This document shows positions 1 to 64,000 of a stretch of 64,000 nt of DNA, piece after piece. How positions within the stretch are numbered: position 1 is the stretch's first letter; the number at the start of each line of letters is the position of its first letter. Made by a program: the position numbers and the translations under genes. A model generated the notes under the pieces. That model was not told the origin of the DNA, did no database searches, and was given only the letters and a program-made list of their open reading frames with translations. This stretch comes from Actinacidiphila bryophytorum. Its GTDB lineage: Bacteria; Actinomycetota; Actinomycetes; Streptomycetales; Streptomycetaceae. The stretch spans positions 248,001-312,000 of the forward strand of contig NZ_JAFFIX010000008.1 of NCBI RefSeq assembly GCF_016916835.1. The letters are read 5' to 3'.

Positions 1-524
1 TGGGCGGCGATGTCGCGGGCGACGTCGCAGGGGTTGGCGTTGCAGGTGTCCTCGCCGTCGGTGATCAGCACCATCCGTGCGGTGCCGTCACCGCCGGCCT
101 TCAGGTCCTGGGCGGCCGCGAGCAGGGCGGGGCCGATCGGGGTCCAGCCGGTGGGGGCCAGCGTCGCCACCGCGGTCTTGGCCTCGGTGCGGTTGAGCGG
201 GCCGACCGGGTACAGCTGCCGGGTGTCCTTGCAGCCGGTCTTGCGGTCGTTGCCCGGGTAGTCCGCACCGAGGGTGCGTATGCCGAGGTTGACGTTCTCC
301 GGCGTCGAGTCCAGGACGTCGTCGAAGGCCTGCTTCGCGGCCGACATCCGGCTCTGCCCGTCGATGTCCTTGGCCCGCATGGAGCCGCTGACGTCCAGGA
401 CGAGTTCGACCTTCGGTGAGGGTTGCGCCGCGGGTTCGTCCGCGGCGGCGCTCGCGGGCAGCAGCCCGCAGGCGAGGGCGGCCAGCAGGCCACCGGCCAT
501 TCCCGTGGCCACGAGTCTTCTCAT
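1..524 (-). CDS. Secreted VWA-domain protein (3' end outside window)
   Basis: Reading from 524 down to the window edge gives an N-terminal signal peptide (MRRL, then a long Ala/Gly/Leu hydrophobic run ending in ASAAA) followed by a von Willebrand A domain. The metal-ion adhesion site is visible as LDVSGSM around residue 40, the conserved Thr lies in TPIGPAL and the later Asp in ITDGEDTC. VWA domains bind ligands or partner proteins through a divalent cation. The protein is exported and may stay at the cell surface, but the C-terminus is not in view. A second in-frame ATG at 530 is possible. No clear ribosome binding site precedes either start. The divergent neighbour is the DUF4232 gene at 751. 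Substrate unknown. Confidence 0.8.
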   Translation of the reverse strand, partial: MRRLVATGMAGGLLAALACGLLPASAAADEPAAQPSPKVELVLDVSGSMRAKDIDGQSRMSAAKQAFDDVLDSTPENVNLGIRTLGADYPGNDRKTGCKDTRQLYPVGPLNRTEAKTAVATLAPTGWTPIGPALLAAAQDLKAGGDGTARMVLITDGEDTCNANPCDVARDIAA

Positions 525-750
525 GATCATCGCAGGATCGTAGTGAAGGTCCGGCCCAATCATGAAGTCGGCTGGTCAGCGGGACGGTTGCGGCACCGGA
601 AGGGCGGACTCCGGTCCGCCGGGACCGACTTGGCGAAGTCTTTACAACCCGGGTCCGCGCTGTGTCGTCTCTGATCGCGACTCCTGGTACGGCCGGGGTC
701 CGCGCCCGCTCCAGGGCGCGGCGGGCCGCGGGAGAACGGAGGGACGGGAC

Positions 751-1476
751 ATGCGCAGCACTTCACTGGCCGCCGGTGCGGCGGCGGTTCTGGCGGTGGC
801 GGTCGCGGGGGCCGTGCCCGCCGCGGCCTCGGCCCCGGTCGGCCGGGCCGGCACCCCGATGTGCACGACCTCGCAGCTGACCGGGGCGCTCGGCGGCGGC
901 GACGCGGGAGCCGGCAACCTCTACCGCTACCTGGTCCTGACCAACCACAGCTCCACCACCTGCCACCTCACCGGCTACCCCGGGGTGTCCCTGCTCGACT
1001 CCGCGGGCAAGCAGATCGGCAAGCCGGCCGACCGGCAGCCCAGCCGGTACTCGCCGGTCGTGCTCCGGCCGGGCGCGTCGGCAAGCGACACGATCCACAC
1101 CGTGAACCACATGGGCAAGTGCCTGCCGGCGTCGGCGAAGGTGCGGATATATCCGCCCGGGAACACGGCGTCCATGGTCATCGCCGGTGCCGTGACGAAC
1201 TGCGACAACCTCTTCACGGTGACGCCGATGGCCGCGGGGCGGGACGGGAGCGACCCGGTGAATCCCACGCCCACGCGGACGTCGGCGCCCAAGCCCACGC
1301 CGTCCACCGGGCAGCAGGTCCCGACCGTGCCCGCCGGCGCCCCCGACACCGGGCTCGCCGCCACTGGCTCCGGTCACTCCGCGACCCTGACGGTCGGCGC
1401 GATCGCCGGTGCCGGCGGGGTCCTCCTCGGCGGCCTCACCCTCGCCACGGCCCGCCGCCGCCGCACCCGGGGCTGA
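751..1476 (+). CDS. Cell-wall-sorted DUF4232 protein with LAATG tail
   Basis: 241 residues. ATG at 751 follows GGAGG with good spacing; in-frame starts further upstream would precede the signal peptide and are rejected. Residues 1-28 form a Sec signal peptide ending in AAASA. Residues about 36-165 are a DUF4232 domain with four cysteines likely to form disulfides (MCTTSQL, STTCHLTGYPG, GKCLPAS, VTNCDNLFTVTP). A Pro/Thr-rich linker leads to LAATG at residues 202-206, a hydrophobic segment and an ARRRRTRG tail, which is a complete sortase sorting signal. LAxTG is classically read by class E sortases, so the neighbouring class F-like enzyme may not be the one that anchors it. The function of DUF4232 is unknown. 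Its domain is about 78% identical by hand count to that of the protein at 2906. Confidence 0.87.
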   Translation: MRSTSLAAGAAAVLAVAVAGAVPAAASAPVGRAGTPMCTTSQLTGALGGGDAGAGNLYRYLVLTNHSSTTCHLTGYPGVSLLDSAGKQIGKPADRQPSRYSPVVLRPGASASDTIHTVNHMGKCLPASAKVRIYPPGNTASMVIAGAVTNCDNLFTVTPMAAGRDGSDPVNPTPTRTSAPKPTPSTGQQVPTVPAGAPDTGLAATGSGHSATLTVGAIAGAGGVLLGGLTLATARRRRTRG

Positions 1477-1568
1477 CGTGCCACCCACGCCCGTACCTCA
1501 GCCACAGCCGTGGCCTCCCCCCGCGCCCGTACGGGGCGCCTCCCCCCGCAGCGCGACTGCGGACGCGT

Positions 1569-1737
1569 CGTGGCTTGTCGCGCAGTTCCCCGCGCCCCTG
1601 GGGGTGCCCTCTGGGGAGAGGGCGAGCGTTTTTAGGGGCGCGGGGAACTGCGCGCCCCATCACGACGCACGGAAAGGTGCAAGCTCGCAGCAAGTGGCAA
1701 TCACCCAGGGGCGCGGGGAACTGCGCGACAAGCCACG
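1569..1737. repeat. Perfect 32-bp inverted repeat with a third internal copy of its core
   Basis: Positions 1569-1600 and 1706-1737 are exact reverse complements over 32 bases. The core GGGGCGCGGGGAACTGCGCG recurs a third time at 1634-1654 in the same orientation as the right arm. The core matches a small intergenic palindromic repeat that I recall as widespread in Streptomyces genomes. It sits between the sorted DUF4232 gene and the sortase and could fold into a long stem in the transcript. The right arm falls inside the apparent N-terminus of the sortase if the start at 1694 is used. Confidence 0.8.
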
Positions 1738-2380
1738 GCGGTGGCGCGGGGGACGCGCAGCGTGGGGGGTGGTGGCGGTCATCGCCGCGGTGGTGACCGC
1801 CGGGTGCGACGGGAAGAGCGAGGGCCAGGCGCCGCCCCCGGCCGCGACGGGACGGCACCCCGGCACAGGAGCGGCCACCACCACGGTGGCCCCAAGTGCG
1901 GGGAAGGCCACCCCGATGGCCAGGTCGCAGCCGCAGCGGCTGCGGATACCGGGGCTCGGGGTGGACACCCCCGTCATGTCCGTGGGACTCGCCCCCGACG
2001 GCACCGTCCGCGTCCCGCCGATCAAGGCGCACTCACCGGCCGGGTGGTACGACGGTTCGCCGACGCCGGGCGAGACCGGCCCGTCCGTGCTGCTGGGGCA
2101 CGTGACGGTCGGCGCGTACGGCGACGGCGTCTTCCGGCACCTGGACCGTATGCGCCCCGGCGACCGGGTGAGCATCACCCGGTCGGACGGCACGACCGCG
2201 ACCTTCGCCGTCGACAAGGTGCAGACGGTGGCGAAGTCGCACTTCCCGACGGAGGCGGTGTACGGGAACGTCGACCACCCCGCCCTGCGTCTCATCACGT
2301 GCGGCGGCACGCGTATCTCCGGCGGTGGCGGCTATACGGACAACGTGATCGTCTACGCCTCGCTGGTCGGCGGCTCGTGA
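1694..2380 (+). CDS. Class F-like sortase
   Basis: A sortase-fold transpeptidase expected to cleave sorting motifs of exported proteins. From GTG 1694 it has 228 residues: a basic stretch, a hydrophobic segment ending in VVTAGC that could be a lipobox or membrane anchor, a Thr/Pro/Ala-rich linker, then the beta-barrel from LRIPGLGVDTPV. The catalytic His is in LLGHVTVG (about residue 136) and the Cys in LITCGG (about residue 203). The position where I expect the catalytic Arg (Y-R-D-N in relatives I recall) reads YTDN; an Arg lies four residues after the Cys. The start is uncertain: GTG 1769 or upstream GTGs (1604, 1409) are in frame, and the repeat arm occupies the early codons. The stop overlaps the sigma factor start as GTGA. 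Confidence 0.75.
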   Translation: MAITQGRGELRDKPRRWRGGRAAWGVVAVIAAVVTAGCDGKSEGQAPPPAATGRHPGTGAATTTVAPSAGKATPMARSQPQRLRIPGLGVDTPVMSVGLAPDGTVRVPPIKAHSPAGWYDGSPTPGETGPSVLLGHVTVGAYGDGVFRHLDRMRPGDRVSITRSDGTTATFAVDKVQTVAKSHFPTEAVYGNVDHPALRLITCGGTRISGGGGYTDNVIVYASLVGGS

Positions 2381-2922
2381 ACGACTGGCCGGCGGCGGCC
2401 AGCACCCCGGCGACAGGAGTGAGGAGAGCGGTCATCCGGCGAGAAGAGCGCGCTGCCTCCGAGCTGTTCGAGGCCGTGTACCCGCGGCTCGCGGGCTGGT
2501 GCCGCCGGCTGGTGGACGACGACGGGACGGCGCACGAGATCGCCGCGGAGGCCTTCACCCGGCTGTGGGCGCGCTGGACCGCGGTCGAGGAGCCCAACGG
2601 CTTCCTCTATGTGACCGCGGCCAACCTCGTCCGCGACCACTGGCGCAGAATGGAGCGCGAGCGTCGCGCGCTGCGCCGGGTGAGGACCGAGCAGTCCGTA
2701 CGCCCGCAGGAGGAGGCGGCCGACCCGTCCGTACGCCTGCTGGTTCAGTCGCTGCCCGAGCGGCTGCGCAATCCCGTCCTGCTGTACTACTACGCCGACT
2801 TGCCGGTCCGTGAGGTGGCCGCGCTGCTTGGCCGGAACGAGGGAACCGTGAAGGCCGACCTGCACGCGGCACGCGAACTGCTCCGCGCCCGAATCAGGGG
2901 ACACCATGACTGGATTTCCTGA
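2377..2922 (+). CDS. ECF-type RNA polymerase sigma factor (SigE-like)
   Basis: 181 residues with the two expected regions. Region 2 runs from about residue 28 (LFEAVYPRLAGWCRRLV) to 80, and region 4 from about 125 (LPERLRNPVLLYYY) to 170 with a helix-turn-helix (VREVAALLGRNEGTVKADL). It should direct RNA polymerase to a small regulon. GTG 2377 overlaps the sortase stop as GTGA, implying translational coupling; GTG 2416 is an alternative. The next gene starts 17 bases before its stop and encodes a one-pass membrane protein, the position normally occupied by an anti-sigma factor. I infer that the pair forms a membrane-controlled switch. Confidence 0.88.
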   Translation: MNDWPAAASTPATGVRRAVIRREERAASELFEAVYPRLAGWCRRLVDDDGTAHEIAAEAFTRLWARWTAVEEPNGFLYVTAANLVRDHWRRMERERRALRRVRTEQSVRPQEEAADPSVRLLVQSLPERLRNPVLLYYYADLPVREVAALLGRNEGTVKADLHAARELLRARIRGHHDWIS

Positions 2923-3757
2923 CCCCCGGGGGGACGCACCGGACGGCGACGGCGCCGCGCCGGCGGAGCCGCTGCTGCGGCAGCCGCCGGGGTATCTGGA
3001 CGCGCCGCCTGGTGCGTTCGCGCAGATCCGGCGGCGGGCGGCGCGGCGGCGCCGGGTGCGGGCGGCCGGCGGCGGGCTGGCGGCGGCCGTGGTGCTGACC
3101 GGGTCCGTGTACCTGGTCGGCGCGATGACCTCGCACGGCTCGGACGACGTGGTCAGCCCGCCCGCCAGCAACTCGCTGACCAGTGCGGCGACTTCTGCTC
3201 CCACGCCGACCCGGGGCACCGCCCCGACGCCGACCCCGGGCACGACGGCGCCGCCCGGCACGGGCACCCGCGGGCCGACGGCCACCGGCACCCCCACGCC
3301 GGACCCGGCCCCGACCCGGACCGGCCCGGCGAGCGGCAGCGGGGCGACGCCGATGTGCGCGACCTCGCAGCTGACCGCAGCGCTCGGCGGCGGCGACGCG
3401 GGAGCCGGCAGCCTCTTCCGCTATCTGGTGCTCACCAACCACAGCTCCACGGCCTGCCATCTCACCGGCTACCCGGGGCTGTCGATGCTGGACGCGGACG
3501 GCAGGCAGATCGGGGCGCCGGCCGACCGGCAGCCGATGGCGTACTCGGCGGTGGTGCTGCGGCCGGGCGGGTCGGTGAGCGACACCATCCACACCGTCAA
3601 CCAGCAGGGCACCTGCCTGCCCGCGTCGGTGAAGCTGCGGATCTACCCGCCGGGCAACACCGCGTGGCTGGACTTCCCCGGGAGCGTCACCAACTGCGAC
3701 AACCTCTTCACGGTGACGCCGTTCGCAGCCGGGCGCACGGGCAACCCGCCGTCATGA
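2906..3757 (+). CDS. One-pass membrane protein with DUF4232 ectodomain, candidate anti-sigma factor
   Basis: 283 residues. ATG 2906 lies inside the sigma gene's 3' end behind a purine-rich site. A short cytoplasmic part (residues 1-52, very Arg-rich near the membrane) precedes one transmembrane helix (about 53-74), a long Thr/Pro linker (about 75-148) and a C-terminal DUF4232 domain. That domain carries the same cysteines and landmarks as the sorted protein at 751 (GGGDAGAG, YLVLTNHSST, RIYPPGNTA). Co-translation with the ECF sigma factor suggests an anti-sigma role, but no zinc-binding anti-sigma motif is visible in the short cytoplasmic part, so this is inference. A simple membrane-tethered DUF4232 protein is the alternative. 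Confidence 0.78.
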   Translation: MTGFPDPRGDAPDGDGAAPAEPLLRQPPGYLDAPPGAFAQIRRRAARRRRVRAAGGGLAAAVVLTGSVYLVGAMTSHGSDDVVSPPASNSLTSAATSAPTPTRGTAPTPTPGTTAPPGTGTRGPTATGTPTPDPAPTRTGPASGSGATPMCATSQLTAALGGGDAGAGSLFRYLVLTNHSSTACHLTGYPGLSMLDADGRQIGAPADRQPMAYSAVVLRPGGSVSDTIHTVNQQGTCLPASVKLRIYPPGNTAWLDFPGSVTNCDNLFTVTPFAAGRTGNPPS

Positions 3758-3777
3758 CCTGCCGCCGTCGGCAGGTC
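3756..3777. terminator. Hairpin between convergent genes
   Basis: GACCTGCC and GGCAGGTC form a perfect 8-bp stem with a 6-base loop, directly after the stop at 3757 and before the convergent stop at 3791. There is no T-run, as is usual for terminators in high-GC actinobacteria. Likely bidirectional. Confidence 0.6.
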
Positions 3778-3790
3778 GCCACTCGCCGGG

Positions 3791-4615
3791 TCACCACTCG
3801 TCGGGGCCGCCCGGCAGGTCGAGCAGTGCCAGGTCGGGCGGTACGAGGGTGGTGGACAGCAGGAGTTCGCGCAGCAGGTGGTCGTTGAGGGTGTTGCCGA
3901 CGGGTTCGCCGACCTCCTCGCGGGTCAGGAAGGGGACGCCGTCCCTGGACAGCCGGGTGCGTACCGCACTGACCACGTGCTCGACCTTCTTGTGCCCCCA
4001 GTTCGCGGCGGGCTGCAGGCGGGCCAGGTGGGCGGCGGTGTCCTGCCAGGTCAGCGGCTGCGGGCGCAGTTCGTGGAGCAGGTAGCGGCGGCCGAGGACG
4101 ACCAGGACGAGGCGTTCCTGCTCGCTGAGCAGCCAGGTGCGCGGCGGCAGTGTGATGTCCTCGGGCCGCGGGGTAGGGGCGGCGCCGTCCTGGTCGGTGA
4201 CGTAGACCTCCAGCAGGTGCTCGCGGTGCCGTGAGCCGCGGACGAACAGCGGGGTGTAGCCGGCCTCCAGCGGCAGCGCCTCCTCGCCGGTGAACAGCAG
4301 CCGCCCGCGGGCCAGCCGGATCGGCAGCCGGCCGTGGTTGCTGATCCACCACTGGCCGCCGCGGTGGGTCAGGGTGCCCTGGTGGCGGCTGACCAGCGGG
4401 TCGTCCTCGCCGAGGCAGACGTGCACGGCCGGGCGGTTGCGGCCGAAGAGGACCTCGCGGCCGGGGCCCGGGCCGAGCCGCATGCCGCCGGTGAGGGCGA
4501 GCGCGAAGACGGTGCCCGCGACGGGGGCGGAGACCCCTCGGGCGAGGCTGCCGTGGGTGCCGGGGAGCCGCTGCCCGCCCGGCAGCCCTGCGGTGCCGGC
4601 GGTGTCTGTCGTCAT
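3791..4615 (-). CDS. FHA-domain protein with C-terminal helical (HTH-like) region
   Basis: 274 residues, cytoplasmic. An FHA domain spans about residues 45-115, with LFGRNRPAV, the DPLVSRHQG phosphothreonine-binding core and ISNHG. FHA domains dock phosphothreonine peptides, usually the product of a neighbouring Ser/Thr kinase. The second half (about 150-255) contains LLSEQERLVLVVLGRRYLL and a helical stretch ending in KKVEHVVSAVRTRL that resembles a winged-helix or HTH fold. I am not certain it binds DNA. ATG 4615 has GAGGAAG upstream. It lies 45 bases after the membrane kinase gene and is almost certainly co-transcribed with it, so it is a likely reader or substrate of that kinase. Confidence 0.85.
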   Translation of the reverse strand: MTTDTAGTAGLPGGQRLPGTHGSLARGVSAPVAGTVFALALTGGMRLGPGPGREVLFGRNRPAVHVCLGEDDPLVSRHQGTLTHRGGQWWISNHGRLPIRLARGRLLFTGEEALPLEAGYTPLFVRGSRHREHLLEVYVTDQDGAAPTPRPEDITLPPRTWLLSEQERLVLVVLGRRYLLHELRPQPLTWQDTAAHLARLQPAANWGHKKVEHVVSAVRTRLSRDGVPFLTREEVGEPVGNTLNDHLLRELLLSTTLVPPDLALLDLPGGPDEW

Positions 4616-4660
4616 GGCTGCTTCCTCGTCGGGGGCGGTGCGGAGCGCGGGCGCGCCCGC

Positions 4661-6601
4661 TCAGCGGCCGGGCAGCCGTGCCGCGGCCGCCGTGCCCAAC
4701 TGCTCGGCTGTGTCGCAGAGTTTCCCCACCGCGCCGCTTCCCGACACCGTCAGCTCGACGAGTTCCTCGACGTGCTGCCCGGTGATGTCGGTGAAGTCGC
4801 GGTTGACCAGCCGCAGAGTGCAGGTGCCCCGGTCCTCGTACTCGGGGCTGACGAAGCCCTTGGCGCCGCCGAGCCGGACGGGAGTGCCGTCGCTGGTGTC
4901 CAGCGGCGGGGAGTTGCGGTCGAAGACCAGGTCGATCCCGCTGTCGCCGTCGGAACTGCCCCAGTGGCAGCCCCAGTTGCCGAAGTCCCGGTCGGGGTCG
5001 TCGGCGTGGACGCCGCCCGGGACCGCGCCGATGGCCGCGGGCGTGAGCAGGGAGCAGGCGTCGGCGGTGGCGAGCGAGGCGGGGACGGCGGCGGACGGGC
5101 GGCGCGGTACGGTCCCGGCGCGCAGCACGGTCACCGCGTGGTCGGTGGCGGCGTCGGCCATGGCGCACAGGTCGGGTCCACTGTCGCCGGTGAGCCGGGC
5201 CATGATCTGGATGTGGTTGCCGTCGTCGAGTTGCAGGGTGCGGTCGCACTCGTCGCCGTCGAGGGGTTCGGACGCCACCGTCACGTTGCCGGTCCTGCGG
5301 GTGGGGATGTGCGAGCCGGCCTCGACGTCCTTGCCGAGCAGGGTGGCGGCAACGTCCACGGCCGGGTCCTGCCGGGGCGGTCCCACCAGGACGTCGCAGC
5401 GGTCGAAGTTGCCGTAGTCGGTGACCAGGTCGGTGCTGCCGAAGCGGGCCAGCGGTGCGGTGGCCAGCACCGAGCAGGGGTCGGCGCTGCGGGGGTCGCC
5501 GAGCGCGCTGCGGGCGGGGGACGCGGGGGCGGTCGGCGCGGAGGTGGTGGCGCCGGCGCCGGGCCTGGCGCGGGTGGCGGAACTGCCGGACCGGGCCTGG
5601 GCCGGTGACCCGTCGTCCCAGGGGCTCAGGGACAGCAGGACGGCGGCTGCCGCGGCGGCGAGCACCAGCGCCCCCAGCGCGGCCCGGGTACGGCGCCCGC
5701 CCCACCGGCCGGGCGGGCCGAGCGGCGGCAGGCCGCGGCGCCGGCCGAGGTCGGCGCCCTCGTTGTGCAGCCGGCGTACCGCCTCCGACGGCGGGGCGAC
5801 CTCCGCCATCAGGTCGCGGGTCTCGGCGGCGGCGGGCCTGCTGCCGGGGTCGACCCGCAGCAGTGCGGTCAGCGGCCCGGTGAGCCGGCCGGCCTGCCGG
5901 GGCGGTTCGATGTGGCCGTCCCTGGCCCGCCCGATGTAGGCGAGCGGGCTCTCGGCCTCGCCGTAGGGCACCCGGCCCTCGACGGCGGCGAAGAGCGCGG
6001 CGCCCAGCGAGAACTGGTCGGACTGCCGGCTCGCGGGTTCGCCTTTGGCCACCTCGGGGGCCAGGTAGCGGGGTTTGCCGGGCACACCGCCGCTGAGGCT
6101 GTCGCGGGTGTCGTCGCTCCACAGGGCGCGTGAGATGCCGAAGTCGGCGAGCTTGGCGATGCCGTCGTCGGTGACGAGGATGTTCTCCGGCGTCACGTCG
6201 CCGTGCACGACGCCCTTGGCGTGGGCGGTCGCGAGCGCGTCGGCGATCTGCCAGCCGATCACGGCGGCCTGCTCGGGGCTCAGCGGTCCGTCGTCGGCGA
6301 CGACGGCGGCGAGGCTGCGGGAGCGGACGTACTCCATGACCAGCCAGCTCTGGCCGCCGTCCTCGATGTGGTCGAAGACCGCGACGATGTGCGGGTGGTG
6401 CAGGCGGGCGGCGTTGCGGGCCTCGCTGCGCAGCCGGCCTGTGGCCCTCGCGTCGTCGATGCGGGCGCACTTGAGGGCGACGGTGCGGTCCAGTTCGCGG
6501 TCGTAGGCCCGCCAGACGACGCCCATGCCGCCGGCGCCTATGCGTTCTCGCAGCAGATAGCGCCCGGCTACTTCGTCACCGATCTCCGCCGTTCCCCGCA
6601 C
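4661..6601 (-). CDS. Membrane Ser/Thr protein kinase (PknB-type) with extracellular domain
   Basis: 646 residues from GTG 6601, chosen because GGAG sits 6-8 bases upstream; GTG 6619 would add six residues. The kinase domain covers about 15-270: Gly loop GAGGMGVVW, catalytic Lys in VALKCAR, DFG and APE. The catalytic loop reads HGDVTPENIL, so the usual HRD arginine is a glycine. A transmembrane helix follows a basic juxtamembrane stretch (around residues 300-325, LGALVLAAAAAAVLLSL). The remaining roughly 310 residues are extracellular, with a Ser/Thr/Pro linker and a duplicated-looking, cysteine-containing region (PCSVLATAPLARF, ACSLLTPAAIG). It probably senses an envelope signal. Operon partner: the FHA gene. 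Confidence 0.9.
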   Translation of the reverse strand: MRGTAEIGDEVAGRYLLRERIGAGGMGVVWRAYDRELDRTVALKCARIDDARATGRLRSEARNAARLHHPHIVAVFDHIEDGGQSWLVMEYVRSRSLAAVVADDGPLSPEQAAVIGWQIADALATAHAKGVVHGDVTPENILVTDDGIAKLADFGISRALWSDDTRDSLSGGVPGKPRYLAPEVAKGEPASRQSDQFSLGAALFAAVEGRVPYGEAESPLAYIGRARDGHIEPPRQAGRLTGPLTALLRVDPGSRPAAAETRDLMAEVAPPSEAVRRLHNEGADLGRRRGLPPLGPPGRWGGRRTRAALGALVLAAAAAAVLLSLSPWDDGSPAQARSGSSATRARPGAGATTSAPTAPASPARSALGDPRSADPCSVLATAPLARFGSTDLVTDYGNFDRCDVLVGPPRQDPAVDVAATLLGKDVEAGSHIPTRRTGNVTVASEPLDGDECDRTLQLDDGNHIQIMARLTGDSGPDLCAMADAATDHAVTVLRAGTVPRRPSAAVPASLATADACSLLTPAAIGAVPGGVHADDPDRDFGNWGCHWGSSDGDSGIDLVFDRNSPPLDTSDGTPVRLGGAKGFVSPEYEDRGTCTLRLVNRDFTDITGQHVEELVELTVSGSGAVGKLCDTAEQLGTAAAARLPGR

Positions 6602-6791
6602 CGCGCCGCTCCATTGCACAGATCACGCCTCGTGCCCGCTCCAGCGCAAGGAGCGTACTGCACCCGGCCTGCCCCGGCCGCCACTTGCACCTCTCCGTCA
6701 CCGGGGCTGCGGCCCGTTCCGGGACCGGTCCCGGGCGGCCGGCCGTACGGTCCGCTGGTCCGCGGCGACGGCACGGGAAGGAGCGGGCGCG

Positions 6792-7772
6792 ATGGGTCAG
6801 GGGCAGGAGTCCGCCGCCCGGCGGCCGCTGCTGCGCGAGGGCGGCACGGTGGGCGCCGGCTACCTGGTGGAGCGCTATCTCGGGCAGGGCGCCTACGCGG
6901 AGGTCTACCGGGTGCGGCACCCCTATCTGGGGCGGCAGGCGATGAAGGTCTTCCGGCAGGTCGCCGACCGCGCCGCGGTGGACGCGCTGCTGGCCGAGGC
7001 GGTGCTGCTGTCCCGGCTCGGGCACCCCAACATCGTGCGGGTCTTCGACGCGGGCACCACGCCCACCGCAACGGGTGAACGCGCCTACTTCACCATGGAG
7101 TACGTCGCCGGCGGCACCCTGGCGCGCTTCATGGACGGGTGGCTGGAGCGTACGGGCCACGTGCCGGTCGCGGCGGCCGAATGCGTGCTGCGCCAGGTCA
7201 GCTCGGGGCTCGCGCTCGCGCATGCCGCGCGGCCGCCGATCGTGCACCGCGACATCACCCCGCACAACATCCTGGTGGGTCTGGACGGCGACGGCGCGCA
7301 GCCGATCCGGGCCAGGCTCGGCGACTTCGGCCTGGCCACCCGCACCGACCCGCGTACCGGACTGGCCGGCGCCCAGGGGGTGCCGGCGTTCACACCGCCC
7401 GAGACGCTGCTGGGCTTCCGCGGTGACTCGCGCAGCGGCGACGTGTGGGCGCTGGGTGTCGTCGGCTACCTGCTGCTGACCGGGCGGCTGCCCTACCCGC
7501 GGGGCCTGGCCGGCTGGATGACCGGCTCGCACCGCCGCGCGCCCCCTCCGTCGCCCGGCGAGCTGAACCCGGACGTGGACCCGGAGTTGGAGCGGATCGT
7601 GCTGGAAGCGCTGGCCGTGGACCGCGAACTGCGCACTCCGGACGCGGGGGTGCTCGCCGGGCGGTTCGAGCGGCGGGCGGAGCGGCTGCGCGGCGGCCGG
7701 CACGTACCGGGGACCGGGAGCGGCGGATCAGGGACGAGCGGCGGCACGGATGAGGGAGCAGGGCGGCGATGA
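6792..7772 (+). CDS. Soluble Ser/Thr protein kinase
   Basis: 326 residues. ATG 6792 follows GGAAGGAG. The kinase domain spans about residues 20-285, with Gly loop LGQGAYAEVYRV, Lys in AMKVFRQV, the canonical IVHRDITPHNILVG loop, DFGLATRTD and a TPPE in place of APE. There is no transmembrane segment, and the short C-terminal tail is Gly/Ser-rich, so the enzyme is cytoplasmic. It is the first gene of a five-gene operon that continues with a membrane partner protein, a GrpE-like protein, Hsp70 and an OmpA-domain protein, and is divergent from the other kinase/FHA pair. I infer that it phosphorylates one or more of these neighbours. The next gene starts 23 bases before its stop. Confidence 0.9.
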   Translation: MGQGQESAARRPLLREGGTVGAGYLVERYLGQGAYAEVYRVRHPYLGRQAMKVFRQVADRAAVDALLAEAVLLSRLGHPNIVRVFDAGTTPTATGERAYFTMEYVAGGTLARFMDGWLERTGHVPVAAAECVLRQVSSGLALAHAARPPIVHRDITPHNILVGLDGDGAQPIRARLGDFGLATRTDPRTGLAGAQGVPAFTPPETLLGFRGDSRSGDVWALGVVGYLLLTGRLPYPRGLAGWMTGSHRRAPPPSPGELNPDVDPELERIVLEALAVDRELRTPDAGVLAGRFERRAERLRGGRHVPGTGSGGSGTSGGTDEGAGRR

Positions 7773-9396
7773 GCAGGGCGGACGGTGCGCGATGACGGCG
7801 CCTGGGGACGAGTTGGCACCGGTGCTGGCCAGGATCTCGGGTACGGACCTCTACCGGGGCAACGCCTTCGTGGTCACGGGCCTGCCCGCGGACGCGACAC
7901 CCGCGGCGGTGCGCAGGACCCGCGAGGAGGCGCTGCTGATGAGCAGGCTCGGCGCTCCTGCGGCGGGCGCGGCGGCGCGGACGGCCGCGCCGGACGGCGA
8001 GGAGGCGCTGCGGGCGGCGTACGAGACGCTGCGCGACCCGGTGGCGCGCCTCGTCCACGAACTGCTGTGGCCGCAGGGGCGCTCGGAGCCGGCGTGGAGC
8101 GGCGCCGAGCAGCACGCGCAGGCCGCGCGCGAGCACCGCGAGGCGGTGGAGGGCGAGGCGGCGGGGCCGTACGAGCCGGGGTCCGCGGAGGCCGCGCGGC
8201 TGGATGCGCTGTGGACGGCGTCGCTTGCCGGGTGGGCGTCGGTGCTCGCCGGCCACGGCCTGTGGGACCACGCCAAGCGGCGGGTGGCCGAGATCGGCGA
8301 CCCGCGGCTGACGACCGGGACGGTGCGGCGGCTGCGGGACCGGCTGCCGCGCCATCTGGCGTCGGTGACCGCGGAGTTGGCGCTGCGCGAGGTGGTGCGG
8401 GGCAGGCCAGCGGGGGCCGGGCGGCTGGTGGCGCTGCTGCACGCCTCGCCGCTGCCCGAGCGGGCGGTGGCCGACGCGCTGCGCGAGGTGGTGCGGCCCG
8501 CCGAGACGGCGCTGCGCGCCGCGTGCACGGCCGCGCGCGAGGCGGTTAGCGCCGAGGAGGGGGACGGCGGCCCCGCGGCGGCGGCGCTGCTGGAGCGGAT
8601 CGGCGAACCGCTGGGGGTGGTGCGCACCGTCCTGGGCGCGGACGCCGCCCTGACCTCGGCTTTGGAGGAGGAGATCGCCTCGGCGCTCAACCAGTGCGCG
8701 GTCGGCGAATTCCACGCGACCGGGCGGGTCAGGGCGCCGCTGGGCGTGCTGGCCGCGGCCGCCGGATATGCGCATGTGCAGCGCACCAGGGACCTCATCG
8801 AGCGCAATGTCGACGTCGTCTCGCACAGCAGGAACGCCGCGCCCACCGGCCCGTCGGACGACCTGCCGCCGAGACTGCGGGAGATGTGCGTCGAGGGCAA
8901 GGTGGAGCGGCCCGCGGCCTTCCTGCGGGCGATGGCCGCACGGGTGGCGGCCAGGGACAAGGAGCTGGGCAGGCAGCTGCTCGCCCTGGCCACCGACCGC
9001 AGGAGCGTGGCCGCACCCGTCACCCGGCAGCCCTTCACCGGGCGCCTGCTCGGCTGCGGTGTGCACGCCCTGCGAGCCGGCGCGCCGAACCCGGAGGGCC
9101 TGGTCTGGGTCACCCATGTGCTGACCCTGTGCTGGCTGCCGCTGCTGCCGCTGGCGGCCTACGTGCGGGACGACTCGGGGGTGCGCGCCAAGGTGCCGCT
9201 GACCGGGCGGGCCCGCTGGACGCGGCGGTGGACGGTGCTGATGGTGCCGGTCGTGGTGCTGCTGCTGACGGTGGGCGTGCCGGCCGCCGCGGTGGCGGTG
9301 CCCGCCCTGTGGTTCGGCTACGGCGTCTTCCTGAGCAAGGTCCGCGAGGAGCGGGTCCGCATGTGGTCGCGCTGGGACCGGGGGCGGCACCGGTGA
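7750..9396 (+). CDS. Hsp70-operon membrane protein, possible co-chaperone
   Basis: 548 residues from ATG 7750; ATG 7792 would shorten it by 14 and is also plausible. The N-terminus (DLYRGNAFVVTGLPADATP, then RREEALL-like helices and AAYETLRDPVARLVHELLW) resembles the helical start of J-type co-chaperones in layout, but no HPD signature is present, so I do not call it DnaJ. The middle is a long Ala/Arg/Glu-rich helical region. The C-terminus carries two hydrophobic segments (around residues 455-475 and 495-525) that should place it in the membrane with a short basic cytoplasmic end. The stop overlaps the next start as GTGA. Family not recognised; the operon position suggests work with the Hsp70. 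Confidence 0.72.
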   Translation: MREQGGDEQGGRCAMTAPGDELAPVLARISGTDLYRGNAFVVTGLPADATPAAVRRTREEALLMSRLGAPAAGAAARTAAPDGEEALRAAYETLRDPVARLVHELLWPQGRSEPAWSGAEQHAQAAREHREAVEGEAAGPYEPGSAEAARLDALWTASLAGWASVLAGHGLWDHAKRRVAEIGDPRLTTGTVRRLRDRLPRHLASVTAELALREVVRGRPAGAGRLVALLHASPLPERAVADALREVVRPAETALRAACTAAREAVSAEEGDGGPAAAALLERIGEPLGVVRTVLGADAALTSALEEEIASALNQCAVGEFHATGRVRAPLGVLAAAAGYAHVQRTRDLIERNVDVVSHSRNAAPTGPSDDLPPRLREMCVEGKVERPAAFLRAMAARVAARDKELGRQLLALATDRRSVAAPVTRQPFTGRLLGCGVHALRAGAPNPEGLVWVTHVLTLCWLPLLPLAAYVRDDSGVRAKVPLTGRARWTRRWTVLMVPVVVLLLTVGVPAAAVAVPALWFGYGVFLSKVREERVRMWSRWDRGRHR

Positions 9397-9911
9397 GCCG
9401 GGCGGAGCGGCTGCGCGGGCACCTGCGGCAGCGCCGCCAGTCGGCCGAGTTCCGCATCGCCGACGACTACCCGCCGGCCGGGCTGCTGCCGGCGCCCGTA
9501 CCGGAGCCCGAGCCGCCCGCGGTACCGGAGCCGCGGGCAGCAGCGGCGGCGCAGGCCTCGGACGCCGACCTCGCGGACCTGGCGACGCAGCTGTGGCGGC
9601 TGGGCAGGAAGCTCGCCGAGCCGCCGCCGGACGACCGGGGTCCCGGTGGGGCCGCGGCCCGCCGCAAGGAGTCCCGCCATCTGCGGGCAGCGCAGGACGC
9701 GCTGGGCAAGGCCGGGGTGCGGGCGGAGGACCACGACGGGACCGAGTTCGACATCGGCCTGACCCTCGACGTGCTGGCGTACCAGCCGGTCCCGGGCGCG
9801 ACCCGGGAGACCGTGCACGAAACCGTACGGCCCTCGGTCTACCGGGACGGCCGCCGTATCCAGATGGGCCAGGTCATCGTGGCCCAGCCGGAAGGAGAGC
9901 AGGACCTGTGA
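9393..9911 (+). CDS. Small GrpE-like protein of the Hsp70 operon
   Basis: 172 residues. GTG 9393 overlaps the previous stop (GTGA) and its own stop overlaps the Hsp70 start (GTGA), so it is tightly co-translated. Residues 25-60 are Pro/Glu/Ala-rich; the middle is a helix (LADLATQLWRLGRKLAE through RAAQDALGKAG). The C-terminus (GLTLDVLAYQPVPGATRET, then a Tyr/Arg/Gly stretch ending in GQVIVAQP) has the layout of the GrpE C-terminal beta domain. GrpE proteins are ADP/ATP exchange factors for Hsp70. The long N-terminal coiled coil of normal GrpE is mostly missing, so this would be a minimal version. The assignment is inference from layout plus context. Confidence 0.65.
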   Translation: MSRAERLRGHLRQRRQSAEFRIADDYPPAGLLPAPVPEPEPPAVPEPRAAAAAQASDADLADLATQLWRLGRKLAEPPPDDRGPGGAAARRKESRHLRAAQDALGKAGVRAEDHDGTEFDIGLTLDVLAYQPVPGATRETVHETVRPSVYRDGRRIQMGQVIVAQPEGEQDL

Positions 9912-12433
9912 CCCCGCAGAACACGACCCGCGAGACCGTCGACTTCGGCATCGACCTGGGCACCACCAACAGCGCCATCGCCGCCTCGACGGGGGCGGGC
10001 GCCGACATCGTGCGCAACAACCTGCGCGACGAGTACACACCGTCCGCGGTGCACATCAACCGGTCGGGGACGGTCGTCGTCGGCAAGCGCGCCAGGGCGC
10101 GGCTCGACGTCGACCCGGCCAACACGCACGCCGAATTCAAACTGCAGATGGGCCTGCGGGACGCGGTGCGCGAGTTCGCCGGCTCCGGACGCACCATGAC
10201 GCCCGAGCAGTTGTCGGCCGAGGTGCTCAAGTCGGTGCGCGCCGACGTGCGCAGCGCGCTCGGCGAGGAGATCGGGGCGGCCGTCATCACCGTGCCCGCG
10301 GCCTTCGAACTCGACCAGTGCGAGGCGACCCGGCGGGCGGCGAAGCTGGCCGGCCTGGACTTCGCCCCGCTGCTGCAGGAGCCGACCGCGGCCGCGTGGG
10401 CGTACAGCGCGGCGGCCTGCGATGTGCCGTCCCGCGGCTTCTGGCTGGTCTACGACCTGGGCGGCGGCACCTTCGACGCGTCGGTGATCCAGATCGAGGA
10501 CGGCGAGTTCGGCGTCGTCAACCACGCGGGCGACAACTTCCTCGGCGGCAAGCTGATCGACTGGATGCTGGTCGACGACCTGCTGATCCCCGCGGCGCGC
10601 ACCGAGGACGGCATGGCCTCGCTCGACCGGGCCGACCCGCGGCAGGCGGGCAACATCGCCAAGCTCAAGCAGGCCGCCGAGGACGCGAAGATCGAGCTGT
10701 CGCACTCCCCCGCCGCCGAGATCGACGTCCAACTCACCGGTGAGCGCGGCGAGTCGGTGGCCTTCGTGCACGAGATCGCCAGGGCGGACCTGGAGCGGCT
10801 CGCGATGCCGCTCTACCGGCGCTCGGTGGAGCTGTGCCGGCGGGCGCTCGCCGAGAAGGGGCTCGCGCCCGCCGACATCGAACGGGTCCTGCTGGTGGGC
10901 GGCGCCACGCTCGCACCCGCGCTGCGCGAGCTGCTCGCCGACCCGGCGGAGGGCCTGGGCATCCGGCTCGACCACAGCCTCGACCCGGTCACGGTGGTGG
11001 CCCGCGGGGCGGCGGTCTTCGCGCGCACCCAGCGGCTGCCGCAGTCGTTCCTCGACGCTTCGGCGCAGGCCGGCGACGTGCTGCTGGACTTCGCGCACAA
11101 ACCCACGGGCCGGAGCAGCGACCCGCTGGTGGGCGGCACGGCACGCACCGCGGACGGCAGCCCGCGGGACTGGACCGGCTGCACGGTCGAGTTCGTGGAC
11201 GACGCGGATGGCCGCCCGCAGTGGCGCAGCGGCCAGGTGCCGCTGGGGGCGGACGGCAGCTTCGCCACCCGGCTCAAGGCGCGCGGTGCGCACAACTCGT
11301 ACGCGATCGAGTTCCGCACCGCCCAGGGCTCCTTCCAGCCGACCAGGCCCGACCGCACGGTCTACCAGCAGCTGGCGCTCGTCGGCGGTGACGCGACCAT
11401 GAGCCACTCGGTCGGGGTGTGGGTCGAGGGCAACGAGGTCGCGTGGATCCTGCGCAAGGGCACAGAACTCCCCGCCAGCGGGCGGCTGGTGCTGGAGTCG
11501 ACAGTGGATGTGCGGCGCGGCGGGCGGCAGGGCCTGATCCGGGTGCCCATCGTGCAGGGCGAGCGCGCCCGCGGCGACCGCAACCCGGTCGTCGGGCAGC
11601 TGGACATCAGCCCGGAGGAGATCTCCCGGGACGTGCCGCTGGGCAGCGAGATCGAGGTCACCGTGGAGATCGACCAGAGCTTCCGCACCCGGGTCGACGC
11701 GTACATCCCCATCCTGGACGAGGAGTTCGAGATCGACGTCGAACTGGCCAGGGACGCGCCCGACGTCGCGGAACTGCGCCGGCAGAGCCGGGCGGTGGCC
11801 GCGCAGTACGCCACCTTGCGCAACCGGGCCGGCAGGTCGGACGCCGGGCGCGCGACCGAACTGCTCGACGGCTTCGACCAGGACGGCGGCATCGGCGGGA
11901 TCGACCGCGAACTGGAGTCCGCGGGCGTCGACCCGGACGGCGCCGCCGTCGTCCAGGAGCGGCTGCGGCAGGCCGAGACGGCACTGGACGAGGCGGAGGA
12001 GGCACTGAAACTGCCGCAGCTGGTACGGGCGGCCGGCGATGTGCGCAGCTGGGTGCGCGACGCGGTGGACGAACACGGCGACGCCGCCGCCAGGGGCGAA
12101 CTGGCCGAGGCGGAGCGCCAGTTGGACGCGGCGATCGAGACCGGCGACCCGACGCTGGTCGAGCACGCGACGGACGCGGTGCGCGGGGTGGGGCTGCGGG
12201 TGCTGGACTCCGCGGACCAGCTGCCGGTGCTGCGCTTCGCCTCGCTGAAGGAGACCTTCTCCGGCAGCACGGAGCCCCGGGTGGTCCGGCTGCTCCAGGA
12301 GGGCGCGGCGGCGCTGGCGGCAGACGACATCTCCCGGCTGCGGTCGGTCGTCATCGACCTGGGCCGCCTGGTGCCCTTCAGCGGGTCCCGCAGCGACACC
12401 CCGGCCGACACCACCGTGCGGCGGCAGCGGTGA
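9908..12433 (+). CDS. Divergent Hsp70 (DnaK family) chaperone
   Basis: 841 residues, much longer than housekeeping DnaK (about 620). GTG 9908 has GGAAGGAG upstream and overlaps the preceding stop. ATPase landmarks are intact: phosphate-1 FGIDLGTTNSAIA (residues 13-25), phosphate-2 VYDLGGGTFDAS (about 181), PTAAAWAY, and the adenosine motif VLLVGGATLAP (about 327). After the nucleotide-binding domain, the substrate-binding region is present but poorly conserved (about 400-610). The last 230 residues are charged and helical, replacing the usual lid. It is probably an accessory Hsp70 dedicated to the clients of this operon rather than a general heat-shock protein. No CIRCE or HAIR element was seen upstream. 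Confidence 0.93.
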   Translation: MTPQNTTRETVDFGIDLGTTNSAIAASTGAGADIVRNNLRDEYTPSAVHINRSGTVVVGKRARARLDVDPANTHAEFKLQMGLRDAVREFAGSGRTMTPEQLSAEVLKSVRADVRSALGEEIGAAVITVPAAFELDQCEATRRAAKLAGLDFAPLLQEPTAAAWAYSAAACDVPSRGFWLVYDLGGGTFDASVIQIEDGEFGVVNHAGDNFLGGKLIDWMLVDDLLIPAARTEDGMASLDRADPRQAGNIAKLKQAAEDAKIELSHSPAAEIDVQLTGERGESVAFVHEIARADLERLAMPLYRRSVELCRRALAEKGLAPADIERVLLVGGATLAPALRELLADPAEGLGIRLDHSLDPVTVVARGAAVFARTQRLPQSFLDASAQAGDVLLDFAHKPTGRSSDPLVGGTARTADGSPRDWTGCTVEFVDDADGRPQWRSGQVPLGADGSFATRLKARGAHNSYAIEFRTAQGSFQPTRPDRTVYQQLALVGGDATMSHSVGVWVEGNEVAWILRKGTELPASGRLVLESTVDVRRGGRQGLIRVPIVQGERARGDRNPVVGQLDISPEEISRDVPLGSEIEVTVEIDQSFRTRVDAYIPILDEEFEIDVELARDAPDVAELRRQSRAVAAQYATLRNRAGRSDAGRATELLDGFDQDGGIGGIDRELESAGVDPDGAAVVQERLRQAETALDEAEEALKLPQLVRAAGDVRSWVRDAVDEHGDAAARGELAEAERQLDAAIETGDPTLVEHATDAVRGVGLRVLDSADQLPVLRFASLKETFSGSTEPRVVRLLQEGAAALAADDISRLRSVVIDLGRLVPFSGSRSDTPADTTVRRQR

Positions 12434-13455
12434 CCACCTCTCAGAGCCGCGTCGCCGGGCCGCGCAGGGGGCAGCCCGGCGACGCACCCCGCCCGGCGCG
12501 TGCGGCAGAGCCCGGCCAGGTGCTGGCGGTGGCGGCGCGGGCCGCGCGCGGCGGGCGGTACGGCGAGGCGCGGATGCTGCTGGACACGCTCGGGGGCAGC
12601 GGGTCCGCCGATCCCGCGGTGCTCGACCTGCTGGCGCGGATCCACGCCCAGCGCGGCGAACTGGCCGCGGCGGACGCCCTGTGGGCGCGCGTCGAGGAGG
12701 GCGACCCGCGGCCGGCCGCGGCGACCGCGGCGGGGGCGGGGCGGCGGCGGATCGCCGCCGTGCTGGCTGGGCGGGCGCGGCCGTCGGCCGGGCGGCGGGC
12801 CGCCGCGGCGGCCGTGGTGGCAGCCGCCGCGGGTGCGGCGGTCGCCGGCGCCCTGCTGCCGCGCACGCACGCCGACCCCGACCGGGTCACCGGCACCGAC
12901 CTGGCGGCGGTACGGGACGGGCAGGCGACGCTCGCCGGGCGGCTGGAGGCGCTCGGCACCCGGGTGGACAGCGGGCTCAGCGGCCTGGCCTCCGCCGCGG
13001 CGCCGCAGCCCTCCCCCGTGACGCCGTCCCCCGCCGCCCCGCCTCCCCCGGACATCGGCGGGCCGGGGCGCACGGTCTCACGGCAGGGCGACGCCCTGGT
13101 CGTCGTCTTCGACCAGGGCCTCTTCGGGCGCGACGCCCGGCTGACGGCCGCGGGCGCGGCGGCCCTGGACGACCTCGGGCGGCGGTTGCGGCGGGCGGGC
13201 GTGAGCGGGCCGCTGGTGGTCACCGGGCACACCGACGACCGGCCGCTGCCGCGCGGCGCCGCGGTCACCGACCGGATCACGCTGGGCTTCGCCCGCGCCC
13301 AGGCGGCGGCCGGGCACCTGGCGGCGGCGGCCGGCATCCCGCCGGCCGCGGTCGGCATCCGCAGCACCGGCACACTGCACCCGCCCTACCCCGACGACTC
13401 GGCGGCCGACCGCGCCCGCAACAACACGGTCACCGTCCTGGTCGGCACCCCGTGA
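12430..13455 (+). CDS. Membrane-anchored OmpA-domain protein with TPR-like N-terminus
   Basis: 341 residues. GTG 12430 overlaps the Hsp70 stop (GTGA). Residues 25-95 look like one or two TPR-type helical hairpins (RGGRYGEARMLLDTL, ARIHAQRGELAAADALWARV). A basic stretch precedes a transmembrane helix at about 118-138, followed by a short coiled region and a Pro/Ser-rich linker. The OmpA-like peptidoglycan-binding domain covers about 215-341 (LVVTGHTDDRPLP, the Arg-rich DRARNNTVTVLV end). The topology puts the TPR-like part in the cytoplasm and the OmpA domain at the wall, a physical bridge between the Hsp70 and peptidoglycan. Last gene of the operon; a strong hairpin follows at 13463. Confidence 0.87.
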   Translation: MTTSQSRVAGPRRGQPGDAPRPARAAEPGQVLAVAARAARGGRYGEARMLLDTLGGSGSADPAVLDLLARIHAQRGELAAADALWARVEEGDPRPAAATAAGAGRRRIAAVLAGRARPSAGRRAAAAAVVAAAAGAAVAGALLPRTHADPDRVTGTDLAAVRDGQATLAGRLEALGTRVDSGLSGLASAAAPQPSPVTPSPAAPPPPDIGGPGRTVSRQGDALVVVFDQGLFGRDARLTAAGAAALDDLGRRLRRAGVSGPLVVTGHTDDRPLPRGAAVTDRITLGFARAQAAAGHLAAAAGIPPAAVGIRSTGTLHPPYPDDSAADRARNNTVTVLVGTP

Positions 13456-13462
13456 CGGCGCC

Positions 13463-13500
13463 GGGCCGGCGGACCCCCGGGAGGGGGGTTCCGCCGGCCC
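13463..13500. terminator. Strong hairpin after the Hsp70 operon
   Basis: GGGCCGGCGGACCCCC pairs with GGGGTTCCGCCGGCCC, giving a stem of about 16 bp with one mismatch around a short GC loop. It lies 8 bases after the OmpA-domain stop and faces the convergent pectate lyase operon. Likely factor-independent terminator of the L-shaped actinobacterial kind (no T-run). Confidence 0.7.
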
Positions 13501-13686
13501 GGTTCTGCCCGGTCGCGGACGCGGTGGCGGTGGTGGGGGGAAGCCGCTCGGGCCGGCGGCAGGGCCGCCGCGCCCGCCGCGCGGGCCGTCCTGAGGCACC
13601 TTCACAATCGCTTGCTGGGATGTCACCTGAGCAGGAGATGCCTGATCAGCGCCCATCCAGGAAGCGCTTACCGGCCATGCGGAAGG

Positions 13687-15000
13687 TCACAGCCGCCCCG
13701 CGCCCGCACCGCCGTCCACGATGTGCGGGACGGCCCGCGGGTCGTCGACGCGGGTGCGCAGCGTCGGCGTCCAGCCCGCGCCCTGGGCGATGGGAGTGGC
13801 GGGGTTGGCGGCGTTGAAGGCGCCGAGCAGGTCCGCGATGCGGCCGTTGACGTAGTTGTGGTCCTCGGTCATCGCGGTGCCCTTCCAGTACGCGATGGTG
13901 CGGTCCGCGGTGACGCCGGCGGGCAGGGTGAAGGCGTTGCTCTCGGCGACCAGTTGGGACTGGAAACCGACGCCGAGGCTGTAGACGTAGTCGGCCGCGT
14001 CGGTGACCAGGTAGTGGTTGTTGTAGGTGTCGACCTGGCCGAAGCGGACCCGCGGGGCGCGCTCGCCGATGGCCTTGAAGAGGTTGTGGTGCAAGGTGAT
14101 GCGCAGCTTGCCCGCGTCGGTGGCGGCGGCGCCGTCGCTGTTGCCGAACAGCAGCGTCTTGTCGTGGTCGGTGAAGGCGTTCCAGGAGGCGGTGACGTAG
14201 TCGGCGCCCTTGACGACGTCGAGTTCGCCGTCGTGCTGCTGGTAGATCCGCCCGAAGTAGAAGGGCTGGTCGGCGTCGGGGCGGCGGCCGTCGGTGAAGG
14301 TGTTGTGGTCGACCCAGACGTGGGTGGAGCCGGTGACGACGAGGTTGTCGTACTCGGAGTTCCAGTTGCCGGTGGCGCCGTCGGTGGGGTCCCACTGCGG
14401 GAAGCAGTCGAAGGCGTCCTCGAAGGCGAGGTTGCGGACGATGACGTTGTCCGAGCCGCTGACCTGGAGGTCGAGGCCCAGCAGCTTGGGGTTGCGGCCG
14501 ACGCCGACGATGGTGGTGTTGGAGCCGACCTTCAGCTCGACCCGGGCGGCCTGCTTGGCCGCGGACGCGGCCCTTGCGTCCTCCTGGGGTCCTGCCGGCA
14601 CCTCGTCCATGCCCCACACGGCCGGGTCGTAGGCGGCCAGGTAGGCGTCCAGGCTGTAGCCGTCGGTGGCGTAGTCGTCGCAGGACAGCGGGGCGCCGGT
14701 GTCGTCGGCATTGCCGTCGACGGTCCCGGAGACCTGGATGATCTTGGGGGTGGCGCTGCCGTTGTCCAGGGCGGCGGCCAGTTCTGCGCGGTTGGTGACG
14801 GTGAAGACATGGGCGGCGTCGGCGGCTGCGCCGCCGGTGGTGCCCGCGCCCTGCGAGGCCCAGCCGTCACCGGCCGGCAGCGCCTGCCGGGCGTAGTGCG
14901 GCAGCTTCTGGCCGGTCCCGCAGTGCGCGGGTGCGGCGGCGAGCATCAGGGGGGCTGCGGAGACCAGGACGGCGATCATCGGGACATGGCTCTTGCGCAC
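13687..15000 (-). CDS. Secreted pectate lyase (PL1-type)
   Basis: 437 residues. GTG 15000 follows GGGAG. Signal peptide at residues 1-27 (MRKSHVPMIAVLVSAAP through AAAPAHC). The body is a right-handed parallel beta-helix lyase: GVGRNPKLLGLDLQVSGSDN, FEDAFDCFPQWDP, VWVDHNTFTDGR (the vWiDH signature), and the RAPRVRFGQVD segment that carries the catalytic Arg. It cleaves polygalacturonate by beta-elimination outside the cell, giving unsaturated oligogalacturonides. It is the last gene of the GntR-controlled operon, separated from the binding-protein gene by a strong hairpin. This is the only enzyme in the operon that indicates the polymer, so pectin is the likely inducer source. Confidence 0.92.
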   Translation of the reverse strand: MRKSHVPMIAVLVSAAPLMLAAAPAHCGTGQKLPHYARQALPAGDGWASQGAGTTGGAAADAAHVFTVTNRAELAAALDNGSATPKIIQVSGTVDGNADDTGAPLSCDDYATDGYSLDAYLAAYDPAVWGMDEVPAGPQEDARAASAAKQAARVELKVGSNTTIVGVGRNPKLLGLDLQVSGSDNVIVRNLAFEDAFDCFPQWDPTDGATGNWNSEYDNLVVTGSTHVWVDHNTFTDGRRPDADQPFYFGRIYQQHDGELDVVKGADYVTASWNAFTDHDKTLLFGNSDGAAATDAGKLRITLHHNLFKAIGERAPRVRFGQVDTYNNHYLVTDAADYVYSLGVGFQSQLVAESNAFTLPAGVTADRTIAYWKGTAMTEDHNYVNGRIADLLGAFNAANPATPIAQGAGWTPTLRTRVDDPRAVPHIVDGGAGAGRL

Positions 15001-15049
15001 TGCGGCTCCCAGTGGGGGGTGGCGGAGATGTCGGGGTGGGAAAGGGGGG

Positions 15050-15086
15050 CGGCGGGGGCCGGCGCTCGGGGGGCCGGCCCCCGCCG
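15050..15086 (-). terminator. Intra-operon hairpin between binding protein and pectate lyase genes
   Basis: A perfect 14-bp stem (CGGCGGGGGCCGGC with GCCGGCCCCCGCCG) and a 9-base loop begins 6 bases after the sugar-binding-protein stop. It could protect the 3' end of the upstream mRNA and partly terminate, so that the binding protein is made in excess over the lyase, or mark the lyase as a separate unit. Confidence 0.6.
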
Positions 15087-15091
15087 TGGGG

Positions 15092-16438
15092 TCATTTCTT
15101 GTTGTGCTGGGCGAAGTCCGCCTGGGCGTCGTTGAGTTTGCCGGCCAGCTCGTCGGCGAACTCCTTGGCGGTCATCTTGCCGAGCAGGACCTTCTGGAAG
15201 TCGGGCTCGGTGTCGGCCTTCGTGATGGTGTTCCAGTCCGGCAGGTAGTACGGGAACTGGACGATCTTCGTCTTGGGGTCGTTGAGCGAGTCCATGGCCA
15301 CCTTGGTGGGCTTGGACTCGTTGATCCACTGGTCCTTTTCCGCACCGGTGTTGGCCGGGATGGACGCGGCCGACTGGCTCCACAGGCTGTTCATCGGCGC
15401 GGACGCGGCGAACTCGATGAACTTCCAGGCGGCGGCCTTGTTCTTGCCGGACTTGAACAGCCCGAGCCCGTCGACGGGGTTGGAGACGATGGTCCGCACC
15501 CCGCCGTCCTGCGAGGGCGGCAGGGGGATGCCGTCGACCTTGTCCTTGCCCAGCGCCTTGACGTGGTCGTTGTACGAGCCGAGGTTGTGCTGCAGCATGC
15601 CGACGTTGCCGTGGTCGAACTCGGCGACCATGTTGACGAAGTCGTTGTTGAGGTCCGCCTCGGGGGTGGCCTTCTTGTACAGGCCGACGTACTTCTCCAA
15701 CGCCGCGATGTTCTTCGGGTCGTTGACGGTGGTCTTGTCGCCGTCCCAGAAGCTCTCGATGCCGGACTGGGCGTACATCATCTCCAGGGCCTGGGCGATC
15801 GAGCCCTTGCCGCCGCGGATGGTGAAGCCGAACTTGTTGTCCGAGGCCGCGGTGAGCTTGTCGGCCGCCGCGTAGAAGGCCGACCAGGTGGTGGGCGGCT
15901 GCAGGCCGGCCGCGCTGAACAGGTCGGTGCGGTACCAGATGGTGCCCTGGTTGGCGGAGGTGGGAACCTCGTACATCTCCTTGCCCTGGCCGCCCGCCGC
16001 CTGGACGCTGGTGACCATGCCGGTGACGAGCTTGCCCTTGAGGTCGCTGCCGTCGATCCGGTCGCCCACCGGCTCCAGCGCGTTCTGCGCCACCATGTTG
16101 GCCAGGTAGGCCGTACCGACCCCGCCGACGTCGGGCAGCCCGCCGCCGGCTATCGCCGTGTCGTACTTCTTCTGCACGTCGGCGATCGGGATGCCGACGT
16201 ACTCGACCTGGATGTCGGGGTACTTCTTCTCGAACGCGGCGATGATCTGCTTCCAGACGTCGGTGCGGACACCGCCGTTGTTGTCCCAGAAGACGATCTT
16301 CCCCTTGCCGCTGCCCTCGCCGCCGGAGTCACCGCTGCCGGAGTCACCGCAGGCGGTGGCGGTCAGGGCGAGTGCGGCGACGAGGGCGATGCCGGCGGCC
16401 GGCCGGGCTCTGCGCTGTCTGTGCTGCGGTTGTGACAT
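15092..16438 (-). CDS. ABC transporter sugar-binding lipoprotein
   Basis: 448 residues from ATG 16438, preferred because GAAAGAG lies 7-12 bases upstream; ATG 16465, which would overlap the previous stop as ATGA, adds nine residues. A basic signal peptide ends in a lipobox (LTATACGDS), so the mature protein is lipid-anchored outside the membrane. Family-1 extracellular solute-binding features follow: IVFWDNNGGVRTDVWKQII, FEKKYPDIQVEYV, and the C-terminal NPVDGLGLFKSGKNK region. It should capture an oligosaccharide for the permeases at 18491-20301. No ATPase gene is present; Streptomyces sugar transporters commonly share a distant MsiK ATPase. The ligand is not determinable here; pectin-derived oligosaccharides are likely. 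Confidence 0.9.
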   Translation of the reverse strand: MSQPQHRQRRARPAAGIALVAALALTATACGDSGSGDSGGEGSGKGKIVFWDNNGGVRTDVWKQIIAAFEKKYPDIQVEYVGIPIADVQKKYDTAIAGGGLPDVGGVGTAYLANMVAQNALEPVGDRIDGSDLKGKLVTGMVTSVQAAGGQGKEMYEVPTSANQGTIWYRTDLFSAAGLQPPTTWSAFYAAADKLTAASDNKFGFTIRGGKGSIAQALEMMYAQSGIESFWDGDKTTVNDPKNIAALEKYVGLYKKATPEADLNNDFVNMVAEFDHGNVGMLQHNLGSYNDHVKALGKDKVDGIPLPPSQDGGVRTIVSNPVDGLGLFKSGKNKAAAWKFIEFAASAPMNSLWSQSAASIPANTGAEKDQWINESKPTKVAMDSLNDPKTKIVQFPYYLPDWNTITKADTEPDFQKVLLGKMTAKEFADELAGKLNDAQADFAQHNKK

Positions 16439-16461
16439 GGCGGCTCTTTCGGTTGTCGGGA

Positions 16462-17280
16462 TCATCGGGTGGTACGGGCGGCGAGCGCGGCTGCTTCGTC
16501 GGGTCCGAGGCGGCCGTCGGCGACGGCGGTGACGACCCGCCGGGCGAGGGTGCCGCCGGCGGGTACGGTCAGCGGGGTGTCCCAGGCCAGGGCGGACCCG
16601 ACACCGGGGTATTCGCGGGTCCTGACGAACCAGGGGTCGGCGGCGCGCAGCACGAGGGTCCAGCGCTCGCCGGCCAGCGCGAGCCAGTCGGCCCGGGTGC
16701 CGTGCACGGCGTCCTCGCCCGCGGCGCCCGCGGTGAAGACGTGCGGGGCCGCCTCGGCGCGGGGTGCGCGCCAGAAGAAGCCGCCGTAACCGGCGCCGGG
16801 GCGGCCGTTGGTGGCGGGGCTGCCGATACGCAGCGGCTCCGCGGTGGTGTTGGCCAGGGTGAAGGCGAGGTCCAGCTCCCAGGCGGTGTCGGAGATCTGA
16901 CGTATCGTCAGCTGCCGTTGCTCCTGGAGCAGTTCGGCGCCGCCCGCGATCCAGGACAGTTCCTCGGTGAAGCCGTCGCCGCCCTGCCGGGTGAAGCGCA
17001 GATGGCGCTGCTCGCCATGGTTGTCCAGCTCGGTCGGTCCCTGGCCGCGCACATAGGTCCTGCCGCCCCAGAAGTTGCGCCCGGCGACGTCGGGCACCGC
17101 GATGCCCGCACCCAGGTGGTGCAGGTGGTCGGCGGGCATCAGCTCGGTGACGGCGGCGCCGCCCAGGGTGGTCAGCGGGTGCAGGTAGGGGCGCGGGGAC
17201 AGCCGCCCGTCCAGGTCCGGCCGGTGGACGTAGCGGCCGACCGTGCGGTCGCCGCAGCGCAGCGGCATTCCGGCGCTCAC
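16462..17280 (-). CDS. DUF6807 (PmoA-like) protein
   Basis: 272 residues. GTG 17280 overlaps the stop of the oxidoreductase gene (GTGA). The sequence has the layout of DUF6807: an N-terminal strand region with RPYLHPLTTLGG, the His-rich PADHLHHLGAG, NFWGGRTYVRGQGPT, and the later GYGGFFWRAPR and PWFVRTREYPGVG. No signal peptide, so it is cytoplasmic. Members are usually found beside Gfo/Idh/MocA oxidoreductases in sugar-utilisation operons, as here, but their reaction is not established. A role in processing an unusual sugar or uronate is inferred from context only. Confidence 0.8.
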   Translation of the reverse strand: MSAGMPLRCGDRTVGRYVHRPDLDGRLSPRPYLHPLTTLGGAAVTELMPADHLHHLGAGIAVPDVAGRNFWGGRTYVRGQGPTELDNHGEQRHLRFTRQGGDGFTEELSWIAGGAELLQEQRQLTIRQISDTAWELDLAFTLANTTAEPLRIGSPATNGRPGAGYGGFFWRAPRAEAAPHVFTAGAAGEDAVHGTRADWLALAGERWTLVLRAADPWFVRTREYPGVGSALAWDTPLTVPAGGTLARRVVTAVADGRLGPDEAAALAARTTR

Positions 17281-18485
17281 CGGTGCGCCGCCGTCCGGCG
17301 GGCGGACACCGTCCAGGGGGCGCCGAGGTCGGTGAAGGACACCAGTCGCTCGGCGGCCTCGGCGACCAGGTCGTCCACGCCGTCGACCACCCGGCGGTGG
17401 GAGCGCTCCCCCTCGACGGTGTACCAGAGGGACCCGGGGACCGGCTGCGGGTCGGCGGCGGTGCGTACGGCCTCGACGACCCGCATGAAGGCGCCGGTGG
17501 CCTGCGGCGGCACCAGCAGGGGGGTGCCGTCGGCGCGGTGCGCGAGCAGGTTCTCCAGCAGGTCGGTGCGGCCGTGCACCCGCTCCTCGGGGCCGTGTCC
17601 GGCGCGCTGGAGCAGCACCCGGTCCTGCTTGTACCACAGGGTGATCCGGCCGCGGCTGCCGTGCACCACGACGTAGGGCTCCGCCGCCTCGGCCGCGCAC
17701 AAGGTGGCGGCCACCACGATCCTGGTGCCGCGTGCGGTGCGGATGCGCACGCACGAGGTGTCGTCGGACTCGATGTCGTGGGCGCGGAAGAGTTCGGTGC
17801 CGATCTCGGCGACGTCCTGCTCGCGGCTGCTGCCGTCCAGGTGCAGGGCGGTGGCCACCGCGTGCGCGAGCGGGTTGGTCAGCACGCCGTCGACCACGTC
17901 GGTGCCGGCGAGGCGGCGGCGCCCGGACCAGGCGGCGCGGGTGAAGTAGTGCTCCTCGCGTACCCAGTTGCCGGCCGCGCCGATGCCGCGCAGCTCGCCG
18001 ATGGCGCCGTCCTCGACGAGCGCGAGCACCGAGGCGACGGCGTGCGAGCCGAGCGACTGGAAGCCGATCTGGCAGGCGCTTCCGGTGTCCTGCAACCCGC
18101 CGACCAGCCGCCGGTATTCGGCAAGGGACGGCGCGGGCGGTTTCTCCAGCAGGACGTCGGCGCCGCGGGCCGCGGCGGTCAGTGCGAGGTCGGTGTGGGT
18201 GTGGATCGGGGTGCAGACGATGACGGCCTGGGCCGCGGTCCGCTCGACCAGTTCCCCGAGGTCGGCGCCCTGTTCCGGGCGGCCGAGCCGGGTCAGCGCC
18301 GCGGCCTCCAGCGGCTGGACGTCGCACACCCCGGCCAGCCGTACGATGCCGCGGGCCGCCAGCCGGCGCAGGTTGGCCAGGTGCCAGTGGCCGTGGCCGC
18401 GCCCGCCGGCCAGGACGACCCGCACCGGTTCGCGGCGGCCGGTGCTCCCTGCGGTGCCCCGGCTCAGCGCGTTCGTGGTGTTCAT
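17277..18485 (-). CDS. Gfo/Idh/MocA-family oxidoreductase
   Basis: 402 residues. ATG 18485 follows AAGGGG. The Rossmann half begins RVVLAGGRGHGHWHLANL (about residue 22), an unusual Gly/His-rich version of the dinucleotide loop; VIVCTPIHTHTDLA and the LLEKPPAPSLAEY segment (the family's E-K-P motif with the catalytic-region Lys) are clear. The second half is the alpha/beta substrate domain. These enzymes oxidise or reduce sugars and inositols with NAD(P). Position between the permeases and the DUF6807 gene suggests it acts on the imported sugar. The coding sequence includes a 13/14 match to the CebR box at 17398. Confidence 0.9.
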   Translation of the reverse strand: MNTTNALSRGTAGSTGRREPVRVVLAGGRGHGHWHLANLRRLAARGIVRLAGVCDVQPLEAAALTRLGRPEQGADLGELVERTAAQAVIVCTPIHTHTDLALTAAARGADVLLEKPPAPSLAEYRRLVGGLQDTGSACQIGFQSLGSHAVASVLALVEDGAIGELRGIGAAGNWVREEHYFTRAAWSGRRRLAGTDVVDGVLTNPLAHAVATALHLDGSSREQDVAEIGTELFRAHDIESDDTSCVRIRTARGTRIVVAATLCAAEAAEPYVVVHGSRGRITLWYKQDRVLLQRAGHGPEERVHGRTDLLENLLAHRADGTPLLVPPQATGAFMRVVEAVRTAADPQPVPGSLWYTVEGERSHRRVVDGVDDLVAEAAERLVSFTDLGAPWTVSARRTAAHR

Positions 18486-18490
18486 GCCCG

Positions 18491-19387
18491 TCACCCCTTC
18501 ACCGCACCGGCGCTGAAGCCGGTGATCAGCCACTTCTGGATGAAGGCGAAGACGACCACCACGGGCACCGCCGCGATGACACCGCCTGCCGCCAGGGCGC
18601 CCAGGTCGACGCTGTCGGCGCCGATCAGGGTGTTCAGGCCGACCGGGATGGTCTGCTTGTCCTGCTCGCTGAGGAACATCAGCGCGAACAGGAAGTGGTT
18701 CCAGCTGTGCACGAAGGCGAAGGAGCCCACCGCGACGAGCCCGGGCCGCAGCATCGGCAGCACGACCGCGAAGAAGGCCCGCAGCCTTGAGCAGCCGTCG
18801 ACCCAGGCGGCCTCCTCCAGCGCCTCGGGTATGCCGCGGATGAACCCGCTCAGCAAGATGACCGACAGCGGGAGTTGGAAGACGGTCTCCGAGATCACCA
18901 CGCTCCACAGCGAGTTGATCAGCTGCAGGTGCCGGAAGATCTGGAAGAGCGGCACGAGCATCAGTGCGCCGGGCACGAACTGCGAGCACAGCAGGGCGAT
19001 CAGGAAGGCGGTCCTGCCCTTGAAGCGGAAGCGGGCCAGGGCGTATCCGCCGCTGAGGGCGACGACGGTGGTCAGGACCAGCGTGGCGACGCCGACCAGC
19101 ATGCTGTTCTGGAAGAAGATCCCGAAGGACCGGTCGTTCCAGACCTTGTCGAAGTGCGCGCCGGTGGCCGGCCACGGCACCAGCGAGGTCGAGCCGTCGG
19201 GGCGCACCGCGAAGAGCAGCATCCAGTAGAAGGGCACGAGCGTGAACAGCAGGTACAGCCCGAGCGGCAGGTAGATCTGCCAGCGCGGCGGTCCGTCGGT
19301 GGGGCCGCGTCCGCGGCGCCTGCGGCCGGGCCTGGGGACGGCGGCGGACGGTATCAGTGCGCCTTCCTCGACGAGTGCGGCGGTCAT
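18491..19387 (-). CDS. ABC sugar permease, MalG-type
   Basis: 298 residues. ATG 19387 overlaps the partner permease stop (ATGA). An N-terminal cytoplasmic Arg-rich segment is followed by six predicted membrane helices; the ATPase-docking EAA loop reads EALEEAAWVDGCSRLRAFF (around residue 205). LARFRFKGR and SWNHFLFALMFLSEQ are typical of binding-protein-dependent carbohydrate permeases. It forms the membrane channel with the product of the upstream gene and the lipoprotein at 15092. Confidence 0.93.
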   Translation of the reverse strand: MTAALVEEGALIPSAAVPRPGRRRRGRGPTDGPPRWQIYLPLGLYLLFTLVPFYWMLLFAVRPDGSTSLVPWPATGAHFDKVWNDRSFGIFFQNSMLVGVATLVLTTVVALSGGYALARFRFKGRTAFLIALLCSQFVPGALMLVPLFQIFRHLQLINSLWSVVISETVFQLPLSVILLSGFIRGIPEALEEAAWVDGCSRLRAFFAVVLPMLRPGLVAVGSFAFVHSWNHFLFALMFLSEQDKQTIPVGLNTLIGADSVDLGALAAGGVIAAVPVVVVFAFIQKWLITGFSAGAVKG

Positions 19388-20301
19388 GCGCGATCGCCTC
19401 CGAATTTGCTCAGTCGCAGGTAGAGGACGGAGAAGAACAGCAGGATCACGAAGGCGACGGTGGTCAGCGCGGACGCGTAGCCGAAGTCGTGCCCGTCGAG
19501 GCCGGTGTTGGCCACGTACAGCGGCAGCGTGGTGGTCTGGCCCGCGGGGCCGCCGCCGGTGAGGGTGTAGAGCAGGTCGACGTTGTTGAACTCCCAGACC
19601 GCGCGCAGCAGCGTGGACAGCACGATGGCGTCCTTCAGGTGCGGCAGGGTGATGTGGAACAGCTGCCGCAGCCGGCTCGCGCCGTCCACCGAGGCCGCCT
19701 CGTACAGGTCCTTGGGGATCGACTGGAGGTCGGCGAGCAGCAGGATCGCGAAGAAGGGGACCCCGCGCCACAGTTCGGCGAGCACCGCGGCCCAGAAGAC
19801 GGTGTGCGGGTCGGACAGCAGCGAGTGGCCGTAGGAGCCGATCCCGGCGTCGGCGAGGTAACGGGTCATGCCCGTCGAGGGGTTGTAGAGCAGCATCCAG
19901 ATGGTGGTGGTCAGCACCCCCGAGACCGCCCACGGCGAGAAGACCAGCGCGCGGGACATGCCGCGGCCGACGAAGGTCTGGTTGACCAGCAGCGCCAGCG
20001 CCAGGCCGATGACCAGCTGCAGCCCGATCTCCACCACGACCCAGCGCAGGCTGAAGTCGAGGCTGTGCCAGAACCGCGGGTCGTCGGTGAAGATCCTGGT
20101 GAAGTTGGACATGCCCGCGAACCCGTTGCGCCAGGGCTTGGTGACGTTGTAGTCCTGCAGGCTGTAGTAGAGGACGCTGATCATCGGGTAGGCGATGAAG
20201 CCCAGCATCAGCAGGGCTGCCGGGGCTATCAGCAGATACGGCAGGCGCCGGGTGCGCCGGCTGCGGTTGTTGGCTGGTTGCTTCGCCACGGCGATGGCCA
20301 T
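19384..20301 (-). CDS. ABC sugar permease, MalF-type
   Basis: 305 residues. ATG 20301 follows GAAGGAG. Six membrane helices with the first at about residues 20-42. The EAA loop reads PKDLYEAASVDGASRLRQLF (around 207). The family's GFAGMSNFTRIFTDDPRFW periplasmic-side motif is present. It is the heterodimer partner of the MalG-type permease. A 77-base gap separates it from the dehydratase gene upstream, the largest gap in the proximal part of the operon; no clear terminator lies there. Confidence 0.93.
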   Translation of the reverse strand: MAIAVAKQPANNRSRRTRRLPYLLIAPAALLMLGFIAYPMISVLYYSLQDYNVTKPWRNGFAGMSNFTRIFTDDPRFWHSLDFSLRWVVVEIGLQLVIGLALALLVNQTFVGRGMSRALVFSPWAVSGVLTTTIWMLLYNPSTGMTRYLADAGIGSYGHSLLSDPHTVFWAAVLAELWRGVPFFAILLLADLQSIPKDLYEAASVDGASRLRQLFHITLPHLKDAIVLSTLLRAVWEFNNVDLLYTLTGGGPAGQTTTLPLYVANTGLDGHDFGYASALTTVAFVILLFFSVLYLRLSKFGGDRA

Positions 20302-20378
20302 GACCGGGGGCTCCTTCGCTACGGAGGGCGTGTGCCGGGGGGTCGGGTCGCCCGGACGGACGGGTGGGCGGCCTTGGG

Positions 20379-22112
20379 TCAGCCCGCGTAGGGTTCCGGG
20401 ACCTGGCCGGGTGCGGCCAGAAAGCGGAAGTCGCAGCCGGTGTCGGCCTGGGTGATCTGCTCCTGGTACAGGGCGCCGTAGCCGCGCCCGTAGCGGGCCG
20501 GCGGCGCCTGCAACTCGGCCCTGCGGCGGTCGAGTTCGGCGTCGGGGACGTCCAGGCTCAGGGTGCGGGCCGGCACGTCGAGGGTGATGGGGTCGCCGGT
20601 GCGGACCAGCGCGAGCGGGCCGCCGACGTAGGACTCGGGTGCCACGTGCAGGACGCAGGCGCCGTAACTGGTGCCGCTCATCCGGGCGTCGGAGATCCTG
20701 ACCATGTCGCGGACCCCCTGCTTGAGCAGGTGGTCGGGGATCGGGAGCATGCCGTACTCGGGCATGCCGGGGCCGCCGAGCGGGCCGGAGTTGCGCAGCA
20801 CCAGCACGCTGTCCGCGGTGATCCCGAGGCCCGGGTCGTTGACGGTGGCCTGCAGGGTCTTGTAGTCGTCGAAGACGACCGCGGGCCCGGTGTGGGTGAG
20901 CAGGTCCTGCTCGGCCGCGATGTGCTTGATGACCGCGCCGTCCGGGCAGAGGTTGCCGCGCAGCACCGCGATCCCGCCTTCGCCGGCGAGCGCGTCGCCG
21001 GCGCTGCGGATGACGTCGTCGTCGTGCACGGCGGCGCCGGCCAACTGCTCGCGCAGGGTGGTGTGCCCGACGGTGGGCCGGTCCAGGTGCAGCAGTCCGG
21101 TGATCCTGGACAGCAGTCCCGGCAGGCCGCCGGCGAAGTGGAAGTCCTCCATCAGGTACCGGCCGCCGGGGCGTACGTTGGCGAGCACCGGGACCGTACG
21201 GGCCAGCCGGTCGAAGTCGTCCAGGGTGAGCCGGACGCCGGAGCGGCCCGCCATCGCGATCAGGTGGATCACGGCGTTGGTGGAGCCGCCGAGTGCCAGC
21301 ACGGTGGTGACCGCGTCCTCGTACGCCTCGCGGGTCAGGATCGCCGACGGCCTCAGGTCGCGCAGCACCAGCTCGACGATGCGGGCGCCGCCGGCCGCGG
21401 CCATCCGCTCGTGGGCGGAGTCCACCGCGGGGATCGAGGACGCGCCGGGCATCGTCATGCCCAGCGCCTCGGCCGCGGCGGTCAGCGTGGAGGCGGTGCC
21501 CATCGTCATGCAGTGGCCTGCGGAGCGGGCAAGACCGCTCTCCAGTTCGGCCATCTCGCAGTCGCCGATCAGGCCCGCGCGCTTGTCGTCCCAGTACTTC
21601 CACATGTCGGTGCCCGAACCCAGCACCTGGTCGCGCCAGTGCCCGGGCAGCATCGGCCCGGCGGGCACGAAGACCGCGGGCAGGTCGGCGCTGGCGGCGC
21701 CCATCAGCAGCGCGGGCGTGGTCTTGTCGCAGCCGCCGAGCAGCACCGCGCCGTCCACCGGGTAGGAGCGCAGCAGCTCCTCGGCCTCCATCGCCAGCAG
21801 GTTGCGGTAGAGCATCGGGGTGGGCTTCTGGAAGGTCTCGGAGAGGGTGGCGACCGGGAACTCCAGCGGGAAGCCGCCGGCCTGCCACACCCCGCGCTTG
21901 ACGGCCTGGGCGCGCTCGCGCAGGTGGCTGTGGCAGGGATTGATGTCCGACCAGGTGTTCAGCACCGCGATCACCGGCTTGCCGAGGTGCTCCTGCGGCA
22001 GGTAGCCGAGCTGCCGGGTCCTGGCCCGGTGGCTGAAGGCGCGCAGCCCGTCGCCTTCGTACCAGCGGCTGCTGCGCAGCACCGGGCGGCCGCTCTCGTC
22101 CTCGCCGGTCAC
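20379..22112 (-). CDS. IlvD/Edd-family sugar-acid dehydratase
   Basis: 577 residues. GTG 22112 overlaps the aldolase stop (GTGA). Fe-S ligand motifs are present: DINPCHSHLRERA, LGGCDKTTPALLMG and GHCMTMGTAS. Further family marks are ALGGSTNAVIHL, GPLGGPGMPEYG and ISDARMSGTSYG. The length and the company of a DapA-like enzyme, sugar transporter and GntR regulator favour a sugar-acid dehydratase (L-arabonate, D-xylonate or galactonate type) over branched-chain amino-acid biosynthesis. It would convert an aldonate to a 2-keto-3-deoxy acid. Which aldonate is used cannot be read from the sequence. Confidence 0.87.
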   Translation of the reverse strand: MTGEDESGRPVLRSSRWYEGDGLRAFSHRARTRQLGYLPQEHLGKPVIAVLNTWSDINPCHSHLRERAQAVKRGVWQAGGFPLEFPVATLSETFQKPTPMLYRNLLAMEAEELLRSYPVDGAVLLGGCDKTTPALLMGAASADLPAVFVPAGPMLPGHWRDQVLGSGTDMWKYWDDKRAGLIGDCEMAELESGLARSAGHCMTMGTASTLTAAAEALGMTMPGASSIPAVDSAHERMAAAGGARIVELVLRDLRPSAILTREAYEDAVTTVLALGGSTNAVIHLIAMAGRSGVRLTLDDFDRLARTVPVLANVRPGGRYLMEDFHFAGGLPGLLSRITGLLHLDRPTVGHTTLREQLAGAAVHDDDVIRSAGDALAGEGGIAVLRGNLCPDGAVIKHIAAEQDLLTHTGPAVVFDDYKTLQATVNDPGLGITADSVLVLRNSGPLGGPGMPEYGMLPIPDHLLKQGVRDMVRISDARMSGTSYGACVLHVAPESYVGGPLALVRTGDPITLDVPARTLSLDVPDAELDRRRAELQAPPARYGRGYGALYQEQITQADTGCDFRFLAAPGQVPEPYAG

Positions 22113-23014
22113 AGTCCCCAGCCCTCCACCGCCGCGGCGACCTCGGCCCGCCGGGCCTGCGGCAGCGCGCTGCTGGGCGGCCGCACCTCGCGGCGGCACA
22201 GGCCGAGGGCCGCGAGCGCCTCCTTGACCACGGTCACGTTGTCCGCGGACTGCCGGGCCGCGCGCAGGTCCTCGAAGGCGCGGATCTGCTCCCAGACCTT
22301 CATCGCGGCCGGGTAGTCGCCGGCTCGCAGCGCGGCGAGCATGTCCAGCGAGATCCGCGGGGCGACGTTGGCCAGGCCTGAGGTGAAGCCGCTGGCGCCG
22401 GCCGCGAAGTAGGCGGGCGCGTACAGCTCGGCAAGTCCCGCCAGCCAGACGAAGCGGTCGAGGCCCGCGTCCCTGGCGAAGGCCGCGAAGCGGGCGGCGT
22501 CCGGCACCGCGTACTTCACGCCGATCACGTTGGGGCAGCTCTCGCCGAGTTCCGCCAGCCAGCTGCCGTCCAGCAGCGGGTTGCGGATGTACGGGACCAC
22601 GCCTGTCTCCGGTACGGCCTCGGCGATGGCGCGGTGGTAGGCGACCCAGCCGTCCTGCGAGACGTACGGGTGCACGGGCTGGTGCACCATCACCATGTGC
22701 GCCCCGCAGTCGCGGGCGTGCTCGGCGGCGCCGATCGCCGACGGCAGGTCGTGGCCGACGCCGACGATCACGGTGGTGCCGCGCTGCGCGGTCTCGGCGA
22801 GGGTGTCCTGCACGACCACCTGCCGCTCCTGCGGGGTGAGCGCGTAGAACTCGCCGGTGTTGCCGTTCGGGGTGACGGTGCCGATGCCCCCGTCCAGCAG
22901 CCGGCGCAGCAGCAGCCGGTAGGCGGGTCTGTCGATGCCTCCGCCGGTGCCGAACGGGATCACCGGGATCGCCACCACACCGGCGAGTGCGGTCGTGAGC
23001 GCGGACCGGTCCAT
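22109..23014 (-). CDS. DapA-family aldolase/dehydratase for 2-keto-3-deoxy acids
   Basis: 301 residues. ATG 23014 shares a base with the regulator's stop and has GGAGG upstream. The Schiff-base Lys is K167 in VIGVKYAV, the substrate carboxylate loop is TPNGNTGEFYALT (residues 48-60) and the active-site Tyr is Y142 in VVPYIRNPLL. It is a TIM-barrel class I lyase. With the IlvD-like enzyme it should act on the resulting 2-keto-3-deoxy acid, either by aldol cleavage or by a second dehydration as in non-phosphorylated pentose pathways. The RNP after the Tyr is unlike lysine-biosynthesis DapA. No semialdehyde dehydrogenase gene is in the window. Confidence 0.87.
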   Translation of the reverse strand: MDRSALTTALAGVVAIPVIPFGTGGGIDRPAYRLLLRRLLDGGIGTVTPNGNTGEFYALTPQERQVVVQDTLAETAQRGTTVIVGVGHDLPSAIGAAEHARDCGAHMVMVHQPVHPYVSQDGWVAYHRAIAEAVPETGVVPYIRNPLLDGSWLAELGESCPNVIGVKYAVPDAARFAAFARDAGLDRFVWLAGLAELYAPAYFAAGASGFTSGLANVAPRISLDMLAALRAGDYPAAMKVWEQIRAFEDLRAARQSADNVTVVKEALAALGLCRREVRPPSSALPQARRAEVAAAVEGWGL

Positions 23015-23661
23015 CAAAGGCCCTCCTGGTCGTCGGGGAACGCTCGGCGGACGAAGTCCGCGATGTGCGCGTGCAGCAGCCGGCCCGCCTCCTGCGCGTC
23101 GCCGGCCAGGGCGACCCGCAGGATCTCCTGGTGCTCGTGCGCCTCCCGCTCCCACGAGGGGTCGGCCGCCCAGGCGACGGTGGAGACGAGGGCCGCCTGG
23201 TCGCGGACCTCGTCGAGCATCCTGGCCAGCAGCGGATTGCCGCACGGCAGGTACAGGGCGCGGTGGAAGTCCCGGTTGGCCAGGCTCCGGTCGGCCCGGT
23301 CCTGCGCGTCCTCGGCCCGCTCCAGCGCCTCCTGCGCCGCGGCGAGCGAGGCGTCCAGGGTGATGGTCCTGCGCAGCGCCTCGGGTTCGAGCAGCAGGCG
23401 CACGTCGTAGACCTCACGGGCCATCGCGGCGTCCACGGTCCGCACGGTGACGCCCTTGTACTGGCTCATGACCACGAGCCCGGTCCCGGCCAGGGTCTTC
23501 AGCGCCTCGCGCACCGGGGTCTTGGACACCCCGAACTGTGCCGCCAGGTCCGCCTCGACCAGGGCCTGTCCCGGGCTGAGCTGCCCGGTGAGGATGCGGT
23601 GCTTGATCGCCTCCAGGACGTACTGCGTCCGGGAGGGGATCGGGGTGGGAGCGAAAGTCAT
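23014..23661 (-). CDS. GntR-family regulator, FCD (FadR) subfamily
   Basis: 215 residues. An N-terminal winged helix (residues 8-75: IKHRILTGQLSPGQALVEADL, then FGVSKTPVREALKTL) is followed by an all-helical FCD effector domain (about 80-205) with metal/ligand residues in EVYDVRLLLEP, NRDFHRALY and EHQEILRVALAG. It probably represses the operon it heads until a sugar acid binds. ATG 23661 overlaps nothing upstream, and only a weak GAGA precedes it. The palindrome TATGA-N4-TCATA at 23681-23694 lies in its promoter. First gene of the operon down to 13687. Confidence 0.92.
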   Translation of the reverse strand: MTFAPTPIPSRTQYVLEAIKHRILTGQLSPGQALVEADLAAQFGVSKTPVREALKTLAGTGLVVMSQYKGVTVRTVDAAMAREVYDVRLLLEPEALRRTITLDASLAAAQEALERAEDAQDRADRSLANRDFHRALYLPCGNPLLARMLDEVRDQAALVSTVAWAADPSWEREAHEHQEILRVALAGDAQEAGRLLHAHIADFVRRAFPDDQEGL

Positions 23662-23680
23662 GGGGTTCTCAGATCTCGCG

Positions 23681-23702
23681 TATGACGTCTCATATATGAC
23701 GT
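23681..23702 (-). promoter_or_regulatory. Candidate GntR operator over the operon promoter
   Basis: TATGA-CGTC-TCATA at 23681-23694 is a perfect two-armed palindrome. TATGACGT is repeated at 23695-23702, giving two equally spaced half sites, and TCATATATGA (23690-23699) is itself palindromic and could serve as the -10 of a minus-strand promoter. It lies 20-41 bases upstream of the regulator start in otherwise GC-rich DNA. I infer autoregulation of the sugar-acid operon. Confidence 0.65.
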
Positions 23703-23804
23703 ACGAAGTACGACGCGATGAAGGTAGGGCCGCAGGGGGCGGGCGTCAATGCCCTGCGCGCGATCGCCCTGCGGCGGGCCGCAGCGGGCGGGCGCGCGCG
23801 AACG

Positions 23805-23850
23805 CCGCCGCCCCCGTCACCGCGGGGTGCGCGGGTGACGGGGGCGGCGG
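23805..23850. terminator. Perfect 17-bp hairpin after the RNase H gene
   Basis: CCGCCGCCCCCGTCACC and GGTGACGGGGGCGGCGG are exact reverse complements separated by 12 bases. It lies 26 bases beyond the RNase H stop (minus strand). Likely a strong terminator, also shielding the GntR promoter from readthrough. Confidence 0.75.
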
Positions 23851-23875
23851 TCGGGTGCCAGGTGGTTCCGGCAGG

Positions 23876-24601
23876 TCAGCGGCAGTCGGGGTGGCCCCAG
23901 CCGTCGGCGTTCTTGGTGATCGGCTCGCCCGCGGCATAGGACCGGCCGCAGCGGCAGCGGCCGGGGTACTTCGCCTTCAGGGTGCGCGCCGCGCCGCCGC
24001 CGGAAGAGCCGGCCTTGGCGGAACCGGAGCCCGAACCCGAACCCGACGCCGGGCCTGGACCCGAGCCTGACGCGCGGGGCGCCTTGCGTACGGTGTCGGG
24101 CGTACGCGGCGGCAGCGGCGAGCCCAGGGCGCTGCCCGCGGGCTCCTGGACGACGGCGGCGTGGCTGGCGGCGCGGTCCGCGAAGTCGTTGAGCCGGTCG
24201 CCGTCCACCTGGTGCGCGGGCACGTAGCGGAAGTCCACCGAACGGCCGGTCAGCAGCGTGTCGATCCGCACCACCAGTTCCTGGTTGGCCACCGGTTTGC
24301 CGGCCGCGGTCTTCCAGCCCTTGCGCTTCCAGCCGGGCAGCCAGGTCGTGACGGCCTTCATCGCGTACTGCGAGTCCATCCGGATCTCCAGCGCGACCTC
24401 CGCGTCCACGGCGCTCAGCAGCCGCTCCAGCGCGGTCAGTTCCGCGACGTTGTTGGTCGCTGTGCCCAGCGGACCGGCCTCCCAGCGGACCGGCTCGCCC
24501 CGGTCGTCCGCGATGACCCAGGCCCATGCGGCCGGCCCCGGATTGCCCTTCGATGCGCCGTCACACGCGGCGATGATGCGTTCACCCACGCCCCCGAGCA
24601 T
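23876..24601 (-). CDS. RNase HI-domain protein with Cys-rich C-terminus
   Basis: 241 residues from ATG 24601 (GAGGGGG upstream; GTG 24589 also in frame). The RNase H fold covers about residues 5-145 with all acidic active-site positions: ACDGASKGNPGP, NNVAELTALE, IRMDSQYAM and HQVDGDRLNDFAD. It should cut RNA in RNA-DNA hybrids. A low-complexity Gly/Ser/Ala linker (about 160-205) joins a short C-terminal motif with three Cys and a His (RCRCGRSYAAGEPITK, WGHPDCR) that looks like a small metal-binding nucleic-acid module. This arrangement is longer than the usual 150-residue RNase HI. Confidence 0.87.
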   Translation of the reverse strand: MLGGVGERIIAACDGASKGNPGPAAWAWVIADDRGEPVRWEAGPLGTATNNVAELTALERLLSAVDAEVALEIRMDSQYAMKAVTTWLPGWKRKGWKTAAGKPVANQELVVRIDTLLTGRSVDFRYVPAHQVDGDRLNDFADRAASHAAVVQEPAGSALGSPLPPRTPDTVRKAPRASGSGPGPASGSGSGSGSAKAGSSGGGAARTLKAKYPGRCRCGRSYAAGEPITKNADGWGHPDCR

Positions 24602-24727
24602 GCCAGCAGACCCCCTCGTGAAGCACATCGCCCCCCGCCGCCGTCGCCGGCGCTCCGCATGCGGGGACGCCGGACGTCGCCGAGCATGGGTACCGACAGG
24701 ACCACCCCTGTGGCGAGAGGGCGCCGG

Positions 24728-26719
24728 ATGGGCAAGGGAGCAGACGGTCCGGGGCTGCGCGGGGAACCGCCGGCCGGGTCCGAGCCTGTCGCGCCGGGGG
24801 CCGGATCCGAGCCTGTCGCGCCGGGCGCCGGGGGCGGCGCCGACGACGAAGTGCGGCAGATCGACGCGATGAACGACTTCGCGCCGCGGAAGCCGGGCGG
24901 CGCGGCGCCGCCGCCCGTGGAGGCCGCGGGCGGGGCGGGGCCCATGCCGCCGCGGCGGCGGGACGCCCTGCTGCTGGAAGCCGGGCACGACCTGGCGGAA
25001 GCCGAGACGCTGTCCGCCGCCCTCAGGACGGTCACCGGGCTCTTCGCCCCGGACTTCAGCATCGACGGCCTGGTGGTCTTCGGCGTCACCGACAAGTTCC
25101 TCAAGGTCATCGGCCAGCACGGCTTCCGCACCGCCGACAACAAACAGGCCTTCCGGATGCCGGCGGAGGCCGGCTTCCCCGCCAACGAGGTGGTCAGGTC
25201 GGGGCGGCCGGTCTACCTGGCCTCGGCCCGCCAGTACCGCGAGCGCTTCCCCGAGACCTGGCCGCTGGCCGCAAGGTTCGGCAGGCAGTCCTGGGCCTTC
25301 CTGCCGCTGGTGACCTCGGGCCGGATCAGCGCGGTGTGCCTGATGGCCTTCAGCCGCCCGACCGACTTCACCGCCGACGAGCGGGGCCTGCTGACGCTGG
25401 CGGCCCGGCTGGTCGCCCAGGCGCTGGAGCGGACCAGGACCAGCACCGCGGAGCTGGCGCTCTCCCGCGGGCTGCGGCGCAGCATGGGTGCGGCCGAGCC
25501 CGCGGTGCCGGGGCTGTCGGTCGCGACCCGCTATGTGCCGACCGGCGGCGGCCTGGTGGTGGGCGGCGACTGGTACGACGTGATCAACCTGCCCGGCGGG
25601 CGGCTGGCCGTGGTGATCGGCGACGTGCAGGGCCACGACGTGCACGCGGCCGGGCTGATGGCGCAGCTGCGTACCGCCGTGTACGCCTACGCCGCCGAGG
25701 GCCACGGACCCGACGCGGTGCTGTCCCGGTCCTCCCGCTTCCTGGCGGCACTGGACGAGGACCGCTTCGCCACCTGCCTGTACATCGAGGCGGAGCCGTC
25801 CACCGGGATGCTGCACATCGCCAGGGCCGGGCATCCGCACCCGGTGCTGCGGCTCGCGGACGGCACCTGCATGCTCAAGCACGTCGGCGGCGGGCTGCCG
25901 CTCGGCCTGATGCCGGGCACCGAGGACTACCCGGTCACGGACCTGCAGCTGCACCCCGACGAGATCCTGATGCTGTGCACCGACGGGCTGATCGAGACCG
26001 GCGGACACGACATGTACAGCGGCTGGATCCGGGTCAGGGACGCGATGTCCCCCGGCTCTGCCGACGACCTGGAGGGCATCGCCGAGCGGCTGATCCGCGC
26101 GGTCCACGACCCGCTGCGCCCCGGCGGGCAGGCGGCGGGCGAGGAGCAGCGGCGCGAGCCGGACGCCGCCGGTGTGCGGGCCGACCTGGCGCCGCGCAAC
26201 GAGGACGACATCGCGCTGCTGCTGCTGCGCCGGGACGCCGGGATGCACCAGCGGGTGGTGCCGGAGCGCAAGCTCGTGCTGACCATCGAGCAGGACCAGG
26301 CCGAGGGCCTGTCGGAGGCGCGGGCCGAGCTGCAGGCGCTGCTGCACGACTGGGCGCAGCCCGACCAGGTTGACACCGCGGTGCTGCTGACCTCGGAGCT
26401 GGTGGGCAACGTGCTGATGCACACCGACCAGTCGGCGGCGCTGAACGCGTCGCTGACCGGCGAGCCGGGCCGCCGGGTCCTGCGGGTGGAGGTCACCGAC
26501 AACGGCGACGAGCTGCCGCACCAGCGGACCCCCGGCGAGATGGCCTCGTCGGGCCGCGGTCTGATGCTGCTGGACATCCTGTCCGGGCAGTGGAGCGTAC
26601 GGCCCGAGTCGGAGGGCAAGACGGTGTGGTTCTCGCTGTGGGAGGACGAGGCGTCGGCCGAGGAGGAGCCGGCCGGCTCGCGGACCGCGCCGCAGCCGCA
26701 GGACCCCGGCGCCGGCTGA
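24728..26719 (+). CDS. GAF-PP2C-ATPase regulatory phosphatase
   Basis: 663 residues from ATG 24728 (GAGAGGG upstream; ATG 24686 in frame). Order: a disordered Gly/Pro/Ala-rich start, GAF domain (about 85-240: GLVVFGVTDKFLKVIG, SWAFLPLVTSGRISAVCLMAF), SpoIIE-type PP2C phosphatase (about 250-500: GGDWYDVINLPGG, VIGDVQGHDVHAAGLMAQLR, LCTDGLIE), then a HATPase_c anti-sigma-kinase-like domain (about 520-640: LLTSELVGNVLMHT, EVTDNGDELP, SGRGLMLLDIL). Streptomyces have many such proteins that control anti-anti-sigma factors. It may both phosphorylate and dephosphorylate partners encoded elsewhere. No membrane segment. Confidence 0.92.
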   Translation: MGKGADGPGLRGEPPAGSEPVAPGAGSEPVAPGAGGGADDEVRQIDAMNDFAPRKPGGAAPPPVEAAGGAGPMPPRRRDALLLEAGHDLAEAETLSAALRTVTGLFAPDFSIDGLVVFGVTDKFLKVIGQHGFRTADNKQAFRMPAEAGFPANEVVRSGRPVYLASARQYRERFPETWPLAARFGRQSWAFLPLVTSGRISAVCLMAFSRPTDFTADERGLLTLAARLVAQALERTRTSTAELALSRGLRRSMGAAEPAVPGLSVATRYVPTGGGLVVGGDWYDVINLPGGRLAVVIGDVQGHDVHAAGLMAQLRTAVYAYAAEGHGPDAVLSRSSRFLAALDEDRFATCLYIEAEPSTGMLHIARAGHPHPVLRLADGTCMLKHVGGGLPLGLMPGTEDYPVTDLQLHPDEILMLCTDGLIETGGHDMYSGWIRVRDAMSPGSADDLEGIAERLIRAVHDPLRPGGQAAGEEQRREPDAAGVRADLAPRNEDDIALLLLRRDAGMHQRVVPERKLVLTIEQDQAEGLSEARAELQALLHDWAQPDQVDTAVLLTSELVGNVLMHTDQSAALNASLTGEPGRRVLRVEVTDNGDELPHQRTPGEMASSGRGLMLLDILSGQWSVRPESEGKTVWFSLWEDEASAEEEPAGSRTAPQPQDPGAG

Positions 26720-26755
26720 GAGCGCCGGACCGGGTGCCTTGCGGAGGGAGGGGGT

Positions 26756-28120
26756 TCAGCTGCCCGGCTTGCCCGAGGCGACCTGCTCCTGCAGCTCCTC
26801 GGGCGACAGGTACGCGTCGGTGAACTCGAAGTCGACCAGCGTGGCGGGCTTGCGCGACTGGAAGCCGGTGCGCACGAAGTCGGCGTTGGCCACCGCGTGG
26901 AGCAGCCAGTTGGTCATCACCCGGGTCTTGGCGACGTTGGTGCGCAGCGCCGACCAGTGGTAGCCGCGGGCGACGGCCTGGGCGAGCATGCCGCGCAGCT
27001 CGATGCCGAACGGCTTGGAGACCGCGTCCCGGCCGCCGAGGTCGACGACCAGGCCCAGGTCCTTGTGCCGGTAGGGCTGCAAGGGCTGGTGCCGGATCGC
27101 GGCGATGACGTTGTCCGCGGCCTTCACGCCCTGCCGCATCGCGTGCTGGGCGGTGGGCGGGCAGACCGCACCCTCCTCGCCCTTGGCCAGGTCCGGGACG
27201 GCGGCGGCGTCGCCGAGCGCGTAGACCCCGTCGGCGCCGGGCAGCGTCATCTCCGGGGTAACGGCGAGCCGGCCGCGTACGGTCTCCGCGCCGAGGGTGG
27301 CGATCAGCGGGCTGGCCACGACGCCCGCGGTCCAGATCAGCGTCCTGGTCGGCACCACCCGGCCGTCGGTGAAGGTGACCTCCTGGGCCGCGGCCTTGGC
27401 GATCGACACCCCCAGCGAGATCTCCACACCCCGGTCGGTGAGGATCTTCTGCGCGCTCTGCCCGAGCTTCTCGCCCAGCTCAGGCATCAGCTGCGGTGCG
27501 ATGTCGATCAGGTGCCACTTGATCAGCCTGGGGTCCAGCCGCGGGTAGCGGTGCAGCGCGGCGGTGGTCAGCTGCTGCAGGCAGGCCGCGGTCTCGGTGC
27601 CCGCGTAGCCGCCGCCGACGACCACGAACTGCAGCCGGGAGGCGCGTTCGGCCTCGTCGTGCGAGGCGTCGGCCAGGTCGAGCTGTGCGATCACGTGGTC
27701 GCGCAGGTAGGCGGCCTCGGCGAGGGTCTTCATGCCGCGTGCGTGTTCGACCAGGCCGGGGATGTCGAAGGTGCGGGTGATGCTGCCGGGGGCCAGCACG
27801 ATGTGGTCGTAGGACTCGTTGACGATCTCGTCGGTTATCGTGCGCACCACGCAGACCTTGGCCTTGGTGTCCACGCCGATGGCGCCGCCGGGGATGATCC
27901 GGGTGCGGTACTTCTTGCTGCGGCGCAGCGACAGCGCGATCGACTGCGGGGACAGGATGCCGGAGGCGACCTGCGGCAGCAGCGGCAGGTAGAGCTGGTA
28001 GGAGAACGGGGTCACCAGGCAGATGTCCGCCTCGTCCCTGCCGAGGGTGCGCTCCAGACGGCGCACACACCCCACCCCGGCGAAACCCGCACCCACCACG
28101 AGGATCTTCGGTCGTGCCAC
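26756..28120 (-). CDS. Type II NADH dehydrogenase-like FAD oxidoreductase
   Basis: 454 residues. GTG 28120 follows AGAAGGGA. Two dinucleotide folds are visible: the N-terminal ILVVGAGFAGVGCVRRL for FAD and QFVVVGGGYAGTETAACLQ (about residue 165) for NADH. The FAD C-terminal site is ADGVYALGDAAAVPD, and LTPFSYQLYLPLLPQVASG-like early segments are typical of NDH-2. These enzymes pass electrons from NADH to quinone at the membrane face without pumping protons. Length and the weakly hydrophobic C-terminus fit a peripheral membrane protein. Monocistronic, convergent with the phosphatase gene. Confidence 0.9.
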   Translation of the reverse strand: MARPKILVVGAGFAGVGCVRRLERTLGRDEADICLVTPFSYQLYLPLLPQVASGILSPQSIALSLRRSKKYRTRIIPGGAIGVDTKAKVCVVRTITDEIVNESYDHIVLAPGSITRTFDIPGLVEHARGMKTLAEAAYLRDHVIAQLDLADASHDEAERASRLQFVVVGGGYAGTETAACLQQLTTAALHRYPRLDPRLIKWHLIDIAPQLMPELGEKLGQSAQKILTDRGVEISLGVSIAKAAAQEVTFTDGRVVPTRTLIWTAGVVASPLIATLGAETVRGRLAVTPEMTLPGADGVYALGDAAAVPDLAKGEEGAVCPPTAQHAMRQGVKAADNVIAAIRHQPLQPYRHKDLGLVVDLGGRDAVSKPFGIELRGMLAQAVARGYHWSALRTNVAKTRVMTNWLLHAVANADFVRTGFQSRKPATLVDFEFTDAYLSPEELQEQVASGKPGS

Positions 28121-28345
28121 GATGTCCGTCCCTTCTGGGGGCTGCCTGCGGTCGACAGGGCGCCTGCCCGCCCGCCGCGGCTTCGCACCTTCTGTCCTAC
28201 CGCGGGCCCACCCGCCCCGCCAGCGGGGTGGTACGGCCGGGGTCGGTTCCGCCCGCGGCTCGCTAGCATGCTGCTGCTCCCGCACAGTTCGCCCCTTCGC
28301 CACCCGGGGTCGCGAACGGCCCCGGTCCCCCCTCCGGAGGTAGAC

Positions 28346-28867
28346 ATGCGCAGCACGCACCACCGCTTACGTTCGTTGGGCACCGTCGCCGCCCTCACCC
28401 TGCTCGGCGGCTCGCTCGGCCTGTCGTCGGCCGCTGCCGCCCAGGTCTCGCCGCTGCCGATCGGCCCGGGCCAGACCTTCGTCGGGCAGGTCAACGGCGT
28501 GACGATCGGCGCGGTCGTCAAGGTCGGCTGCTTCGGCCCGGTGACCCCGACCTCGACCGGGCACCCGGTCGCGGGCCAGACGGTGTCGGTGCAGCTGATC
28601 GCGGGCAACGCGCCCGACAAGGCGACCGTCGGCTACACCGGCGACTCCGCCACGCACGACCTGGTCGGCTTCGGCAACCCCACCTCGGCTGCGCCGGCCA
28701 CCGAGATCAAGGCCTACGGGATCGGCGTGGAGATCCCGGCGACGCTGAACCTGCCCTGCTACGGCACCGGCACCATCGGCTTCATCCCCGCGCCGACCAG
28801 TGCCGGTGCGCAGACCGCCACGGTCGACGTCACCTACGTCAGCATCGGGCTCACGCCCGCGGGCTGA
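28346..28867 (+). CDS. Secreted protein of unknown function
   Basis: 173 residues. ATG 28346 follows GGAGG. A basic signal peptide with a Leu/Gly core ends near SSAAAA (residue 32). The mature part is predicted to be beta-rich, with repeated Gly-Val/Thr-Val strands, and has only two cysteines (VKVGCFGPVTP and NLPCYGTGTIG), likely a disulfide. The end overlaps the convergent MFS gene's 3' end by 17 bases. I do not recognise the family. Secretion and the single disulfide are the only supported statements. Confidence 0.75.
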   Translation: MRSTHHRLRSLGTVAALTLLGGSLGLSSAAAAQVSPLPIGPGQTFVGQVNGVTIGAVVKVGCFGPVTPTSTGHPVAGQTVSVQLIAGNAPDKATVGYTGDSATHDLVGFGNPTSAAPATEIKAYGIGVEIPATLNLPCYGTGTIGFIPAPTSAGAQTATVDVTYVSIGLTPAG

Positions 28868-30113
28868 TCCCCGCTTCCGCGGAGCCGGCCACCCGGCCGC
28901 CGTCCTCGTCGCCCGCTGCCGCGCCCGCCGCGCCGGCGGCGGAGCGGGCGACGATGCGGCCGGGGCGGCGGGCGCCGCGCTCCAGCGAGATCGACAGCGC
29001 GGCCAGCAGCAGCGCGCCGCCCGCCAGGGACACGCCGACCCAGTTCACCGCGGTGTAGGAGTGTCCCGCGGAGATGACAAGGCCGCCGATCCAGGCCGCG
29101 AGCGCGTTCCCGAGGTTGAAGGCGCCGATGTTGACGGCGGAGGCCAGCGTCGGGGCGCCCGCGGCCTGGTCGAGCACCCGCTTCTGCAGCGGCGGGGTGG
29201 TCGCGAAGCCGAGGGCGCCGATCGCGAAGACGGTGGCCGCGGCGCCTGCCTTGGAGTGCGCGGTCACCGTGAACAGCGCCAGCACCAGGGCGAGCCCGCC
29301 GAGCGCGGCCATCAGCATCGGCATCAGCCGGCGGTCGGCGAGCCGCCCGCCGACCAGGTTGCCCGCGACCATGCCGAGCCCCAGCAGCACCAGCAGCCAG
29401 GTCACCGAGCCGTCGGCGTAACCGGTGACGTCGGTCATCATCGGGACCAGGTAGGTGACGGCGGCGAAGACCCCGCCGAAGCCGAGCACGGTCATGCCCA
29501 TCGCCAGCAGCACCTGGACGTTGCGGAAGACCGCCAGCTCGTGGCGCAGGCTGACGCCCTCGGGCCGCGGCAGGTCAGGGATCAGGCGGGCGACGCCGAG
29601 CAGCCCCAGGACGCCGAGCCCCGCGACGATGACGAAGGTGACCCGCCACCCGGCGCCCTGCCCGACCAGGGTGCCCAGCGGGACCCCGACGACGTTGGCG
29701 ACGGTGAGCCCGGTGAACATCGTCGCGATGGCGCCGGCCCGCTTCGCCGGCGGGACGACCTCGGCGGCGACGACCGAGCCGATGCCGAAGAAGGCGCCGT
29801 GGGCGAGCGAGGCGACGATACGGCCGGCCAGCATGACGGCGAAGACGGGGGCGGCGGCCGAGATGAGGTTGCCGACCACGAACAGGCCCATCAGCAGCAT
29901 CAGCATCCGCCGGCGGGTCACCTTGGTGCCCAGCGCGGTCATCAGGGGGGCACCGACGACGACGCCGAGCGCGTACCCGGTGACCAGCAGGCCCGCGGTC
30001 GGCACGGTGACCCCGAAGTCGTCGGCGACCTGCGGCAGCAGCCCGATGATGACGAACTCCGTGGTACCGATCCCGAAGGCCCCGATGGCGAGGGCCAGCA
30101 GCGCGAGAGGCAT
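28851..30113 (-). CDS. MFS efflux transporter (DHA1/AraJ-like)
   Basis: 420 residues. ATG 30113 follows AAAGGG. Twelve membrane helices are predicted; the GTTEFVIIGLLPQVADDF start, GRIVASLAHGAFFG, and loop-2 region LGTKVTRRRML are typical of the drug/arabinose-efflux DHA1 group. A hydrophilic Ala/Gly/Arg tail closes the protein. It is divergent from a MarR-family gene across a 153-base gap with two matched half sites, so expression is probably derepressed by a MarR ligand. Substrate unknown. Confidence 0.9.
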   Translation of the reverse strand: MPLALLALAIGAFGIGTTEFVIIGLLPQVADDFGVTVPTAGLLVTGYALGVVVGAPLMTALGTKVTRRRMLMLLMGLFVVGNLISAAAPVFAVMLAGRIVASLAHGAFFGIGSVVAAEVVPPAKRAGAIATMFTGLTVANVVGVPLGTLVGQGAGWRVTFVIVAGLGVLGLLGVARLIPDLPRPEGVSLRHELAVFRNVQVLLAMGMTVLGFGGVFAAVTYLVPMMTDVTGYADGSVTWLLVLLGLGMVAGNLVGGRLADRRLMPMLMAALGGLALVLALFTVTAHSKAGAAATVFAIGALGFATTPPLQKRVLDQAAGAPTLASAVNIGAFNLGNALAAWIGGLVISAGHSYTAVNWVGVSLAGGALLLAALSISLERGARRPGRIVARSAAGAAGAAAGDEDGGRVAGSAEAGISPRA

Positions 30114-30167
30114 GGGGACACCCTTTCCCGGATGAGTGCACGAGCGCTTTACAAGCGTCGACAATAA

Positions 30168-30195
30168 TTGCACACGCGGGTTATTTGCAAACGCG
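30168..30195. promoter_or_regulatory. Candidate MarR operator between the MFS and MarR genes
   Basis: TTGCACACGCG (30168-30178) and TTGCAAACGCG (30185-30195) are near-identical direct repeats in an unusually AT-rich patch (ACAATAATTG and GTTATTTGC). They lie 55-82 bases from the MFS start and 72-99 from the MarR start, a position that could control both divergent promoters. Inference from placement and repetition. Confidence 0.55.
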
Positions 30196-30266
30196 TTAGA
30201 GTGGACGTGCGCCCACGACGGCACCGGGGCCGGGCGCGGACCGCCCGCGACGCGCCAGGAGGACCG

Positions 30267-30731
30267 ATGACCGCCACGGATCCGGCACTGACCGCACTGG
30301 CCGACGGCTGGTGCGCGCTGTCCCTGCTGCACGGCCGGATCGAGGCGCACATCGAGCGCGCCCTGCAGGCGGGCCACGGGCTGAGCGTGCGGGAGTTCTC
30401 GCTGCTCGACGTGCTCAGCCGGCAGAACGACGGCCCGGGCGGGCGGCTGCAGATGAAGCAGGTCGCCGACGCGGTGGTGCTCAGCCAGTCCGCGACCACC
30501 CGGCTGGTCACCCGGCTGGAGGAGCGCGGCCTGCTGTCCCGCTACCTGTGCCCCACCGACCGCCGCGGCATCTACACCGACGTCACCGCCGCAGGCGCCG
30601 CCCTGCTGGCCGCGGCCCGCCCCACCAACAACACGGCGCTGCGCGAGGCCCTCGACGCGGCCACCCGCGACCCGCAGCTCGCCCCGCTGGTCACCGCCGT
30701 CGAGCAGATCCGCGGCCCGGTCGCGGTGTGA
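30267..30731 (+). CDS. MarR-family transcription regulator
   Basis: 154 residues. ATG 30267 follows AGGAGG. The winged-helix core is clear: LSVREFSLLDVLSRQNDGPGG, MKQVADAVVLSQSATTRLVTRLEERGLL and the wing YLCPTDRRGIYTDVT. MarR dimers usually bind palindromes in the promoter of an adjacent efflux gene and release them on binding a small phenolic or drug-like ligand. Divergence from the MFS gene supports this. Its last 41 bases overlap the convergent esterase gene. Confidence 0.92.
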   Translation: MTATDPALTALADGWCALSLLHGRIEAHIERALQAGHGLSVREFSLLDVLSRQNDGPGGRLQMKQVADAVVLSQSATTRLVTRLEERGLLSRYLCPTDRRGIYTDVTAAGAALLAAARPTNNTALREALDAATRDPQLAPLVTAVEQIRGPVAV

Positions 30732-31962
30732 GGCCGCGCAGCCGGCGGTCGAAGAAGGCCCCCAGCAGCGCGCGCTGGTCCCGGACCGCGGCCCGCCGGT
30801 CGATCGTGCCGACGTTGGCGGTGACCACCTCGGCGCCCAGGTGCAGCCTGCGGGCGATCTGCGGCAGCAGCGTCTCGGCGTCGGTGAAGGTGGCGTGCTC
30901 GGCGCCGGCCAGGCTCACCTCTGCGCGCGGGCCGCGGCTGTGCCGCCACAGCGCATCCCACGAGGGCACCGTGCGGCGGGTGTTGCCGTCCTTGCCCACC
31001 AGCAGGAAGGGGCGGTCGAGGCCGCCTTCCGCCACCGGCGAGAGGAATCCGCGGTCGGGGTCGTCCTGCACGTAGGCGATGACGCCGTCGAAGTTCACCC
31101 CGGCCGCGATCCGCTCGTCGTCGTACATCGCCTGCAGTGCCGTGAAACCGCCCGCCGAGTGGCCGAACATCCCGACCCGCCCGAAGTCCGGCACCCCGCG
31201 CAGCGACCGGGGCAGCACGTGCGGCAGCAGGTCGAGGACGGAGCGGACGTCGGCGGCCCTGACCTGGACCACCTTGCGCAGCAGCGCCGCCACCTTCACC
31301 GGGTCCGGGTGCCCGGGGTCGGGCACGGCCCTGGCGAACTCGGCGGGCAGCACGCTGCGTTCGACGCGGCCGCCGGGGAATTCCACGGCTGCCGCGTCGT
31401 AGGTGTGGTCCACCGTCAGCACGGCATAGCCGCGGGAGGCCAGGTCGTCGCACAGGGTGCTGTTCAGCGAGCGCGGGTCGCCCGCGCCCGGCGAGTAGAG
31501 CACCAGGGGGAAGGGTCCCGCGGCGGGCGGCGCGCCCGCGTGCGCGTGGGTGCGGGTGGCGGCCCAGTCCACCTCGGCGGCCGGCACCCCGGTGTAGCCG
31601 GCGAGTTCGGCGAAGCCCGCTGCCTCCCCCGGCAGCATCTGTGGCGCTCCGGGTCCCGGGCCTGCGGCGAGCGCCGGGTAGCGCAGGCTTGCCATCAGCT
31701 CGCGGCAGGGCTGCGGCACCCACGGGTCGGGGCGTACGGTGTCGACCAGCCGCAGCGCGGCCGTACCCACCGGGTACGGGCCGCCCGGCGCGGGCAGCCG
31801 CAGCGGGCTGGGCTCCGCGGCCCCCGCGGTCGCGGCCGGCAGGGACAGGGCTGCGGCGGCTGCCGACAGGACGGCGGCGCGGCGTGTCTGCAAGGTGGCT
31901 CCCGTGGTCCGTGCGAAGGTGACGACCGCTTCATCCTCGCCGCCGTGCGCCGCCTTCCCCAT
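30691..31962 (-). CDS. Secreted alpha/beta hydrolase, PAF-acetylhydrolase-like
   Basis: 423 residues from ATG 31962. TTG 31893, which has GGGAG upstream, would begin exactly at the signal peptide (LQTRRAAVLSAAAAALSL) and may be the true start. The twin-Arg and Ala-rich signal end at about TAGAAEP. The nucleophile elbow is VGMFGHSAGGFTALQAM, the oxyanion region is FPLVLYSPGAGDPRS, the acid is in AAGVNFDGVIA and the His in LAGAEHATFTD. The family hydrolyses short acyl esters; substrate unknown. Its 3' end runs into the MarR gene (41-base convergent overlap). Confidence 0.82.
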   Translation of the reverse strand: MGKAAHGGEDEAVVTFARTTGATLQTRRAAVLSAAAAALSLPAATAGAAEPSPLRLPAPGGPYPVGTAALRLVDTVRPDPWVPQPCRELMASLRYPALAAGPGPGAPQMLPGEAAGFAELAGYTGVPAAEVDWAATRTHAHAGAPPAAGPFPLVLYSPGAGDPRSLNSTLCDDLASRGYAVLTVDHTYDAAAVEFPGGRVERSVLPAEFARAVPDPGHPDPVKVAALLRKVVQVRAADVRSVLDLLPHVLPRSLRGVPDFGRVGMFGHSAGGFTALQAMYDDERIAAGVNFDGVIAYVQDDPDRGFLSPVAEGGLDRPFLLVGKDGNTRRTVPSWDALWRHSRGPRAEVSLAGAEHATFTDAETLLPQIARRLHLGAEVVTANVGTIDRRAAVRDQRALLGAFFDRRLRGLTPRPGRGSARRR

Positions 31963-32053
31963 CCGGCTGGCCGGTCGGCCGCCCGGGGGGAAACCCCACT
32001 GCCGCACCCGGCGGCAGGCCGCGGCGGCACCCGGCGAGCACCAGGAGGACACC

Positions 32054-32689
32054 ATGCGGATCGCGGTCTTCGGCAGCACCGGCGCCACCGGGCGGCAGGT
32101 CGTCGCGCAGGCGCTGGCCGCGGGCCACGAGGTGACCGCCTTCCTGCGCGACGAGACCAAGGCGCCACCAGCACGGGACGGCCTGCGGGTGGTGGCCGGG
32201 CAGGTGACGTCGGATCAGGACGCGGTGACCGCGGCGGTGGCCGGCGCCGACGCGGTCGTCAGCGCGCTGGGCGCGGAGCGCAGTTGGCAGGGCCTGCGCG
32301 CGCCCTCGGTGATGGCCGAGGCGACCCCGCGGATCGTGCGCGCCATGCAGGAGTCGGGCGTCGACCGCGTGGTGTGGCTGTCCGGGCTCGGCGTCGGCGG
32401 CACCCTGGCGCAGGTGCCGGTGCTGCCGCGGCTGAGCTACCGGCCGCTGCGCCGGGTGTACGCGGACAAGGCCGCGGGCGAGGAGCTGCTGCGCCGCAGC
32501 CCGCTGGCCTGGACGCTGGTCTACCCGGTGATGCTCACCAACCGCGCCCGCACCGGGCGCTACCGGCACGGCGAGCACCTGGAGCTGCGCGGGGTGCCGA
32601 CGGTGTCCAGGGCCGACGTCGCCGACTTCATCCTCGGCCGGCTCGCCGCCGGCGACTACCTGCACAAGATCGCGGTCGTCGCCGACTGA
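32054..32689 (+). CDS. NAD(P)-binding atypical short-chain reductase
   Basis: 211 residues. ATG 32054 follows AGGAGG. The Rossmann motif MRIAVFGSTGATGRQVV opens the protein; DAVVSALGA and RVVWLSGLGVGG follow, and YADKAAGEELLRRSPLAWTLVYP takes the place of the active-site region. It belongs to the NmrA/SDR_a5-like NAD(P)H-binding proteins, which are reductases or redox sensors; the Tyr-x-x-x-Lys of classical SDRs is not in its usual context. The divergent neighbour is the secreted esterase. Confidence 0.87.
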   Translation: MRIAVFGSTGATGRQVVAQALAAGHEVTAFLRDETKAPPARDGLRVVAGQVTSDQDAVTAAVAGADAVVSALGAERSWQGLRAPSVMAEATPRIVRAMQESGVDRVVWLSGLGVGGTLAQVPVLPRLSYRPLRRVYADKAAGEELLRRSPLAWTLVYPVMLTNRARTGRYRHGEHLELRGVPTVSRADVADFILGRLAAGDYLHKIAVVAD

Positions 32690-32804
32690 CCGCCCCGCGG
32701 GCGCTGCGGTCGCCGACCGGCCTGCCCGGTACGGGCGTTAGTATCGTCCGGCGCACCGGTGCGGCCCGCACCGCAGGACGGCAGGAAGGCGGCGGCAAAC
32801 CGCG

Positions 32805-33476
32805 ATGAAGGTGGTGGTCTTCGGTGCCTCGGGCATGGTCGGGCACGGTGTGCTGCGGGCCTGCCTGCTGGACGACGAGGTGACCGAGGTGGTCACCGTC
32901 GGGCGCAGCCCGCTGGGGATCGAGCACCCCAAGCTGCGCGAGGTCGCCCACTCCGACTTCACCGACCTCGCGCCGGTCGCCGCCGAGCTGGCCGGCGCCG
33001 ACGCGTGCTTCTACTGCCTGGGCGTCTCCGCCTCAGGGCACACCGCCGAGGTCTACCGCCGGGTCAGCTACGACTTCCCGCTGGCCGCCGCCCGGCTGCT
33101 GTCCGCGGACAATCCCGAGCTGACCTTCACCTACGTCTCCGGTGCCGGCACCGACAGCACGGAGCAGGGCCGGGTGGCCTGGGCCAGGGTCAAGGGCGCC
33201 ACGGAGAACGCGCTGCTGGCGATGGACATGCGCGCGTACATGTTCCGGCCCGGCTGGATCCGGCCGATGCACGGGGCGGTCTCCCGCACCCGCGCCTACC
33301 GGCTCATCTACGCGCTGACCTCGTGGCTGTACCCACTGGCCAACCGCCTGGCCCCCGACCGCCTCACCACCACCGAGGCGCTGGGCCGCTCCATGCTGGG
33401 CGTGGTCCGGCTCGAAGGCGCGGGCCCGCACATCCTGTCGCCGCAGGACATCAACAGGCTGGGCGCCGGGGCCTGA
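32805..33476 (+). CDS. NAD-dependent epimerase-like protein
   Basis: 223 residues. ATG 32805. The dinucleotide motif is VVVFGASGMVGHGVLRACL, followed by CFYCLGVSASGHTAEVYR, FTYVSGAGTDSTEQG and YMFRPGWIRPMHG. It is an extended-SDR relative lacking the full Tyr-x-x-x-Lys pair in its usual place, so it may be a reductase of unusual type or a non-catalytic sensor. It lies 115 bases after the other NAD(P)-binding gene with the same strand, and may be a duplicate-function pair, though the two proteins are only distantly similar. Confidence 0.85.
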   Translation: MKVVVFGASGMVGHGVLRACLLDDEVTEVVTVGRSPLGIEHPKLREVAHSDFTDLAPVAAELAGADACFYCLGVSASGHTAEVYRRVSYDFPLAAARLLSADNPELTFTYVSGAGTDSTEQGRVAWARVKGATENALLAMDMRAYMFRPGWIRPMHGAVSRTRAYRLIYALTSWLYPLANRLAPDRLTTTEALGRSMLGVVRLEGAGPHILSPQDINRLGAGA

Positions 33477-33550
33477 CCCCGTTCGGCGAGTCGGGCGGAC
33501 TTCCCGGCCGCGGGACATAGCCGGCGGGTGTTGGGGGCACAAGCAGCGTC

Positions 33551-34294
33551 ATGACCGAGATCGGCCTGCCCAGCGGCATCCGCGCCTGCCTCTTCGACCT
33601 CGACGGGGTCCTCACTCCGACGGCGCTGGTGCACGCCGCCGCGTGGAAGGAGACCTTCGACGCCTTCCTGCGCCACCTCGAAGGCCCCGAGTTCCAGCCC
33701 TTCGACGCGACCACCGACTACGACGAGTACGTGGACGGCCGCCCGCGGGCCGACGGGGTGCGCACCTTCCTGGCCTCGCGCGGCATCGAGCTGCCCGAGG
33801 GCGGCGAGGACGACCCGCCGGACCACGACACCGTGCACGGCCTGGGCAACCGCAAGAACGTCATCGTGCTGGACAAGATCCGCCAGGAGGGCGTCGACCC
33901 CTACCCGGGCTCCGTGCGCTACGCCAAGGCGGTCCGTGCCGCGGGGCTGCGCACCGCCGTGGTGTCCTCCAGCGCGAACTGCCGCGACGTGCTGGTGGCC
34001 GCGGGCATCGAGCAGCTGATCGACGTGCGGATCGACGGGATCGTGGCCAGGGAGCGCGGCCTGCGCGGCAAACCCAAGCCGGACACGTACCTGGAGGCCG
34101 CGAGCGACCTGGGTTTCGGCCCCGGCGAGGCCGCGGTCTTCGAGGACGCCCTGGTCGGCATGGACGCCGGGCGCGCCGGGCGGTTCGGCTACGTCGTCGG
34201 CGTGGACCGCGCCGGGCAGGCCGAGGAGCTGCGGCGGCACGGCGCCGACACCGTGGTCGAGGACCTGGGCGACCTGCTGGGGGCCACCGCGTGA
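33551..34294 (+). CDS. pgmB: Beta-phosphoglucomutase (HAD family)
   Basis: 247 residues. ATG 33551. The HAD nucleophile and its partner acid are D16 and D18 in CLFDLDGVLT. The cap domain follows; motif II is VVSSSANCRDVL, the motif III Lys is in GKPKPDTYL and motif IV is AAVFEDALVGMDAG. It should interconvert beta-glucose 1-phosphate and glucose 6-phosphate. Its stop overlaps the GH65 start as GTGA, so the two enzymes are made together and form a two-step route from a disaccharide to glucose 6-phosphate. Confidence 0.92.
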   Translation: MTEIGLPSGIRACLFDLDGVLTPTALVHAAAWKETFDAFLRHLEGPEFQPFDATTDYDEYVDGRPRADGVRTFLASRGIELPEGGEDDPPDHDTVHGLGNRKNVIVLDKIRQEGVDPYPGSVRYAKAVRAAGLRTAVVSSSANCRDVLVAAGIEQLIDVRIDGIVARERGLRGKPKPDTYLEAASDLGFGPGEAAVFEDALVGMDAGRAGRFGYVVGVDRAGQAEELRRHGADTVVEDLGDLLGATA

Positions 34295-36651
34295 TCACCG
34301 ACCCGGCCTTCGAGGTCTCGCCCTGGTCGCTGCGCGAGTCGGAGCTGAACCTGGACCTGCTGCCGCAGAGCGAGTCCGTCTTCGCCCTGTCCAACGGGCA
34401 CATCGGCTGGCGCGGCAACCTGGACGAGGGCGAGCCCAACGGCCTGCCGGGCACGTATCTCAACGGACTGCACGAGCTGCACCCGCTGCCGTACGCGGAG
34501 GCCGGCTACGGCTACCCCGAGTCCGGGCAGACCGTCATCAACGTCACCAACGGCAAGCTGATCCGACTGCTGGTCGACGACGAGCCCTTCGACCTGCGCT
34601 ACGGCACCGTCCGCCGGCACGAACGCGAACTGGACCTGCGGGCCGGGGTGCTGCGCCGGGTGTGCGAGTGGGTCTCCCCCGCCGGGCGGGCGGTGCGGGT
34701 GGTCTCCACCCGGATGGTGTCCTTCCAGCAGCGGGCGGTGGCCGCCATCGCCTACGAGGTCGAGCCGCTGGACGACGAGGTGCGGGTCGTGCTCCAGTCG
34801 GAGCTGGCCGCCAACGAGGAGGTGCCCTACTCCCCCGGCGACCCGCGCGTCTCGGCCGCGCTGCAGTCGCCGCTGCGGCCCGAGGAGCACAGCGCCGCCG
34901 GGACCCGGCTGCGGCTGGTGCACTCCACCACCCGCAGCCGGCTGCGGCTCGCGGTGGCCGCCGACCACCGCATCGAAGGCCCGGACACCACGCAGGTCTC
35001 CGCCGACTCGGGCGACGACGTGAGCCGGCTGACCGTCACCTCGGTGCTGCCCGCGGGCCGCCGGCTGCGGCTGGAGAAGTACGTCGCCTACGGCTGGTCG
35101 GCGACGCGCTCGCTGCCCGCGCTGCGCGACCAGGCGGACGCGGCGCTGGTCGGGGCGCGCGACACCGGCTGGCAGGGGCTGCTGGACCAGCAGCGCGCCT
35201 ACCTCGACGACTTCTGGGAGCGGGCCGACGTCGAGGTGGACGGCGACACCGAGATCCAGCAGGCGGTGCGCTTCGCGCTCTTCCACGTGCTCCAGGTCGG
35301 GGCGCGGGCCGAGGAGCGGGCGATCCCCGCCAAGGGCCTGACCGGCTCCGGCTACGACGGCCACACCTTCTGGGACGCCGAGACCTTCGTGCTGCCGCTG
35401 CTGTCCTTCACCGCGCCGCGTGCGGCGGCCGAGGTGCTGCGCTGGCGGTACAACATGCTGCCGGCCGCGCAGGACCGGGCGCGCCAACTGGGCCTGGCCG
35501 GGGCGGCCTTCCCGTGGCGGACCATCAACGGCGACGAGGCGTCGGGCTACTGGCCGGCCGGCACCGCGGCCTTCCACATCAACGCCGACATCGCCCACGC
35601 CGTGGTGCGCTACGTGGCCACCACCGGCGACGAGGTCTTCGAGCGTGACACCGGCCTCGAACTGCTGGTGGAGACCGCGAGGCTGTGGCGTTCGCTGGGC
35701 CACCACGACCACGCGGGCGCCTTCCACATCGACGGGGTCACCGGACCGGACGAGTACAGCGCGATCAGCGACGACAACGCCTTCACCAACCTGATGGCGC
35801 AGGCCAACCTGACCGCCGCGGCCGACGCGGCGGAAAAGCACCCGCGGCACGCGGCGGCGCTCGGCGTCAGCGACGAGGAGACCGCCGCCTGGCGGGACGC
35901 GGCGGCCGCGATGACCCTGCCGTACAACGCCGACCTGGGGGTGCACGAGCAGTCCGCGGGCTACACCAAGCACCAGGCCTGGGACTTCGCCGGCACCCCC
36001 GAGGACCACTTCCCGCTGATGCTGCACTACCCGTACTTCGACCTCTACCGCAAGCAGGTGGTCAAGCAGGCCGACCTGGTGCTGGCGATGTACCTGTGCG
36101 GCCACGCCTTCACGCACGAGCAGAAGGCCCGCAACTTCGCCTACTACGAGCCGCTCACCGTCCGCGACTCCTCGCTGTCCGCCTACTGCCAGTCGGTGAT
36201 CGCCTCCGAGGTCGGGCATCTGCAGCTGGCCTACGACTACCTCGGCGAGTCCGCGATGATCGACCTGGAGGACCTGGAGAACAACGCGCGCGACGGGCTG
36301 CACATCGCTGCGCTGGCCGGCACCTGGACCGCGCTGGTGGCCGGCTTCGGCGGGATGCGGATCGTGGACGGCGGCTCCATCAGCTTCGCGCCCAGACTGC
36401 CCGAGGCGCTCAGCCGGATCGCCTTCCGGCTGCTCTTCCGCGGCCGGCGGCTGCGGGTGGAGGTCGGCAGCAAGACCGCGACCTACACGCTGGCCGCCGG
36501 CGAGCCGCTGGAGATCCGGCACTACGACCAGCCGGTGAAGCTCAGCACGGAAAGGCCGGTCGTGCGCGACCTGCCCGAGGTCAACCACCGCCCGGCGCCC
36601 GCGCAACCGCCGGGCCGCACACCGCTGCACCGCCCGCACCACCTCAAGTAG
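34291..36651 (+). CDS. GH65 disaccharide phosphorylase/hydrolase
   Basis: 786 residues. GTG 34291 overlaps the mutase stop. N-terminal beta-sandwich (about 1-270, with FALSNGHIGWRGN and LPGTYLNG), linker helices, and an (alpha/alpha)6 barrel with GYDGHTFWDAETFVLPLL, then HIDGVTGPDEYSAISDDN, where E488 is the catalytic acid, and YTKHQAWDF-type phosphate-loop residues nearby. Substrate could be maltose, trehalose or kojibiose; pairing with a beta-specific mutase supports phosphorolysis giving beta-glucose 1-phosphate. Cytoplasmic, no signal peptide. The C-terminal tail is Pro/His/Arg-rich. Confidence 0.92.
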   Translation: MITDPAFEVSPWSLRESELNLDLLPQSESVFALSNGHIGWRGNLDEGEPNGLPGTYLNGLHELHPLPYAEAGYGYPESGQTVINVTNGKLIRLLVDDEPFDLRYGTVRRHERELDLRAGVLRRVCEWVSPAGRAVRVVSTRMVSFQQRAVAAIAYEVEPLDDEVRVVLQSELAANEEVPYSPGDPRVSAALQSPLRPEEHSAAGTRLRLVHSTTRSRLRLAVAADHRIEGPDTTQVSADSGDDVSRLTVTSVLPAGRRLRLEKYVAYGWSATRSLPALRDQADAALVGARDTGWQGLLDQQRAYLDDFWERADVEVDGDTEIQQAVRFALFHVLQVGARAEERAIPAKGLTGSGYDGHTFWDAETFVLPLLSFTAPRAAAEVLRWRYNMLPAAQDRARQLGLAGAAFPWRTINGDEASGYWPAGTAAFHINADIAHAVVRYVATTGDEVFERDTGLELLVETARLWRSLGHHDHAGAFHIDGVTGPDEYSAISDDNAFTNLMAQANLTAAADAAEKHPRHAAALGVSDEETAAWRDAAAAMTLPYNADLGVHEQSAGYTKHQAWDFAGTPEDHFPLMLHYPYFDLYRKQVVKQADLVLAMYLCGHAFTHEQKARNFAYYEPLTVRDSSLSAYCQSVIASEVGHLQLAYDYLGESAMIDLEDLENNARDGLHIAALAGTWTALVAGFGGMRIVDGGSISFAPRLPEALSRIAFRLLFRGRRLRVEVGSKTATYTLAAGEPLEIRHYDQPVKLSTERPVVRDLPEVNHRPAPAQPPGRTPLHRPHHLK

Positions 36652-36713
36652 CCGCTGCCGCCGCCCCCGGCGAAGCCGTGACGCGGGGCGGCCCCGGCTG
36701 ACAGACTGACCGA

Positions 36714-38117
36714 GTGCGCGACTTCGACATACTGGTGATCGGTTCGGGCCCTGGCGGGCAGAAGGCGGCCATCGCGGCGGCCAAACTCGGACGGCGGGCG
36801 GCCTTGGTGGATCGCGCCGACCGGCTCGGCGGGGTGTCGCTGCACACCGGCACCATCCCGTCCAAGACGCTGCGCGAGGCGGTGCTCTACCTCACCGGCC
36901 TCAACCAGCGGGACCTGTACGGGCAGAGCTACCGGCTCAAGGAGGACATCACCGTCGCCGACCTGACGGCCAGGACCCAGCACGTGGTCGGCCGCGAGGT
37001 GGACGTGGTCCGCAGCCAGCTGTCCCGCAACCGGATCACGGTGCTGGACGGCACCGGGCGCTTCCTGGACGAGCACACCGTGGCCGTCACCGACGCGGGC
37101 GGCCAGGAGCGGGTGGTCACGGCCGACAACATCGTCATCGCCACCGGCACCCGGCCCGCCCGGCCGGCCAGCGTCGAGTTCGACGACCGCACGGTGATGG
37201 ACTCCGACAGCGTCCTGAACATGGAGCGGGTGCCGCGCTCGATGGTGATCGTCGGGGCCGGGGTGATCGGCATGGAGTACGCCTCGATGTTCGCCGCCCT
37301 GGGCAGCCGGATCACGGTGGTCGAACAGCGCGACGCCATGCTGGACTTCTGCGACGCGGAGATCGTCGAGGCGCTCAGGTACCACCTGCGGGACCTGGCG
37401 GTGACCTTCCGCTTCGGCGAGACGGTGGCCGCCGTCGAACGGCACGAGCACGGCACCCTGACGGTGCTGGCCAGCGGCAAGAAGATCGCCGCCGACGCGG
37501 TCATGTACTCGGCGGGGCGGCAGGGGCTCACCGACGGGCTCGGCCTGGACAGGGCGGGCCTGACCGCGGACAAGCGCGGCCGGATCGCGGTGGACGGCTC
37601 GTACCGCACCGCGGTCCCGCACATCTACGCGGTCGGCGACGTCATAGGCTTCCCCGCGCTCGCCGCGACGTCGATGGAGCAGGGCCGCAGCGCCGCCTAC
37701 CACGCCTTCGGCGAGCCGTCGCACGGGCTGCAGGACCTGCAGCCGATCGGCATCTACACCATCCCGGAGATCAGCTTCATCGGGCAGACCGAGGACCAGC
37801 TCACCGACGCCTCCGTGCCCTTCGAGGTGGGTGTCTCGCGCTACCGCGAGCTGGCCCGCGGCCAGATCATCGGCGACGCGCACGGCATGCTCAAGCTGCT
37901 GGTCTCGCCGTCGGACCGCAAGCTGCTCGGCGTGCACTGCTTCGGCACCGGCGCGACGGAGCTGATCCACATCGGGCATGCCGTGATGGGCTGCGGCGGC
38001 ACCGTGGACTACCTGGTGGACGCGGTCTTCAACTACCCGACGCTGGCCGAGTCGTACAAGGTCGCGGCGCTGGACGTGACCAACCGGATCCGGCAGATCG
38101 ACCGGCTCGGCGACTGA
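36714..38117 (+). CDS. sthA: Soluble pyridine nucleotide transhydrogenase
   Basis: 467 residues from GTG 36714. FAD motif [21 protein letters not shown], then [20 protein letters not shown], where the redox-active cysteine pair of lipoamide-dehydrogenase relatives is replaced by Ser/Leu and Thr. This is the hallmark of SthA. NAD motif [20 protein letters not shown], second FAD site [15 protein letters not shown], and the C-terminal dimer interface [18 protein letters not shown] are intact. It should move hydride between NADH and NADP. Monocistronic. Confidence 0.93.
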
Positions 38118-38167
38118 GCCGCGGCAGCGGCGGGCGGGCACCCGAACTCCCGTTCACGACGGGGGCA

Positions 38168-38196
38168 TTGACAACAAGCACCGCGGTGCCAAATAT
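38168..38196 (+). promoter_or_regulatory. Promoter of the CBM2 glycosidase gene
   Basis: TTGACA (38168-38173) matches the -35 consensus exactly, and AAATAT (38191-38196) stands 17 bases downstream as a -10-like hexamer. The CebR box starts at the last base of the -10, so repressor binding would block the polymerase. Confidence 0.65.
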
Positions 38197-38209
38197 GGGA
38201 GCGCTCCCA
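38196..38209. promoter_or_regulatory. CebR box
   Basis: TGGGAGCGCTCCCA, a perfect 14-base palindrome identical to the site bound by the Streptomyces cellobiose-responsive LacI-family repressor CebR. It overlaps the downstream edge of the promoter and lies 48 bases upstream of the glycosidase start at 38257. Cellobiose should induce the gene. Confidence 0.85.
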
Positions 38210-38256
38210 CGCGCGTGCCACCCCCCACATCCCGCCTCGCGAAGGTGAGAACTTCC

Positions 38257-40347
38257 GTGCGCCCAGGCACCTCGTTCAGCTCCGCCCCCCTGCGCAGACG
38301 GCTCGCCGCCTGCGCCTCCGCCGTGGCGCTCGGCGCCGCACTGCTGGCCGGCGGCGGAACCGCCCTGGCCGACGACCCCGGCGACCCGGCCGGCTCCGCG
38401 GTGGACGTCACGGTCAACGCCGCCGAGGGCCAGGGCACCATCCCCGGCACCGCCTACGGCCTCAACAGCGCGGTGTGGGACTCCCAGATGAACGTCCCCG
38501 AGGTCCAGAACCTGCTGTCGGCGGCGAACATCGGCATGATGCGCTACCCCGGCGGCTCGTACGGCGACATCTACCACTGGCAGGACAACACCGCACCCGG
38601 CGGCTACGTGGCACCCGGCACCGACTTCGACGCCTTCATGGGCACCGTCAAGAAGATCGGCGCGCAGCCCATCCTGATCGCCAACTACGGCTCCGGCACC
38701 CCGCAGGAGGCCGCCGACTGGGTGCGCTACGCCAACATCACCCAGCACTACGGCGCCAAGTACTGGGAGGTCGGCAACGAGCTGTACGGGAACGGCCACT
38801 ACGGCAGCGGCTGGGAGACCGACAACCACGCCGACAAGTCCCCCACGGCCTACGGCACCAACGTCGTCGACTACGCCACGGCCATGAAGGCGGTGGACCC
38901 CTCGGTGAAGATCGGCGCGGTCCTGACGCTGCCGGGCAACTGGCCCGACGGGGTGATGGGGTCGGGCGAGACCGCCGACTGGAACCACACGGTCATCCCG
39001 CTGATCGCCGGCAAGGCCGACTTCGTCATCGTCCACTGGTACCCGGGCGGCTCCGACGCGGCGGGCATGCTCAACACGCCCTCCCAGCTGGCCGGTGAAC
39101 TGGCCCAGCTGCACGACCAGTTGAACGAGGCCGGCGTGGGGGACATGCCGATCGCGCTGACCGAGCTGAACTCCAACGTCTTCGAGGACACCCAGCCCAA
39201 CGCGCTCTTCGGCGCCGACGCCTATCTGACCGCGCTGCAGAACGGCGTCTTCACCGTCGACTGGTGGGACACCCACAACGGCCCGGGCGCGATCAGCACC
39301 GCGCCCGACGGCGCCACCGACTACAACGACTACGGCATCCTCTCCAGCGGCACCTGCGTCGGCACGGTGTGCGAACCGCCGCTGAACACCCCCTTCGCGC
39401 CCTACCACGCCATCTCGATGCTCAGCCATCTCGGAAAGCCCGGCGACCAGATGGTCGACGCGCAGAGCGGCAGCCAGCTGGTGTCCGCGCACGCGGTGCA
39501 CCGGGCCAACGGCGACCTGAGCGTGATGCTGATCAACAAGGACCCGGCCAACTCGCAGACCGTCGCGCTGCATTACGCCGGCTTCACCGCCGACGGCTCC
39601 ACGGCGACCGTGGACACCTTCCGCGACCAGGCCTCGTCCATCGACAGCACGACAGCGGCCGACACCGGCAGCTGGACCGTACCGCCGTACTCGATCACCA
39701 CGGTCACCGTGCACCCCAAGTCCGGTACCTCCTCGGCGCTCAGCGCCCCCGGCGCCCCGAAGGTCACCGCGGCAGGTGCCACCAGCGCCACCGTGAGCTG
39801 GTCGCCGTCCACCGGCGGCAAGGTCGACCGCTACGAGGTCTACCGGCAGATCGACGGCCGCAGCGAGCTGCTGGCCACCAGCACCGGCACCTCGGCTACC
39901 GTGCCCAACCTGACCCCGGGCAGCACCTTCACCTGGAACGTGCTCGCCAGGGACTCCCTCGGCCGGCTCTCCCGGCCCTCCGACCCGGTCACGGTACGCA
40001 CCGGGACCCCGCAGGACGCGCCCTGCAAGGTCTCCTACGACCTGACGGCCGGCTGGGGCAACGGCTTCAACGCCAACGTGACAGTCACCAACACCAGCCC
40101 CAACCCGATCACCGGCTGGACCCTGGCCTTCTCCTTCCCCAGCAGCGGCGAGTCGGTCAGCGGCTACTGGAACGCCAACCTCAGCACCCAGGGCACCCAC
40201 GTGGTGGCGACCCCGGTGGACTGGAACGGCAACCTGGCCGCGAACGGTGGCAACTCGGCGACCTTCGGCTTCACCGGCGCCAACAGCGGCGCCTACATGC
40301 CGCCGACGGTCTTCACCCTCAACGGGGCGGTCTGCACGACCCTGTGA
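38257..40347 (+). CDS. Secreted GH-A-clan glycosidase with FnIII and CBM2
   Basis: 696 residues from GTG 38257 (GAAGG upstream; GTG 38215 and 38245 in frame). Signal peptide with RRRLAACASAVALG ends near TALADD. The catalytic barrel (about 35-370) has the acid/base Glu in KYWEVGNELYG and a nucleophile Glu candidate in ALTELNSN, as in clan GH-A. Relatives I recall are annotated as alpha-L-arabinofuranosidases, but the exact GH family is not certain. A beta-sandwich (to about 490), a fibronectin III domain (APGAPKVTAAG onward), and a C-terminal CBM2 (GWGNGFNANVTVTNTS, ending NGAVC) follow. CBM2 binds crystalline cellulose or xylan. Controlled by the CebR box. Confidence 0.87.
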   Translation: MRPGTSFSSAPLRRRLAACASAVALGAALLAGGGTALADDPGDPAGSAVDVTVNAAEGQGTIPGTAYGLNSAVWDSQMNVPEVQNLLSAANIGMMRYPGGSYGDIYHWQDNTAPGGYVAPGTDFDAFMGTVKKIGAQPILIANYGSGTPQEAADWVRYANITQHYGAKYWEVGNELYGNGHYGSGWETDNHADKSPTAYGTNVVDYATAMKAVDPSVKIGAVLTLPGNWPDGVMGSGETADWNHTVIPLIAGKADFVIVHWYPGGSDAAGMLNTPSQLAGELAQLHDQLNEAGVGDMPIALTELNSNVFEDTQPNALFGADAYLTALQNGVFTVDWWDTHNGPGAISTAPDGATDYNDYGILSSGTCVGTVCEPPLNTPFAPYHAISMLSHLGKPGDQMVDAQSGSQLVSAHAVHRANGDLSVMLINKDPANSQTVALHYAGFTADGSTATVDTFRDQASSIDSTTAADTGSWTVPPYSITTVTVHPKSGTSSALSAPGAPKVTAAGATSATVSWSPSTGGKVDRYEVYRQIDGRSELLATSTGTSATVPNLTPGSTFTWNVLARDSLGRLSRPSDPVTVRTGTPQDAPCKVSYDLTAGWGNGFNANVTVTNTSPNPITGWTLAFSFPSSGESVSGYWNANLSTQGTHVVATPVDWNGNLAANGGNSATFGFTGANSGAYMPPTVFTLNGAVCTTL

Positions 40348-40400
40348 GCTGCGGGTGCGCTCCCGTGGCCACCGGACCGTGACCGCACCCGCCACGACCG

Positions 40401-40443
40401 CCTGCCGCACCCGGCGCCTGTCAGGGGCGCCGGGCGCGGCAGG
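40401..40443. terminator. 18-bp hairpin between convergent genes
   Basis: CCTGCCGCACCCGGCGCC and GGCGCCGGGCGCGGCAGG pair over 18 bases with one mismatch and a 7-base loop. It lies after the glycosidase stop (40347) and next to the convergent PHP stop (40450). Bidirectional terminator. Confidence 0.72.
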
Positions 40444-40449
40444 CCCGTC

Positions 40450-41481
40450 TCAGGGCCGCGCGCCCGGCACCTGCCGGGTCGCGGTCCAGTGCAGCAGCTC
40501 GTCCGCGCTCCAGGCGGTGAGGATCCGCCCGGCAGGGATGCCGGCCTCCTCTGCGCGGGCGCAGCCGTGGATCTGCCAGTCGAGCTGGCCGGGCGCGTGC
40601 GCGTCGCTGTCGATCGAGAAGAGGGTGCCGGCGTCCCTGGCCAGTGCCAGCAGCCGGCGCGGCGGGTCCAGCCGCTTGGGGCTGCTGTTGATCTCCACCG
40701 CCGTACCGGCCTCGGCGCACGCGGCGAAGACGGCGGCGGCGTCGTACGTCGACTCGGGGCGCTTGCGGTCGCCGATGAGCCGCCCAGTGCAGTGCCCGAG
40801 CACGTCGACCAGCGGGTTGCCGACCGCGGCCAGCAGCCGGCGGGTGAAGGCCGGGGCGGCCATCCGCAGCTCCGAGTGGGCCGAGGCGACGACGACGTCG
40901 AGCCGGTCGAGCAGCTCGTCCTCCTGGTCGAGCGAGCCGTCGGGCAGGATGTCGCACTCGATGCCGGTGAGCAGCCGGAAGGGCGCCAGGCGCACGTTCA
41001 GCTCCGCGACGACGTCCAGCTGGCGGCGCAGCCGGCCCGCGGTCAGGCCGTGGGCGATCCGCAGCCGCGGCGAGTGGTCGGTGAGCACCGCCCACTCGTG
41101 CCCGGCGTCCCGGGCCGCCAGCGCCATCGCCTCGATCGGGCTGCCGCCGTCCGACCAGTCCGAGTGCAGGTGGCAGTCCCCGCGCAGCGCCGCCCGCAAG
41201 GTGCTGCCGCCCTCGGTGAGCGGGCCGCCGCTGTCCCTCTCCAGGTCCGCCAGATAGGCGGGGGTGCGCCCGGCGCCGGCTTCCGCGAGGACCTTGCCGG
41301 TGGTCGAGCCGATGCCCTTGAGGTCGGTGAAGCGGCCGGCCGCCGCCCGCCGCTCCAGCTCCGCGGGCGGCAGCGCGGACAGCACCGCGGCGGCGTTGCG
41401 GAAGGCCCGGATGCGGTAGACGGGCGCGTCGGCGCGCTCCAGCAGGAAGGCGATCCGCTCCAGTGCCTCGATCGGCTCCAT
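40450..41481 (-). CDS. PHP-domain metal-dependent hydrolase
   Basis: 343 residues. ATG 41481. Residues 5-75 resemble the helix-hairpin-helix start of PolX-type polymerases (ALERIAFLLERADAPVYRIR, KGIGSTTGKVLAE). The PHP domain covers about 100-330: GDCHLHSDWSDG, VLTDHSPRL, LLTGIECDIL, VVASAHSEL, VLGHCTGRL and SIDSDAHAPG give the metal ligands of motifs I to V. The polymerase domain between the two parts is absent, so this is a standalone phosphoesterase rather than a repair polymerase. Substrate unknown. Confidence 0.9.
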   Translation of the reverse strand: MEPIEALERIAFLLERADAPVYRIRAFRNAAAVLSALPPAELERRAAAGRFTDLKGIGSTTGKVLAEAGAGRTPAYLADLERDSGGPLTEGGSTLRAALRGDCHLHSDWSDGGSPIEAMALAARDAGHEWAVLTDHSPRLRIAHGLTAGRLRRQLDVVAELNVRLAPFRLLTGIECDILPDGSLDQEDELLDRLDVVVASAHSELRMAAPAFTRRLLAAVGNPLVDVLGHCTGRLIGDRKRPESTYDAAAVFAACAEAGTAVEINSSPKRLDPPRRLLALARDAGTLFSIDSDAHAPGQLDWQIHGCARAEEAGIPAGRILTAWSADELLHWTATRQVPGARP

Positions 41482-41549
41482 GCACAGCCGTTTCCCGGCC
41501 GGGCGTGCCGCGTAACAGGTGCGGCGTCCGGGTCACACGTTCGCGGCGG

Positions 41550-42380
41550 TCACACGTTCGGTACGTGCAGCGCGTCCCACGTCTCGCGCCCCGGCGGCCA
41601 CTTCAGGGCGGAGCCGGTCCAGCCCTTGTGGTGGTCGGTGTTGTACTTGCGCTGCCACGCCTCGTAGGAGGCGACGTCACCCGAGCCGATGACGTCCTTG
41701 TTGGCGGTGCTGGTGTAGTGGTTGCAGCCGACCGCGACCAGCCGCTCGTGCATGGCGGCCACGATCGGGGAGCGGCGTCCCACGGTGAACCATCCCGCAC
41801 CCGGGAAGGGCTCGTAGTGCGGTGCCGCGCCCCTGCCCGCCCAGGTGCGCAGGGTGCCGGGGCCTGCGAAGTTCCCGACGTTGCGGTCCAGGCCGCCCGC
41901 CGAGCTGTACTGGTGGAAGAGCCAAGGGTGCTCGACCCGCGGGTGGCCCTCGGGCGCCGAGGGGTCGGCGATCCACAGGCCGTCGGCGCAGAAGGAGGTG
42001 CTGTCGCGGTGCAGCCAGAAGTCCCGGTTGCAGTACAGCACCACCCGGTGCTCCGGCGCCTTGGCCTGGACGTGCCGCAGCCAGGCGTCCTTGTCGGCGC
42101 CCGGCACCCCGGTGTCCTCCCAGTCGAAGGCCAGCACGTCGCCGGCCTTCGCGCCGGCGTGCGCGAGGAAGTAGTCGGCCTGCGCGGACATCGAACCGGG
42201 CCTGGCGAAGTGGTAGTGGCCCACGACCAGGCCGTGCGCCCGGGCGGTGGCGACCTGGGCGGCGTGCTTGGGGTTGGCGTAGCTGCTGCCCTCGGTGGCC
42301 TTGACGAACACGAAGTCCAGGCCGCTGGTGCTGTAGTCGCCGCTCTGGTAGGAGGCGACATCGATTCCGTGAACCGTCAC
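41550..42380 (-). CDS. GH25 lysozyme, endolysin-like
   Basis: 276 residues. GTG 42380 follows GAGAGGA. The GH25 barrel (about 1-180) starts almost at residue 1 with VHGIDVASYQSGDYS; the catalytic Asp/Glu pair is in LAFDWEDTG, and KATEGSSYANP and HYHFARPG are typical. A C-terminal segment of about 80 residues (FTVGRRSPIVAAMHERLVAVG through SYEAWQRKYN) resembles the peptidoglycan-binding end of actinophage endolysins. No signal peptide is visible, which would be normal for a phage endolysin but leaves export unexplained here. No other phage genes are nearby. Confidence 0.88.
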   Translation of the reverse strand: MTVHGIDVASYQSGDYSTSGLDFVFVKATEGSSYANPKHAAQVATARAHGLVVGHYHFARPGSMSAQADYFLAHAGAKAGDVLAFDWEDTGVPGADKDAWLRHVQAKAPEHRVVLYCNRDFWLHRDSTSFCADGLWIADPSAPEGHPRVEHPWLFHQYSSAGGLDRNVGNFAGPGTLRTWAGRGAAPHYEPFPGAGWFTVGRRSPIVAAMHERLVAVGCNHYTSTANKDVIGSGDVASYEAWQRKYNTDHHKGWTGSALKWPPGRETWDALHVPNV

Positions 42381-42390
42381 GGCGGTCCTC

Positions 42391-43110
42391 TCAGTGCACG
42401 GGGCCGACGTCGAAGGTGTCGCCGCAGACGACCGGGTTCGACGTGGCGAGGGTCATGGAGTCGGTCGATCCCGGCGGGTAGACCATGATCAGGGTGGGCT
42501 TGCGCCAGCAGCTGTCGCCCTTCACGCCCTGGTTGAGGGTGTGCAGGTCGGCCTCCACGGTCTGGCCCGGTGTGATGCGGACAGCAGCCGGCTTGACGCG
42601 CGTACGGTCTGCGGGCCTGCCGATGACGCTGCCGTCGCCGCGCAGCAGCGACACGCCCGGGAAGCCGTCGAGGGTGCAGGCGTGCGAGGTGGTGTTGGTG
42701 AAGTCCAGCGGGTAGTAGACGTTGCCCGCTCCCGGGTCGCCGCGGCCCAGGGTCATCTTCAGCCCGGTGACGGTGCAGCGGCTGCTGCCGGCCGCCTGCG
42801 GGGGCGCCGCCTTGGTGGTGGTGGCGGGCGGTGCGGCGGCCGGCCCGGTGGTGGCGGGTGCGGGCGGCTGCGTACCGGCCGGTGCGGTGCCGGTGGCGCC
42901 GTTGGCCGAGTCGCCCGAGCCGTCGGAGGTGGCGGCCGCCGGCGAGGAGGGCGCCCCGCTGGCACCGGCGGAGGAGCCGGACGCGGCGCCGTCGCCGCAG
43001 CCGACGGCGGCCACGGACAGCAGTGCCGCGGCCGCCGCGGCGAGGAGGGTCCCGCGGTGCCGCGCCCGGTGCGGGCCGGCGGTCGCGGGGCGGTGAGACG
43101 AGATAGGCAT
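42391..43110 (-). CDS. DUF4232 lipoprotein
   Basis: 239 residues from ATG 43110 (GAGAG upstream); in-frame starts further upstream would put about 80 low-complexity residues before the signal peptide and are rejected. The signal ends in a lipobox (SVAAVGCGDG, Cys about residue 34). A Ser/Ala/Thr/Pro linker of about 65 residues precedes the DUF4232 domain (CTVTGLKMTLGRGDPGAGNV, TTSHACTLDGFPGVSLL, MVYPPGSTDS). It is the third DUF4232 protein in the window, clearly more divergent than the pair at 751 and 2906, and is anchored by lipid rather than by sortase or a helix. Function unknown. Confidence 0.85.
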   Translation of the reverse strand: MPISSHRPATAGPHRARHRGTLLAAAAAALLSVAAVGCGDGAASGSSAGASGAPSSPAAATSDGSGDSANGATGTAPAGTQPPAPATTGPAAAPPATTTKAAPPQAAGSSRCTVTGLKMTLGRGDPGAGNVYYPLDFTNTTSHACTLDGFPGVSLLRGDGSVIGRPADRTRVKPAAVRITPGQTVEADLHTLNQGVKGDSCWRKPTLIMVYPPGSTDSMTLATSNPVVCGDTFDVGPVH

Positions 43111-43243
43111 AACTCTCGATTGCTCGCCGGCGGCCGGTTTCGAACCTGTGCAGGCCGGATTGTTGCTGTCTCGGCACATTGTCACCGCAGGGAACACCGG
43201 AATCAGCACACCCATACGACACGGGAACGGATGTGCGTGCCCG

Positions 43244-43960
43244 TCAGTCGCGCGGGTCGCCGTCGTCGGCGCGCTTGCCGCCTTCCGGGGTGTGGCCACC
43301 GGGCTCGTCCGATCCGTCCGTTCCCTCTTCTCCGTCCGCTCCGTCTGTCCCTTCGTCACCTGCCGCGCGGTGGCGGCGGACCTGCCAGGCCACCACCGCG
43401 GCCACCACCACCACCGCGACGACGACGGCCACCGCCGTGCCCGCGGTCTTCTCGACCTGCTTGTAGGCGGTGCCCGCGAAGTACCCCAGCAGGGTGAAGC
43501 CGACGCCCCACACCAGCCCGCCCAGCGCGTTGAAGAGCAGGAACGTCGGGTACGGCATCCGGGAGATACCGGCCAGCGCCGGCATCAGGGCGCGGAAGAA
43601 GGCGATGAAGCGGCCGAGGAAGACCGCAGCGGGGCCGCGCCTGCGGATGAACTCCTGGGCCTGCCCGATCCGCTGCTGGTGGCCGCGCAGCGCCTTGGTC
43701 TCCAGGATCCGCGGGCCGAAGCGCCGGCCGACCTCGTAACCGACCGAGTCCCCCGCAATGGCCGCGAGCACGACCGTGGCGCACAGCCAGTAGACCGACA
43801 CCCTGCCCTGTCCCGCGATGACCCCGCCGAGCACCGCCGCCGTCTCGCCGGGCAGGACGAAGCCGAAGAAGAGCGCGTCCTCGCAGAAGACGAGGGCCGC
43901 CACGATCGCGTAGACCGCGGCGCCCGAGGAGTTCGCGAGCCAGTCGGTGATGGAGTGCAT
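43244..43960 (-). CDS. DedA-family membrane protein
   Basis: 238 residues from ATG 43960 (GGGAAGG upstream; the in-frame start at 43999 is less likely). The DedA/SNARE-associated domain spans about 10-160: CEDALFFGFVLPGETAAVLGG, AIAGDSVGYEVGRRFG, FLGRFIAFFRALMPALAG and GGLVWGVGFTLLGYF. Four to five hydrophobic segments. DedA proteins take part in lipid-carrier and phospholipid flipping across the membrane and envelope homeostasis. A charged, Gly/Asp/Glu-rich cytoplasmic tail (about 195-238) is an addition. Monocistronic. Confidence 0.9.
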   Translation of the reverse strand: MHSITDWLANSSGAAVYAIVAALVFCEDALFFGFVLPGETAAVLGGVIAGQGRVSVYWLCATVVLAAIAGDSVGYEVGRRFGPRILETKALRGHQQRIGQAQEFIRRRGPAAVFLGRFIAFFRALMPALAGISRMPYPTFLLFNALGGLVWGVGFTLLGYFAGTAYKQVEKTAGTAVAVVVAVVVVAAVVAWQVRRHRAAGDEGTDGADGEEGTDGSDEPGGHTPEGGKRADDGDPRD

Positions 43961-44056
43961 GAGCCGAGCCTTCCCGCTGTTCCGCGTCCCGCACGGCAAT
44001 CCGCCCGGTGACGCGCCCGGCGGTGCGCACGATGCGGCCGAGCGGGTGCCCGGGGG

Positions 44057-45184
44057 TCAGGTGCGCCGGTAGACGTCCAGGTAGCTGGGGAAGACGCCGC
44101 CTGGGCCTTCCACCGTCTCCGCCGCCAGCACGGCGTGCCGCACCGCGCGGGTCAGGGCGTCGGCGCCCGCCGCGAGCACCGCGTCCAGCGCGCCCGCCTC
44201 GACGTGCACCCCGAAGGCCGGGTCGGCCGGCGCGCTCCCGTCCTGCGGTACGAGCGGGCGGCGGCCGGTGGACATCGCGAAGACCGTGTCGCCGTCGGAG
44301 AGCAGATGGACGGGCCGCACCGCGCGGGCCAGCCCGTCGTGCGCGCTGCCCGCGAGCTTGTGCGCCTGGGCGCGGGTCAGTACGGCGTCGGTGGCGACGA
44401 CGGCCAGCGTGGTGTTCAGCGGCCTCGCCGGGTGCTCCTGCGCCGCGGCCAGCCGCGCCCGCGCTCTTTCCAGCGCCTCGGGCGGCAGGGGTCCGCCGAG
44501 CGGAGAGCGTACGCCGCCCGGTCCGCCGTCCTGCGGGTGCACGCGCCCCTGCGGACCGGCCCACAGCGCGCCGGTGTCCGGGTCGACCACCGAGCCCGAG
44601 GCGTTGACCACCGCCAGCGCCGCCACCGTGGCGCCCGACGGCAGGACCAGGCTCGCGGTGCCCACACCGCCCTTGAGGTCGCCGGCCACCGCCCCCGTCC
44701 CTGCGCCGACGCTGCCCTGCGCGACCTGTGCACCCTCCCCGGTCGCCGCCGCGGCCTCCACCGCGGCCCGGCCGAGCGCGGGTCCGGGCCGCGCGCCCCA
44801 GTCGCCGCCGCGGCCGAGGTCGAACAGCGCGGCAGCCGGCACCACCGGCACGACCTGCCCGGGGCCGCCGACGGGGAAGCCCCTGCCCTGCTCCTCCAGC
44901 CAGACCGCCACGCCCGAGGCCGCGTCCAGGCCGTAGGCGCTGCCCCCGGTCAGCACGACCGCCTCGACCCGCGGGACGAGGTTGCGCGGGTCGAGCGCGT
45001 CGGTCTCCCGGGTGCCGGGGCCGCCGCCGCGGACGTCGACCGCGGTGACCGCGCCGCCCGGCGGGGCCAGCACGACGGTCACCCCGGTCAGCCAGCCCCC
45101 GCCGGCCTTGCCCGCGTGGCCGACCCGCAGCCCTGCCACGTCGGTCAGCGCGTCGGCCGCGCCCCGCCTCACCTGGTCGTCCAC
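44057..45184 (-). CDS. P1-family (DmpA-like) aminopeptidase
   Basis: 375 residues from GTG 45184 (GAAGGCGG upstream). The S58/P1 fold is shown by LTDVAGLRVGHA, TAVDVRGGGPGTRETDAL, VLTGGSAYGLDAASGVAVWL, GAGTGAVAGDLKGGVGTAS and the later LNTTLAVVATDAVLTRAQ, which carries the residue where related enzymes cleave themselves into two chains. Such enzymes release N-terminal amino acids, including D-residues or beta-peptides in some members. Cytoplasmic; substrate unknown. It ends the block upstream of the PPK2 gene with its start only 53 bases away. Confidence 0.88.
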   Translation of the reverse strand: MDDQVRRGAADALTDVAGLRVGHAGKAGGGWLTGVTVVLAPPGGAVTAVDVRGGGPGTRETDALDPRNLVPRVEAVVLTGGSAYGLDAASGVAVWLEEQGRGFPVGGPGQVVPVVPAAALFDLGRGGDWGARPGPALGRAAVEAAAATGEGAQVAQGSVGAGTGAVAGDLKGGVGTASLVLPSGATVAALAVVNASGSVVDPDTGALWAGPQGRVHPQDGGPGGVRSPLGGPLPPEALERARARLAAAQEHPARPLNTTLAVVATDAVLTRAQAHKLAGSAHDGLARAVRPVHLLSDGDTVFAMSTGRRPLVPQDGSAPADPAFGVHVEAGALDAVLAAGADALTRAVRHAVLAAETVEGPGGVFPSYLDVYRRT

Positions 45185-45237
45185 CGCACCGCCGCCTTCG
45201 CCTCGCCCCCGGTCCAGTCTGCGCCCGGGGGTGCGGG

Positions 45238-46155
45238 TCAGGGCTGGAGGCGCGAGTGAGCGGCGGCGTCCTCCCCGGCTTCCAGCAGGTTGGCGGCGGC
45301 GCCGACGATCAGCGGGTCGGGGGTGCCGACCACCTCGTCGTCGCGGTCGGTGTAGTCGAAGCGGGCCAGGACGCTGCGCATGGCCTCGACCCTGGCGCGC
45401 TTCTTGTCGTTGCTCTTGACCACCGTCCAGGGCGCGTACTCGGTGTCGGTGTCGTGGAACATCGCGACCTTCGCCCGGGTGTAGTCGTCCCACCGGTCGA
45501 GCGAGGCGAGGTCCATCGGGCTGAGCTTCCACTGCCGCACCGGGTCGACCTGCCGGATGGTGAAGCGGGTGCGCTGCTCGTCGCGCGAGACCGAGAACCA
45601 GAACTTCACCAGGGCGATGCCCTCGTCGACCAGCATCCGCTCGAAGCCCGGGGCCTGCCGCATGAAACGGCGGTACTCGTCGTCGCTGCAGAAGCCCATG
45701 ACCCGCTCGACGCCTGCCCGGTTGTACCAGGACCGGTCGAAGAGCACGATCTCGCCGGCGGTGGGCAGATGGGCGACGTAGCGCTGGAAGTACCACTGCC
45801 CGCTCTCCCGCTCGGTGGGCTTCTCCAGCGCCACCACCCGGGCGCCGCGCGGGTTGAGGTGCTCGATGAAGCGCTTGATCGTGCCGCCCTTGCCCGCCGC
45901 GTCCCGGCCCTCGAAGACGATGACGACGCGCTGCCCGGTCTCCTTGACCCAGCTCTGCAGCTTGAGCAGTTCGATCTGCTGCAGCCGCTTGTGCACCTCG
46001 TACTCGGGGCGCTCCATCCGGGCGTCGTAGGGGTAGTTCTCCCGCCAGGTGTCCACCACGGTGCCGTCCGGCCGCACCAGGACCGGGTCGTCCTGGTCGG
46101 TGTAGTCGACCCGCAGCCCCGCAAGCAGTGCCGATCCGGTGTCCGTGCTCGCCAT
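45238..46155 (-). CDS. ppk2: Polyphosphate kinase 2
   Basis: 305 residues from ATG 46155 (AAGGGAG upstream). Walker A is VIVFEGRDAAGKGGTIKRF (about residue 85), Walker B is EIVLFDRSWYNRAGVERVMG, and the lid has FWFSVSRDEQRTRF; KLSPMDLASLDRWDDYTRAK is the conserved C-terminal helix region. PPK2 enzymes use polyphosphate to phosphorylate nucleoside diphosphates (class I) or monophosphates. Length and single domain fit class I. It would link polyphosphate stores to ATP or GTP. Confidence 0.92.
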   Translation of the reverse strand: MASTDTGSALLAGLRVDYTDQDDPVLVRPDGTVVDTWRENYPYDARMERPEYEVHKRLQQIELLKLQSWVKETGQRVVIVFEGRDAAGKGGTIKRFIEHLNPRGARVVALEKPTERESGQWYFQRYVAHLPTAGEIVLFDRSWYNRAGVERVMGFCSDDEYRRFMRQAPGFERMLVDEGIALVKFWFSVSRDEQRTRFTIRQVDPVRQWKLSPMDLASLDRWDDYTRAKVAMFHDTDTEYAPWTVVKSNDKKRARVEAMRSVLARFDYTDRDDEVVGTPDPLIVGAAANLLEAGEDAAAHSRLQP

Positions 46156-46230
46156 GGTCACTCCCTTTCGCCGTCCGGCCGTCAGTGGAACTGCGGAATG
46201 ATCAGGTACAGCCCGTCATGTCCTGTGCGC

Positions 46231-46428
46231 TCACGCACCGGCGCCGGCAGTCACCGGGCGTACGGAGGTGGTCCTGGCGTTGTTCACATCGTCGGCGTGG
46301 ACGGGGTCGCGGCGCGACAGCACCACGATGATGCCCGCGACCGCCACCGCGGCCGGCGCGCCCACTCCCGCCGCGGCCGGCGGCGTCACCAGCAAGGCCA
46401 GTGCCACAAGGAAGGTGATGTGGTCCAT
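46231..46428 (-). CDS. Small hydrophobic membrane protein
   Basis: 65 residues from ATG 46428. Residues 4-37 are almost wholly hydrophobic (TFLVALALLVTPP, then AAVAVAGIIVVL), giving one long or two short membrane segments, followed by SRRDPVHADD and a polar tail. CTGGGG stands upstream as a weak ribosome site. No recognised family. The composition and a clean start support a real small gene, but a chance open frame cannot be excluded. Confidence 0.45.
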   Translation of the reverse strand: MDHITFLVALALLVTPPAAAGVGAPAAVAVAGIIVVLSRRDPVHADDVNNARTTSVRPVTAGAGA

Positions 46429-46535
46429 CGCCCCAGGTAAGCAGCGCTTCGCGTACGGCCGGGTAAGAGCGTGTGAAGCCCGGGTACGGACAGAGGACGA
46501 CTGTGGTCCGGGTCACACACCGTCCCCTCTTCCTG

Positions 46536-47285
46536 TCACCGCGCCTCCGCGAGCCGGACCGCGTCGGGGCCGGCGGGGAAGCGCAGTTGGCCGGTCGTGT
46601 CGTGGACGGCACGCCACACCGTCTCGGCGACGTCGCTCTCCCGGGTGAACTCCGCCTGGCGGGAGACGCCGTCCATGGCGTCCTTCGCGAAGGCCGCGTA
46701 GGGCGCGGGGACCAGGTCCTCCAGCGGCCCGCCGCCCAGTGCCGTCGCTGCGAAGTTCGTCGTCAGGCAGGCGCCGGGCTCGACCGTCCTGGCCCGCACG
46801 CCGAACGGCGCGAGTTCGAGGGCGAGGGAGGAGGTGAAGCCCTCGACGGCCGCCTTGCTCGCCTTGTAGACGGCCGTGAGCGGCATGTGCCCGAGCACCA
46901 CGCTGGAGGTCACGTTCACCACCACGCCGGAGCCGCGCTCGCGGAACTGCCCCAGAACCGCCTGTGTCACCGCCATCACGCCGAAGGTGTTGGTCTCGAA
47001 GACCTCCCGCACCCGGGCCATGGGGGTGCCCTCGAAGACGCCCATCTCGGGCACACCCGCGTTGTTGACCAGGGCGTCCACGGGTCCCGCGGCCTCGAAG
47101 GCGGCGGTGATGCTCTCCGGCTGCGTCACGTCGAGTGCGAGGACGCGGAGCCGATCGGAGACGGGAAGGAGGTCCGGGCGCGGGGTCCGCATCGTGGCGA
47201 CGACGTTCCACCCCTGCGCGTGGAAGTGGCGGGCGGTCTCGCGCCCGTAGCCGGACGAGGTGCCGGTGATCAGGACGGTCTTCAT
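46536..47285 (-). CDS. Short-chain dehydrogenase
   Basis: 249 residues. ATG 47285 follows AAAGGGG. Cofactor motif TVLITGTSSGYGRETARHF, NNAG as DALVNNAGVPE, and the catalytic Ser (VNVTSSVVLGHM) and Tyr-x-x-x-Lys (AVYKASKAAVEGF) are intact, so it is an active classical SDR of the kind annotated as SDR family oxidoreductases. The C-terminus lies near a small membrane-protein gene. The AraC-family gene upstream (47460) is oriented the same way and is a candidate regulator. Substrate unknown. Confidence 0.92.
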   Translation of the reverse strand: MKTVLITGTSSGYGRETARHFHAQGWNVVATMRTPRPDLLPVSDRLRVLALDVTQPESITAAFEAAGPVDALVNNAGVPEMGVFEGTPMARVREVFETNTFGVMAVTQAVLGQFRERGSGVVVNVTSSVVLGHMPLTAVYKASKAAVEGFTSSLALELAPFGVRARTVEPGACLTTNFAATALGGGPLEDLVPAPYAAFAKDAMDGVSRQAEFTRESDVAETVWRAVHDTTGQLRFPAGPDAVRLAEAR

Positions 47286-47459
47286 GTCGTGCCCCTTTGC
47301 GATGCCGTGGGATTCCTACCGGCGGCCAAGGCCCGCGGACGGGCCGGCGGGCAGGCACTTTCCTGCTCCGCCCGAGAGCCGGTAAATCCCATTGAATCGC
47401 CGTGACCTGCGAAAACAGTAGACCTATCCTCGCTGCTCCTTGCACGATCCTCGCAAGGC

Positions 47460-48365
47460 TCAGGGCAGGGCGGCTGCCGGTTCCACCACCGCCCGGCGCA
47501 GCCGGGCCGCGTCCAGGCTCGGGGGTGCGCCGAACTGGCGGCGGTACTCCCGGCTGAACTGCGACGGGTTGTCGTAGCCGACGCGCCGGCCGACCCCCGT
47601 GACGTCGCCGGGGTGGGTGGCGAGCAGCAGCCGGGCCTCCTGGAGCCGGATCTGCTTCTGGAACTGGATGGGGCTCATCGCGGTCACCGCCTGGAAGTTG
47701 CGGTAGAAGGCGGAGACGCCCATCCCGGACTGCCGCGCCACGTCCTCGACCCGGAAGGGCTGCGCATAGTGCTCGCGGATCCAGCGCACGGCGCGCGAGA
47801 CGTGGCTGAGGCTGCTGTCGGCCAGGCCGAGCTGGCGGACCGTCGCGCCCTGCTCGCCGGTGATCAGGCGCCACAGGATCTCCCGCTTGACCAGTGGGGC
47901 CAGTACGGCACGGTCGCGGGGCTCGTCGAGCAGCCGCAGCAGCCGTACCACCGCGTCCAGCAGCGCGGCCGGAGCGTCGCTCACCGCGATCCCCGACGGT
48001 GCGCCCCCGCCGCCGCGGGGCGCGTCCGCCGCCCCGGCCCCCAGCAGCAGTTCGGCGACGGCTGACGGCTCCAGGACCAGCCCGAACCCGAGCGCCGGCT
48101 GCTCGGGGCCGGCCTGCGTGAACTGCCCCGTGACCGGCAGGTCGACGGACGCGACCAGATACTGCCCCGGCCCGTACTCGAACACCCGCTCACCGAGGGC
48201 GAGCCGCTTGGCGCCCTGCGCGATGACGGCCAGCAGCGTCCCTGACATCGACGGCTCCGGCGGGTCGGGGCGGTCGACCTTCGAGATGAGGACACCGTCG
48301 ATAGCAGTGGTCCAGTCCGCCCGCGCATGACGGGCCAGCAGGGTGCGGAGCTCTTCGAGGTGCAT
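47460..48365 (-). CDS. AraC-family regulator
   Basis: 301 residues. ATG 48365. N-terminal AraC_N cupin-like domain (about 20-165: RLALGERVFEYGPGQYLVASVDLPVTGQ), C-terminal double HTH (about 190-290: RWIREHYAQPFRVEDVARQSG, FYRNFQAVTAMSPIQFQKQIRL, then GYDNPSQFSREYRRQFG). This type commonly regulates an adjacent SDR or hydrolase in Streptomyces. The next gene downstream on the same strand is the SDR at 46536, and 174 bases between them could hold the controlled promoter. Confidence 0.92.
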   Translation of the reverse strand: MHLEELRTLLARHARADWTTAIDGVLISKVDRPDPPEPSMSGTLLAVIAQGAKRLALGERVFEYGPGQYLVASVDLPVTGQFTQAGPEQPALGFGLVLEPSAVAELLLGAGAADAPRGGGGAPSGIAVSDAPAALLDAVVRLLRLLDEPRDRAVLAPLVKREILWRLITGEQGATVRQLGLADSSLSHVSRAVRWIREHYAQPFRVEDVARQSGMGVSAFYRNFQAVTAMSPIQFQKQIRLQEARLLLATHPGDVTGVGRRVGYDNPSQFSREYRRQFGAPPSLDAARLRRAVVEPAAALP

Positions 48366-48787
48366 ACGCCCATTGCAGCACCACGACAGCCGGCGGCTCG
48401 CGTCACGGAGAGGATCGTCGCGGGGTCAGCCTGGTGTCCGCGGCGTTCGCCGACGCGAAGAAGCTGCTGGGCCTCCCGCGTATCGCGGCGATCTGCGGCT
48501 CCACCCCCTTCATGGCCGAGATGAACGAGGCCGATCCGCGGCCGCCTGACTGTCTCGCGGTGGCTGCGGCCCCCGCCCCGGCCAGCCGGTCGGGGCGGGG
48601 GCCGGTGGGGTTAGGCCGTGTTTTGGAAGTAGCGCCGTCCGCCCACAGGGCGGGCCCCGCGGCGTCTGGTGCGTGCGATCGCAAGGCGGAGGGTCGTCCT
48701 CGTAGTGGGCCTACTCGGACGACTCCGACAACGCAGCGAGCGTGCGTGCCAGGCTCCGCGGGGCAGGCGGGACTTCCAAAACACGGC
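48366..48787. other. Degraded gene-poor stretch
   Basis: About 420 bases without an intact gene, holding the remnant at 48434 and the MITE-like element at 48612. No ribosomal or transfer RNA and no other signal was seen. Confidence 0.6.
48434..48547 (+). pseudogene. Remnant of a deoxyribosyltransferase-like gene
   Basis: An open stretch reading FADAKKLLGLPRIAAICGSTPFMAEMNEAD looks like the start of a small Streptomyces protein with a nucleoside 2-deoxyribosyltransferase-like N-terminus (the usual I-C-G-S-T-R-F-M-A-E-M). After about 37 residues the similarity stops and the frame runs into unrelated GC-rich sequence and the MITE-like element at 48612. A Pro replaces the usual Arg of the motif. 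I read this as the 5' end of a broken gene; recognition is from memory of the family, without a search. Confidence 0.45.
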
Positions 48788-48790
48788 CTA
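48612..48790. mobile_element. 179-bp MITE-like element
   Basis: The ends TAGGCCGTGTTTTGGAAGT (48612-48630) and ACTTCCAAAACACGGCCTA (48772-48790) are perfect 19-base inverted repeats, with weaker symmetry further inward. The core is non-coding. TA stands at each end, as expected for a TA-target transposon. There is no transposase, so it would be mobilised by a full-length IS with the same ends elsewhere. The right end supplies the TAG stop of the hydrolase gene at 48788. Confidence 0.75.
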
Positions 48791-49528
48791 GCGGAGGTGG
48801 CGGGTGAAGAACTGGGCCGCCGCGTCGCCCGCGAACTGCGGGACGCCGGTGTGGCCGCCCATGTTGGCGTTCAGCGTCTTCTCCACGGAGGCGAAGGCGT
48901 CGAACAGGTCCAGGGACGCCTGTCGGTCGTTGCCCTCGTCGTCCCACTGGAGCAGGACGTGCAGCGGGATGGTGACCTTGCGGGCCTCCTCGTACATCAC
49001 GCGCGGGATGTAGCTTCCGGCGAAGAGCACGGCGGCCGAGATGCGCCGGTCGACCGCCGCCAGGCGGGTGCCGATGGAGATCACGCCTCCCGAGTAGCCG
49101 ACGGGGCCGGCGATCTCGGGGAGGGCCAGCAGGGCGTCCAGCGTGGCCTGCCACTCCGGGACCGCACGGTCGACCAGCGGGAGGACGAGGGCGTCGATGA
49201 CCTCGTCACCGACCGGCTCGCCGGCCGCCAGCGCCCGGCGCAGGTCGGCGACGGCCTGTTCGGCGCCGGGCAGGCGGGGCCGCTCGCCGTTTCCTGGGAG
49301 TTCGATGGCAGCCGTGGCGAAGCCGTCCGCCGCGGCATGCAGGGCACGACCCACCAGCCGTGGGTACGCCTTGCACAGCCCGACAGGCGGTGGGCTGAGC
49401 AGGATCGGTGACGCCGGTGCGGACGCGGACGCGGATTCGGGCGTCCACAGGATGCCGGGGATCTCGCCGAGGAGGAATTCGCGCTCGAGGACACCGCCGT
49501 CGAGACGCTTCTCGGAAGTGAAGTGCAT
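48788..49528 (-). CDS. Alpha/beta hydrolase, dienelactone-hydrolase-like
   Basis: 246 residues. ATG 49528 follows GAAAGG. Alpha/beta-fold marks: GILWTPESA, ILLSPPPVGLCKAYP, AIELPGNGERPRLPG, the nucleophile elbow VGYSGGVISIG (a Ser in G-Y-S-G-G), VLLQWDDEGNDRQAS for the acid and NMGGHTGVP for the His. Cytoplasmic. The last codon and TAG stop lie at the edge of the MITE-like element, so the C-terminus may have been altered slightly by the insertion. Substrate unknown. Confidence 0.87.
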   Translation of the reverse strand: MHFTSEKRLDGGVLEREFLLGEIPGILWTPESASASAPASPILLSPPPVGLCKAYPRLVGRALHAAADGFATAAIELPGNGERPRLPGAEQAVADLRRALAAGEPVGDEVIDALVLPLVDRAVPEWQATLDALLALPEIAGPVGYSGGVISIGTRLAAVDRRISAAVLFAGSYIPRVMYEEARKVTIPLHVLLQWDDEGNDRQASLDLFDAFASVEKTLNANMGGHTGVPQFAGDAAAQFFTRHLR

Positions 49529-49683
49529 GGTCGTGCCTTTCAGGAGTGCGCAGAACGGCGCTCCCGGACGACGACCTACCGCCCGACCGTGGCCTCGGAG
49601 GAGAGCACCCACGTCGATACGTTCACGGGTACCACCTCCTCGATCTCTCGCACGGCCGCCGCCAGGTTAGCAGACACCTGCGA

Positions 49684-50250
49684 TCACGCCCGTGCCGCGT
49701 TCCACGCCCAGGACGTCCTGCGGGGCAGACCGGCCAGGTCCCCGCGTCCGGTGCACCACAGCAGCACCCGCGCGGGCTCGCCGGGCGGGGCGTCGGGGAA
49801 CAGCCGGTCGAGCACGCCCGTGCACAGCGGTGCCGGCGGCAGCCAGTCCGCGCCCAGTCCGCGCGTGATGTCGTAGGTGTGCAGCAGGGTCTCGGCCACT
49901 CCCATCGCAGCGAACCCCGTCGGGTCGCACAGGCCCCAGTGCCAGGCCCGCAGGGACGGGTCGGCGGTGGCCAGTGCGCTGCCGAGCAGCCCGCCGCAGG
50001 CGGCGGCCACCTGCAGCACCTCGGCGGGCGAGGCGGTGGGGCGTACGCGCAGCTCGAACGGCAGGTACGCCCCGGCCGGGCGGCCGGCGAGCTGGCCGGC
50101 GTACGCCAGCAGGTCGTGGCCGATGTGCGCGGCCGTCTGCCGGCAGCTCCACTCCAGCGAGCCGGCCGGCACCGTCCAGTCCTCGTCTGTGCGCGGCGCC
50201 AGCACCGCCAGCATCTCCGCCACGGCGGCCTGGACGTCCTGGTGGTTCAT
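49684..50250 (-). CDS. DinB/maleylpyruvate-isomerase-like protein
   Basis: 188 residues. ATG 50250. The four-helix bundle starts with VQAAVAEMLAVLAPRTDEDW; WSCRQTAAHIGHDLLAYAGQL gives the first metal His, and MGVAETLLHTYDITRGLG the later His pair. These proteins bind zinc and, in actinobacteria, many are mycothiol-dependent enzymes. Which reaction is carried out here is unknown. The gene lies 36 bases after the methyltransferase gene on the same strand; the two are likely co-transcribed. Confidence 0.87.
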   Translation of the reverse strand: MNHQDVQAAVAEMLAVLAPRTDEDWTVPAGSLEWSCRQTAAHIGHDLLAYAGQLAGRPAGAYLPFELRVRPTASPAEVLQVAAACGGLLGSALATADPSLRAWHWGLCDPTGFAAMGVAETLLHTYDITRGLGADWLPPAPLCTGVLDRLFPDAPPGEPARVLLWCTGRGDLAGLPRRTSWAWNAARA

Positions 50251-50285
50251 GCGGTCCTCCGCTTCGACGGGACTTTCGACGGGAC

Positions 50286-51026
50286 TTACGGCTTGTGTGT
50301 CACCCAGAGCAGTTCCGCCGGCCAGCGGCCGGCCCAGTCGGGCGGGTCGGTCTCGTTGTAGCCGTTGGGCGTTCCGGGGTCGGGCCGCGGCTCGATCAGG
50401 TCGTCGATGACGAGTCCCGCGCCGCGCAGGACCCTGACCCAGTCGCCGTAGGTGAGTTGATAGCTGGTCGCGCCGTCGCCCTCGGCGATGGCGTCCAGGC
50501 CGAAGTAGTCCTGCCGCAGCGTCGTGGTCACGCGGCGGGCGGCCTCGTCGTAGCACGCCTCGAACCACGGGCTAGCGACGTTGAACACCAGGCGCCCGCC
50601 GCGGGCCAGGACGCGTGCGGCCTGCGGGACGGCCAGGTGCGGGGGCGCCCAGCTGAGCCCGCCGAAGTCGCAGAACACCAGGTCGAAGCTGTCGGCGGCG
50701 AAGGGGAGGCGCTCGGCAGCGCCCTGCACCAGCGGGTAGCGGGCCGCTCCCATCGCACCGGCCGCCGCGGCGAGTTGGGCCTCGGACAGGTCGAGCCCGA
50801 CCACGGCGGCGCCCTCGGCGGCGAGCACCCTTGACCACTGGCCGGCGCCGCAGCCGAGTTCGAGTACGCGCTTGCCGGTGACGTCGCCCAGGGCGTTCAG
50901 GTGCGCGTCGGGGACCGAGTACATGCCCCACAGCCGGGGTGCGGCACCGATCTGCGGGTCGTGCTCGTGCTGGTAGGCGCTGCTGATCCGGTTCCAGAGC
51001 CGCCGGTTGGCGGGGGTGCTGTCCAC
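50286..51026 (-). CDS. SAM-dependent methyltransferase
   Basis: 246 residues from GTG 51026. Motif I is RVLELGCGAGQWSRVLA (about residue 53), motif II VVGLDLSEAQL, motif III FDLVFCDFGGLSW and LARGGRLVFNVASPWF after it: a class I Rossmann methyltransferase of the Methyltransf_11 type. The C-terminal DPPDWAGRWPAELLWVTHKP tail is typical of small-molecule methyltransferases. Substrate not evident. Same unit as the DinB-like gene downstream. Confidence 0.92.
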   Translation of the reverse strand: MDSTPANRRLWNRISSAYQHEHDPQIGAAPRLWGMYSVPDAHLNALGDVTGKRVLELGCGAGQWSRVLAAEGAAVVGLDLSEAQLAAAAGAMGAARYPLVQGAAERLPFAADSFDLVFCDFGGLSWAPPHLAVPQAARVLARGGRLVFNVASPWFEACYDEAARRVTTTLRQDYFGLDAIAEGDGATSYQLTYGDWVRVLRGAGLVIDDLIEPRPDPGTPNGYNETDPPDWAGRWPAELLWVTHKP

Positions 51027-51200
51027 GTGCCGACTTCAGCACCGCCTGCCAGGAAGGGTCAACACGAAGAGGCGCCCGGCGAGCCGGAGTCGGACGGTCC
51101 GGGGTCGGTAGGTCAGGACTGTTCGATAGGTCGGTTGCGGACTCGTATCGGCCGGTTCACCCGACGGCTGAACGCCCGATTTTCCGGCTAATCTGACGAG

Positions 51201-52046
51201 ATGACAGCTACGGGGTTACCGCCGGAGGCCGTCGGGGGACTGCGGCCCGCGGAAGCAGGGGTGCTGGTGGACAGGGGGCCGCGGCCGGCGCACATCGTCG
51301 CCACCGTGGTCGATCTGGCACAGCGGGGCTGGCTGGGGATAGCGGCGCACGAAGCGGACGAAGACGGGGACGGGGACTGGACGTTCAGCCGGGTCAGGTC
51401 GCCCGCGCGGTGGCTGGCGCAGCGGCGCGAGCTCGCCCGCTACGAACGGCAGCTGCTGCGCGGCATCTTCGGCCACCGGTCGCAGGTGCGGTTCACCCGG
51501 ATCGTCTCGGGCGGCATCCGCGGCGTGTATCACCGCCTGACGCAGGACGCCCTCGCGCAGGGCTGGCTGGGGCCGACCGCGACCGTCGCGGGGCTGGACG
51601 CGGAGACGGAGCAGCTGCGGGCCGACCTGCGGGCGATGCGGGTGACGCTGGAGGGGCTACGGCCTCCGGCGGGCGTGGACGCACTGGACTTCTACAGCCG
51701 CTGGTTGCCCTACGCCGTAGCCCTGGGCCTGATGCCCGCGTGGGCGCGGCAGCTGGATGTGCTCGGGGCGAAGCCGGCCCTCGTCTTCCCGTCCGGCACC
51801 TCGTTCACGAGCGCGGACACTCTCCTCATGAGCTGGTGGAACGGCTCCTTCGCCACGCAGATGGCCGGCGCCGTCGACACCTGGTCCCACCAGTCGGGAG
51901 GATCGGGCGGCATCTGGGGCCACGACGGCGGCGGCCACGGCCACCACAGCGGGCACCACGGTCACCACGGCGGTTTCGACGGCGGCCACCACGGGGGCTT
52001 CGGCGGGGACGGTGGCGGCGGGGACGGTGGCGGCGGCTCCTGGTGA
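51201..52046 (+). CDS. YciQ/DUF2207 C-terminal-half-like protein with His/Gly-rich tail
   Basis: 281 residues from ATG 51201. GLRPAEAGVLVDRG, then IVATVVDLAQRGWLGI and a helical region (ARYERQLLRGIFG, LTQDALAQGWLG) match the cytoplasmic half of YciQ-type DUF2207 membrane proteins, and FYSRWLPYAVALGLMPAWARQL is their membrane-proximal hydrophobic segment. The tail (about 230-281) is a run of Gly and His residues ending GGGGSW, a known feature of that family. The N-terminal signal peptide and ectodomain of full DUF2207 proteins are missing, so this is a shortened version. Function unknown. Confidence 0.82.
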   Translation: MTATGLPPEAVGGLRPAEAGVLVDRGPRPAHIVATVVDLAQRGWLGIAAHEADEDGDGDWTFSRVRSPARWLAQRRELARYERQLLRGIFGHRSQVRFTRIVSGGIRGVYHRLTQDALAQGWLGPTATVAGLDAETEQLRADLRAMRVTLEGLRPPAGVDALDFYSRWLPYAVALGLMPAWARQLDVLGAKPALVFPSGTSFTSADTLLMSWWNGSFATQMAGAVDTWSHQSGGSGGIWGHDGGGHGHHSGHHGHHGGFDGGHHGGFGGDGGGGDGGGGSW

Positions 52047-52081
52047 CCCGCGGGGGTCGACGGCCCCCGCCCCCTCGGGTC
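52045..52081. terminator. Nested hairpin between convergent genes
   Basis: An outer stem GACCCG/CGGGTC and an inner stem CGGGGG/CCCCCG form a 12-bp helix with a 7-base loop and a small bulge. It overlaps both the stop of the YciQ-like gene and the stop of the SMR gene at 52080. Likely bidirectional terminator. Confidence 0.62.
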
Positions 52082-52400
52082 AGTGACCCGAGGTCGCCTT
52101 CAGACCCACGACCGCCACGAGCAGCAGGCTGACGAAGAAGATCCGGGCCGCAGTCGTCGGCTCGCCGAGCAGAAGCATGCCCACCACCGCCGCACCGGCC
52201 GCGCCGATCCCGACCCACACGCCGTAGGCAGTGCCGATCGGCAGGCCCTTGGCGGCCTGCGAGAGCAGCAGCATGCTGGCCGCGATGCCCGCGCCGGTGA
52301 AGACGCTCGGCCACAGGCGCGTGAAGCCGTCGGTGTACTTCATGCCGATCGACCAGGCGACTTCGAGCAGGCCGGCGACGACGATCAGGACCCATGCCAT
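52080..52400 (-). CDS. gdx: SMR-family guanidinium exporter (Gdx/SugE type)
   Basis: 106 residues. ATG 52400 follows GGAGG. Four membrane helices fill the protein: AWVLIVVAGLLEVAWSIGMKY (the conserved E of helix 1 is E13), TRLWPSVFTGAGIAASMLLL, IGTAYGVWVGIGAAGAAVVGM and FFVSLLLVAVVGLKA. The WSIGMKYTDGF stretch is typical of SugE/Gdx rather than EmrE-type drug pumps. Gdx dimers exchange guanidinium for protons. The riboswitch candidate directly upstream strongly supports guanidinium as the substrate. Confidence 0.93.
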   Translation of the reverse strand: MAWVLIVVAGLLEVAWSIGMKYTDGFTRLWPSVFTGAGIAASMLLLSQAAKGLPIGTAYGVWVGIGAAGAAVVGMLLLGEPTTAARIFFVSLLLVAVVGLKATSGH

Positions 52401-52414
52401 GGGAGGCACCTCCG
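52401..52414 (-). promoter_or_regulatory. Ribosome binding site inside a small hairpin
   Basis: On the minus strand GGAGG-TGC-CTCC pairs with itself just upstream of the SMR start, so the Shine-Dalgarno sequence can be hidden. This is a plausible expression platform for the riboswitch at 52437: ligand binding could favour an open site. Confidence 0.5.
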
Positions 52415-52436
52415 TGGGATGTGGACTTACGGGGGT

Positions 52437-52477
52437 GCGTCGTCTTTGCAGGGTCCCGGTACGACGCGCTCGTCGGG
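52437..52477 (-). ncRNA. Guanidine-III (ykkC-III) riboswitch
   Basis: On the minus strand 41 bases begin CCCGACGAGCGCGTCGTACC and end AAAGACGACGC. Layout and conserved bases follow the guanidine-III class: CCxGACGAG start, GTACC junction, and AAGAC before the 3' arm. CCCG (52477-52474) can pair with CGGG (52458-52455), and GCGTCGT (52467-52461) with ACGACGC (52443-52437), a perfect 7-bp pseudoknot helix. Relative to the Thermobifida fusca sequence I recall, the helix changes on both sides together, keeping pairing. It lies about 37 bases upstream of the guanidinium-exporter start. Confidence 0.8.
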
Positions 52478-52693
52478 TCCCACCAAGGGTAGCAAAGTCC
52501 CGCATTGCGGTCAGGGCGGTTCGGACCCCGAGAGATCCGATGTCAGGGCGGCGAATACGTCGAATCGGCCGGGATTCACGACCTCCGGGAACCAGTCATC
52601 CGAAGTCTGCGCCGGAACACGCACCGGCACCGGCGCCGGGCCACCCCCACCGGAGGTGACCCGGCACCGGCCGAATCCGCGGAAAGAGCCGAA

Positions 52694-55600
52694 TCAGCCG
52701 AAGCTGACCGTGACCTTGGCGTGCACGTCGCGCGGACGCAGCGTGAGCGTCAGGGTGCGGGTCGCCGCGTCGTAGCGGCAGTCGGCCGGCGACAGCGGGC
52801 CGCCGCCCGCCGAGACGGCCGCCGGCCGGTCCGCACCGACGACGGCGATCGTCCACTGCCGAGTGGTCACCTGGCCCGGGAAGCCGCCGCCGGCGCCGCC
52901 GATGGTCAGCGTGTGCCCGGCAGCCGTCTCCTGGTAGCGGATCACGGTCGTGGCGCTGTGGCCGTGACCGGTGGCCGGCTTGCCGTCGTCCTCGTACAGC
53001 GTGGTCGAACCGGAGCCGCCCGCCGCGACCGTGAGCGTGACGTCCTTGAGCGGCGCCTTGTCCTGCGCGGTGACGTTGCCGCTGCGGGTCGGGATGACGG
53101 CGCCGGCCCGGACGAACACCGGCATGGTGTCGAGGCCTGAGGTGACGGTCTGCGTCGTGCCGCCGGCGTAGGTCCTGCCGGTGAAGTAGTCCGTCCACTG
53201 GGTGCCCGGCGGGAACCACACCGACGTGCTCGCGGTGCTGCCGGGCGTGGTGACCGGGGCGACCAGCATGTCGGGACCGTAGAAGTACTCGCTGCCCGCC
53301 GTCGTGTACGCCTGCGGCTCGTCCGGGTACTCCAGGTACATCGGGCGGGTCACCGGCACACCCGTCGCGTTGGCCTGCTGCGCCAGCGAGTACGTGTACG
53401 GCACGAGGTTCTCTCGCAGGTTGAGGAACTTGTCCGCGGAGGCGCGGGCCGCGGCGCCGTACTGCCAGGGCAGCCGGTCGCTGTGGTTGCTGTGCAGCCG
53501 GTCGATCGGCTGGAAGGCCGCCAGCTGCACCCAGCGGGCGTACATGTCGTCGGGCAGCTTGTGCGTGGTCTGGGTGCCGCCGCCCGAGGGGTAGGTCTCG
53601 GAACCGGTCAGGCCCGTGGTGTCGTTGTGGCCGCCGATGTCGTGGCTGATGGCGGACATGCCGGTCGCGGCGGCCTCGCCGGGTGTGTACCCGACCTCGG
53701 CCCGCAGCGTGCCCCAGGTGGAGGAGGTGTCGCCGGTGAAGTGGATGGTGGTGCGCTTGTCCGCCCACGGGCCGGTCGGCAGGCCCTGCTGGCCGCTGTA
53801 GCCGCCGGCCTGGAGCGAGCCGTAGGCCCGGGAGATGACGAAGCCGCGCCCGATGGTCTTGTCGGCGTCGGCCGCGTACTGCTGGTTGATCCACGCGTCC
53901 GGGGTGACGCCCTGCAGCGAGGACTGCGAGTTGTCGCAGCACCAGTCGAGCCACCAGAAGTCGTTGCCCTGCTGGTCCATGGTCTGGTGCAGGTCCATGT
54001 AGGCCTTGAGCTGGTCCGGGTCGCCCCAGTCGAAGGTGTAGCAGTCGCCGGCGCCGCCGGCCGCGGCGCCCGAGCAACCGCCCTTGTGCAGCTTGCCCTT
54101 GGCCGTGGCCTGCGCCTGGGCGAACTGCGGGTCGGAGCTGAGGATGCTCGGGTGGATGTTGAGCGTGTTGTGCAGGCCCTGGGAGGCCGCCCAGTCGAAG
54201 AAGCCCTTCGGATCGGGGAACTTGGACTGGTCGATCTCCCAACCGCTCCAGGTGTTGGGCGACTTGAAGTCGGTGTCGGTGACCAGGACGTCCAGCGGCA
54301 CACCCTCCTTGCGGAAGGCGGGCAGGATCGTGTTCTCGTAGTCGGCGGCCGTGCGGTCGAAGTACTCCGAGTACCAGACCCCGTACGCCCACTCCGGCAG
54401 CAGTTCGGGCGGGCCGGTGAGCGTCGACAGGTCGCTCAGGGCCTGCTTGTAGTCGTGGCCGTACCCGAAGACGTAGCCGTCCTGGTAGGGCGAACCCGGC
54501 GCCGTCGTACGCGGGGTGGTCTTGCGCGTGCCGGTGTCGTACAGGGCGGAGGTGGTGTCGTCGAGCAGGTACCAGCCGTCCTTGTACAGCAGGCCCGGGG
54601 TGGTGGAGGGGGCGCCGTTGTCGCCGTTGAAGCCGTCGAGGCTGCGCCGGTAGCCGCCGAGTGCCAGGTGCGGCTGCGGGGCCGCGGCGCCGGTGGCGGT
54701 GACGCCGAAGGTGTCGAGGTTGACGTGGCAACTGGCCGCGTCCGGGCAGCCGATGGTGACGTCGTCGGCGCCCGCGGTCAGCGTGACCGGGACCGAGGCG
54801 GTCTGCCAGGTGTCCCAACTGCCCGTTGCCGGCAGGCTGAGCGTGCGGGTGGTGCCGTTCGCGGTGACCGTGGCCGTACGGGTCTGGTTCAGCCCGTCGC
54901 CGCCGAGGGAGTTGGCGTACCGCACCTGGAGCGCGTACGTCCCGCCGACGGGCACTCCCACGATGTGGGCCGCGATGCTCGACCCCTGGTTCAGCTCGGC
55001 CAGGAAGCCGCTGCCGGAGTAGGAGCCGTGGTCGGTGGCCACCTTCGCCGAGCCCGCGATACGCGCACCCTCGGCCTCGCAGCCCGCACCGAACCGGCAG
55101 TCGGTGATCGCGGTCGCCGAGGCCCCGGGGAAGGCGGCGCCCGGGGTGAGCAGGGCGAGGCTGTCGATGTTGACGTTGCCCGAGTCGGCTGCCGTCCTGA
55201 CCAGGGCGACGGTGTGGCGGCCCGCGCTCAGCCGGACCGGACTGCGGACCAGTTTCCAGGTGTTCCAGTCGCCGGTGGGCGGCAGCGACACCGTCTGCGG
55301 TGAGCCGCCGTCCACCGTGAGGGTCAGGGTGCGGGTGGTGTTCTGGCCGTCGCCGCCGACCGCGTTGGCGTAGCGCGTGGCGATGTCGTACGTACCCGTG
55401 GCGGGGACGTCGACCGCGGCGGCCAGCGAACTGCCGGAGCCCTCGAAGCCGGCTGCGAAGCCGGCGCCGGTGTAGCCCGTGTGGTCGGTGGCGACGCCCA
55501 CCCCGTTCAGCTGGAGGCGCTCGGCCTCGCACAGGGCGCCGGCCCCGCACGTGAGCTGCTGCCATGGCGTGGCGGTCACCGGCGACCCGCCGGCGGTCAG

Positions 55601-56002
55601 CGCGACCGTCAGGTTCTGCGCGTCGAAGGGACCGGAATCCACCTGGTAGCGCAGGGACATGGCCGCGGTGGTGATCGTCAGCCACCCGTCGGACGTGCTC
55701 GTGGTGTACGCGGCCGGGGCGAAGTCGCCGCGGCCGACGGCGTTGTAGGTCGCCGCGTCGGTGAACTTCCCGTCCTGCGCGTACTCGGTGCGGATCAGCG
55801 TCGGGGACAGCACCTCGAAGCGCGCGTCGCCCGAGGTCACCGCGGCGGCCTTGGGGTGTGCCGCGCCCGCGGCCGCACCCGGGGCCGCGGACACCTGCCC
55901 TGCCCCTGCCATGGTCATGGCCGCCAGGCTGCAGACTAGCGCGGTGACCGCGGCCCGCCGCCGCAGGACGTGCCGCGCGAAACCGGCTGAGCTTCCTCTC
56001 AC
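52694..56002 (-). CDS. Secreted GH31 alpha-glycosidase with tandem carbohydrate-binding repeats
   Basis: 1102 residues. GTG 56002 follows AAGGGGAG. Signal peptide (RRRAAVTALVCSLAAMTM, ending about VSAAPG). A GH31 N-terminal beta-domain is interrupted by two similar roughly 135-residue CBM35/CBM6-like modules (about 150-285 and 290-430), each with CEAE, SGF or AGF, YALQVRYAN or YDIATRYAN, NTWK or DTWQ. The GH31 barrel follows: nucleophile Asp in FWWLDWCCDNS and acid/base Asp in HFTGDTSSTWG, with GYTPGEAAATGMSAISHDIGG. C-terminal beta domains end at VSFG. Substrate is an extracellular alpha-glucan or alpha-xyloside. LacI-type operator candidates precede it. Confidence 0.92.
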   Translation of the reverse strand: MRGSSAGFARHVLRRRAAVTALVCSLAAMTMAGAGQVSAAPGAAAGAAHPKAAAVTSGDARFEVLSPTLIRTEYAQDGKFTDAATYNAVGRGDFAPAAYTTSTSDGWLTITTAAMSLRYQVDSGPFDAQNLTVALTAGGSPVTATPWQQLTCGAGALCEAERLQLNGVGVATDHTGYTGAGFAAGFEGSGSSLAAAVDVPATGTYDIATRYANAVGGDGQNTTRTLTLTVDGGSPQTVSLPPTGDWNTWKLVRSPVRLSAGRHTVALVRTAADSGNVNIDSLALLTPGAAFPGASATAITDCRFGAGCEAEGARIAGSAKVATDHGSYSGSGFLAELNQGSSIAAHIVGVPVGGTYALQVRYANSLGGDGLNQTRTATVTANGTTRTLSLPATGSWDTWQTASVPVTLTAGADDVTIGCPDAASCHVNLDTFGVTATGAAAPQPHLALGGYRRSLDGFNGDNGAPSTTPGLLYKDGWYLLDDTTSALYDTGTRKTTPRTTAPGSPYQDGYVFGYGHDYKQALSDLSTLTGPPELLPEWAYGVWYSEYFDRTAADYENTILPAFRKEGVPLDVLVTDTDFKSPNTWSGWEIDQSKFPDPKGFFDWAASQGLHNTLNIHPSILSSDPQFAQAQATAKGKLHKGGCSGAAAGGAGDCYTFDWGDPDQLKAYMDLHQTMDQQGNDFWWLDWCCDNSQSSLQGVTPDAWINQQYAADADKTIGRGFVISRAYGSLQAGGYSGQQGLPTGPWADKRTTIHFTGDTSSTWGTLRAEVGYTPGEAAATGMSAISHDIGGHNDTTGLTGSETYPSGGGTQTTHKLPDDMYARWVQLAAFQPIDRLHSNHSDRLPWQYGAAARASADKFLNLRENLVPYTYSLAQQANATGVPVTRPMYLEYPDEPQAYTTAGSEYFYGPDMLVAPVTTPGSTASTSVWFPPGTQWTDYFTGRTYAGGTTQTVTSGLDTMPVFVRAGAVIPTRSGNVTAQDKAPLKDVTLTVAAGGSGSTTLYEDDGKPATGHGHSATTVIRYQETAAGHTLTIGGAGGGFPGQVTTRQWTIAVVGADRPAAVSAGGGPLSPADCRYDAATRTLTLTLRPRDVHAKVTVSFG

Positions 56003-56085
56003 GGACAACTCCCCTTCCGTAGCAGGGCCTGTCGGCCCGTCCTGAGCCGTGCCGGTGTGCCGCCCGCGCTCACGCCTCGGCGGCA

Positions 56086-56099
56086 TGACAGCGTTGTCA
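56086..56099. promoter_or_regulatory. LacI-type operator candidate for the GH31 gene
   Basis: TGACAGCGTTGTCA is a palindrome broken at one base pair with the central CG typical of LacI/GalR sites. It lies 84 bases upstream of the GH31 start. A second palindrome, GTTGTACAAC, is at 56171-56180. Repression relieved by an alpha-glucan-derived sugar is inferred; no LacI gene is in the window. Confidence 0.5.
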
Positions 56100-56296
56100 G
56101 ACCGCCTGCCGCCCGCATCCGGCAACACGGGATCCACGGCAGCGCGGCACCGATCCGCGGGCGTTCCATCGTTGTACAACTCGCACGTGGCATGACAACA
56201 CAACCGATGTCCTGTGTCCATGCCTCCAGCACGCAAGGCGGCAGCGGACCGGCCCCCGCGTACGACGCGGGCGCGCCCGCGCCGAGGTCGCGGGGC

Positions 56297-56352
56297 GTGA
56301 CAGCCCGGCCCCCCGATGTGACGTGCGCCGCATCGGGGGGCCGGGCTGTCAC
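56297..56352. repeat. Perfect 21-bp inverted repeat in the MFS leader
   Basis: GTGACAGCCCGGCCCCCCGAT (56297-56317) and its exact reverse complement (56332-56352) flank a 14-base spacer. It lies 118 bases before the MFS start, with no T-run. It may be a divergent-unit insulator, an attenuator of the MFS leader, or a dimer-binding site. Confidence 0.65.
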
Positions 56353-56470
56353 ATCGCGGTCCCGTCGGGGGCTCTATGTCGGGACCGCGCAGGCGGTCCC
56401 AGTGAACTCCGCGCGACGGCAGGCCACGACGGCCTGGCGTGGCGACACCCCGATCTCCGGAAGGCATCCC

Positions 56471-57946
56471 ATGGCACCACAGGCCGCCCAGCCGTCGTTT
56501 CTCGCGACAGGTCGCGGCAAGCTCACCCTGACCTTGCTGTGCGCCATCGCGTTCCTCGACTTCATCGACGCCTCGATCATCAACGTCGCCCTGCCCGCCA
56601 TCCGCAGCGACCTGGGCTTCTCCGTGCAGGACCTGCAGTGGGTGCCGAGCGGCTACCTGCTCACCTACGGCGGCTTCATGCTGCTCGGCGGACGGCTCGC
56701 CGACCTCCTCGGGCGGCGCCGCGTCGTGGTGGCGGGCACCGTGCTGTTCTCGCTGTCCTCGGTGGTCGGCGGGCTCGCCAACACCTCGGGGATGCTGGTC
56801 GGCGCACGGCTGGCGCAGGGCGCCGGGGCCGCGATGATGCTTCCCGGGGCGCTGTCCATCCTCACCACGATGTTCAAGGAAGGCGGCGACCGCACCAAGG
56901 CGCTCAGCGTCTGGGGCGGTGTCGCGGGCGGCGCGTCCGCGGCCGGCGTCCTGCTCGGCGGCCTGCTGACCGACGGACCCGGCTGGCGCTGGGTCATGTG
57001 GGTCAACGTGCCGGTGTGCGTGCTGGTGATCGCCGGGCTGTACCTGCTGGTCGAGGGCGAGAAGCGGACCGCACGGCTGGCGAACTTCGACATCCTCGGC
57101 ACGGTCCTGGTCACCGGCTCCGTGCTGCTGCTCGTCTACTCCCTGGTCAAGGCGCCCGACGTCGGCTGGGGCGCGAACCGCACCATCGGCGGCCTCACGG
57201 GGGCCGCGGTGATCATGATCGCGTTCCTGCTCAACGAGCGCCGCAGCAGCAACCCGCTGCTGCCGCTGTCGATCTTCCGGATCAGGGGACTCGGCGCCGC
57301 CGACGTGACGCAGCTGGTCGCCGTGGCCGGATTCCTGTCGATGTTCTTCTTCCTCAGCCTCTACATGGAGAACGTCCTCGGCTACTCCCCCATGAAGACC
57401 GGCTCCGCCTACCTGCCGCTGTGCGTCGGCGTCGGCATGGCCGCGGGCATCGCCTCCCAGCTCATCCCGCGGATCGGGACCAGGCCGCTGCTGATCGTCG
57501 GACTGCTGCTGGCCGGCGGCGGCATCTACTGGCTCTCCCGCATCCCCGTCGACGGCCACTACCTGGGCGACCTGCTGCCCGGACTGATGGTCACCTCCTT
57601 CGGGCTCGGCTTCGCCTTCGTGTCGATCACCACCGCGGCCAACGCCAACGTGGAGCCCGAGCGCGCCGGGCTGGCCGCGGCCCTGCTCAACGCCTCGCAG
57701 CAGATCGGCGGGGCGCTCGGCCTCGCCATCTTCTCCGCGGTCGCGACCTCGCGCACCGACCACCTGGTCGCGCACCACACCGCCGTACCCCAGGCGCTGA
57801 CCTCCGGTTTCTCCCGGGCTCTGCTGGTCAGCAGCTTCTTCCTGTTCGCGGCGGCGATCGTGGCGCTGCGCGCCGCCAACAGCCGCGGCGAAGTCGCGGA
57901 CACGCCCGCCGCCGCGACCGCCCCGGAGCCCGCCACCACACGGTGA
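56471..57946 (+). CDS. MFS efflux pump, DHA2 (14-helix) type
   Basis: 491 residues. ATG 56471 follows GGAAGG; starts further upstream add a polar N-terminus and are rejected. Fourteen membrane helices are predicted. Typical DHA2 marks are FLDFIDASIINVALPAIRSDL (helix 1), WVPSGYLLTYGGFMLLGGRLAD, and motif C as GGVAGGASAAGVLLGGLL. GLAAALLNASQQIGGALGLA is the conserved helix 13/14 region. It should export hydrophobic drugs by proton exchange. A 12-bp hairpin follows at 57962. Confidence 0.92.
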   Translation: MAPQAAQPSFLATGRGKLTLTLLCAIAFLDFIDASIINVALPAIRSDLGFSVQDLQWVPSGYLLTYGGFMLLGGRLADLLGRRRVVVAGTVLFSLSSVVGGLANTSGMLVGARLAQGAGAAMMLPGALSILTTMFKEGGDRTKALSVWGGVAGGASAAGVLLGGLLTDGPGWRWVMWVNVPVCVLVIAGLYLLVEGEKRTARLANFDILGTVLVTGSVLLLVYSLVKAPDVGWGANRTIGGLTGAAVIMIAFLLNERRSSNPLLPLSIFRIRGLGAADVTQLVAVAGFLSMFFFLSLYMENVLGYSPMKTGSAYLPLCVGVGMAAGIASQLIPRIGTRPLLIVGLLLAGGGIYWLSRIPVDGHYLGDLLPGLMVTSFGLGFAFVSITTAANANVEPERAGLAAALLNASQQIGGALGLAIFSAVATSRTDHLVAHHTAVPQALTSGFSRALLVSSFFLFAAAIVALRAANSRGEVADTPAAATAPEPATTR

Positions 57947-57961
57947 ACCACTGCCCGGGCA

Positions 57962-57995
57962 CCCGCCCCGCCGAGCCACGGCCCGGCGGGGCGGG
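57962..57995 (+). terminator. Hairpin after the DHA2 pump
   Basis: CCCGCCCCGCCG and CGGCGGGGCGGG form a perfect 12-bp stem with a 10-base loop, 16 bases beyond the MFS stop at 57946. Likely terminator. Confidence 0.65.
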
Positions 57996-58111
57996 CCGCG
58001 TTGGTGCCGCCGCCGGTGTCCGGGCCAGGGTGTGGTCCGTAAGGTGCAGGACCCCAGCGGGGTCCGTCGGGATCTCCGGCCGGCACGACGAGCCCGCAGG
58101 CTCGTCACATC

Positions 58112-58447
58112 GTGCGCGGCGAGCCTGACAGGACCTGGCTGCTGTGCTTCCCGCTGTTCGTCTGCGGGCTCGGGATGGGCTGCTGCTTCGGCTCGGTCTT
58201 CGCCGTCGCGCTGGGAGACGTCACCGCCGAGGAGGCGGGCAGCGCGTCGGGCACGCTCAACGCGGTGCAGCAACTCGCCTACGCCGCCGGCTCCGCACTG
58301 GTCTCGACCCTCTATCTCGCCCGGGCCGCGGGCGACCGCCCCGGCGGCGCGCTCACCGCGAGCCTGCTGGCGGTGCTGGGGGCCGTCGCGGTCTGCCTGG
58401 CCTGTCTGCCGCTGCTGCCCCGCAGGGCGGCAGAGTCCGGCCACTGA
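58112..58447 (+). pseudogene. 3' remnant of a second DHA2-type MFS gene
   Basis: 111 codons. LLCFPLFVCGLGMGCCFGSVF, EEAGSASGTLNAVQQLAYAAG and SALVSTLYLARA are the last three or four helices of a 14-helix transporter, matching in layout the end of the intact pump just upstream (GLAAALLNASQQIGG). About three quarters of a normal gene is missing from the 5' side, and no start with a good ribosome site precedes it. A perfect 34-base palindromic terminator follows five bases after the stop. I read this as 5' truncation, with the 3' end and terminator kept. Confidence 0.7.
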
Positions 58448-58757
58448 ACGTCCGCCGGTCCGGGCCGCGCGGCCCGGACCGGCGGGACACCGTACACGGA
58501 GGCGGCGGCGTCATCGGGCAGGAACGAAGAAGCCCGGCGGGCCGGGGTCTTCCTAGCGTGGGCGGCATCCCGCCCGACGACCTGCCCGGGCACCTTCTCC
58601 AAGCGTCTGCGAGACCTCATGACGTCGCAACTCCCGCCCGGCCGGCCCGTCCACGGCTTCGCCTGAACTCCCGCCCGCCCGCCGCCCGGGCGGGCGCGCC
58701 CTGGCGTACGGGCACGCCTCGCTGGTCTCCGGGCGCCGCTCGAAGTGGGCGGTCCTG
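58448..58757. other. Gap before the MMPL gene
   Basis: 310 bases with the terminator at 58452 and an imperfect hairpin near 58525-58553 (GAAGAAGCCCGGC with GCCGGGGTCTTC). From 58623 the frame of the MMPL protein is open but lacks a start codon up to 58758, and it reads a plausible MMPL N-terminus (GHASLVSGRRSKWAVLV). Otherwise nothing seen. Confidence 0.5.
58452..58485 (+). terminator. Perfect 34-base palindrome after the MFS remnant
   Basis: CCGCCGGTCCGGGCCG, CG and CGGCCCGGACCGGCGG form an uninterrupted palindrome, five bases after the stop at 58447. Strong terminator candidate. Confidence 0.72.
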
Positions 58758-60776
58758 GTGCTGTGGCTGCTGCTGGTCGCCGTCGGGGGCTCCTTCGCCG
58801 CGAAGCTCGGCAGCGTCGAGGACAACTCCCCGCTGACCTGGCTGCCCGCCGACGCCCAGGCCACCCGGGCGGTCAAGCTGGCCGAGCAGCACTTCGCCGA
58901 CAAGGACCACAGCGCCGCCGTCGTGGTCTACGTCCGCGCCGACGGTCTGACGGCCCGTGACCTCGCGAAGATCGACCGGGACCGCGAGCAGTTGTCCGCG
59001 CAGGTCACGCACGGGGACATCGCCGGCCGCCAGGTCTCGCACGACGGCAGGGCGGCCTTCCTGACGATGCCGCTGCGCACCTCGCCCTCGGAGAACTCCG
59101 TCCTCACCGACGCCGTCGACCAGGTCGCTAAGATCACCGAGGACGACGCGCCCGCGGGCCTCGACGTCCGGATCACCGGCGAGGCGGGCAGCAACGCCGA
59201 CTTCTTCAGGAGCTACTCGGGTATGGACGCCGTCCTGCTCGGCTCGGCCCTCGCGGTGGTCGCCCTGCTGCTGCTCCTGACCTACCGCAGCCCGGTCCTG
59301 TGGATGGTCCCGCTGATCACCGTGGGTGTGGCCACCCAGGTGGCCGGCGGTGCGGTGTACCTGCTGGCCCGACATGCCGGCCTGGTCGTCAACGGGGAGA
59401 GCGTCTACATCCTGATGATCCTCGGCGTCGGTGTCGGCACCGACTACGCCCTGCTGCTCGTCGCCCGCTACCGCGAGGAGCTGCACCGCCACCACGACCG
59501 CCACACCGCCATGCTCGTCGCCGTACGGCGCTGCCTGCCCACCGTCGCGGCCTCGGCGGGGATCGTCTCGGCCGCCACCTTGTGCCTCGGCTTCGGCCGT
59601 ATGAACTCCACCCGCGGGCTCGGGCCCGTCCTGGCCATCGGCATCGTCGTCGTCTTCACCGCGATGACCACACTGCTGCCCGCCCTCCTGGTCGTCCTCG
59701 GCCGCTGGGTGTTCTGGCCCTTCGTCCCCCGCCAGGACCCCGGGTACGCGACGGCCGCCGGGCGCAGCAGCCGAGCCGTGTGGGCGAAGGTCGCCGCACT
59801 CGTCGGCCGGCACCCCCGGGTGATCTGGCTGGCCACCGCGGGCGTCCTCGCCGCGCTGGCCGTCGGGACCGCCTCGGTGCAGACCGGGCAGAGCAATGCC
59901 GAGATGTTCAGGAAGACGGTCGACTCGGTGGCAGGACAGCAGCTGATGGCCCAGCACTTCCCGGCCGGCTCCGCCTCACCCGCCGACATCTACGTACCCG
60001 ACACCGGCACCGACGCCGCCCGCGCCCTGGCGGTGGTCGAACCCCTGCACGGTGTCGCCTCCGCCACCGCCGTCGCGACCAGGGAGGGCTGGACCCACAT
60101 CACCGCGGTCCTCGCCGACCCGCCGGACTCCCCCGCCGCCCGCCGCACCGTCCGGCAGATCCGCGCAGCCCTGGGAGACGGGCCGCAGCGCGTCCCGCAC
60201 GCTGCCGTCGGCGGCCCCACGGCCGTGGCGCTGGACACCGCCGACGCCCAGAGCAGCGAGGAGAAGCTGCTCATCCCGCTCGTCCTCGCCGTCGTGCTGG
60301 TCCTCCTGGTCGCGCTGCTCCGCGCCGTCGTGGCCGCGCTGCTGCTGCTCGTCTGCGCGGTGCTCTCCTACGCCGCCGCCGTCGGCGCCTCCTCTCTGCT
60401 CTTCCACGCGCTCGGCTACCCCCGCATCGACCGCGGACTGCTCCTGTTCGGCTTCCTCTTCCTGGTCGCGCTCGGCATCGACTACACGATGTTCCTGATG
60501 ACCCGGGCGCGCGAGGAGGTCGCCCAGCGCGGCCACCGCGAGGGCGTCCTGGCCGGCCTGACGGTCACCGGCGGCGTCGTCACCTCGGCGGGCCTGGTCC
60601 TGGCCGCCACCTTCACCGTGCTGGCCACCCTCCCGACCGTGGCCGCACTCCAGCAGGGCCTGATCGTCGCCGTCGGCGTCCTGCTCGACACCTTCCTGGT
60701 CCGCAGCCTGCTCGTCCCCGCCCTGTCCCTGGAGATCGGCCCGCGCATCTGGCAGCCGGGATGGCGCGCGGACTGA
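58758..60776 (+). CDS. MMPL-family (RND) transporter, N-terminus uncertain
   Basis: 672 residues from GTG 58758. Two halves each with a soluble loop and a membrane bundle. Half 1 has LTYRSPVLWMVPLITVGVATQ, GVGTDYALLLVARYREELHR and LPTVAASAGIVSAATLCLGFG. Half 2 repeats it with GIDYTMFLMTRAREEVAQR and GGVVTSAGLVLAATF. MmpL proteins move lipids or hydrophobic compounds out of the cell. The normal start would include basic residues before helix 1; these are read in the open frame upstream (SLVSGRRSKWAVL), but no start codon is found there. A frameshift or lost 5' end is possible. Confidence 0.85.
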   Translation: MLWLLLVAVGGSFAAKLGSVEDNSPLTWLPADAQATRAVKLAEQHFADKDHSAAVVVYVRADGLTARDLAKIDRDREQLSAQVTHGDIAGRQVSHDGRAAFLTMPLRTSPSENSVLTDAVDQVAKITEDDAPAGLDVRITGEAGSNADFFRSYSGMDAVLLGSALAVVALLLLLTYRSPVLWMVPLITVGVATQVAGGAVYLLARHAGLVVNGESVYILMILGVGVGTDYALLLVARYREELHRHHDRHTAMLVAVRRCLPTVAASAGIVSAATLCLGFGRMNSTRGLGPVLAIGIVVVFTAMTTLLPALLVVLGRWVFWPFVPRQDPGYATAAGRSSRAVWAKVAALVGRHPRVIWLATAGVLAALAVGTASVQTGQSNAEMFRKTVDSVAGQQLMAQHFPAGSASPADIYVPDTGTDAARALAVVEPLHGVASATAVATREGWTHITAVLADPPDSPAARRTVRQIRAALGDGPQRVPHAAVGGPTAVALDTADAQSSEEKLLIPLVLAVVLVLLVALLRAVVAALLLLVCAVLSYAAAVGASSLLFHALGYPRIDRGLLLFGFLFLVALGIDYTMFLMTRAREEVAQRGHREGVLAGLTVTGGVVTSAGLVLAATFTVLATLPTVAALQQGLIVAVGVLLDTFLVRSLLVPALSLEIGPRIWQPGWRAD

Positions 60777-60827
60777 TCACACGGGCAGGGGCGGGGCGAG
60801 TGCCCGGGCCGGGCGGACGTCGGCAGG

Positions 60828-62756
60828 TCAGGCTGAGGTGCACGTCCCGCCGTTGAGGGTGAAGCCGGACGGGTTGGGGTTGGTGGCGCCCTGGGTGGCG
60901 AGGAAGCCGATGGTCACCGAGCCGCCGGCCGGGATGGTGCGTGTGTAGTCGGCGGGGGTCACGGTGACCGTGGAGCCGGTCTGTGCGGGGGTGCCGCCCC
61001 ACATCTGGGTGACGGTCTGGCCGGCGGTGAAGGTGAAGGCCAGCGTCCAGCCGCTCAGGGCGGTGGTGCTGGTGTTCTGGACGGTGATCTCGCCCTGGAA
61101 GCCGCCGCCCCAGCTGTTCGTGACCTTGTAGCCGACCCCGCAGGTGCCGGTCGACGTGCCGGTACCGGTGGTGACGTTGACGGTCGCCGAGCGAGAGGAG
61201 CGGTTGCCTGCCGCGTCGCGGGCGTACACCGCGAAGGTGTAGGCGGTGGCGGCGGTCAGGCCGGTGACGGTGGCCCCGGCCGTGGTGGAGGACGCGGCGG
61301 GGGTCTCGGTGCTGCCGCTGACCCGTACGACGTCGTAGCCGGTCACGCCGGTGTCGTCGGTGGCGGCGGTCCAGCTCAGGGTGACCGAGGTGGCCGTGAC
61401 CGCGGAGGCGGTGGGGGTGCCGGGAGCGGTGGGCGGTGTGGTGTCGGTCCCCCCGGAGGTGCCCACGGTGACGACGAAGGTGGTGATGCTCTGCGCGGGG
61501 AGCGTGGCGGACAGGGTGCCGCCCGCGAGAGTGGGCCCGCTCAGGGTCGCGAGGGTCCTGCTGGAGTCCGTGACGTAGGAGGCCAGTCCGGTCGCCGTGG
61601 TGTTCGCCAAAGTGAACTGCTGGCTGACCGCGCTGGTCGCCTTGTTCACGGCCACGATGACCACCGTGGAGCCGCCGGTGTAGGCGGAGGTGTAGACGTT
61701 CGTCTGGGGGTTGGAGACCGCGTTGATGCGTACGTATCCGGGGCGGACGAACTTCGAGAAGTGCGCCATCATGGCGCCGCGCTTGCTGATCTGCCCGTCC
61801 TCGCGCATGGGGCCGTAGCTGCGCCGGATGTACCACCACACGTACGCCTGGAACTCGGCGTCGACCATCGCGTGGTGCATGTGCTCCCCCACGCCGAGCG
61901 CCGCCGGCCACAGATCGGCGGAATCGGTGCTGTTGGGGTAGTACACCTCGGTCATCCACAGTTCCTTGCCCTGCCCCTTCTGCTGGAACAGGGGGTAGGG
62001 GAAGTTCGAGTACGACGTTCCGTACAGGTGCGCACCGAGGATGTCCATGTTCGCCAGCGCTGTGGCGTCGTTGAGGATCGGGTCGGACATGCTCTTGACG
62101 TACTGGAAGGACTCCGGCGCGATGACCCTGGTGCTGATCGCGCCTGCGTTGTTGCGCAGGAAGGTGACGATCTCCGACGCGGTCCACCACGTCCATGTCG
62201 AGGCGTAGTCGGGCTCGTTCTGGATCGAGACGGCGTAGAGGTCCACCCCGTTGGTCTTCATGAACTGGACGAAGTCGTTCAGGTGCTGCGCGTAGGCGCC
62301 GTACATGTCGTACCGCAGGCGCTGGGCGTTGGTCTGGCTGCCACGGGTGAACGTCTCGACCATGGTGGAGGGGGGATTCCACGGCGAGGCGAAGACGATG
62401 GCGCCGTGGGCGACCGCCCGCTGCGCCGTCGCCACCTCCGCACTCCAGTTCGCCTTGTTCTCGTCGATGTGGATCCGCAGGATCGAGAACCCCAGCTGGC
62501 CCGTGCCGTTCCCGAAGGCGGTGTCCCGCTGGGCGGCCGTCAGGTCACCTGCCCAGGCGGGGTGGTTCATGCCACCGAAGCCGCGGATCGTCTGGCGCCG
62601 CGCGGCGGGGTCCACGACCACGGCCGACGCGGCGGCCGCCCCGGAGGTCGGCGCCGCGACGGCGAGGATCGGGGCGGCTCCCATCGCCGCGAGCACGGTC
62701 CGCCGGCTCAGCAGCGCCGAACGGTCCGCTGTGGGTTCTTCCTGTCGTGGTGTCAC
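60828..62756 (-). CDS. Secreted GH30 glycosidase (xylanase-like) with FnIII and CBM2
   Basis: 642 residues from GTG 62756 (AGGAG upstream). Tat/Sec-like signal (SRRTVLAAMGAAPILAVAAP) ends near GAAAAS. The GH30 barrel and side beta-sandwich span about 45-420; FGGMNHPAW opens it, the acid/base Glu is in YAVSIQNEPDYAS and the nucleophile Glu in KELWMTEVYYPN, with the layout of subfamily-8 glucuronoxylanases. Fibronectin III (about 440-530) and CBM2 (about 540-642, GWTLAFTFTAGQTVTQMW) follow. CBM2 and a CebR box upstream tie it to plant cell-wall breakdown. Confidence 0.9.
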   Translation of the reverse strand: MTPRQEEPTADRSALLSRRTVLAAMGAAPILAVAAPTSGAAAASAVVVDPAARRQTIRGFGGMNHPAWAGDLTAAQRDTAFGNGTGQLGFSILRIHIDENKANWSAEVATAQRAVAHGAIVFASPWNPPSTMVETFTRGSQTNAQRLRYDMYGAYAQHLNDFVQFMKTNGVDLYAVSIQNEPDYASTWTWWTASEIVTFLRNNAGAISTRVIAPESFQYVKSMSDPILNDATALANMDILGAHLYGTSYSNFPYPLFQQKGQGKELWMTEVYYPNSTDSADLWPAALGVGEHMHHAMVDAEFQAYVWWYIRRSYGPMREDGQISKRGAMMAHFSKFVRPGYVRINAVSNPQTNVYTSAYTGGSTVVIVAVNKATSAVSQQFTLANTTATGLASYVTDSSRTLATLSGPTLAGGTLSATLPAQSITTFVVTVGTSGGTDTTPPTAPGTPTASAVTATSVTLSWTAATDDTGVTGYDVVRVSGSTETPAASSTTAGATVTGLTAATAYTFAVYARDAAGNRSSRSATVNVTTGTGTSTGTCGVGYKVTNSWGGGFQGEITVQNTSTTALSGWTLAFTFTAGQTVTQMWGGTPAQTGSTVTVTPADYTRTIPAGGSVTIGFLATQGATNPNPSGFTLNGGTCTSA

Positions 62757-63066
62757 GGTTGTCTCCTGGTGTCGGCGTGGGGGGCGGCCCCGTACGGCTC
62801 GTGGGGGGTGCAGGGCCGTTGGCCGCGATGGGGGGTGGGAGCGCTCCCACCATCGCTCGGAGGATTGTGTGCAGCGGTACACGGAGTGCGTCAAGGGGGC
62901 CGACGTGACGCTTGCCGGCTCGCCCCGGTCATCCGGCCCCCATCCGCCCCCGGTTGACCCGGCGCAGGCCCGCCCGGAGGATGGCGGTTGCGAGGTCGGC
63001 GCCCCGGCCGTCCACGACCAGGCACGTCCGGCTGCCGCCGGAGCCGGTGCCGAGAGGAGCACGCCG
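62757..63066. other. Promoter gap of the GH30 gene and the kinase-like gene
   Basis: 310 bases without a gene. It contains the CebR box at 62836 and a minus-strand promoter candidate: TTGACG (62894-62889) as -35 and CACAAT about 19 bases further as a weak -10. Confidence 0.5.
62836..62849. promoter_or_regulatory. CebR box
   Basis: TGGGAGCGCTCCCA, identical to the palindrome at 38196. It lies 80 bases upstream of the GH30 start, just beyond the -10 candidate. Cellobiose-dependent control of this xylanase-like gene is inferred. Confidence 0.85.
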
Positions 63067-63951
63067 GTGACCGGCACGACAACCGGCCTGCTCGGACGGC
63101 TGCACGCGGCCGGCCTGACGGACATCGACGCGGTCGAGCCGGCAGCGGGGGGCCTGGCCGCGACAGCGGGGCTCGCGCGGCGCGCCGACGGCACGTCGGT
63201 CTTCGTCAAGGCCTTCGACGAGCCGCCGTCGGACGGCGTCTTCGCCGCGGAGGCCGAAGGGCTCGCGGCGCTGCGCGACGCGGGCGGCGTCACCACCCCC
63301 GAGGTCCTGTTCGCGGACCGCGACCTGCTCGTGCTGTCCGTGCTGCGGCCGCGTCCGGGCACCGCGGACTTCTGGGAGCAGTTCGCCCATGTGCTGGCCC
63401 GCCTCCACACCAGTACGCGGCACCCCCGGTTCGGGTGGCACCGGGACAACTGGCTGGGCCGCCGCCTGCAGGTCAACACCTGGGAGGACGACGGGTTCGA
63501 GTTCTTCGCCCGGCACCGCCTGCTGCGCTGGCTCGGCGAGCCCCGGGTCCGTGCGGCGCTCGGCGCCGCGGACCGGGCCGCGCTGGAGCGGCTGTGCGAC
63601 CGGCTGCCCGAACTGCTGCCGGCCCGGCCGGCGTGCCTGACGCACGGCGACCTGTGGGCGATGAACGTCATGGCCGGCGCCGACGGCCGGCCCGCGCTGA
63701 TCGATCCGGCGGTGTCGTACACGTGGGCCGAGGTCGACCTGGCCCATCTGTGGACGACCGCCCCGCCGCCCGAGGCGCAGGTGTTCTTCGGGCTGTACGC
63801 GGAACTGACGGGACTCGACCCGCAGTGGCGCGACCGTATGCCGATCCTCCAACTGCGCCAGCACCTGGCCGTGATCGCCCAGTTCGACCCCGACTGGGGC
63901 GCCGCCGACCTGGTGCGCGCCACACTCGCCCCCTTCCGGCGGCGCCCCTGA
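63067..63951 (+). CDS. Fructosamine-kinase-family protein
   Basis: 294 residues from GTG 63067 (AGGAG upstream). The protein-kinase-like fold is shown by SVFVKAFDE (Lys), the catalytic LTHGDLWAMNVMAGADGRPA and the metal-binding ALIDPAVSYTWAEVDLAHLW. The THGDLWxxN and IDP marks distinguish fructosamine kinases from aminoglycoside phosphotransferases. It may phosphorylate ketosamines (Amadori products) for repair or breakdown. Divergent from the GH30 gene and apparently the last gene of the window. Confidence 0.88.
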   Translation: MTGTTTGLLGRLHAAGLTDIDAVEPAAGGLAATAGLARRADGTSVFVKAFDEPPSDGVFAAEAEGLAALRDAGGVTTPEVLFADRDLLVLSVLRPRPGTADFWEQFAHVLARLHTSTRHPRFGWHRDNWLGRRLQVNTWEDDGFEFFARHRLLRWLGEPRVRAALGAADRAALERLCDRLPELLPARPACLTHGDLWAMNVMAGADGRPALIDPAVSYTWAEVDLAHLWTTAPPPEAQVFFGLYAELTGLDPQWRDRMPILQLRQHLAVIAQFDPDWGAADLVRATLAPFRRRP

Positions 63952-64000
63952 TCCCCACCGGGGGGCTGGACGCGCCCGGTTCTGCGGTGCGGCGTCGCAT

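Follow-up and report, generated by a model that had tools for sequence, protein, structure and literature searches.

A conserved sortase and ECF sigma factor module in Actinacidiphila bryophytorum with a probable autoregulated switch for wall display

The stretch of DNA analysed here, referred to as the window, comprises 64,000 nucleotides of the Actinacidiphila bryophytorum genome (assembly GCF_016916835.1, contig NZ_JAFFIX010000008.1, positions 248,001 to 312,000). Gene calls and profile matches place four genes on its plus strand, as a previous sequence-only reading had described: a wall-sorted DUF4232 protein, here termed S (751–1476; PF14016, E=4e-31), a sortase (1694–2380), an ECF sigma factor (2377–2922) and a membrane-anchored DUF4232 protein, here termed M (2906–3757; PF14016, E=8e-29). 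The order S-sortase-sigma-M, whose conservation in relatives that reading had proposed to check, is kept in approximately 100 modules of Actinacidiphila, Streptomyces and their relatives. The sortase gene is present at 100 of 106 parsed sigma loci and at all 80 named relatives (80/80). Thus, the four genes form a conserved unit. All genes following the first one had been thought to overlap, which applies to the last pair: the start codon of M lies 17 nt within the sigma gene, and this arrangement is kept in 96/100 modules. The 4-nt overlap between the sortase and sigma genes, in contrast, exists only if the sigma factor starts at GTG 2377 rather than at GTG 2419, another possible start, and was dismissed as a conserved feature since it is not kept in relatives.

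Translation of the S gene reveals a signal peptide, a DUF4232 domain, a Pro/Thr-rich linker, a sorting motif, a membrane span and an RRRR tail. The protein thereby combines all four general features of sortase substrates, that is signal peptide, xxxTG motif, membrane span and basic tail. The pentapeptide LAATG, previously taken as the sorting tail, is indeed encoded at positions 1354–1368. However, LAxTG occurs in just 10/93 homologous tails, whereas a motif of the type G[AG][AP][DNA]TG is found 38–45 residues from the C-terminus in 93/93. Judged by this conservation, the sorting signal should be GAPDTG (1336–1353, plus strand) and not LAATG, and assignment of S to the LAXTG-type substrates of class E sortases was rejected for the same reason.

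The sortase (PF04203, E=1e-24) belongs to class F, as it scores 198.6 bits against profile NF033748, which has a cut-off of 166. Its start codon is uncertain. The translation places the catalytic Cys within the stretch LRLITCGG, and the signal peptide resembles those of lipoproteins: homologues carry lipoboxes of the type L[ATSVC][GA]C, and a strict lipobox pattern is matched by 79/100, and by more if LCGC is counted; the window sortase carries a degenerate, lipobox-like copy, TAGC, at positions 1796–1807. Class F sortases are described as enzymes of unknown role with no assigned physiological function (PMC13251363). Elsewhere in the phylum, many of them adjoin a protein with a P.G[GAS][VPIM].TG tail, of which GAPDTG is one form. 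The sortases of the module differ from these other class F enzymes by their lipoprotein-like signal peptides and by the nearby ECF sigma gene; at the loci elsewhere, any match to a sigma profile was seen in only 2/30 cases, and on the strand opposite to the sortase.

The sigma factor contains sigma-70 regions 2 and 4 but lacks regions 1 and 3, which is the hallmark of the ECF group. It exceeds the cut-offs of PF04542 (37 bits) and PF08281 (46 bits) and also passes the general profile TIGR02937 (60 bits, cut-off 42.9). Membership in the SigE family was rejected (TIGR02983, 81.2 bits versus the required 141.55). A conserved ECF-type promoter motif, CTTTACAACC-N16-CGTCTCT, lies ahead of the S gene on the plus strand at positions 640–672 (-35 element 640–649; -10 element 666–672) and is predicted to drive the operon. 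The canonical motif with its spacing of 16 is present upstream of the S gene in 82/93 modules, and a variant with AGCA in 10 more. In the whole 8.05 Mb genome, the strict motif occurs twice, ahead of the two modules that this genome contains. Among 249 genomes of the family, 94 of 112 strict matches are located at most 3.5 kb from the sigma gene, and the motif is found in all 81 genomes possessing this sigma factor as compared to 2 of the other 168. A wide regulon was considered and discarded: a search of the own genome allowing two mismatches returned 16 matches beyond both modules, versus 7 in a reversed control, and all 16 carry two mismatches and none fewer. Computation thus strongly supports the view that this sigma factor serves hardly any promoter other than that of its own operon.

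The identity of a single residue in region 4 of the sigma factor covaries with the bases of the -35 element. Lysine is paired with AACC (72 cases), methionine with AATC-type elements (8 cases) and arginine with AGCA (10 cases), with zero exceptions among the readable pairs; the named genomes add 78 K/AAC pairs. The window sigma factor conforms to this code, having lysine in front of ADLHAAR and AACC in the promoter, and the R/AGCA pair is found on three separate branches of the tree. All genomes with a single module use the K code, and in 21/21 genomes with two modules these have two different codes, one per module. Covariation and genome-wide exclusivity together indicate an autoregulated ECF sigma factor.

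M can be divided into a cytoplasmic segment of ~50–55 residues (2906–3070), delimited by alignment across DUF4232-bearing modules and stub modules without this domain, a transmembrane helix (3071–3127, hydropathy scan) preceded by RRRAARRRRVR, a mucin-like extracellular stalk rich in Thr, Pro, Ser and Ala (3128–3343) and the DUF4232 ectodomain, all encoded on the plus strand. In DUF4232 modules, median stalk contents are 19% T, 20% P and 66% T+S+P+A. Fungal cell-wall sensors of the Wsc/Mid2 type possess a single span and an O-mannosylated Ser/Thr-rich stalk; they are unrelated to M and serve only as a lead. The M stalk is presumably O-mannosylated. Cytoplasmic segment, span and mucin-like Thr/Pro stalk are always kept while DUF4232 is optional, and therefore any anti-sigma role should reside in the former parts. 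The assignment of M to the anti-sigma position holds up; the translational coupling to the sigma gene is conserved, and the cytoplasmic segment is the part kept across paralogues. We accordingly consider M a probable anti-sigma factor, based on position, coupling and conservation pattern. Alternatively, M could simply be displayed on the surface like S, with control of the sigma factor exerted at the level of transcription or through some other protein. This would fit with the shortness of the cytoplasmic segment (about 50 residues), its strongly basic end and the lack of a recognised anti-sigma domain: a Pfam search with the window segment returned 0 matches, and the profile of the four-helix domain of class I anti-sigma factors found no match in M. 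However, it is precisely this segment that is retained when the ectodomain changes, the 17-nt coupling is conserved, and short-tailed M-like membrane proteins also follow ECF sigma factors at loci devoid of a sortase (L121–L125; L245). The cytoplasmic profile itself recurs in another protein, encoded immediately after a second type of ECF sigma gene. We therefore regard a mere surface role of M as unlikely. As an anti-sigma factor, M would resemble CnrY, a short, two-helix anti-sigma factor of class II (PMC7406223), in its short cytoplasmic segment, its single span and the position of its gene directly after the sigma gene, although sequence similarity is not significant: the CnrY profile matched only one of the M segments of 16 relatives, with E=0.22.

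The DUF4232 domains of S (850–1248, plus strand; four invariant Cys, predicted beta-sandwich) and M (3344–3742, plus strand; AlphaFold2 mean pLDDT 90.3) score 108 and 101 bits against PF14016 (cut-off 27) and are 76–77% identical, close to the 78% stated earlier. Foldseek revealed no convincing relative of the modelled domain (best E 3.6e-3, Bacillus subtilis proteinase inhibitor 3isy), and in a VIA-based fold search the best Z was 6.0 (archaellum stator FlaG); these best matches have only the beta-sandwich arrangement in common. A literature search returned no mention of DUF4232. The sequence-only reading had proposed that the domain pair is the sensor, S reporting the state of the wall by pairing with or displacing the M domain, and had made this dependent on the sigma gene not commonly occurring without the DUF4232 gene. 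In fact, the domain is commonly missing, whereas the membrane protein practically never is. Among 100 modules bearing a sortase, 66 carry DUF4232 in neither protein and yet keep gene order and promoter type along with sortase and M, which rules out the domain as an essential sensor or signalling core. On the other hand, every complete sortase module has the domain in both proteins (30) or in neither (66), and none in only one; in the named set, the numbers are 11 and 53. Apparent one-sided cases are either cut by contig ends and were discounted (L059, L061, L120, L133) or lack sortase and S altogether (L121, L122). Moreover, S and M domains of the same locus share 70.5% identity as compared to 63.8% for shuffled partners, and the own-locus value was reached in 0/10,000 shuffles. 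Joint presence and concerted evolution are as expected if the domains interact. However, DUF4232 modules form one clade on the tree of sigma factor and sortase (support 95/94), so that the both-or-neither pattern requires just one gain or loss event, and we consider a sensor made of the domain pair rather improbable. The concerted evolution may instead reflect passive gene conversion, in which nearby direct repeats are homogenised and come to match without any role. The likeness of S and M at fourfold-degenerate sites (0.67 within a locus versus 0.61 between loci), a signature of conversion at the DNA level, speaks for this idea, as does the finding that S and M of close relatives still form separate lineages (e.g. 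L057/L063). Passive conversion leaves unexplained why, although the DUF4232 clade has diversified into many modules, no complete one is one-sided, and we entertain it as a tentative account, short of an even chance.

The module appears to have an equivalent in Streptomyces coelicolor, as judged from gene order and published annotation. The operon SCO3738-3735 is annotated as encoding a membrane protein, a lipoprotein/sortase (cd05829), an ECF sigma factor and, at the position of M, a putative secreted protein (PMC5882110), which matches the order in the window; it presumably represents the stub version without DUF4232, like the Streptomyces loci analysed here. It has been suggested that sortases of this divergent group share a transcript with their substrates (PMC5882110). 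In a ppm1 mutant, which has lost the donor for protein O-mannosylation, SCO3738-SCO3737-SCO3736 were upregulated 13- to 37-fold, and the sortase, its neighbour and the sigma factor were the most significantly induced genes (PMC5882110). The sections of that study dealing with this operon describe neither a promoter nor autoregulation, and they mention no sorting motif and no anti-sigma function of SCO3735. The effect of the mutation could be indirect since loss of ppm1 alters membrane lipids too. SCO3736 was down-regulated under acid shock (PMC2631018), which argues against a general stress response.

Taken together, we propose that the module constitutes a switch for wall display by the sortase, self-contained and autoregulated and built from a sigma and an anti-sigma factor, a reading to which we assign a probability of roughly 0.6. 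The sigma factor would switch on its own operon through its own promoter, a step strongly supported by computation. As suggested by sorting signal and gene order, S would be secreted, cleaved at GAPDTG and then attached to the wall through the class F sortase of the same operon, which is itself probably lipid-anchored. The short cytoplasmic segment of M would hold the sigma factor at the membrane and release it once the Thr/Pro stalk or the outer domain responds to changes in the envelope, among which loss of O-mannosylation is a probable one. The ppm1 mutant, with its induced and apparently equivalent operon (PMC5882110), supports this step. In the DUF4232 version, wall-anchored S may plausibly tune the switch, either by pairing with the DUF4232 domain of M or by competing with it. 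A more far-reaching possibility, to which we give only a small chance, is a self-limiting homeostat of wall display: the sigma factor would almost exclusively serve to make and anchor S, S would feed back on M via the matching domain, the O-mannosylated, mucin-like stalk would sense, and duplicate modules within one cell would be insulated from each other by the one-residue promoter code.

The switch would provide an explanation for why sortase, neighbour and sigma factor show the most significant induction in the S. coelicolor mutant lacking the mannosylation donor. In 21/21 genomes with two modules, a single sigma residue changes jointly with one, two or three bases of the promoter, a natural case of insulated paralogues, which could be useful for building orthogonal ECF circuits. 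Finally, the module equips class F sortases with a likely substrate signal of the GAPDTG type, a regulator and a possible inducing condition, thereby making their role directly testable in Streptomyces.

On the plus strand, the gene for the wall-sorted protein S (751-1476; signal peptide, DUF4232 domain, Pro/Thr linker and sorting tail) is followed by genes for a class F sortase (ending at 2380; NF033748, 198.6 bits, cut-off 166) and an ECF sigma factor (ending at 2922), and by the gene for the membrane protein M (2906-3757), in which a short segment in the cytoplasm leads into a single membrane span, a stalk rich in Thr and Pro, and a DUF4232 domain. The DUF4232 domains of S and M are 76-77% identical. 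The sequence-only reading had described these four genes correctly, except for the sorting motif, which it took to be LAATG: LAxTG occurs in only 10 of 93 S tails and was rejected, whereas G[AG][AP][DNA]TG is present in all 93 (GAPDTG in 77), always 38-45 residues before the protein end. Three copies of the repeat GGCGCGGGGAACTGCGCG, one of them inverted, lie at 1579-1727 between the S and sortase genes, and one copy falls where the sortase frame presumably begins. Just downstream of the module, the minus strand (3791-6619) encodes a protein that matches FHA weakly and a serine/threonine kinase with DUF3558 repeats; in close relatives (L048, L052) this arrangement is at least partly kept next to the module.

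Elsewhere in the phylum, class F sortases (L247-L276) often have as neighbour a protein whose tail, P.G[GAS][VPIM].TG, resembles that of S, which suggests that this tail is a general class F sorting signal; the S protein of the module type that lacks DUF4232 (stub module) is weakly matched by the NCBIfam GVDTG sorting model. Two class F sortases of Actinoplanes have neighbours that were discounted as substrates because they showed no known pentapeptide (PMC13251363), and a GAPDTG-type motif may be what that search overlooked. By a strict pattern, 79 of 100 modules have a sortase whose signal peptide ends in a lipobox, and more do if LCGC is allowed; in the window it is degenerate (TAGC).

The four-gene order is kept in relatives, the sortase being present in 100 of 106 parsed sigma loci and in all 80 named ones. 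The module sigma type occurs in 30 of 35 genus genomes of the collection (Actinacidiphila, judging by named relatives), many with two copies, in named Streptomyces relatives, and overall in 83 of 249 family genomes (two of the 83 with a divergent form); beyond the family, the phylum sample yielded weak sigma relatives only. DUF4232 is present in both S and M in 30 of the 100 sortase-bearing loci and in neither in 66, the four apparently one-sided loci being cut by a contig end. Among the 80 named loci, complete ones had both domains in 11 cases and neither in 53, and no complete one-sided locus was found. Stub-module S consists of nothing but a signal peptide, a Pro/Thr/Ala-rich linker of 30-82 residues and the sorting tail. 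The second, paralogous module of the genome (L037:2308-4378; C12:204307-206377) is of this stub type.

Upstream of S, CTTTACAACC-N16-CGTCTCT was found in 82 of 93 modules, with a spacing of 16 in 80. In its strict form the motif occurs twice in the window genome, once before each module, and a reversed control gave no match. It is present in all 30 sigma-bearing genus genomes and in none of the other five; in the family it marks 81 of 81 genomes with the module sigma as compared to 2 of 168 others. A sigma gene is no more than 3.5 kb away from 94 of the 112 family matches, and some of the 18 distant ones are probably modules split across contigs, because several sigma loci that lack a nearby motif sit at a contig edge. 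A promoter-like site outside the modules, CTTTGCAACCCC...CACGTCTC, recurs in several Streptomyces genomes (G064, G128, G183, G220, G225, G236); it may be a second sigma target, or possibly a conserved site arising by chance.

The sigma region-4 residue before DLHAAR, two places upstream of D, covaries with the -35 bases. We counted K/AACC 72 times, M/AATC-type 8 times and R/AGCA 10 times, in related sequences whose counts are not independent events; every pair that could be read followed this rule. On the sigma+sortase tree, R/AGCA turns up on three branches that are separate from one another. In all 21 two-module genomes, the DUF4232 module has K and the stub module either M or R, with promoters matching wherever readable; the paralogous module of the window genome has M/AATC rather than K/AACC, and all single-module genomes have K (four sigmas missed by the residue pattern were read by eye for this comparison). 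Such coordinated residue/-35 switches recur, which is difficult to account for unless the module promoter is read by the sigma factor and cross-talk does harm.

In 96 of 100 modules, the M gene overlaps the end of the sigma gene by 17 nt. Between DUF4232 and stub modules, M remains recognisably alike in its cytoplasmic segment. A profile of this segment convincingly picked up one other protein in the genome (L245, C88:284116; E=5.5e-5), a membrane protein directly downstream of a different, unrelated ECF sigma gene, a hint that short anti-sigma-like proteins may form a wider family. Distant, sortase-less sigma relatives are likewise followed by a short-tailed membrane protein with a DUF4232 (L121, L122) or, as assigned by eye, BNR-like ectodomain (L123-L125); in L121 and L122, a divergent Streptomycetaceae sigma (58% identical) precedes a membrane DUF4232 protein, with neither sortase nor sorted partner. 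M is a probable anti-sigma factor that would bind the sigma factor; known anti-sigma profiles gave no significant match to M.

DUF4232 modules form one clade of the sigma+sortase tree (95/94), and the both-or-neither distribution therefore needs a single gain or loss. S and M from the same locus are 70.5% identical, a value reached in 0 of 10,000 shuffles of the partners (63.8% for shuffled pairs), and fourfold sites agree at 0.67 versus 0.61. Site patterns of concerted change outnumber the homoplasy pattern (2951 versus 470, for locus pairs that are not independent), and S and M copies are sisters in L071 and form small mixed groups in L108/L112 and L129, with good support. These patterns show S and M domains evolving in concert within the clade, as would be expected of an interacting pair; passive gene conversion between nearby repeats could produce the same likeness. 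The DUF4232 model (AlphaFold2) is all-beta and confident (pLDDT 90.3), and four Cys are invariant in the alignment; fold searches with the model found no informative structural relative. The proposed pairing of the two copies holds as a real evolutionary pattern, but as an optional addition and not as the core mechanism, given that 66 of 100 modules lack the domain. Separate from this pair, the window encodes a third DUF4232 protein (42391-43359, minus strand), whose signal resembles that of lipoproteins (VAAVGCGDG).

O-mannosylation of proteins, which is typical of Thr/Pro-rich stretches, depends on a mannose donor made by Ppm1, and such stretches are present in both M and S. In the simplest reading, under-mannosylation or other disturbance of the stalks would free the sigma factor, which would then raise expression of its own operon. 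By its order and annotation, the module agrees with a set of S. coelicolor genes: SCO3738 (membrane protein), SCO3737 (lipoprotein/sortase, cd05829), SCO3736 (ECF sigma) and, downstream, SCO3735 (putative secreted protein). Expression of the first three is raised 13- to 37-fold in the S. coelicolor ppm1 mutant, which lacks the mannose donor (PMC5882110). The RNA-seq described there covered the ppm1 mutant only (PMC5882110), which leaves room for a lipid or lipoglycan effect as a possible cause of the ppm1 response, in place of O-mannosylation sensing. Taken together, the comparative data argue for a conserved, self-contained and autoregulated sortase/sigma switch, in which the kinds of parts used are known and their combination and the promoter code are new.

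What the first reader, a model, noticed from the sequence alone, without database searches (positions are those of the whole stretch)
3791..13455. Divergent kinase/FHA and Hsp70/GrpE-like/OmpA cassette
A membrane kinase with an FHA partner stands divergent to a five-gene operon in which all but the first junction are GTGA overlaps: soluble kinase, membrane co-chaperone-like protein, minimal GrpE-like protein, 841-residue Hsp70 and a wall-binding OmpA-domain protein with a TPR-like cytoplasmic part. The set could be a phospho-regulated chaperone that acts at the cell wall. I know of no described system with this composition.
Basis: partly seen in the sequence, partly recalled or inferred. Interest (0 to 1): 0.8.

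Follow-up and report, generated by a model that had tools for sequence, protein, structure and literature searches.

The report
Mobile wall-tethered Hsp70 chaperone cassette
Seven neighbouring genes, gained or lost together as one block, encode a private Hsp70 chaperone set that is tied to the membrane and cell wall and carries its own kinases; relatives of its core sit on plasmids, transposons and defence islands in other phyla, so it may be an undescribed bacterial defence or envelope-guarding system.

Summary
Divergent kinase/FHA genes (3791-6619, -) face a five-gene operon (6792-13455, +): kinase, J-like membrane protein, GrpE-like protein, 841-residue Hsp70 and OmpA-domain protein, with GTGA overlaps at the last three junctions. 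The set is not a random association. The order is conserved in Streptomyces sp. AcH 505 and two congeners (one contig ends inside the membrane kinase). In a congener lacking it, the flanks abut (window 3757 and 13686 within about 150 bp); another keeps only an FHA scar. Both arms thus form one unit. It is rare: 3 of 35 genomes of the genus, 1 of 396 across the phylum. The core (degenerate J domain without HPD, minimal GrpE, Hsp70 with an inserted domain) recurs in Bacteroidota and Pseudomonadota. There the other genes differ (AAA ATPase, kinase-AAA fusion), but most sets also encode a membrane protein with a peptidoglycan-binding or related outer domain. Those loci lie on plasmids, in Tn7-like transposons and beside BREX, Zorya, Gabija or RADAR genes (5 of 7 loci against 2 of 7 control stretches; suggestive only). 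Best reading: a dedicated wall-tethered Hsp70 machine, probably for defence, possibly envelope stress. Composition and unity are shown; function is inferred.

The parts
3791..4615 (-). FHA-domain protein (274 aa), likely phosphothreonine reader
   Evidence: Pfam FHA 17.5 bits, below cut-off 20.7; orthologues 90% and 76% identical in L009 and L014 in the same place; remnant left as deletion scar in a congener
4661..6619 (-). Membrane Ser/Thr kinase: kinase domain, one TM helix (residues 313-331), extracytoplasmic DUF3558-like region
   Evidence: Pfam Pkinase 8.8e-42, DUF3558 1.6e-13; TM
6620..6791 (.). Divergent intergenic region between the two transcription units
   Evidence: sequence; divergent arrangement conserved in L009, L014, L015
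6792..7772 (+). Soluble Ser/Thr kinase (326 aa), HRD and DFG motifs present
   Evidence: Pfam Pkinase 1.1e-34; motifs read; matches the kinase domain of the Haliscomenobacter kinase-AAA fusion, 27.7%, 3e-20
7792..9396 (+). J-like membrane protein: degenerate J domain at N-terminus (no HPD), helical middle, TM near C-terminus
   Evidence: hhalign to canonical J domains P 3.2e-5, 0/60 shuffles; no HPD in 11 homologues; TM 485-503; AF2 middle helical, N-terminus low confidence
9393..9911 (+). Minimal GrpE-like protein (172 aa): two short helices and a C-terminal beta domain
   Evidence: hhalign to proteobacterial small ORFs P 4.7e-7 and to canonical GrpE P 0.004, 0/100 shuffles; AF2 helix-helix-beta, pLDDT 56; GrpEL1 among VIA matches with the longest alignments
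9908..12433 (+). Hsp70 (841 aa): intact nucleotide-binding domain, inserted domain, SBD-beta, long helical C-terminus
   Evidence: Pfam HSP70 2.3e-75; active-site motifs kept; DnaK SBD maps to about residues 501-591
11072..11092 (+). DnaK-like interdomain linker GDVLLDF (Hsp70 residues 389-395)
11093..11407 (+). About 105-residue inserted domain between linker and SBD-beta (boundaries approximate)
   Evidence: position from DnaK alignments; comparable insertion in the Pseudomonadota/Bacteroidota relatives
12430..13455 (+). Wall-binding protein: TPR-like N-terminus, TM 125-143, OmpA domain 235-331 with GHTD...GFARA motif
   Evidence: Pfam OmpA 7.8e-6, 26.6 bits vs cut-off 27.2; type VI OmpA model 2.1e-8; TM
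3758..13685 (.). Extent of the block that is absent as a unit in congener G055
   Evidence: window 1-3757 and 13686-15545 lie about 150 bp apart in L076

Best explanation
The seven genes are one mobile functional unit built around a dedicated Hsp70 machine. Shown: all genes are gained or lost together; the core triad (degenerate J protein, minimal GrpE, Hsp70 with an extra domain) recurs across three phyla, in most sampled loci together with a membrane protein bearing a peptidoglycan-binding or related outer domain. Inferred mechanism: the OmpA protein ties the complex to peptidoglycan and the TM J-like protein holds Hsp70 at the inner face of the membrane. A breach or foreign protein at the envelope is felt by the anchored proteins and by the DUF3558 region of the membrane kinase. 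Kinase and FHA signalling (in other lineages an AAA ATPase or kinase-AAA fusion) sets the threshold. Hsp70, recharged by the private GrpE-like factor, then binds and remodels its target at that site. The most likely role is defence against phage or other incoming elements; guarding the envelope under stress is the close alternative.
For: Unit: conserved divergent order in L009, L014 and (truncated) L015; clean empty site in G055 and FHA scar in G043. Different flanks in AcH 505. The host keeps its own dnaK-grpE-dnaJ at C34, so this set is extra. Triad across phyla: Haliscomenobacter Hsp70 28.7% over 760 aa, 8e-85; GrpE-like P 4.7e-7; J-like P 0.006 against Pseudomonadota and 0.0006 against Haliscomenobacter, 0/100 shuffles. 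The GrpE-like gene is immediately upstream of Hsp70 in all loci compared (gaps -4 to +20). Wall link by unrelated domains: OmpA here, PG_binding_1/2 fused to the J protein in Aminobacter, PG_binding_1 in Shewanella, SH3_3 in Polaromonas. Defence or mobile context: BREX in Haliscomenobacter, Zorya and GajB in Polaromonas, Gabija in S. medicae, GajA/B-like in Aminobacter, RADAR in an E. coli tRNA-Phe island, Tn7-like cargo in Shewanella and Aeromonas.
Against: Defence context is suggestive only: control stretches on the same replicons also hold a named defence system in 2 of 7, against 5 of 7 for the loci. Actinobacterial copies are not in an evident defence island (flanks are DUF4232, sortase, pectate lyase, ABC-transporter and ferritin-like genes). 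No nuclease or other recognisable effector is encoded. The J-like protein lacks HPD, so activation of Hsp70 by it is unsupported. The membrane proteins of other lineages were matched by domain type, not by homology to the OmpA protein. No interaction or phosphorylation data.
Confidence: 0.5

Rival explanations
1. Envelope-stress chaperone: the cassette repairs or monitors membrane and wall proteins under kinase control, as a specialised Hsp70 quality-control module, with no role in defence.
For: TM helices in kinase, J-like and OmpA proteins, OmpA domain, ordinary chromosomal flanks in actinobacteria; an alternative occupant of the same site in G059 is a PAS-PP2C phosphatase plus hydrolase, as in stress-sigma control.
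Against: Sparse presence (3/35 genus genomes; 1/396 phylum), gain and loss as a block, and plasmid, Tn7-like and defence-island contexts of relatives.
Confidence: 0.3
2. Conflict-system regulator of the kind described for GTPase-centred systems: the Hsp70 set is a thresholding device that controls an effector encoded elsewhere in the genome.
For: Published GAP1-N2 neighbourhoods in actinobacteria pair HSP70, GrpE and DnaJ-fused proteins, often at the membrane (PMC7159879).
Against: No GTPase, GAP1, FNIII or vWA domain was found in the seven products; no constant effector gene beside the unit.
Confidence: 0.15
3. Plasmid or element maintenance system: the Hsp70 acts as an actin-like ATPase in segregation or in stabilising the mobile element that carries it.
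For: The Hsp70 NBD belongs to the actin-fold ATPases (MreB match 4.1e-7); relatives are on plasmids.
Against: SBD-beta, linker, J-like and GrpE-like partners point to a chaperone cycle; actinobacterial and E. coli copies are chromosomal or on large scaffolds.
Confidence: 0.05

Closest known systems
GAP1-N2 GTPase-centred conflict systems with HSP70 and GrpE (Kaur et al. 2020, PMC7159879)
   Same: Operons, partly actinobacterial, with a private HSP70, GrpE and a DnaJ-domain or TPR protein; membrane-proximal; kinases in some
   Different: The core there is a GTPase with GAP1 and FNIII proteins; none found here. Here the J domain is degenerate, there are two kinases with FHA, and an OmpA wall anchor
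Canonical DnaK-DnaJ-GrpE
   Same: Same three functional parts; intact NBD motifs and SBD-beta
   Different: Hsp70 has an inserted domain and a longer helical C-terminus and scores far below DnaK equivalog cut-offs (256.9 vs 648 bits); J lacks HPD; the GrpE-like protein lacks the long N-terminal helix
Zorya (ZorA/ZorB)
   Same: OmpA-type peptidoglycan anchor coupled to a cytoplasmic machine; mobile, defence context
   Different: No ZorA motor protein; OmpA match to ZorB only E 0.0021; the engine would be Hsp70
CoCoNuT type III systems with Hsp70-like CnuD (PMC11090510)
   Same: Hsp70 homologue in a defence-associated operon, kinases (TerY-P) nearby in some
   Different: Those rest on McrBC GTPases and RNases, and their Hsp70-like ATPase motifs are described as degenerate; here motifs are intact and no McrB or RNase domain was found

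Membership tests
Hsp70 (PF00012) | Nucleotide-binding domain over the curated cut-off with phosphate, QEP and DLGGGT motifs | tested here: met
   254.5 bits vs 20.6; motifs
Canonical DnaK (equivalog) | Full-length score above the DnaK equivalog cut-off | tested here: not met
   256.9 vs 648 and 254.3 vs 822.6 bits
GrpE (PF01025) | Match over the curated cut-off | tested here: not met
   no Pfam GrpE match for the window protein; NCBIfam GrpE 15.2 bits vs 211; the works-like claim rests
GrpE (PF01025) | Helix plus beta-domain fold | tested here: inconclusive
   low-confidence model; GrpEL1 Z 7.0 (rmsd 6.7, 87 aa) and 6.9 (rmsd 5.3, 83 aa), tied with unrelated helical rows
J-domain co-chaperone (PF00226) | HPD motif | tested here: not met
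   absent from the first 220 residues of 11 homologues
J-domain co-chaperone (PF00226) | Sequence relationship to J domains | tested here: inconclusive
   hhalign P 3.2e-5 with 0/60 shuffles, probability 73%; no Pfam match
FHA (PF00498) | Match over the curated cut-off | tested here: inconclusive
   17.5 vs 20.7 bits; GR, SRH and N motifs readable
OmpA (PF00691) | OmpA domain with peptidoglycan-binding Asp and Arg | tested here: inconclusive
   26.6 vs 27.2 bits; GHTD and GFARA present in window, L009, L015
GAP1-N2 GTPase-centred conflict systems | GTPase with GAP1-N2 and FNIII proteins | tested here: not met
   no such domain in the seven products
Zorya | ZorA MotA-like motor protein | tested here: not met
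   none in the cassette
Anti-phage defence system | Protects a host from phage | not testable with these tools
   only context: 5/7 loci vs 2/7 controls near named defence genes
One co-inherited gene unit | Present or absent as a block at a syntenic site | tested here: met
   G055 empty site, G043 scar

The most novel reading that the evidence does not exclude
An undescribed family of Hsp70-centred, wall-tethered immune systems, spread over Actinomycetota, Pseudomonadota and Bacteroidota on plasmids, Tn7-like transposons and genomic islands, in which a private Hsp70-J-GrpE cycle acts at the site of envelope breach under kinase or AAA control.
Probability: 0.4. Interest if true: 0.88.

Novelty: new variant of a known kind. 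Interest (0 to 1): 0.68.

Why it matters
Complete private Hsp70-J-GrpE sets in conflict systems are, as far as I found, described only in GTPase-centred neighbourhoods. This would be a separate architecture with a wall anchor and a degenerate J protein, kept over very large distances and small enough to move into a laboratory host. It would make a direct question testable: can a chaperone cycle itself sense or block phage entry?

Tried and rejected
Random association: rejected by conserved order and by the empty site. Ordinary heat-shock operon: the genome has its own dnaK-grpE-dnaJ elsewhere. PADLOC listing: no model for the Hsp70, J-like or GrpE-like proteins; kinase matches to PD-T4-6 and mad6 are generic kinase homology. 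PDB sequence searches with GrpE-like and J-like profiles gave nothing useful. AF2 of the J-like protein: N-terminus under pLDDT 50, so its J fold is not confirmed by structure; the middle part matches only generic TPR or 14-3-3-like helical bundles; no J-domain row appeared. The single genome-contig scan used two peptide patterns and returned only two loci, so prevalence outside plasmids is unknown. Viral contigs and phage records: none. Haliscomenobacter J-like N-terminus against canonical J domains: not above shuffles; against actinobacterial J-like proteins the match is in the middle region. Defence enrichment: 5/7 vs 2/7 is not significant, and Shewanella and Aeromonas share one element. 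Literature: no paper found with this composition among open-access PMC papers; most subscription papers and preprints are not covered.

Full report
What is there. The window lies in an 8.05-Mb actinobacterial genome. Its close relatives with the cassette include a genome whose contig matches Streptomyces sp. CBMA29. The seven genes are confirmed: FHA 3791-4615 (-), membrane kinase 4661-6619 (-), soluble kinase 6792-7772 (+), J-like 7792-9396 (+), GrpE-like 9393-9911 (+), Hsp70 9908-12433 (+), OmpA protein 12430-13455 (+). Three of the four operon junctions overlap by GTGA; the kinase/J-like junction does not. Domain matches are; FHA and OmpA fall just under their curated cut-offs, and the J-like and GrpE-like proteins have no meaningful Pfam match.

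Is it a unit? Yes. The divergent order is kept in L009 (G097), in Streptomyces sp. AcH 505 (L014, 53-76% identity over most genes, with runs of N in the GrpE-like and OmpA genes) and in CBMA29 (L015), whose contig ends inside the membrane kinase. Only 3 of 35 genomes of the genus carry the Hsp70, 3 of 200 of the family the J-like protein, and 1 of 396 across the phylum the Hsp70 C-terminus. In G055, sequence matching window 1-3757 and 13686-15545 is separated by only about 150 bp; in G043 a short FHA remnant stays at the same place, as expected after deletion; in G059 the same site holds a PAS-PP2C phosphatase, a hydrolase and a NUDIX gene instead.

The Hsp70. NBD motifs (GIDLGTTNS, EFKLQMG, QEP, DLGGGT) and a DnaK-like linker (GDVLLDF, residues 389-395) are present. 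A profile of the C-terminal part meets the DnaK substrate-binding domain at about residues 501-591 (E 0.02), leaving roughly 105 residues inserted after the linker; aligning the Pseudomonadota/Bacteroidota relatives with this genome's own DnaK shows an insertion in the same place. The score is far below DnaK equivalog cut-offs. The motif check missed one motif in the Shewanella protein.

The partners. The GrpE-like protein is homologous to 114-124-residue proteins encoded directly upstream of related Hsp70 genes (hhalign P 4.7e-7); both groups match canonical GrpE weakly (P 0.003-0.004) and no shuffle of 100 reached these scores. Its AF2 model is poor (pLDDT 56, two sequences) but gives two main helices then six strands, and human GrpEL1 appears twice with the longest alignments of the list (87 and 83 residues, Z 7.0 and 6.9), tied in Z with unrelated helical proteins. 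The J-like N-terminus matches canonical J domains (P 3.2e-5, probability 73%, 0 of 60 shuffles; Pseudomonadota homologues P 0.0014, 0 of 60), but HPD is absent in all eleven homologues. Its AF2 model leaves that region unresolved.

Relatives elsewhere. Starting from one Bacteroidota plasmid hit the C-terminal Hsp70 search walked to Aminobacter, Sinorhizobium, Polaromonas, Vibrio, Shewanella and Aeromonas plasmids and to one of 5426 E. coli genomes. In each annotated locus examined a small GrpE-like gene precedes Hsp70, except Haliscomenobacter, where the GrpE-like part is the C-terminal end of a TM coiled-coil protein and rests on a weak match (P 0.01, 0/100 shuffles). J-like homologues are linked by BLAST among Pseudomonadota and by profile to the actinobacterial ones. 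An AAA ATPase in beta/gamma-proteobacteria is homologous to the AAA half of a kinase-AAA fusion in Haliscomenobacter, whose kinase half matches the window's soluble kinase better than its membrane kinase. Most sets add a membrane protein with an outer domain: OmpA (window), peptidoglycan-binding domains (Aminobacter, Shewanella, and Vibrio by annotation), SH3 (Polaromonas), and in E. coli and Sinorhizobium a shared domain with the pattern RYC...YN.RCSSYRY without a recognised wall-binding domain. That the wall link is met by unrelated domains is an inference.

Context. PADLOC models identify ZorA, ZorB and GajB beside the Polaromonas locus, GajA and GajB beside S. medicae, weaker GajA/GajB-like genes beside Aminobacter, BrxL beside Haliscomenobacter and RdrB beside E. 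coli; Shewanella and Aeromonas copies follow the tns genes of a Tn7-like transposon. As a control I read one stretch from elsewhere on each of seven replicons, mostly the far side: two held a named defence system (type III CRISPR, BREX) against five of seven for the loci. This is too small to be significant. The actinobacterial copies have ordinary flanks.

How it most likely works. A wall- and membrane-anchored platform (OmpA protein, TM J-like protein, membrane kinase with outer DUF3558 region) positions a private Hsp70 at the inner membrane; kinase and FHA signals set its threshold; the GrpE-like factor recycles it; it then binds or remodels a target at the site of disturbance. Parts and unity are shown; positions, signalling and target are inferred. 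Defence is favoured by mobility and relatives' contexts, envelope stress by the actinobacterial setting.

Known or new. Private HSP70/GrpE/DnaJ sets are described in GTPase-centred conflict systems (PMC7159879) and Hsp70-like domains in CoCoNuTs (PMC11090510); the defining GTPase, FNIII or McrB parts were not found here. No open-access paper found describes this composition. I rate it a new variant of a known kind, with a substantial chance of being a separate immune-system type.

Noticed in passing
L075 (G059:C90) 13428-16326: The site occupied by the cassette in the window holds instead a PAS-PP2C (SpoIIE-type) phosphatase, an alpha/beta hydrolase and a NUDIX gene in a close relative: a variable site between a DUF4232 gene and a pectate lyase gene.
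   Followed up: partly
L077 (G043:C14) about 2380-2570: Short FHA-gene remnant between the flanks, apparently a deletion scar of the cassette.
   Followed up: yes
L021 11894 and 16562; L020 13434; L019 6031 (-); L037 23951: Membrane proteins of the gamma/beta relatives share a cytoplasmic N-terminal motif like KGFAGLSSLVSDVD although their outer domains differ; possibly a docking or recognition tag for the Hsp70 machine.
   Followed up: partly
L017 J protein C-terminus, L018, L020, L021, L037: A shared extracytoplasmic domain (RYC ... YN.RCSSYRY) is fused to the J protein in Alphaproteobacteria but is on a separate protein in Gammaproteobacteria.
   Followed up: partly
L038 6080-10482; L022 7951-10448: The Hsp70 gene is split by an ISNCY transposase in S. 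medicae and annotated in two pieces in Aeromonas caviae, so some mobile copies are probably inactive.
   Followed up: no
G000:C1:325629-325925: A third Hsp70-like hit (54.6 bits, 450-residue open frame) in the window's genome.
   Followed up: no
window 562-3757: Two similar DUF4232-like secreted proteins with a sortase-like gene and a sigma factor between them, next to the cassette (families named from general knowledge, not scanned).
   Followed up: no
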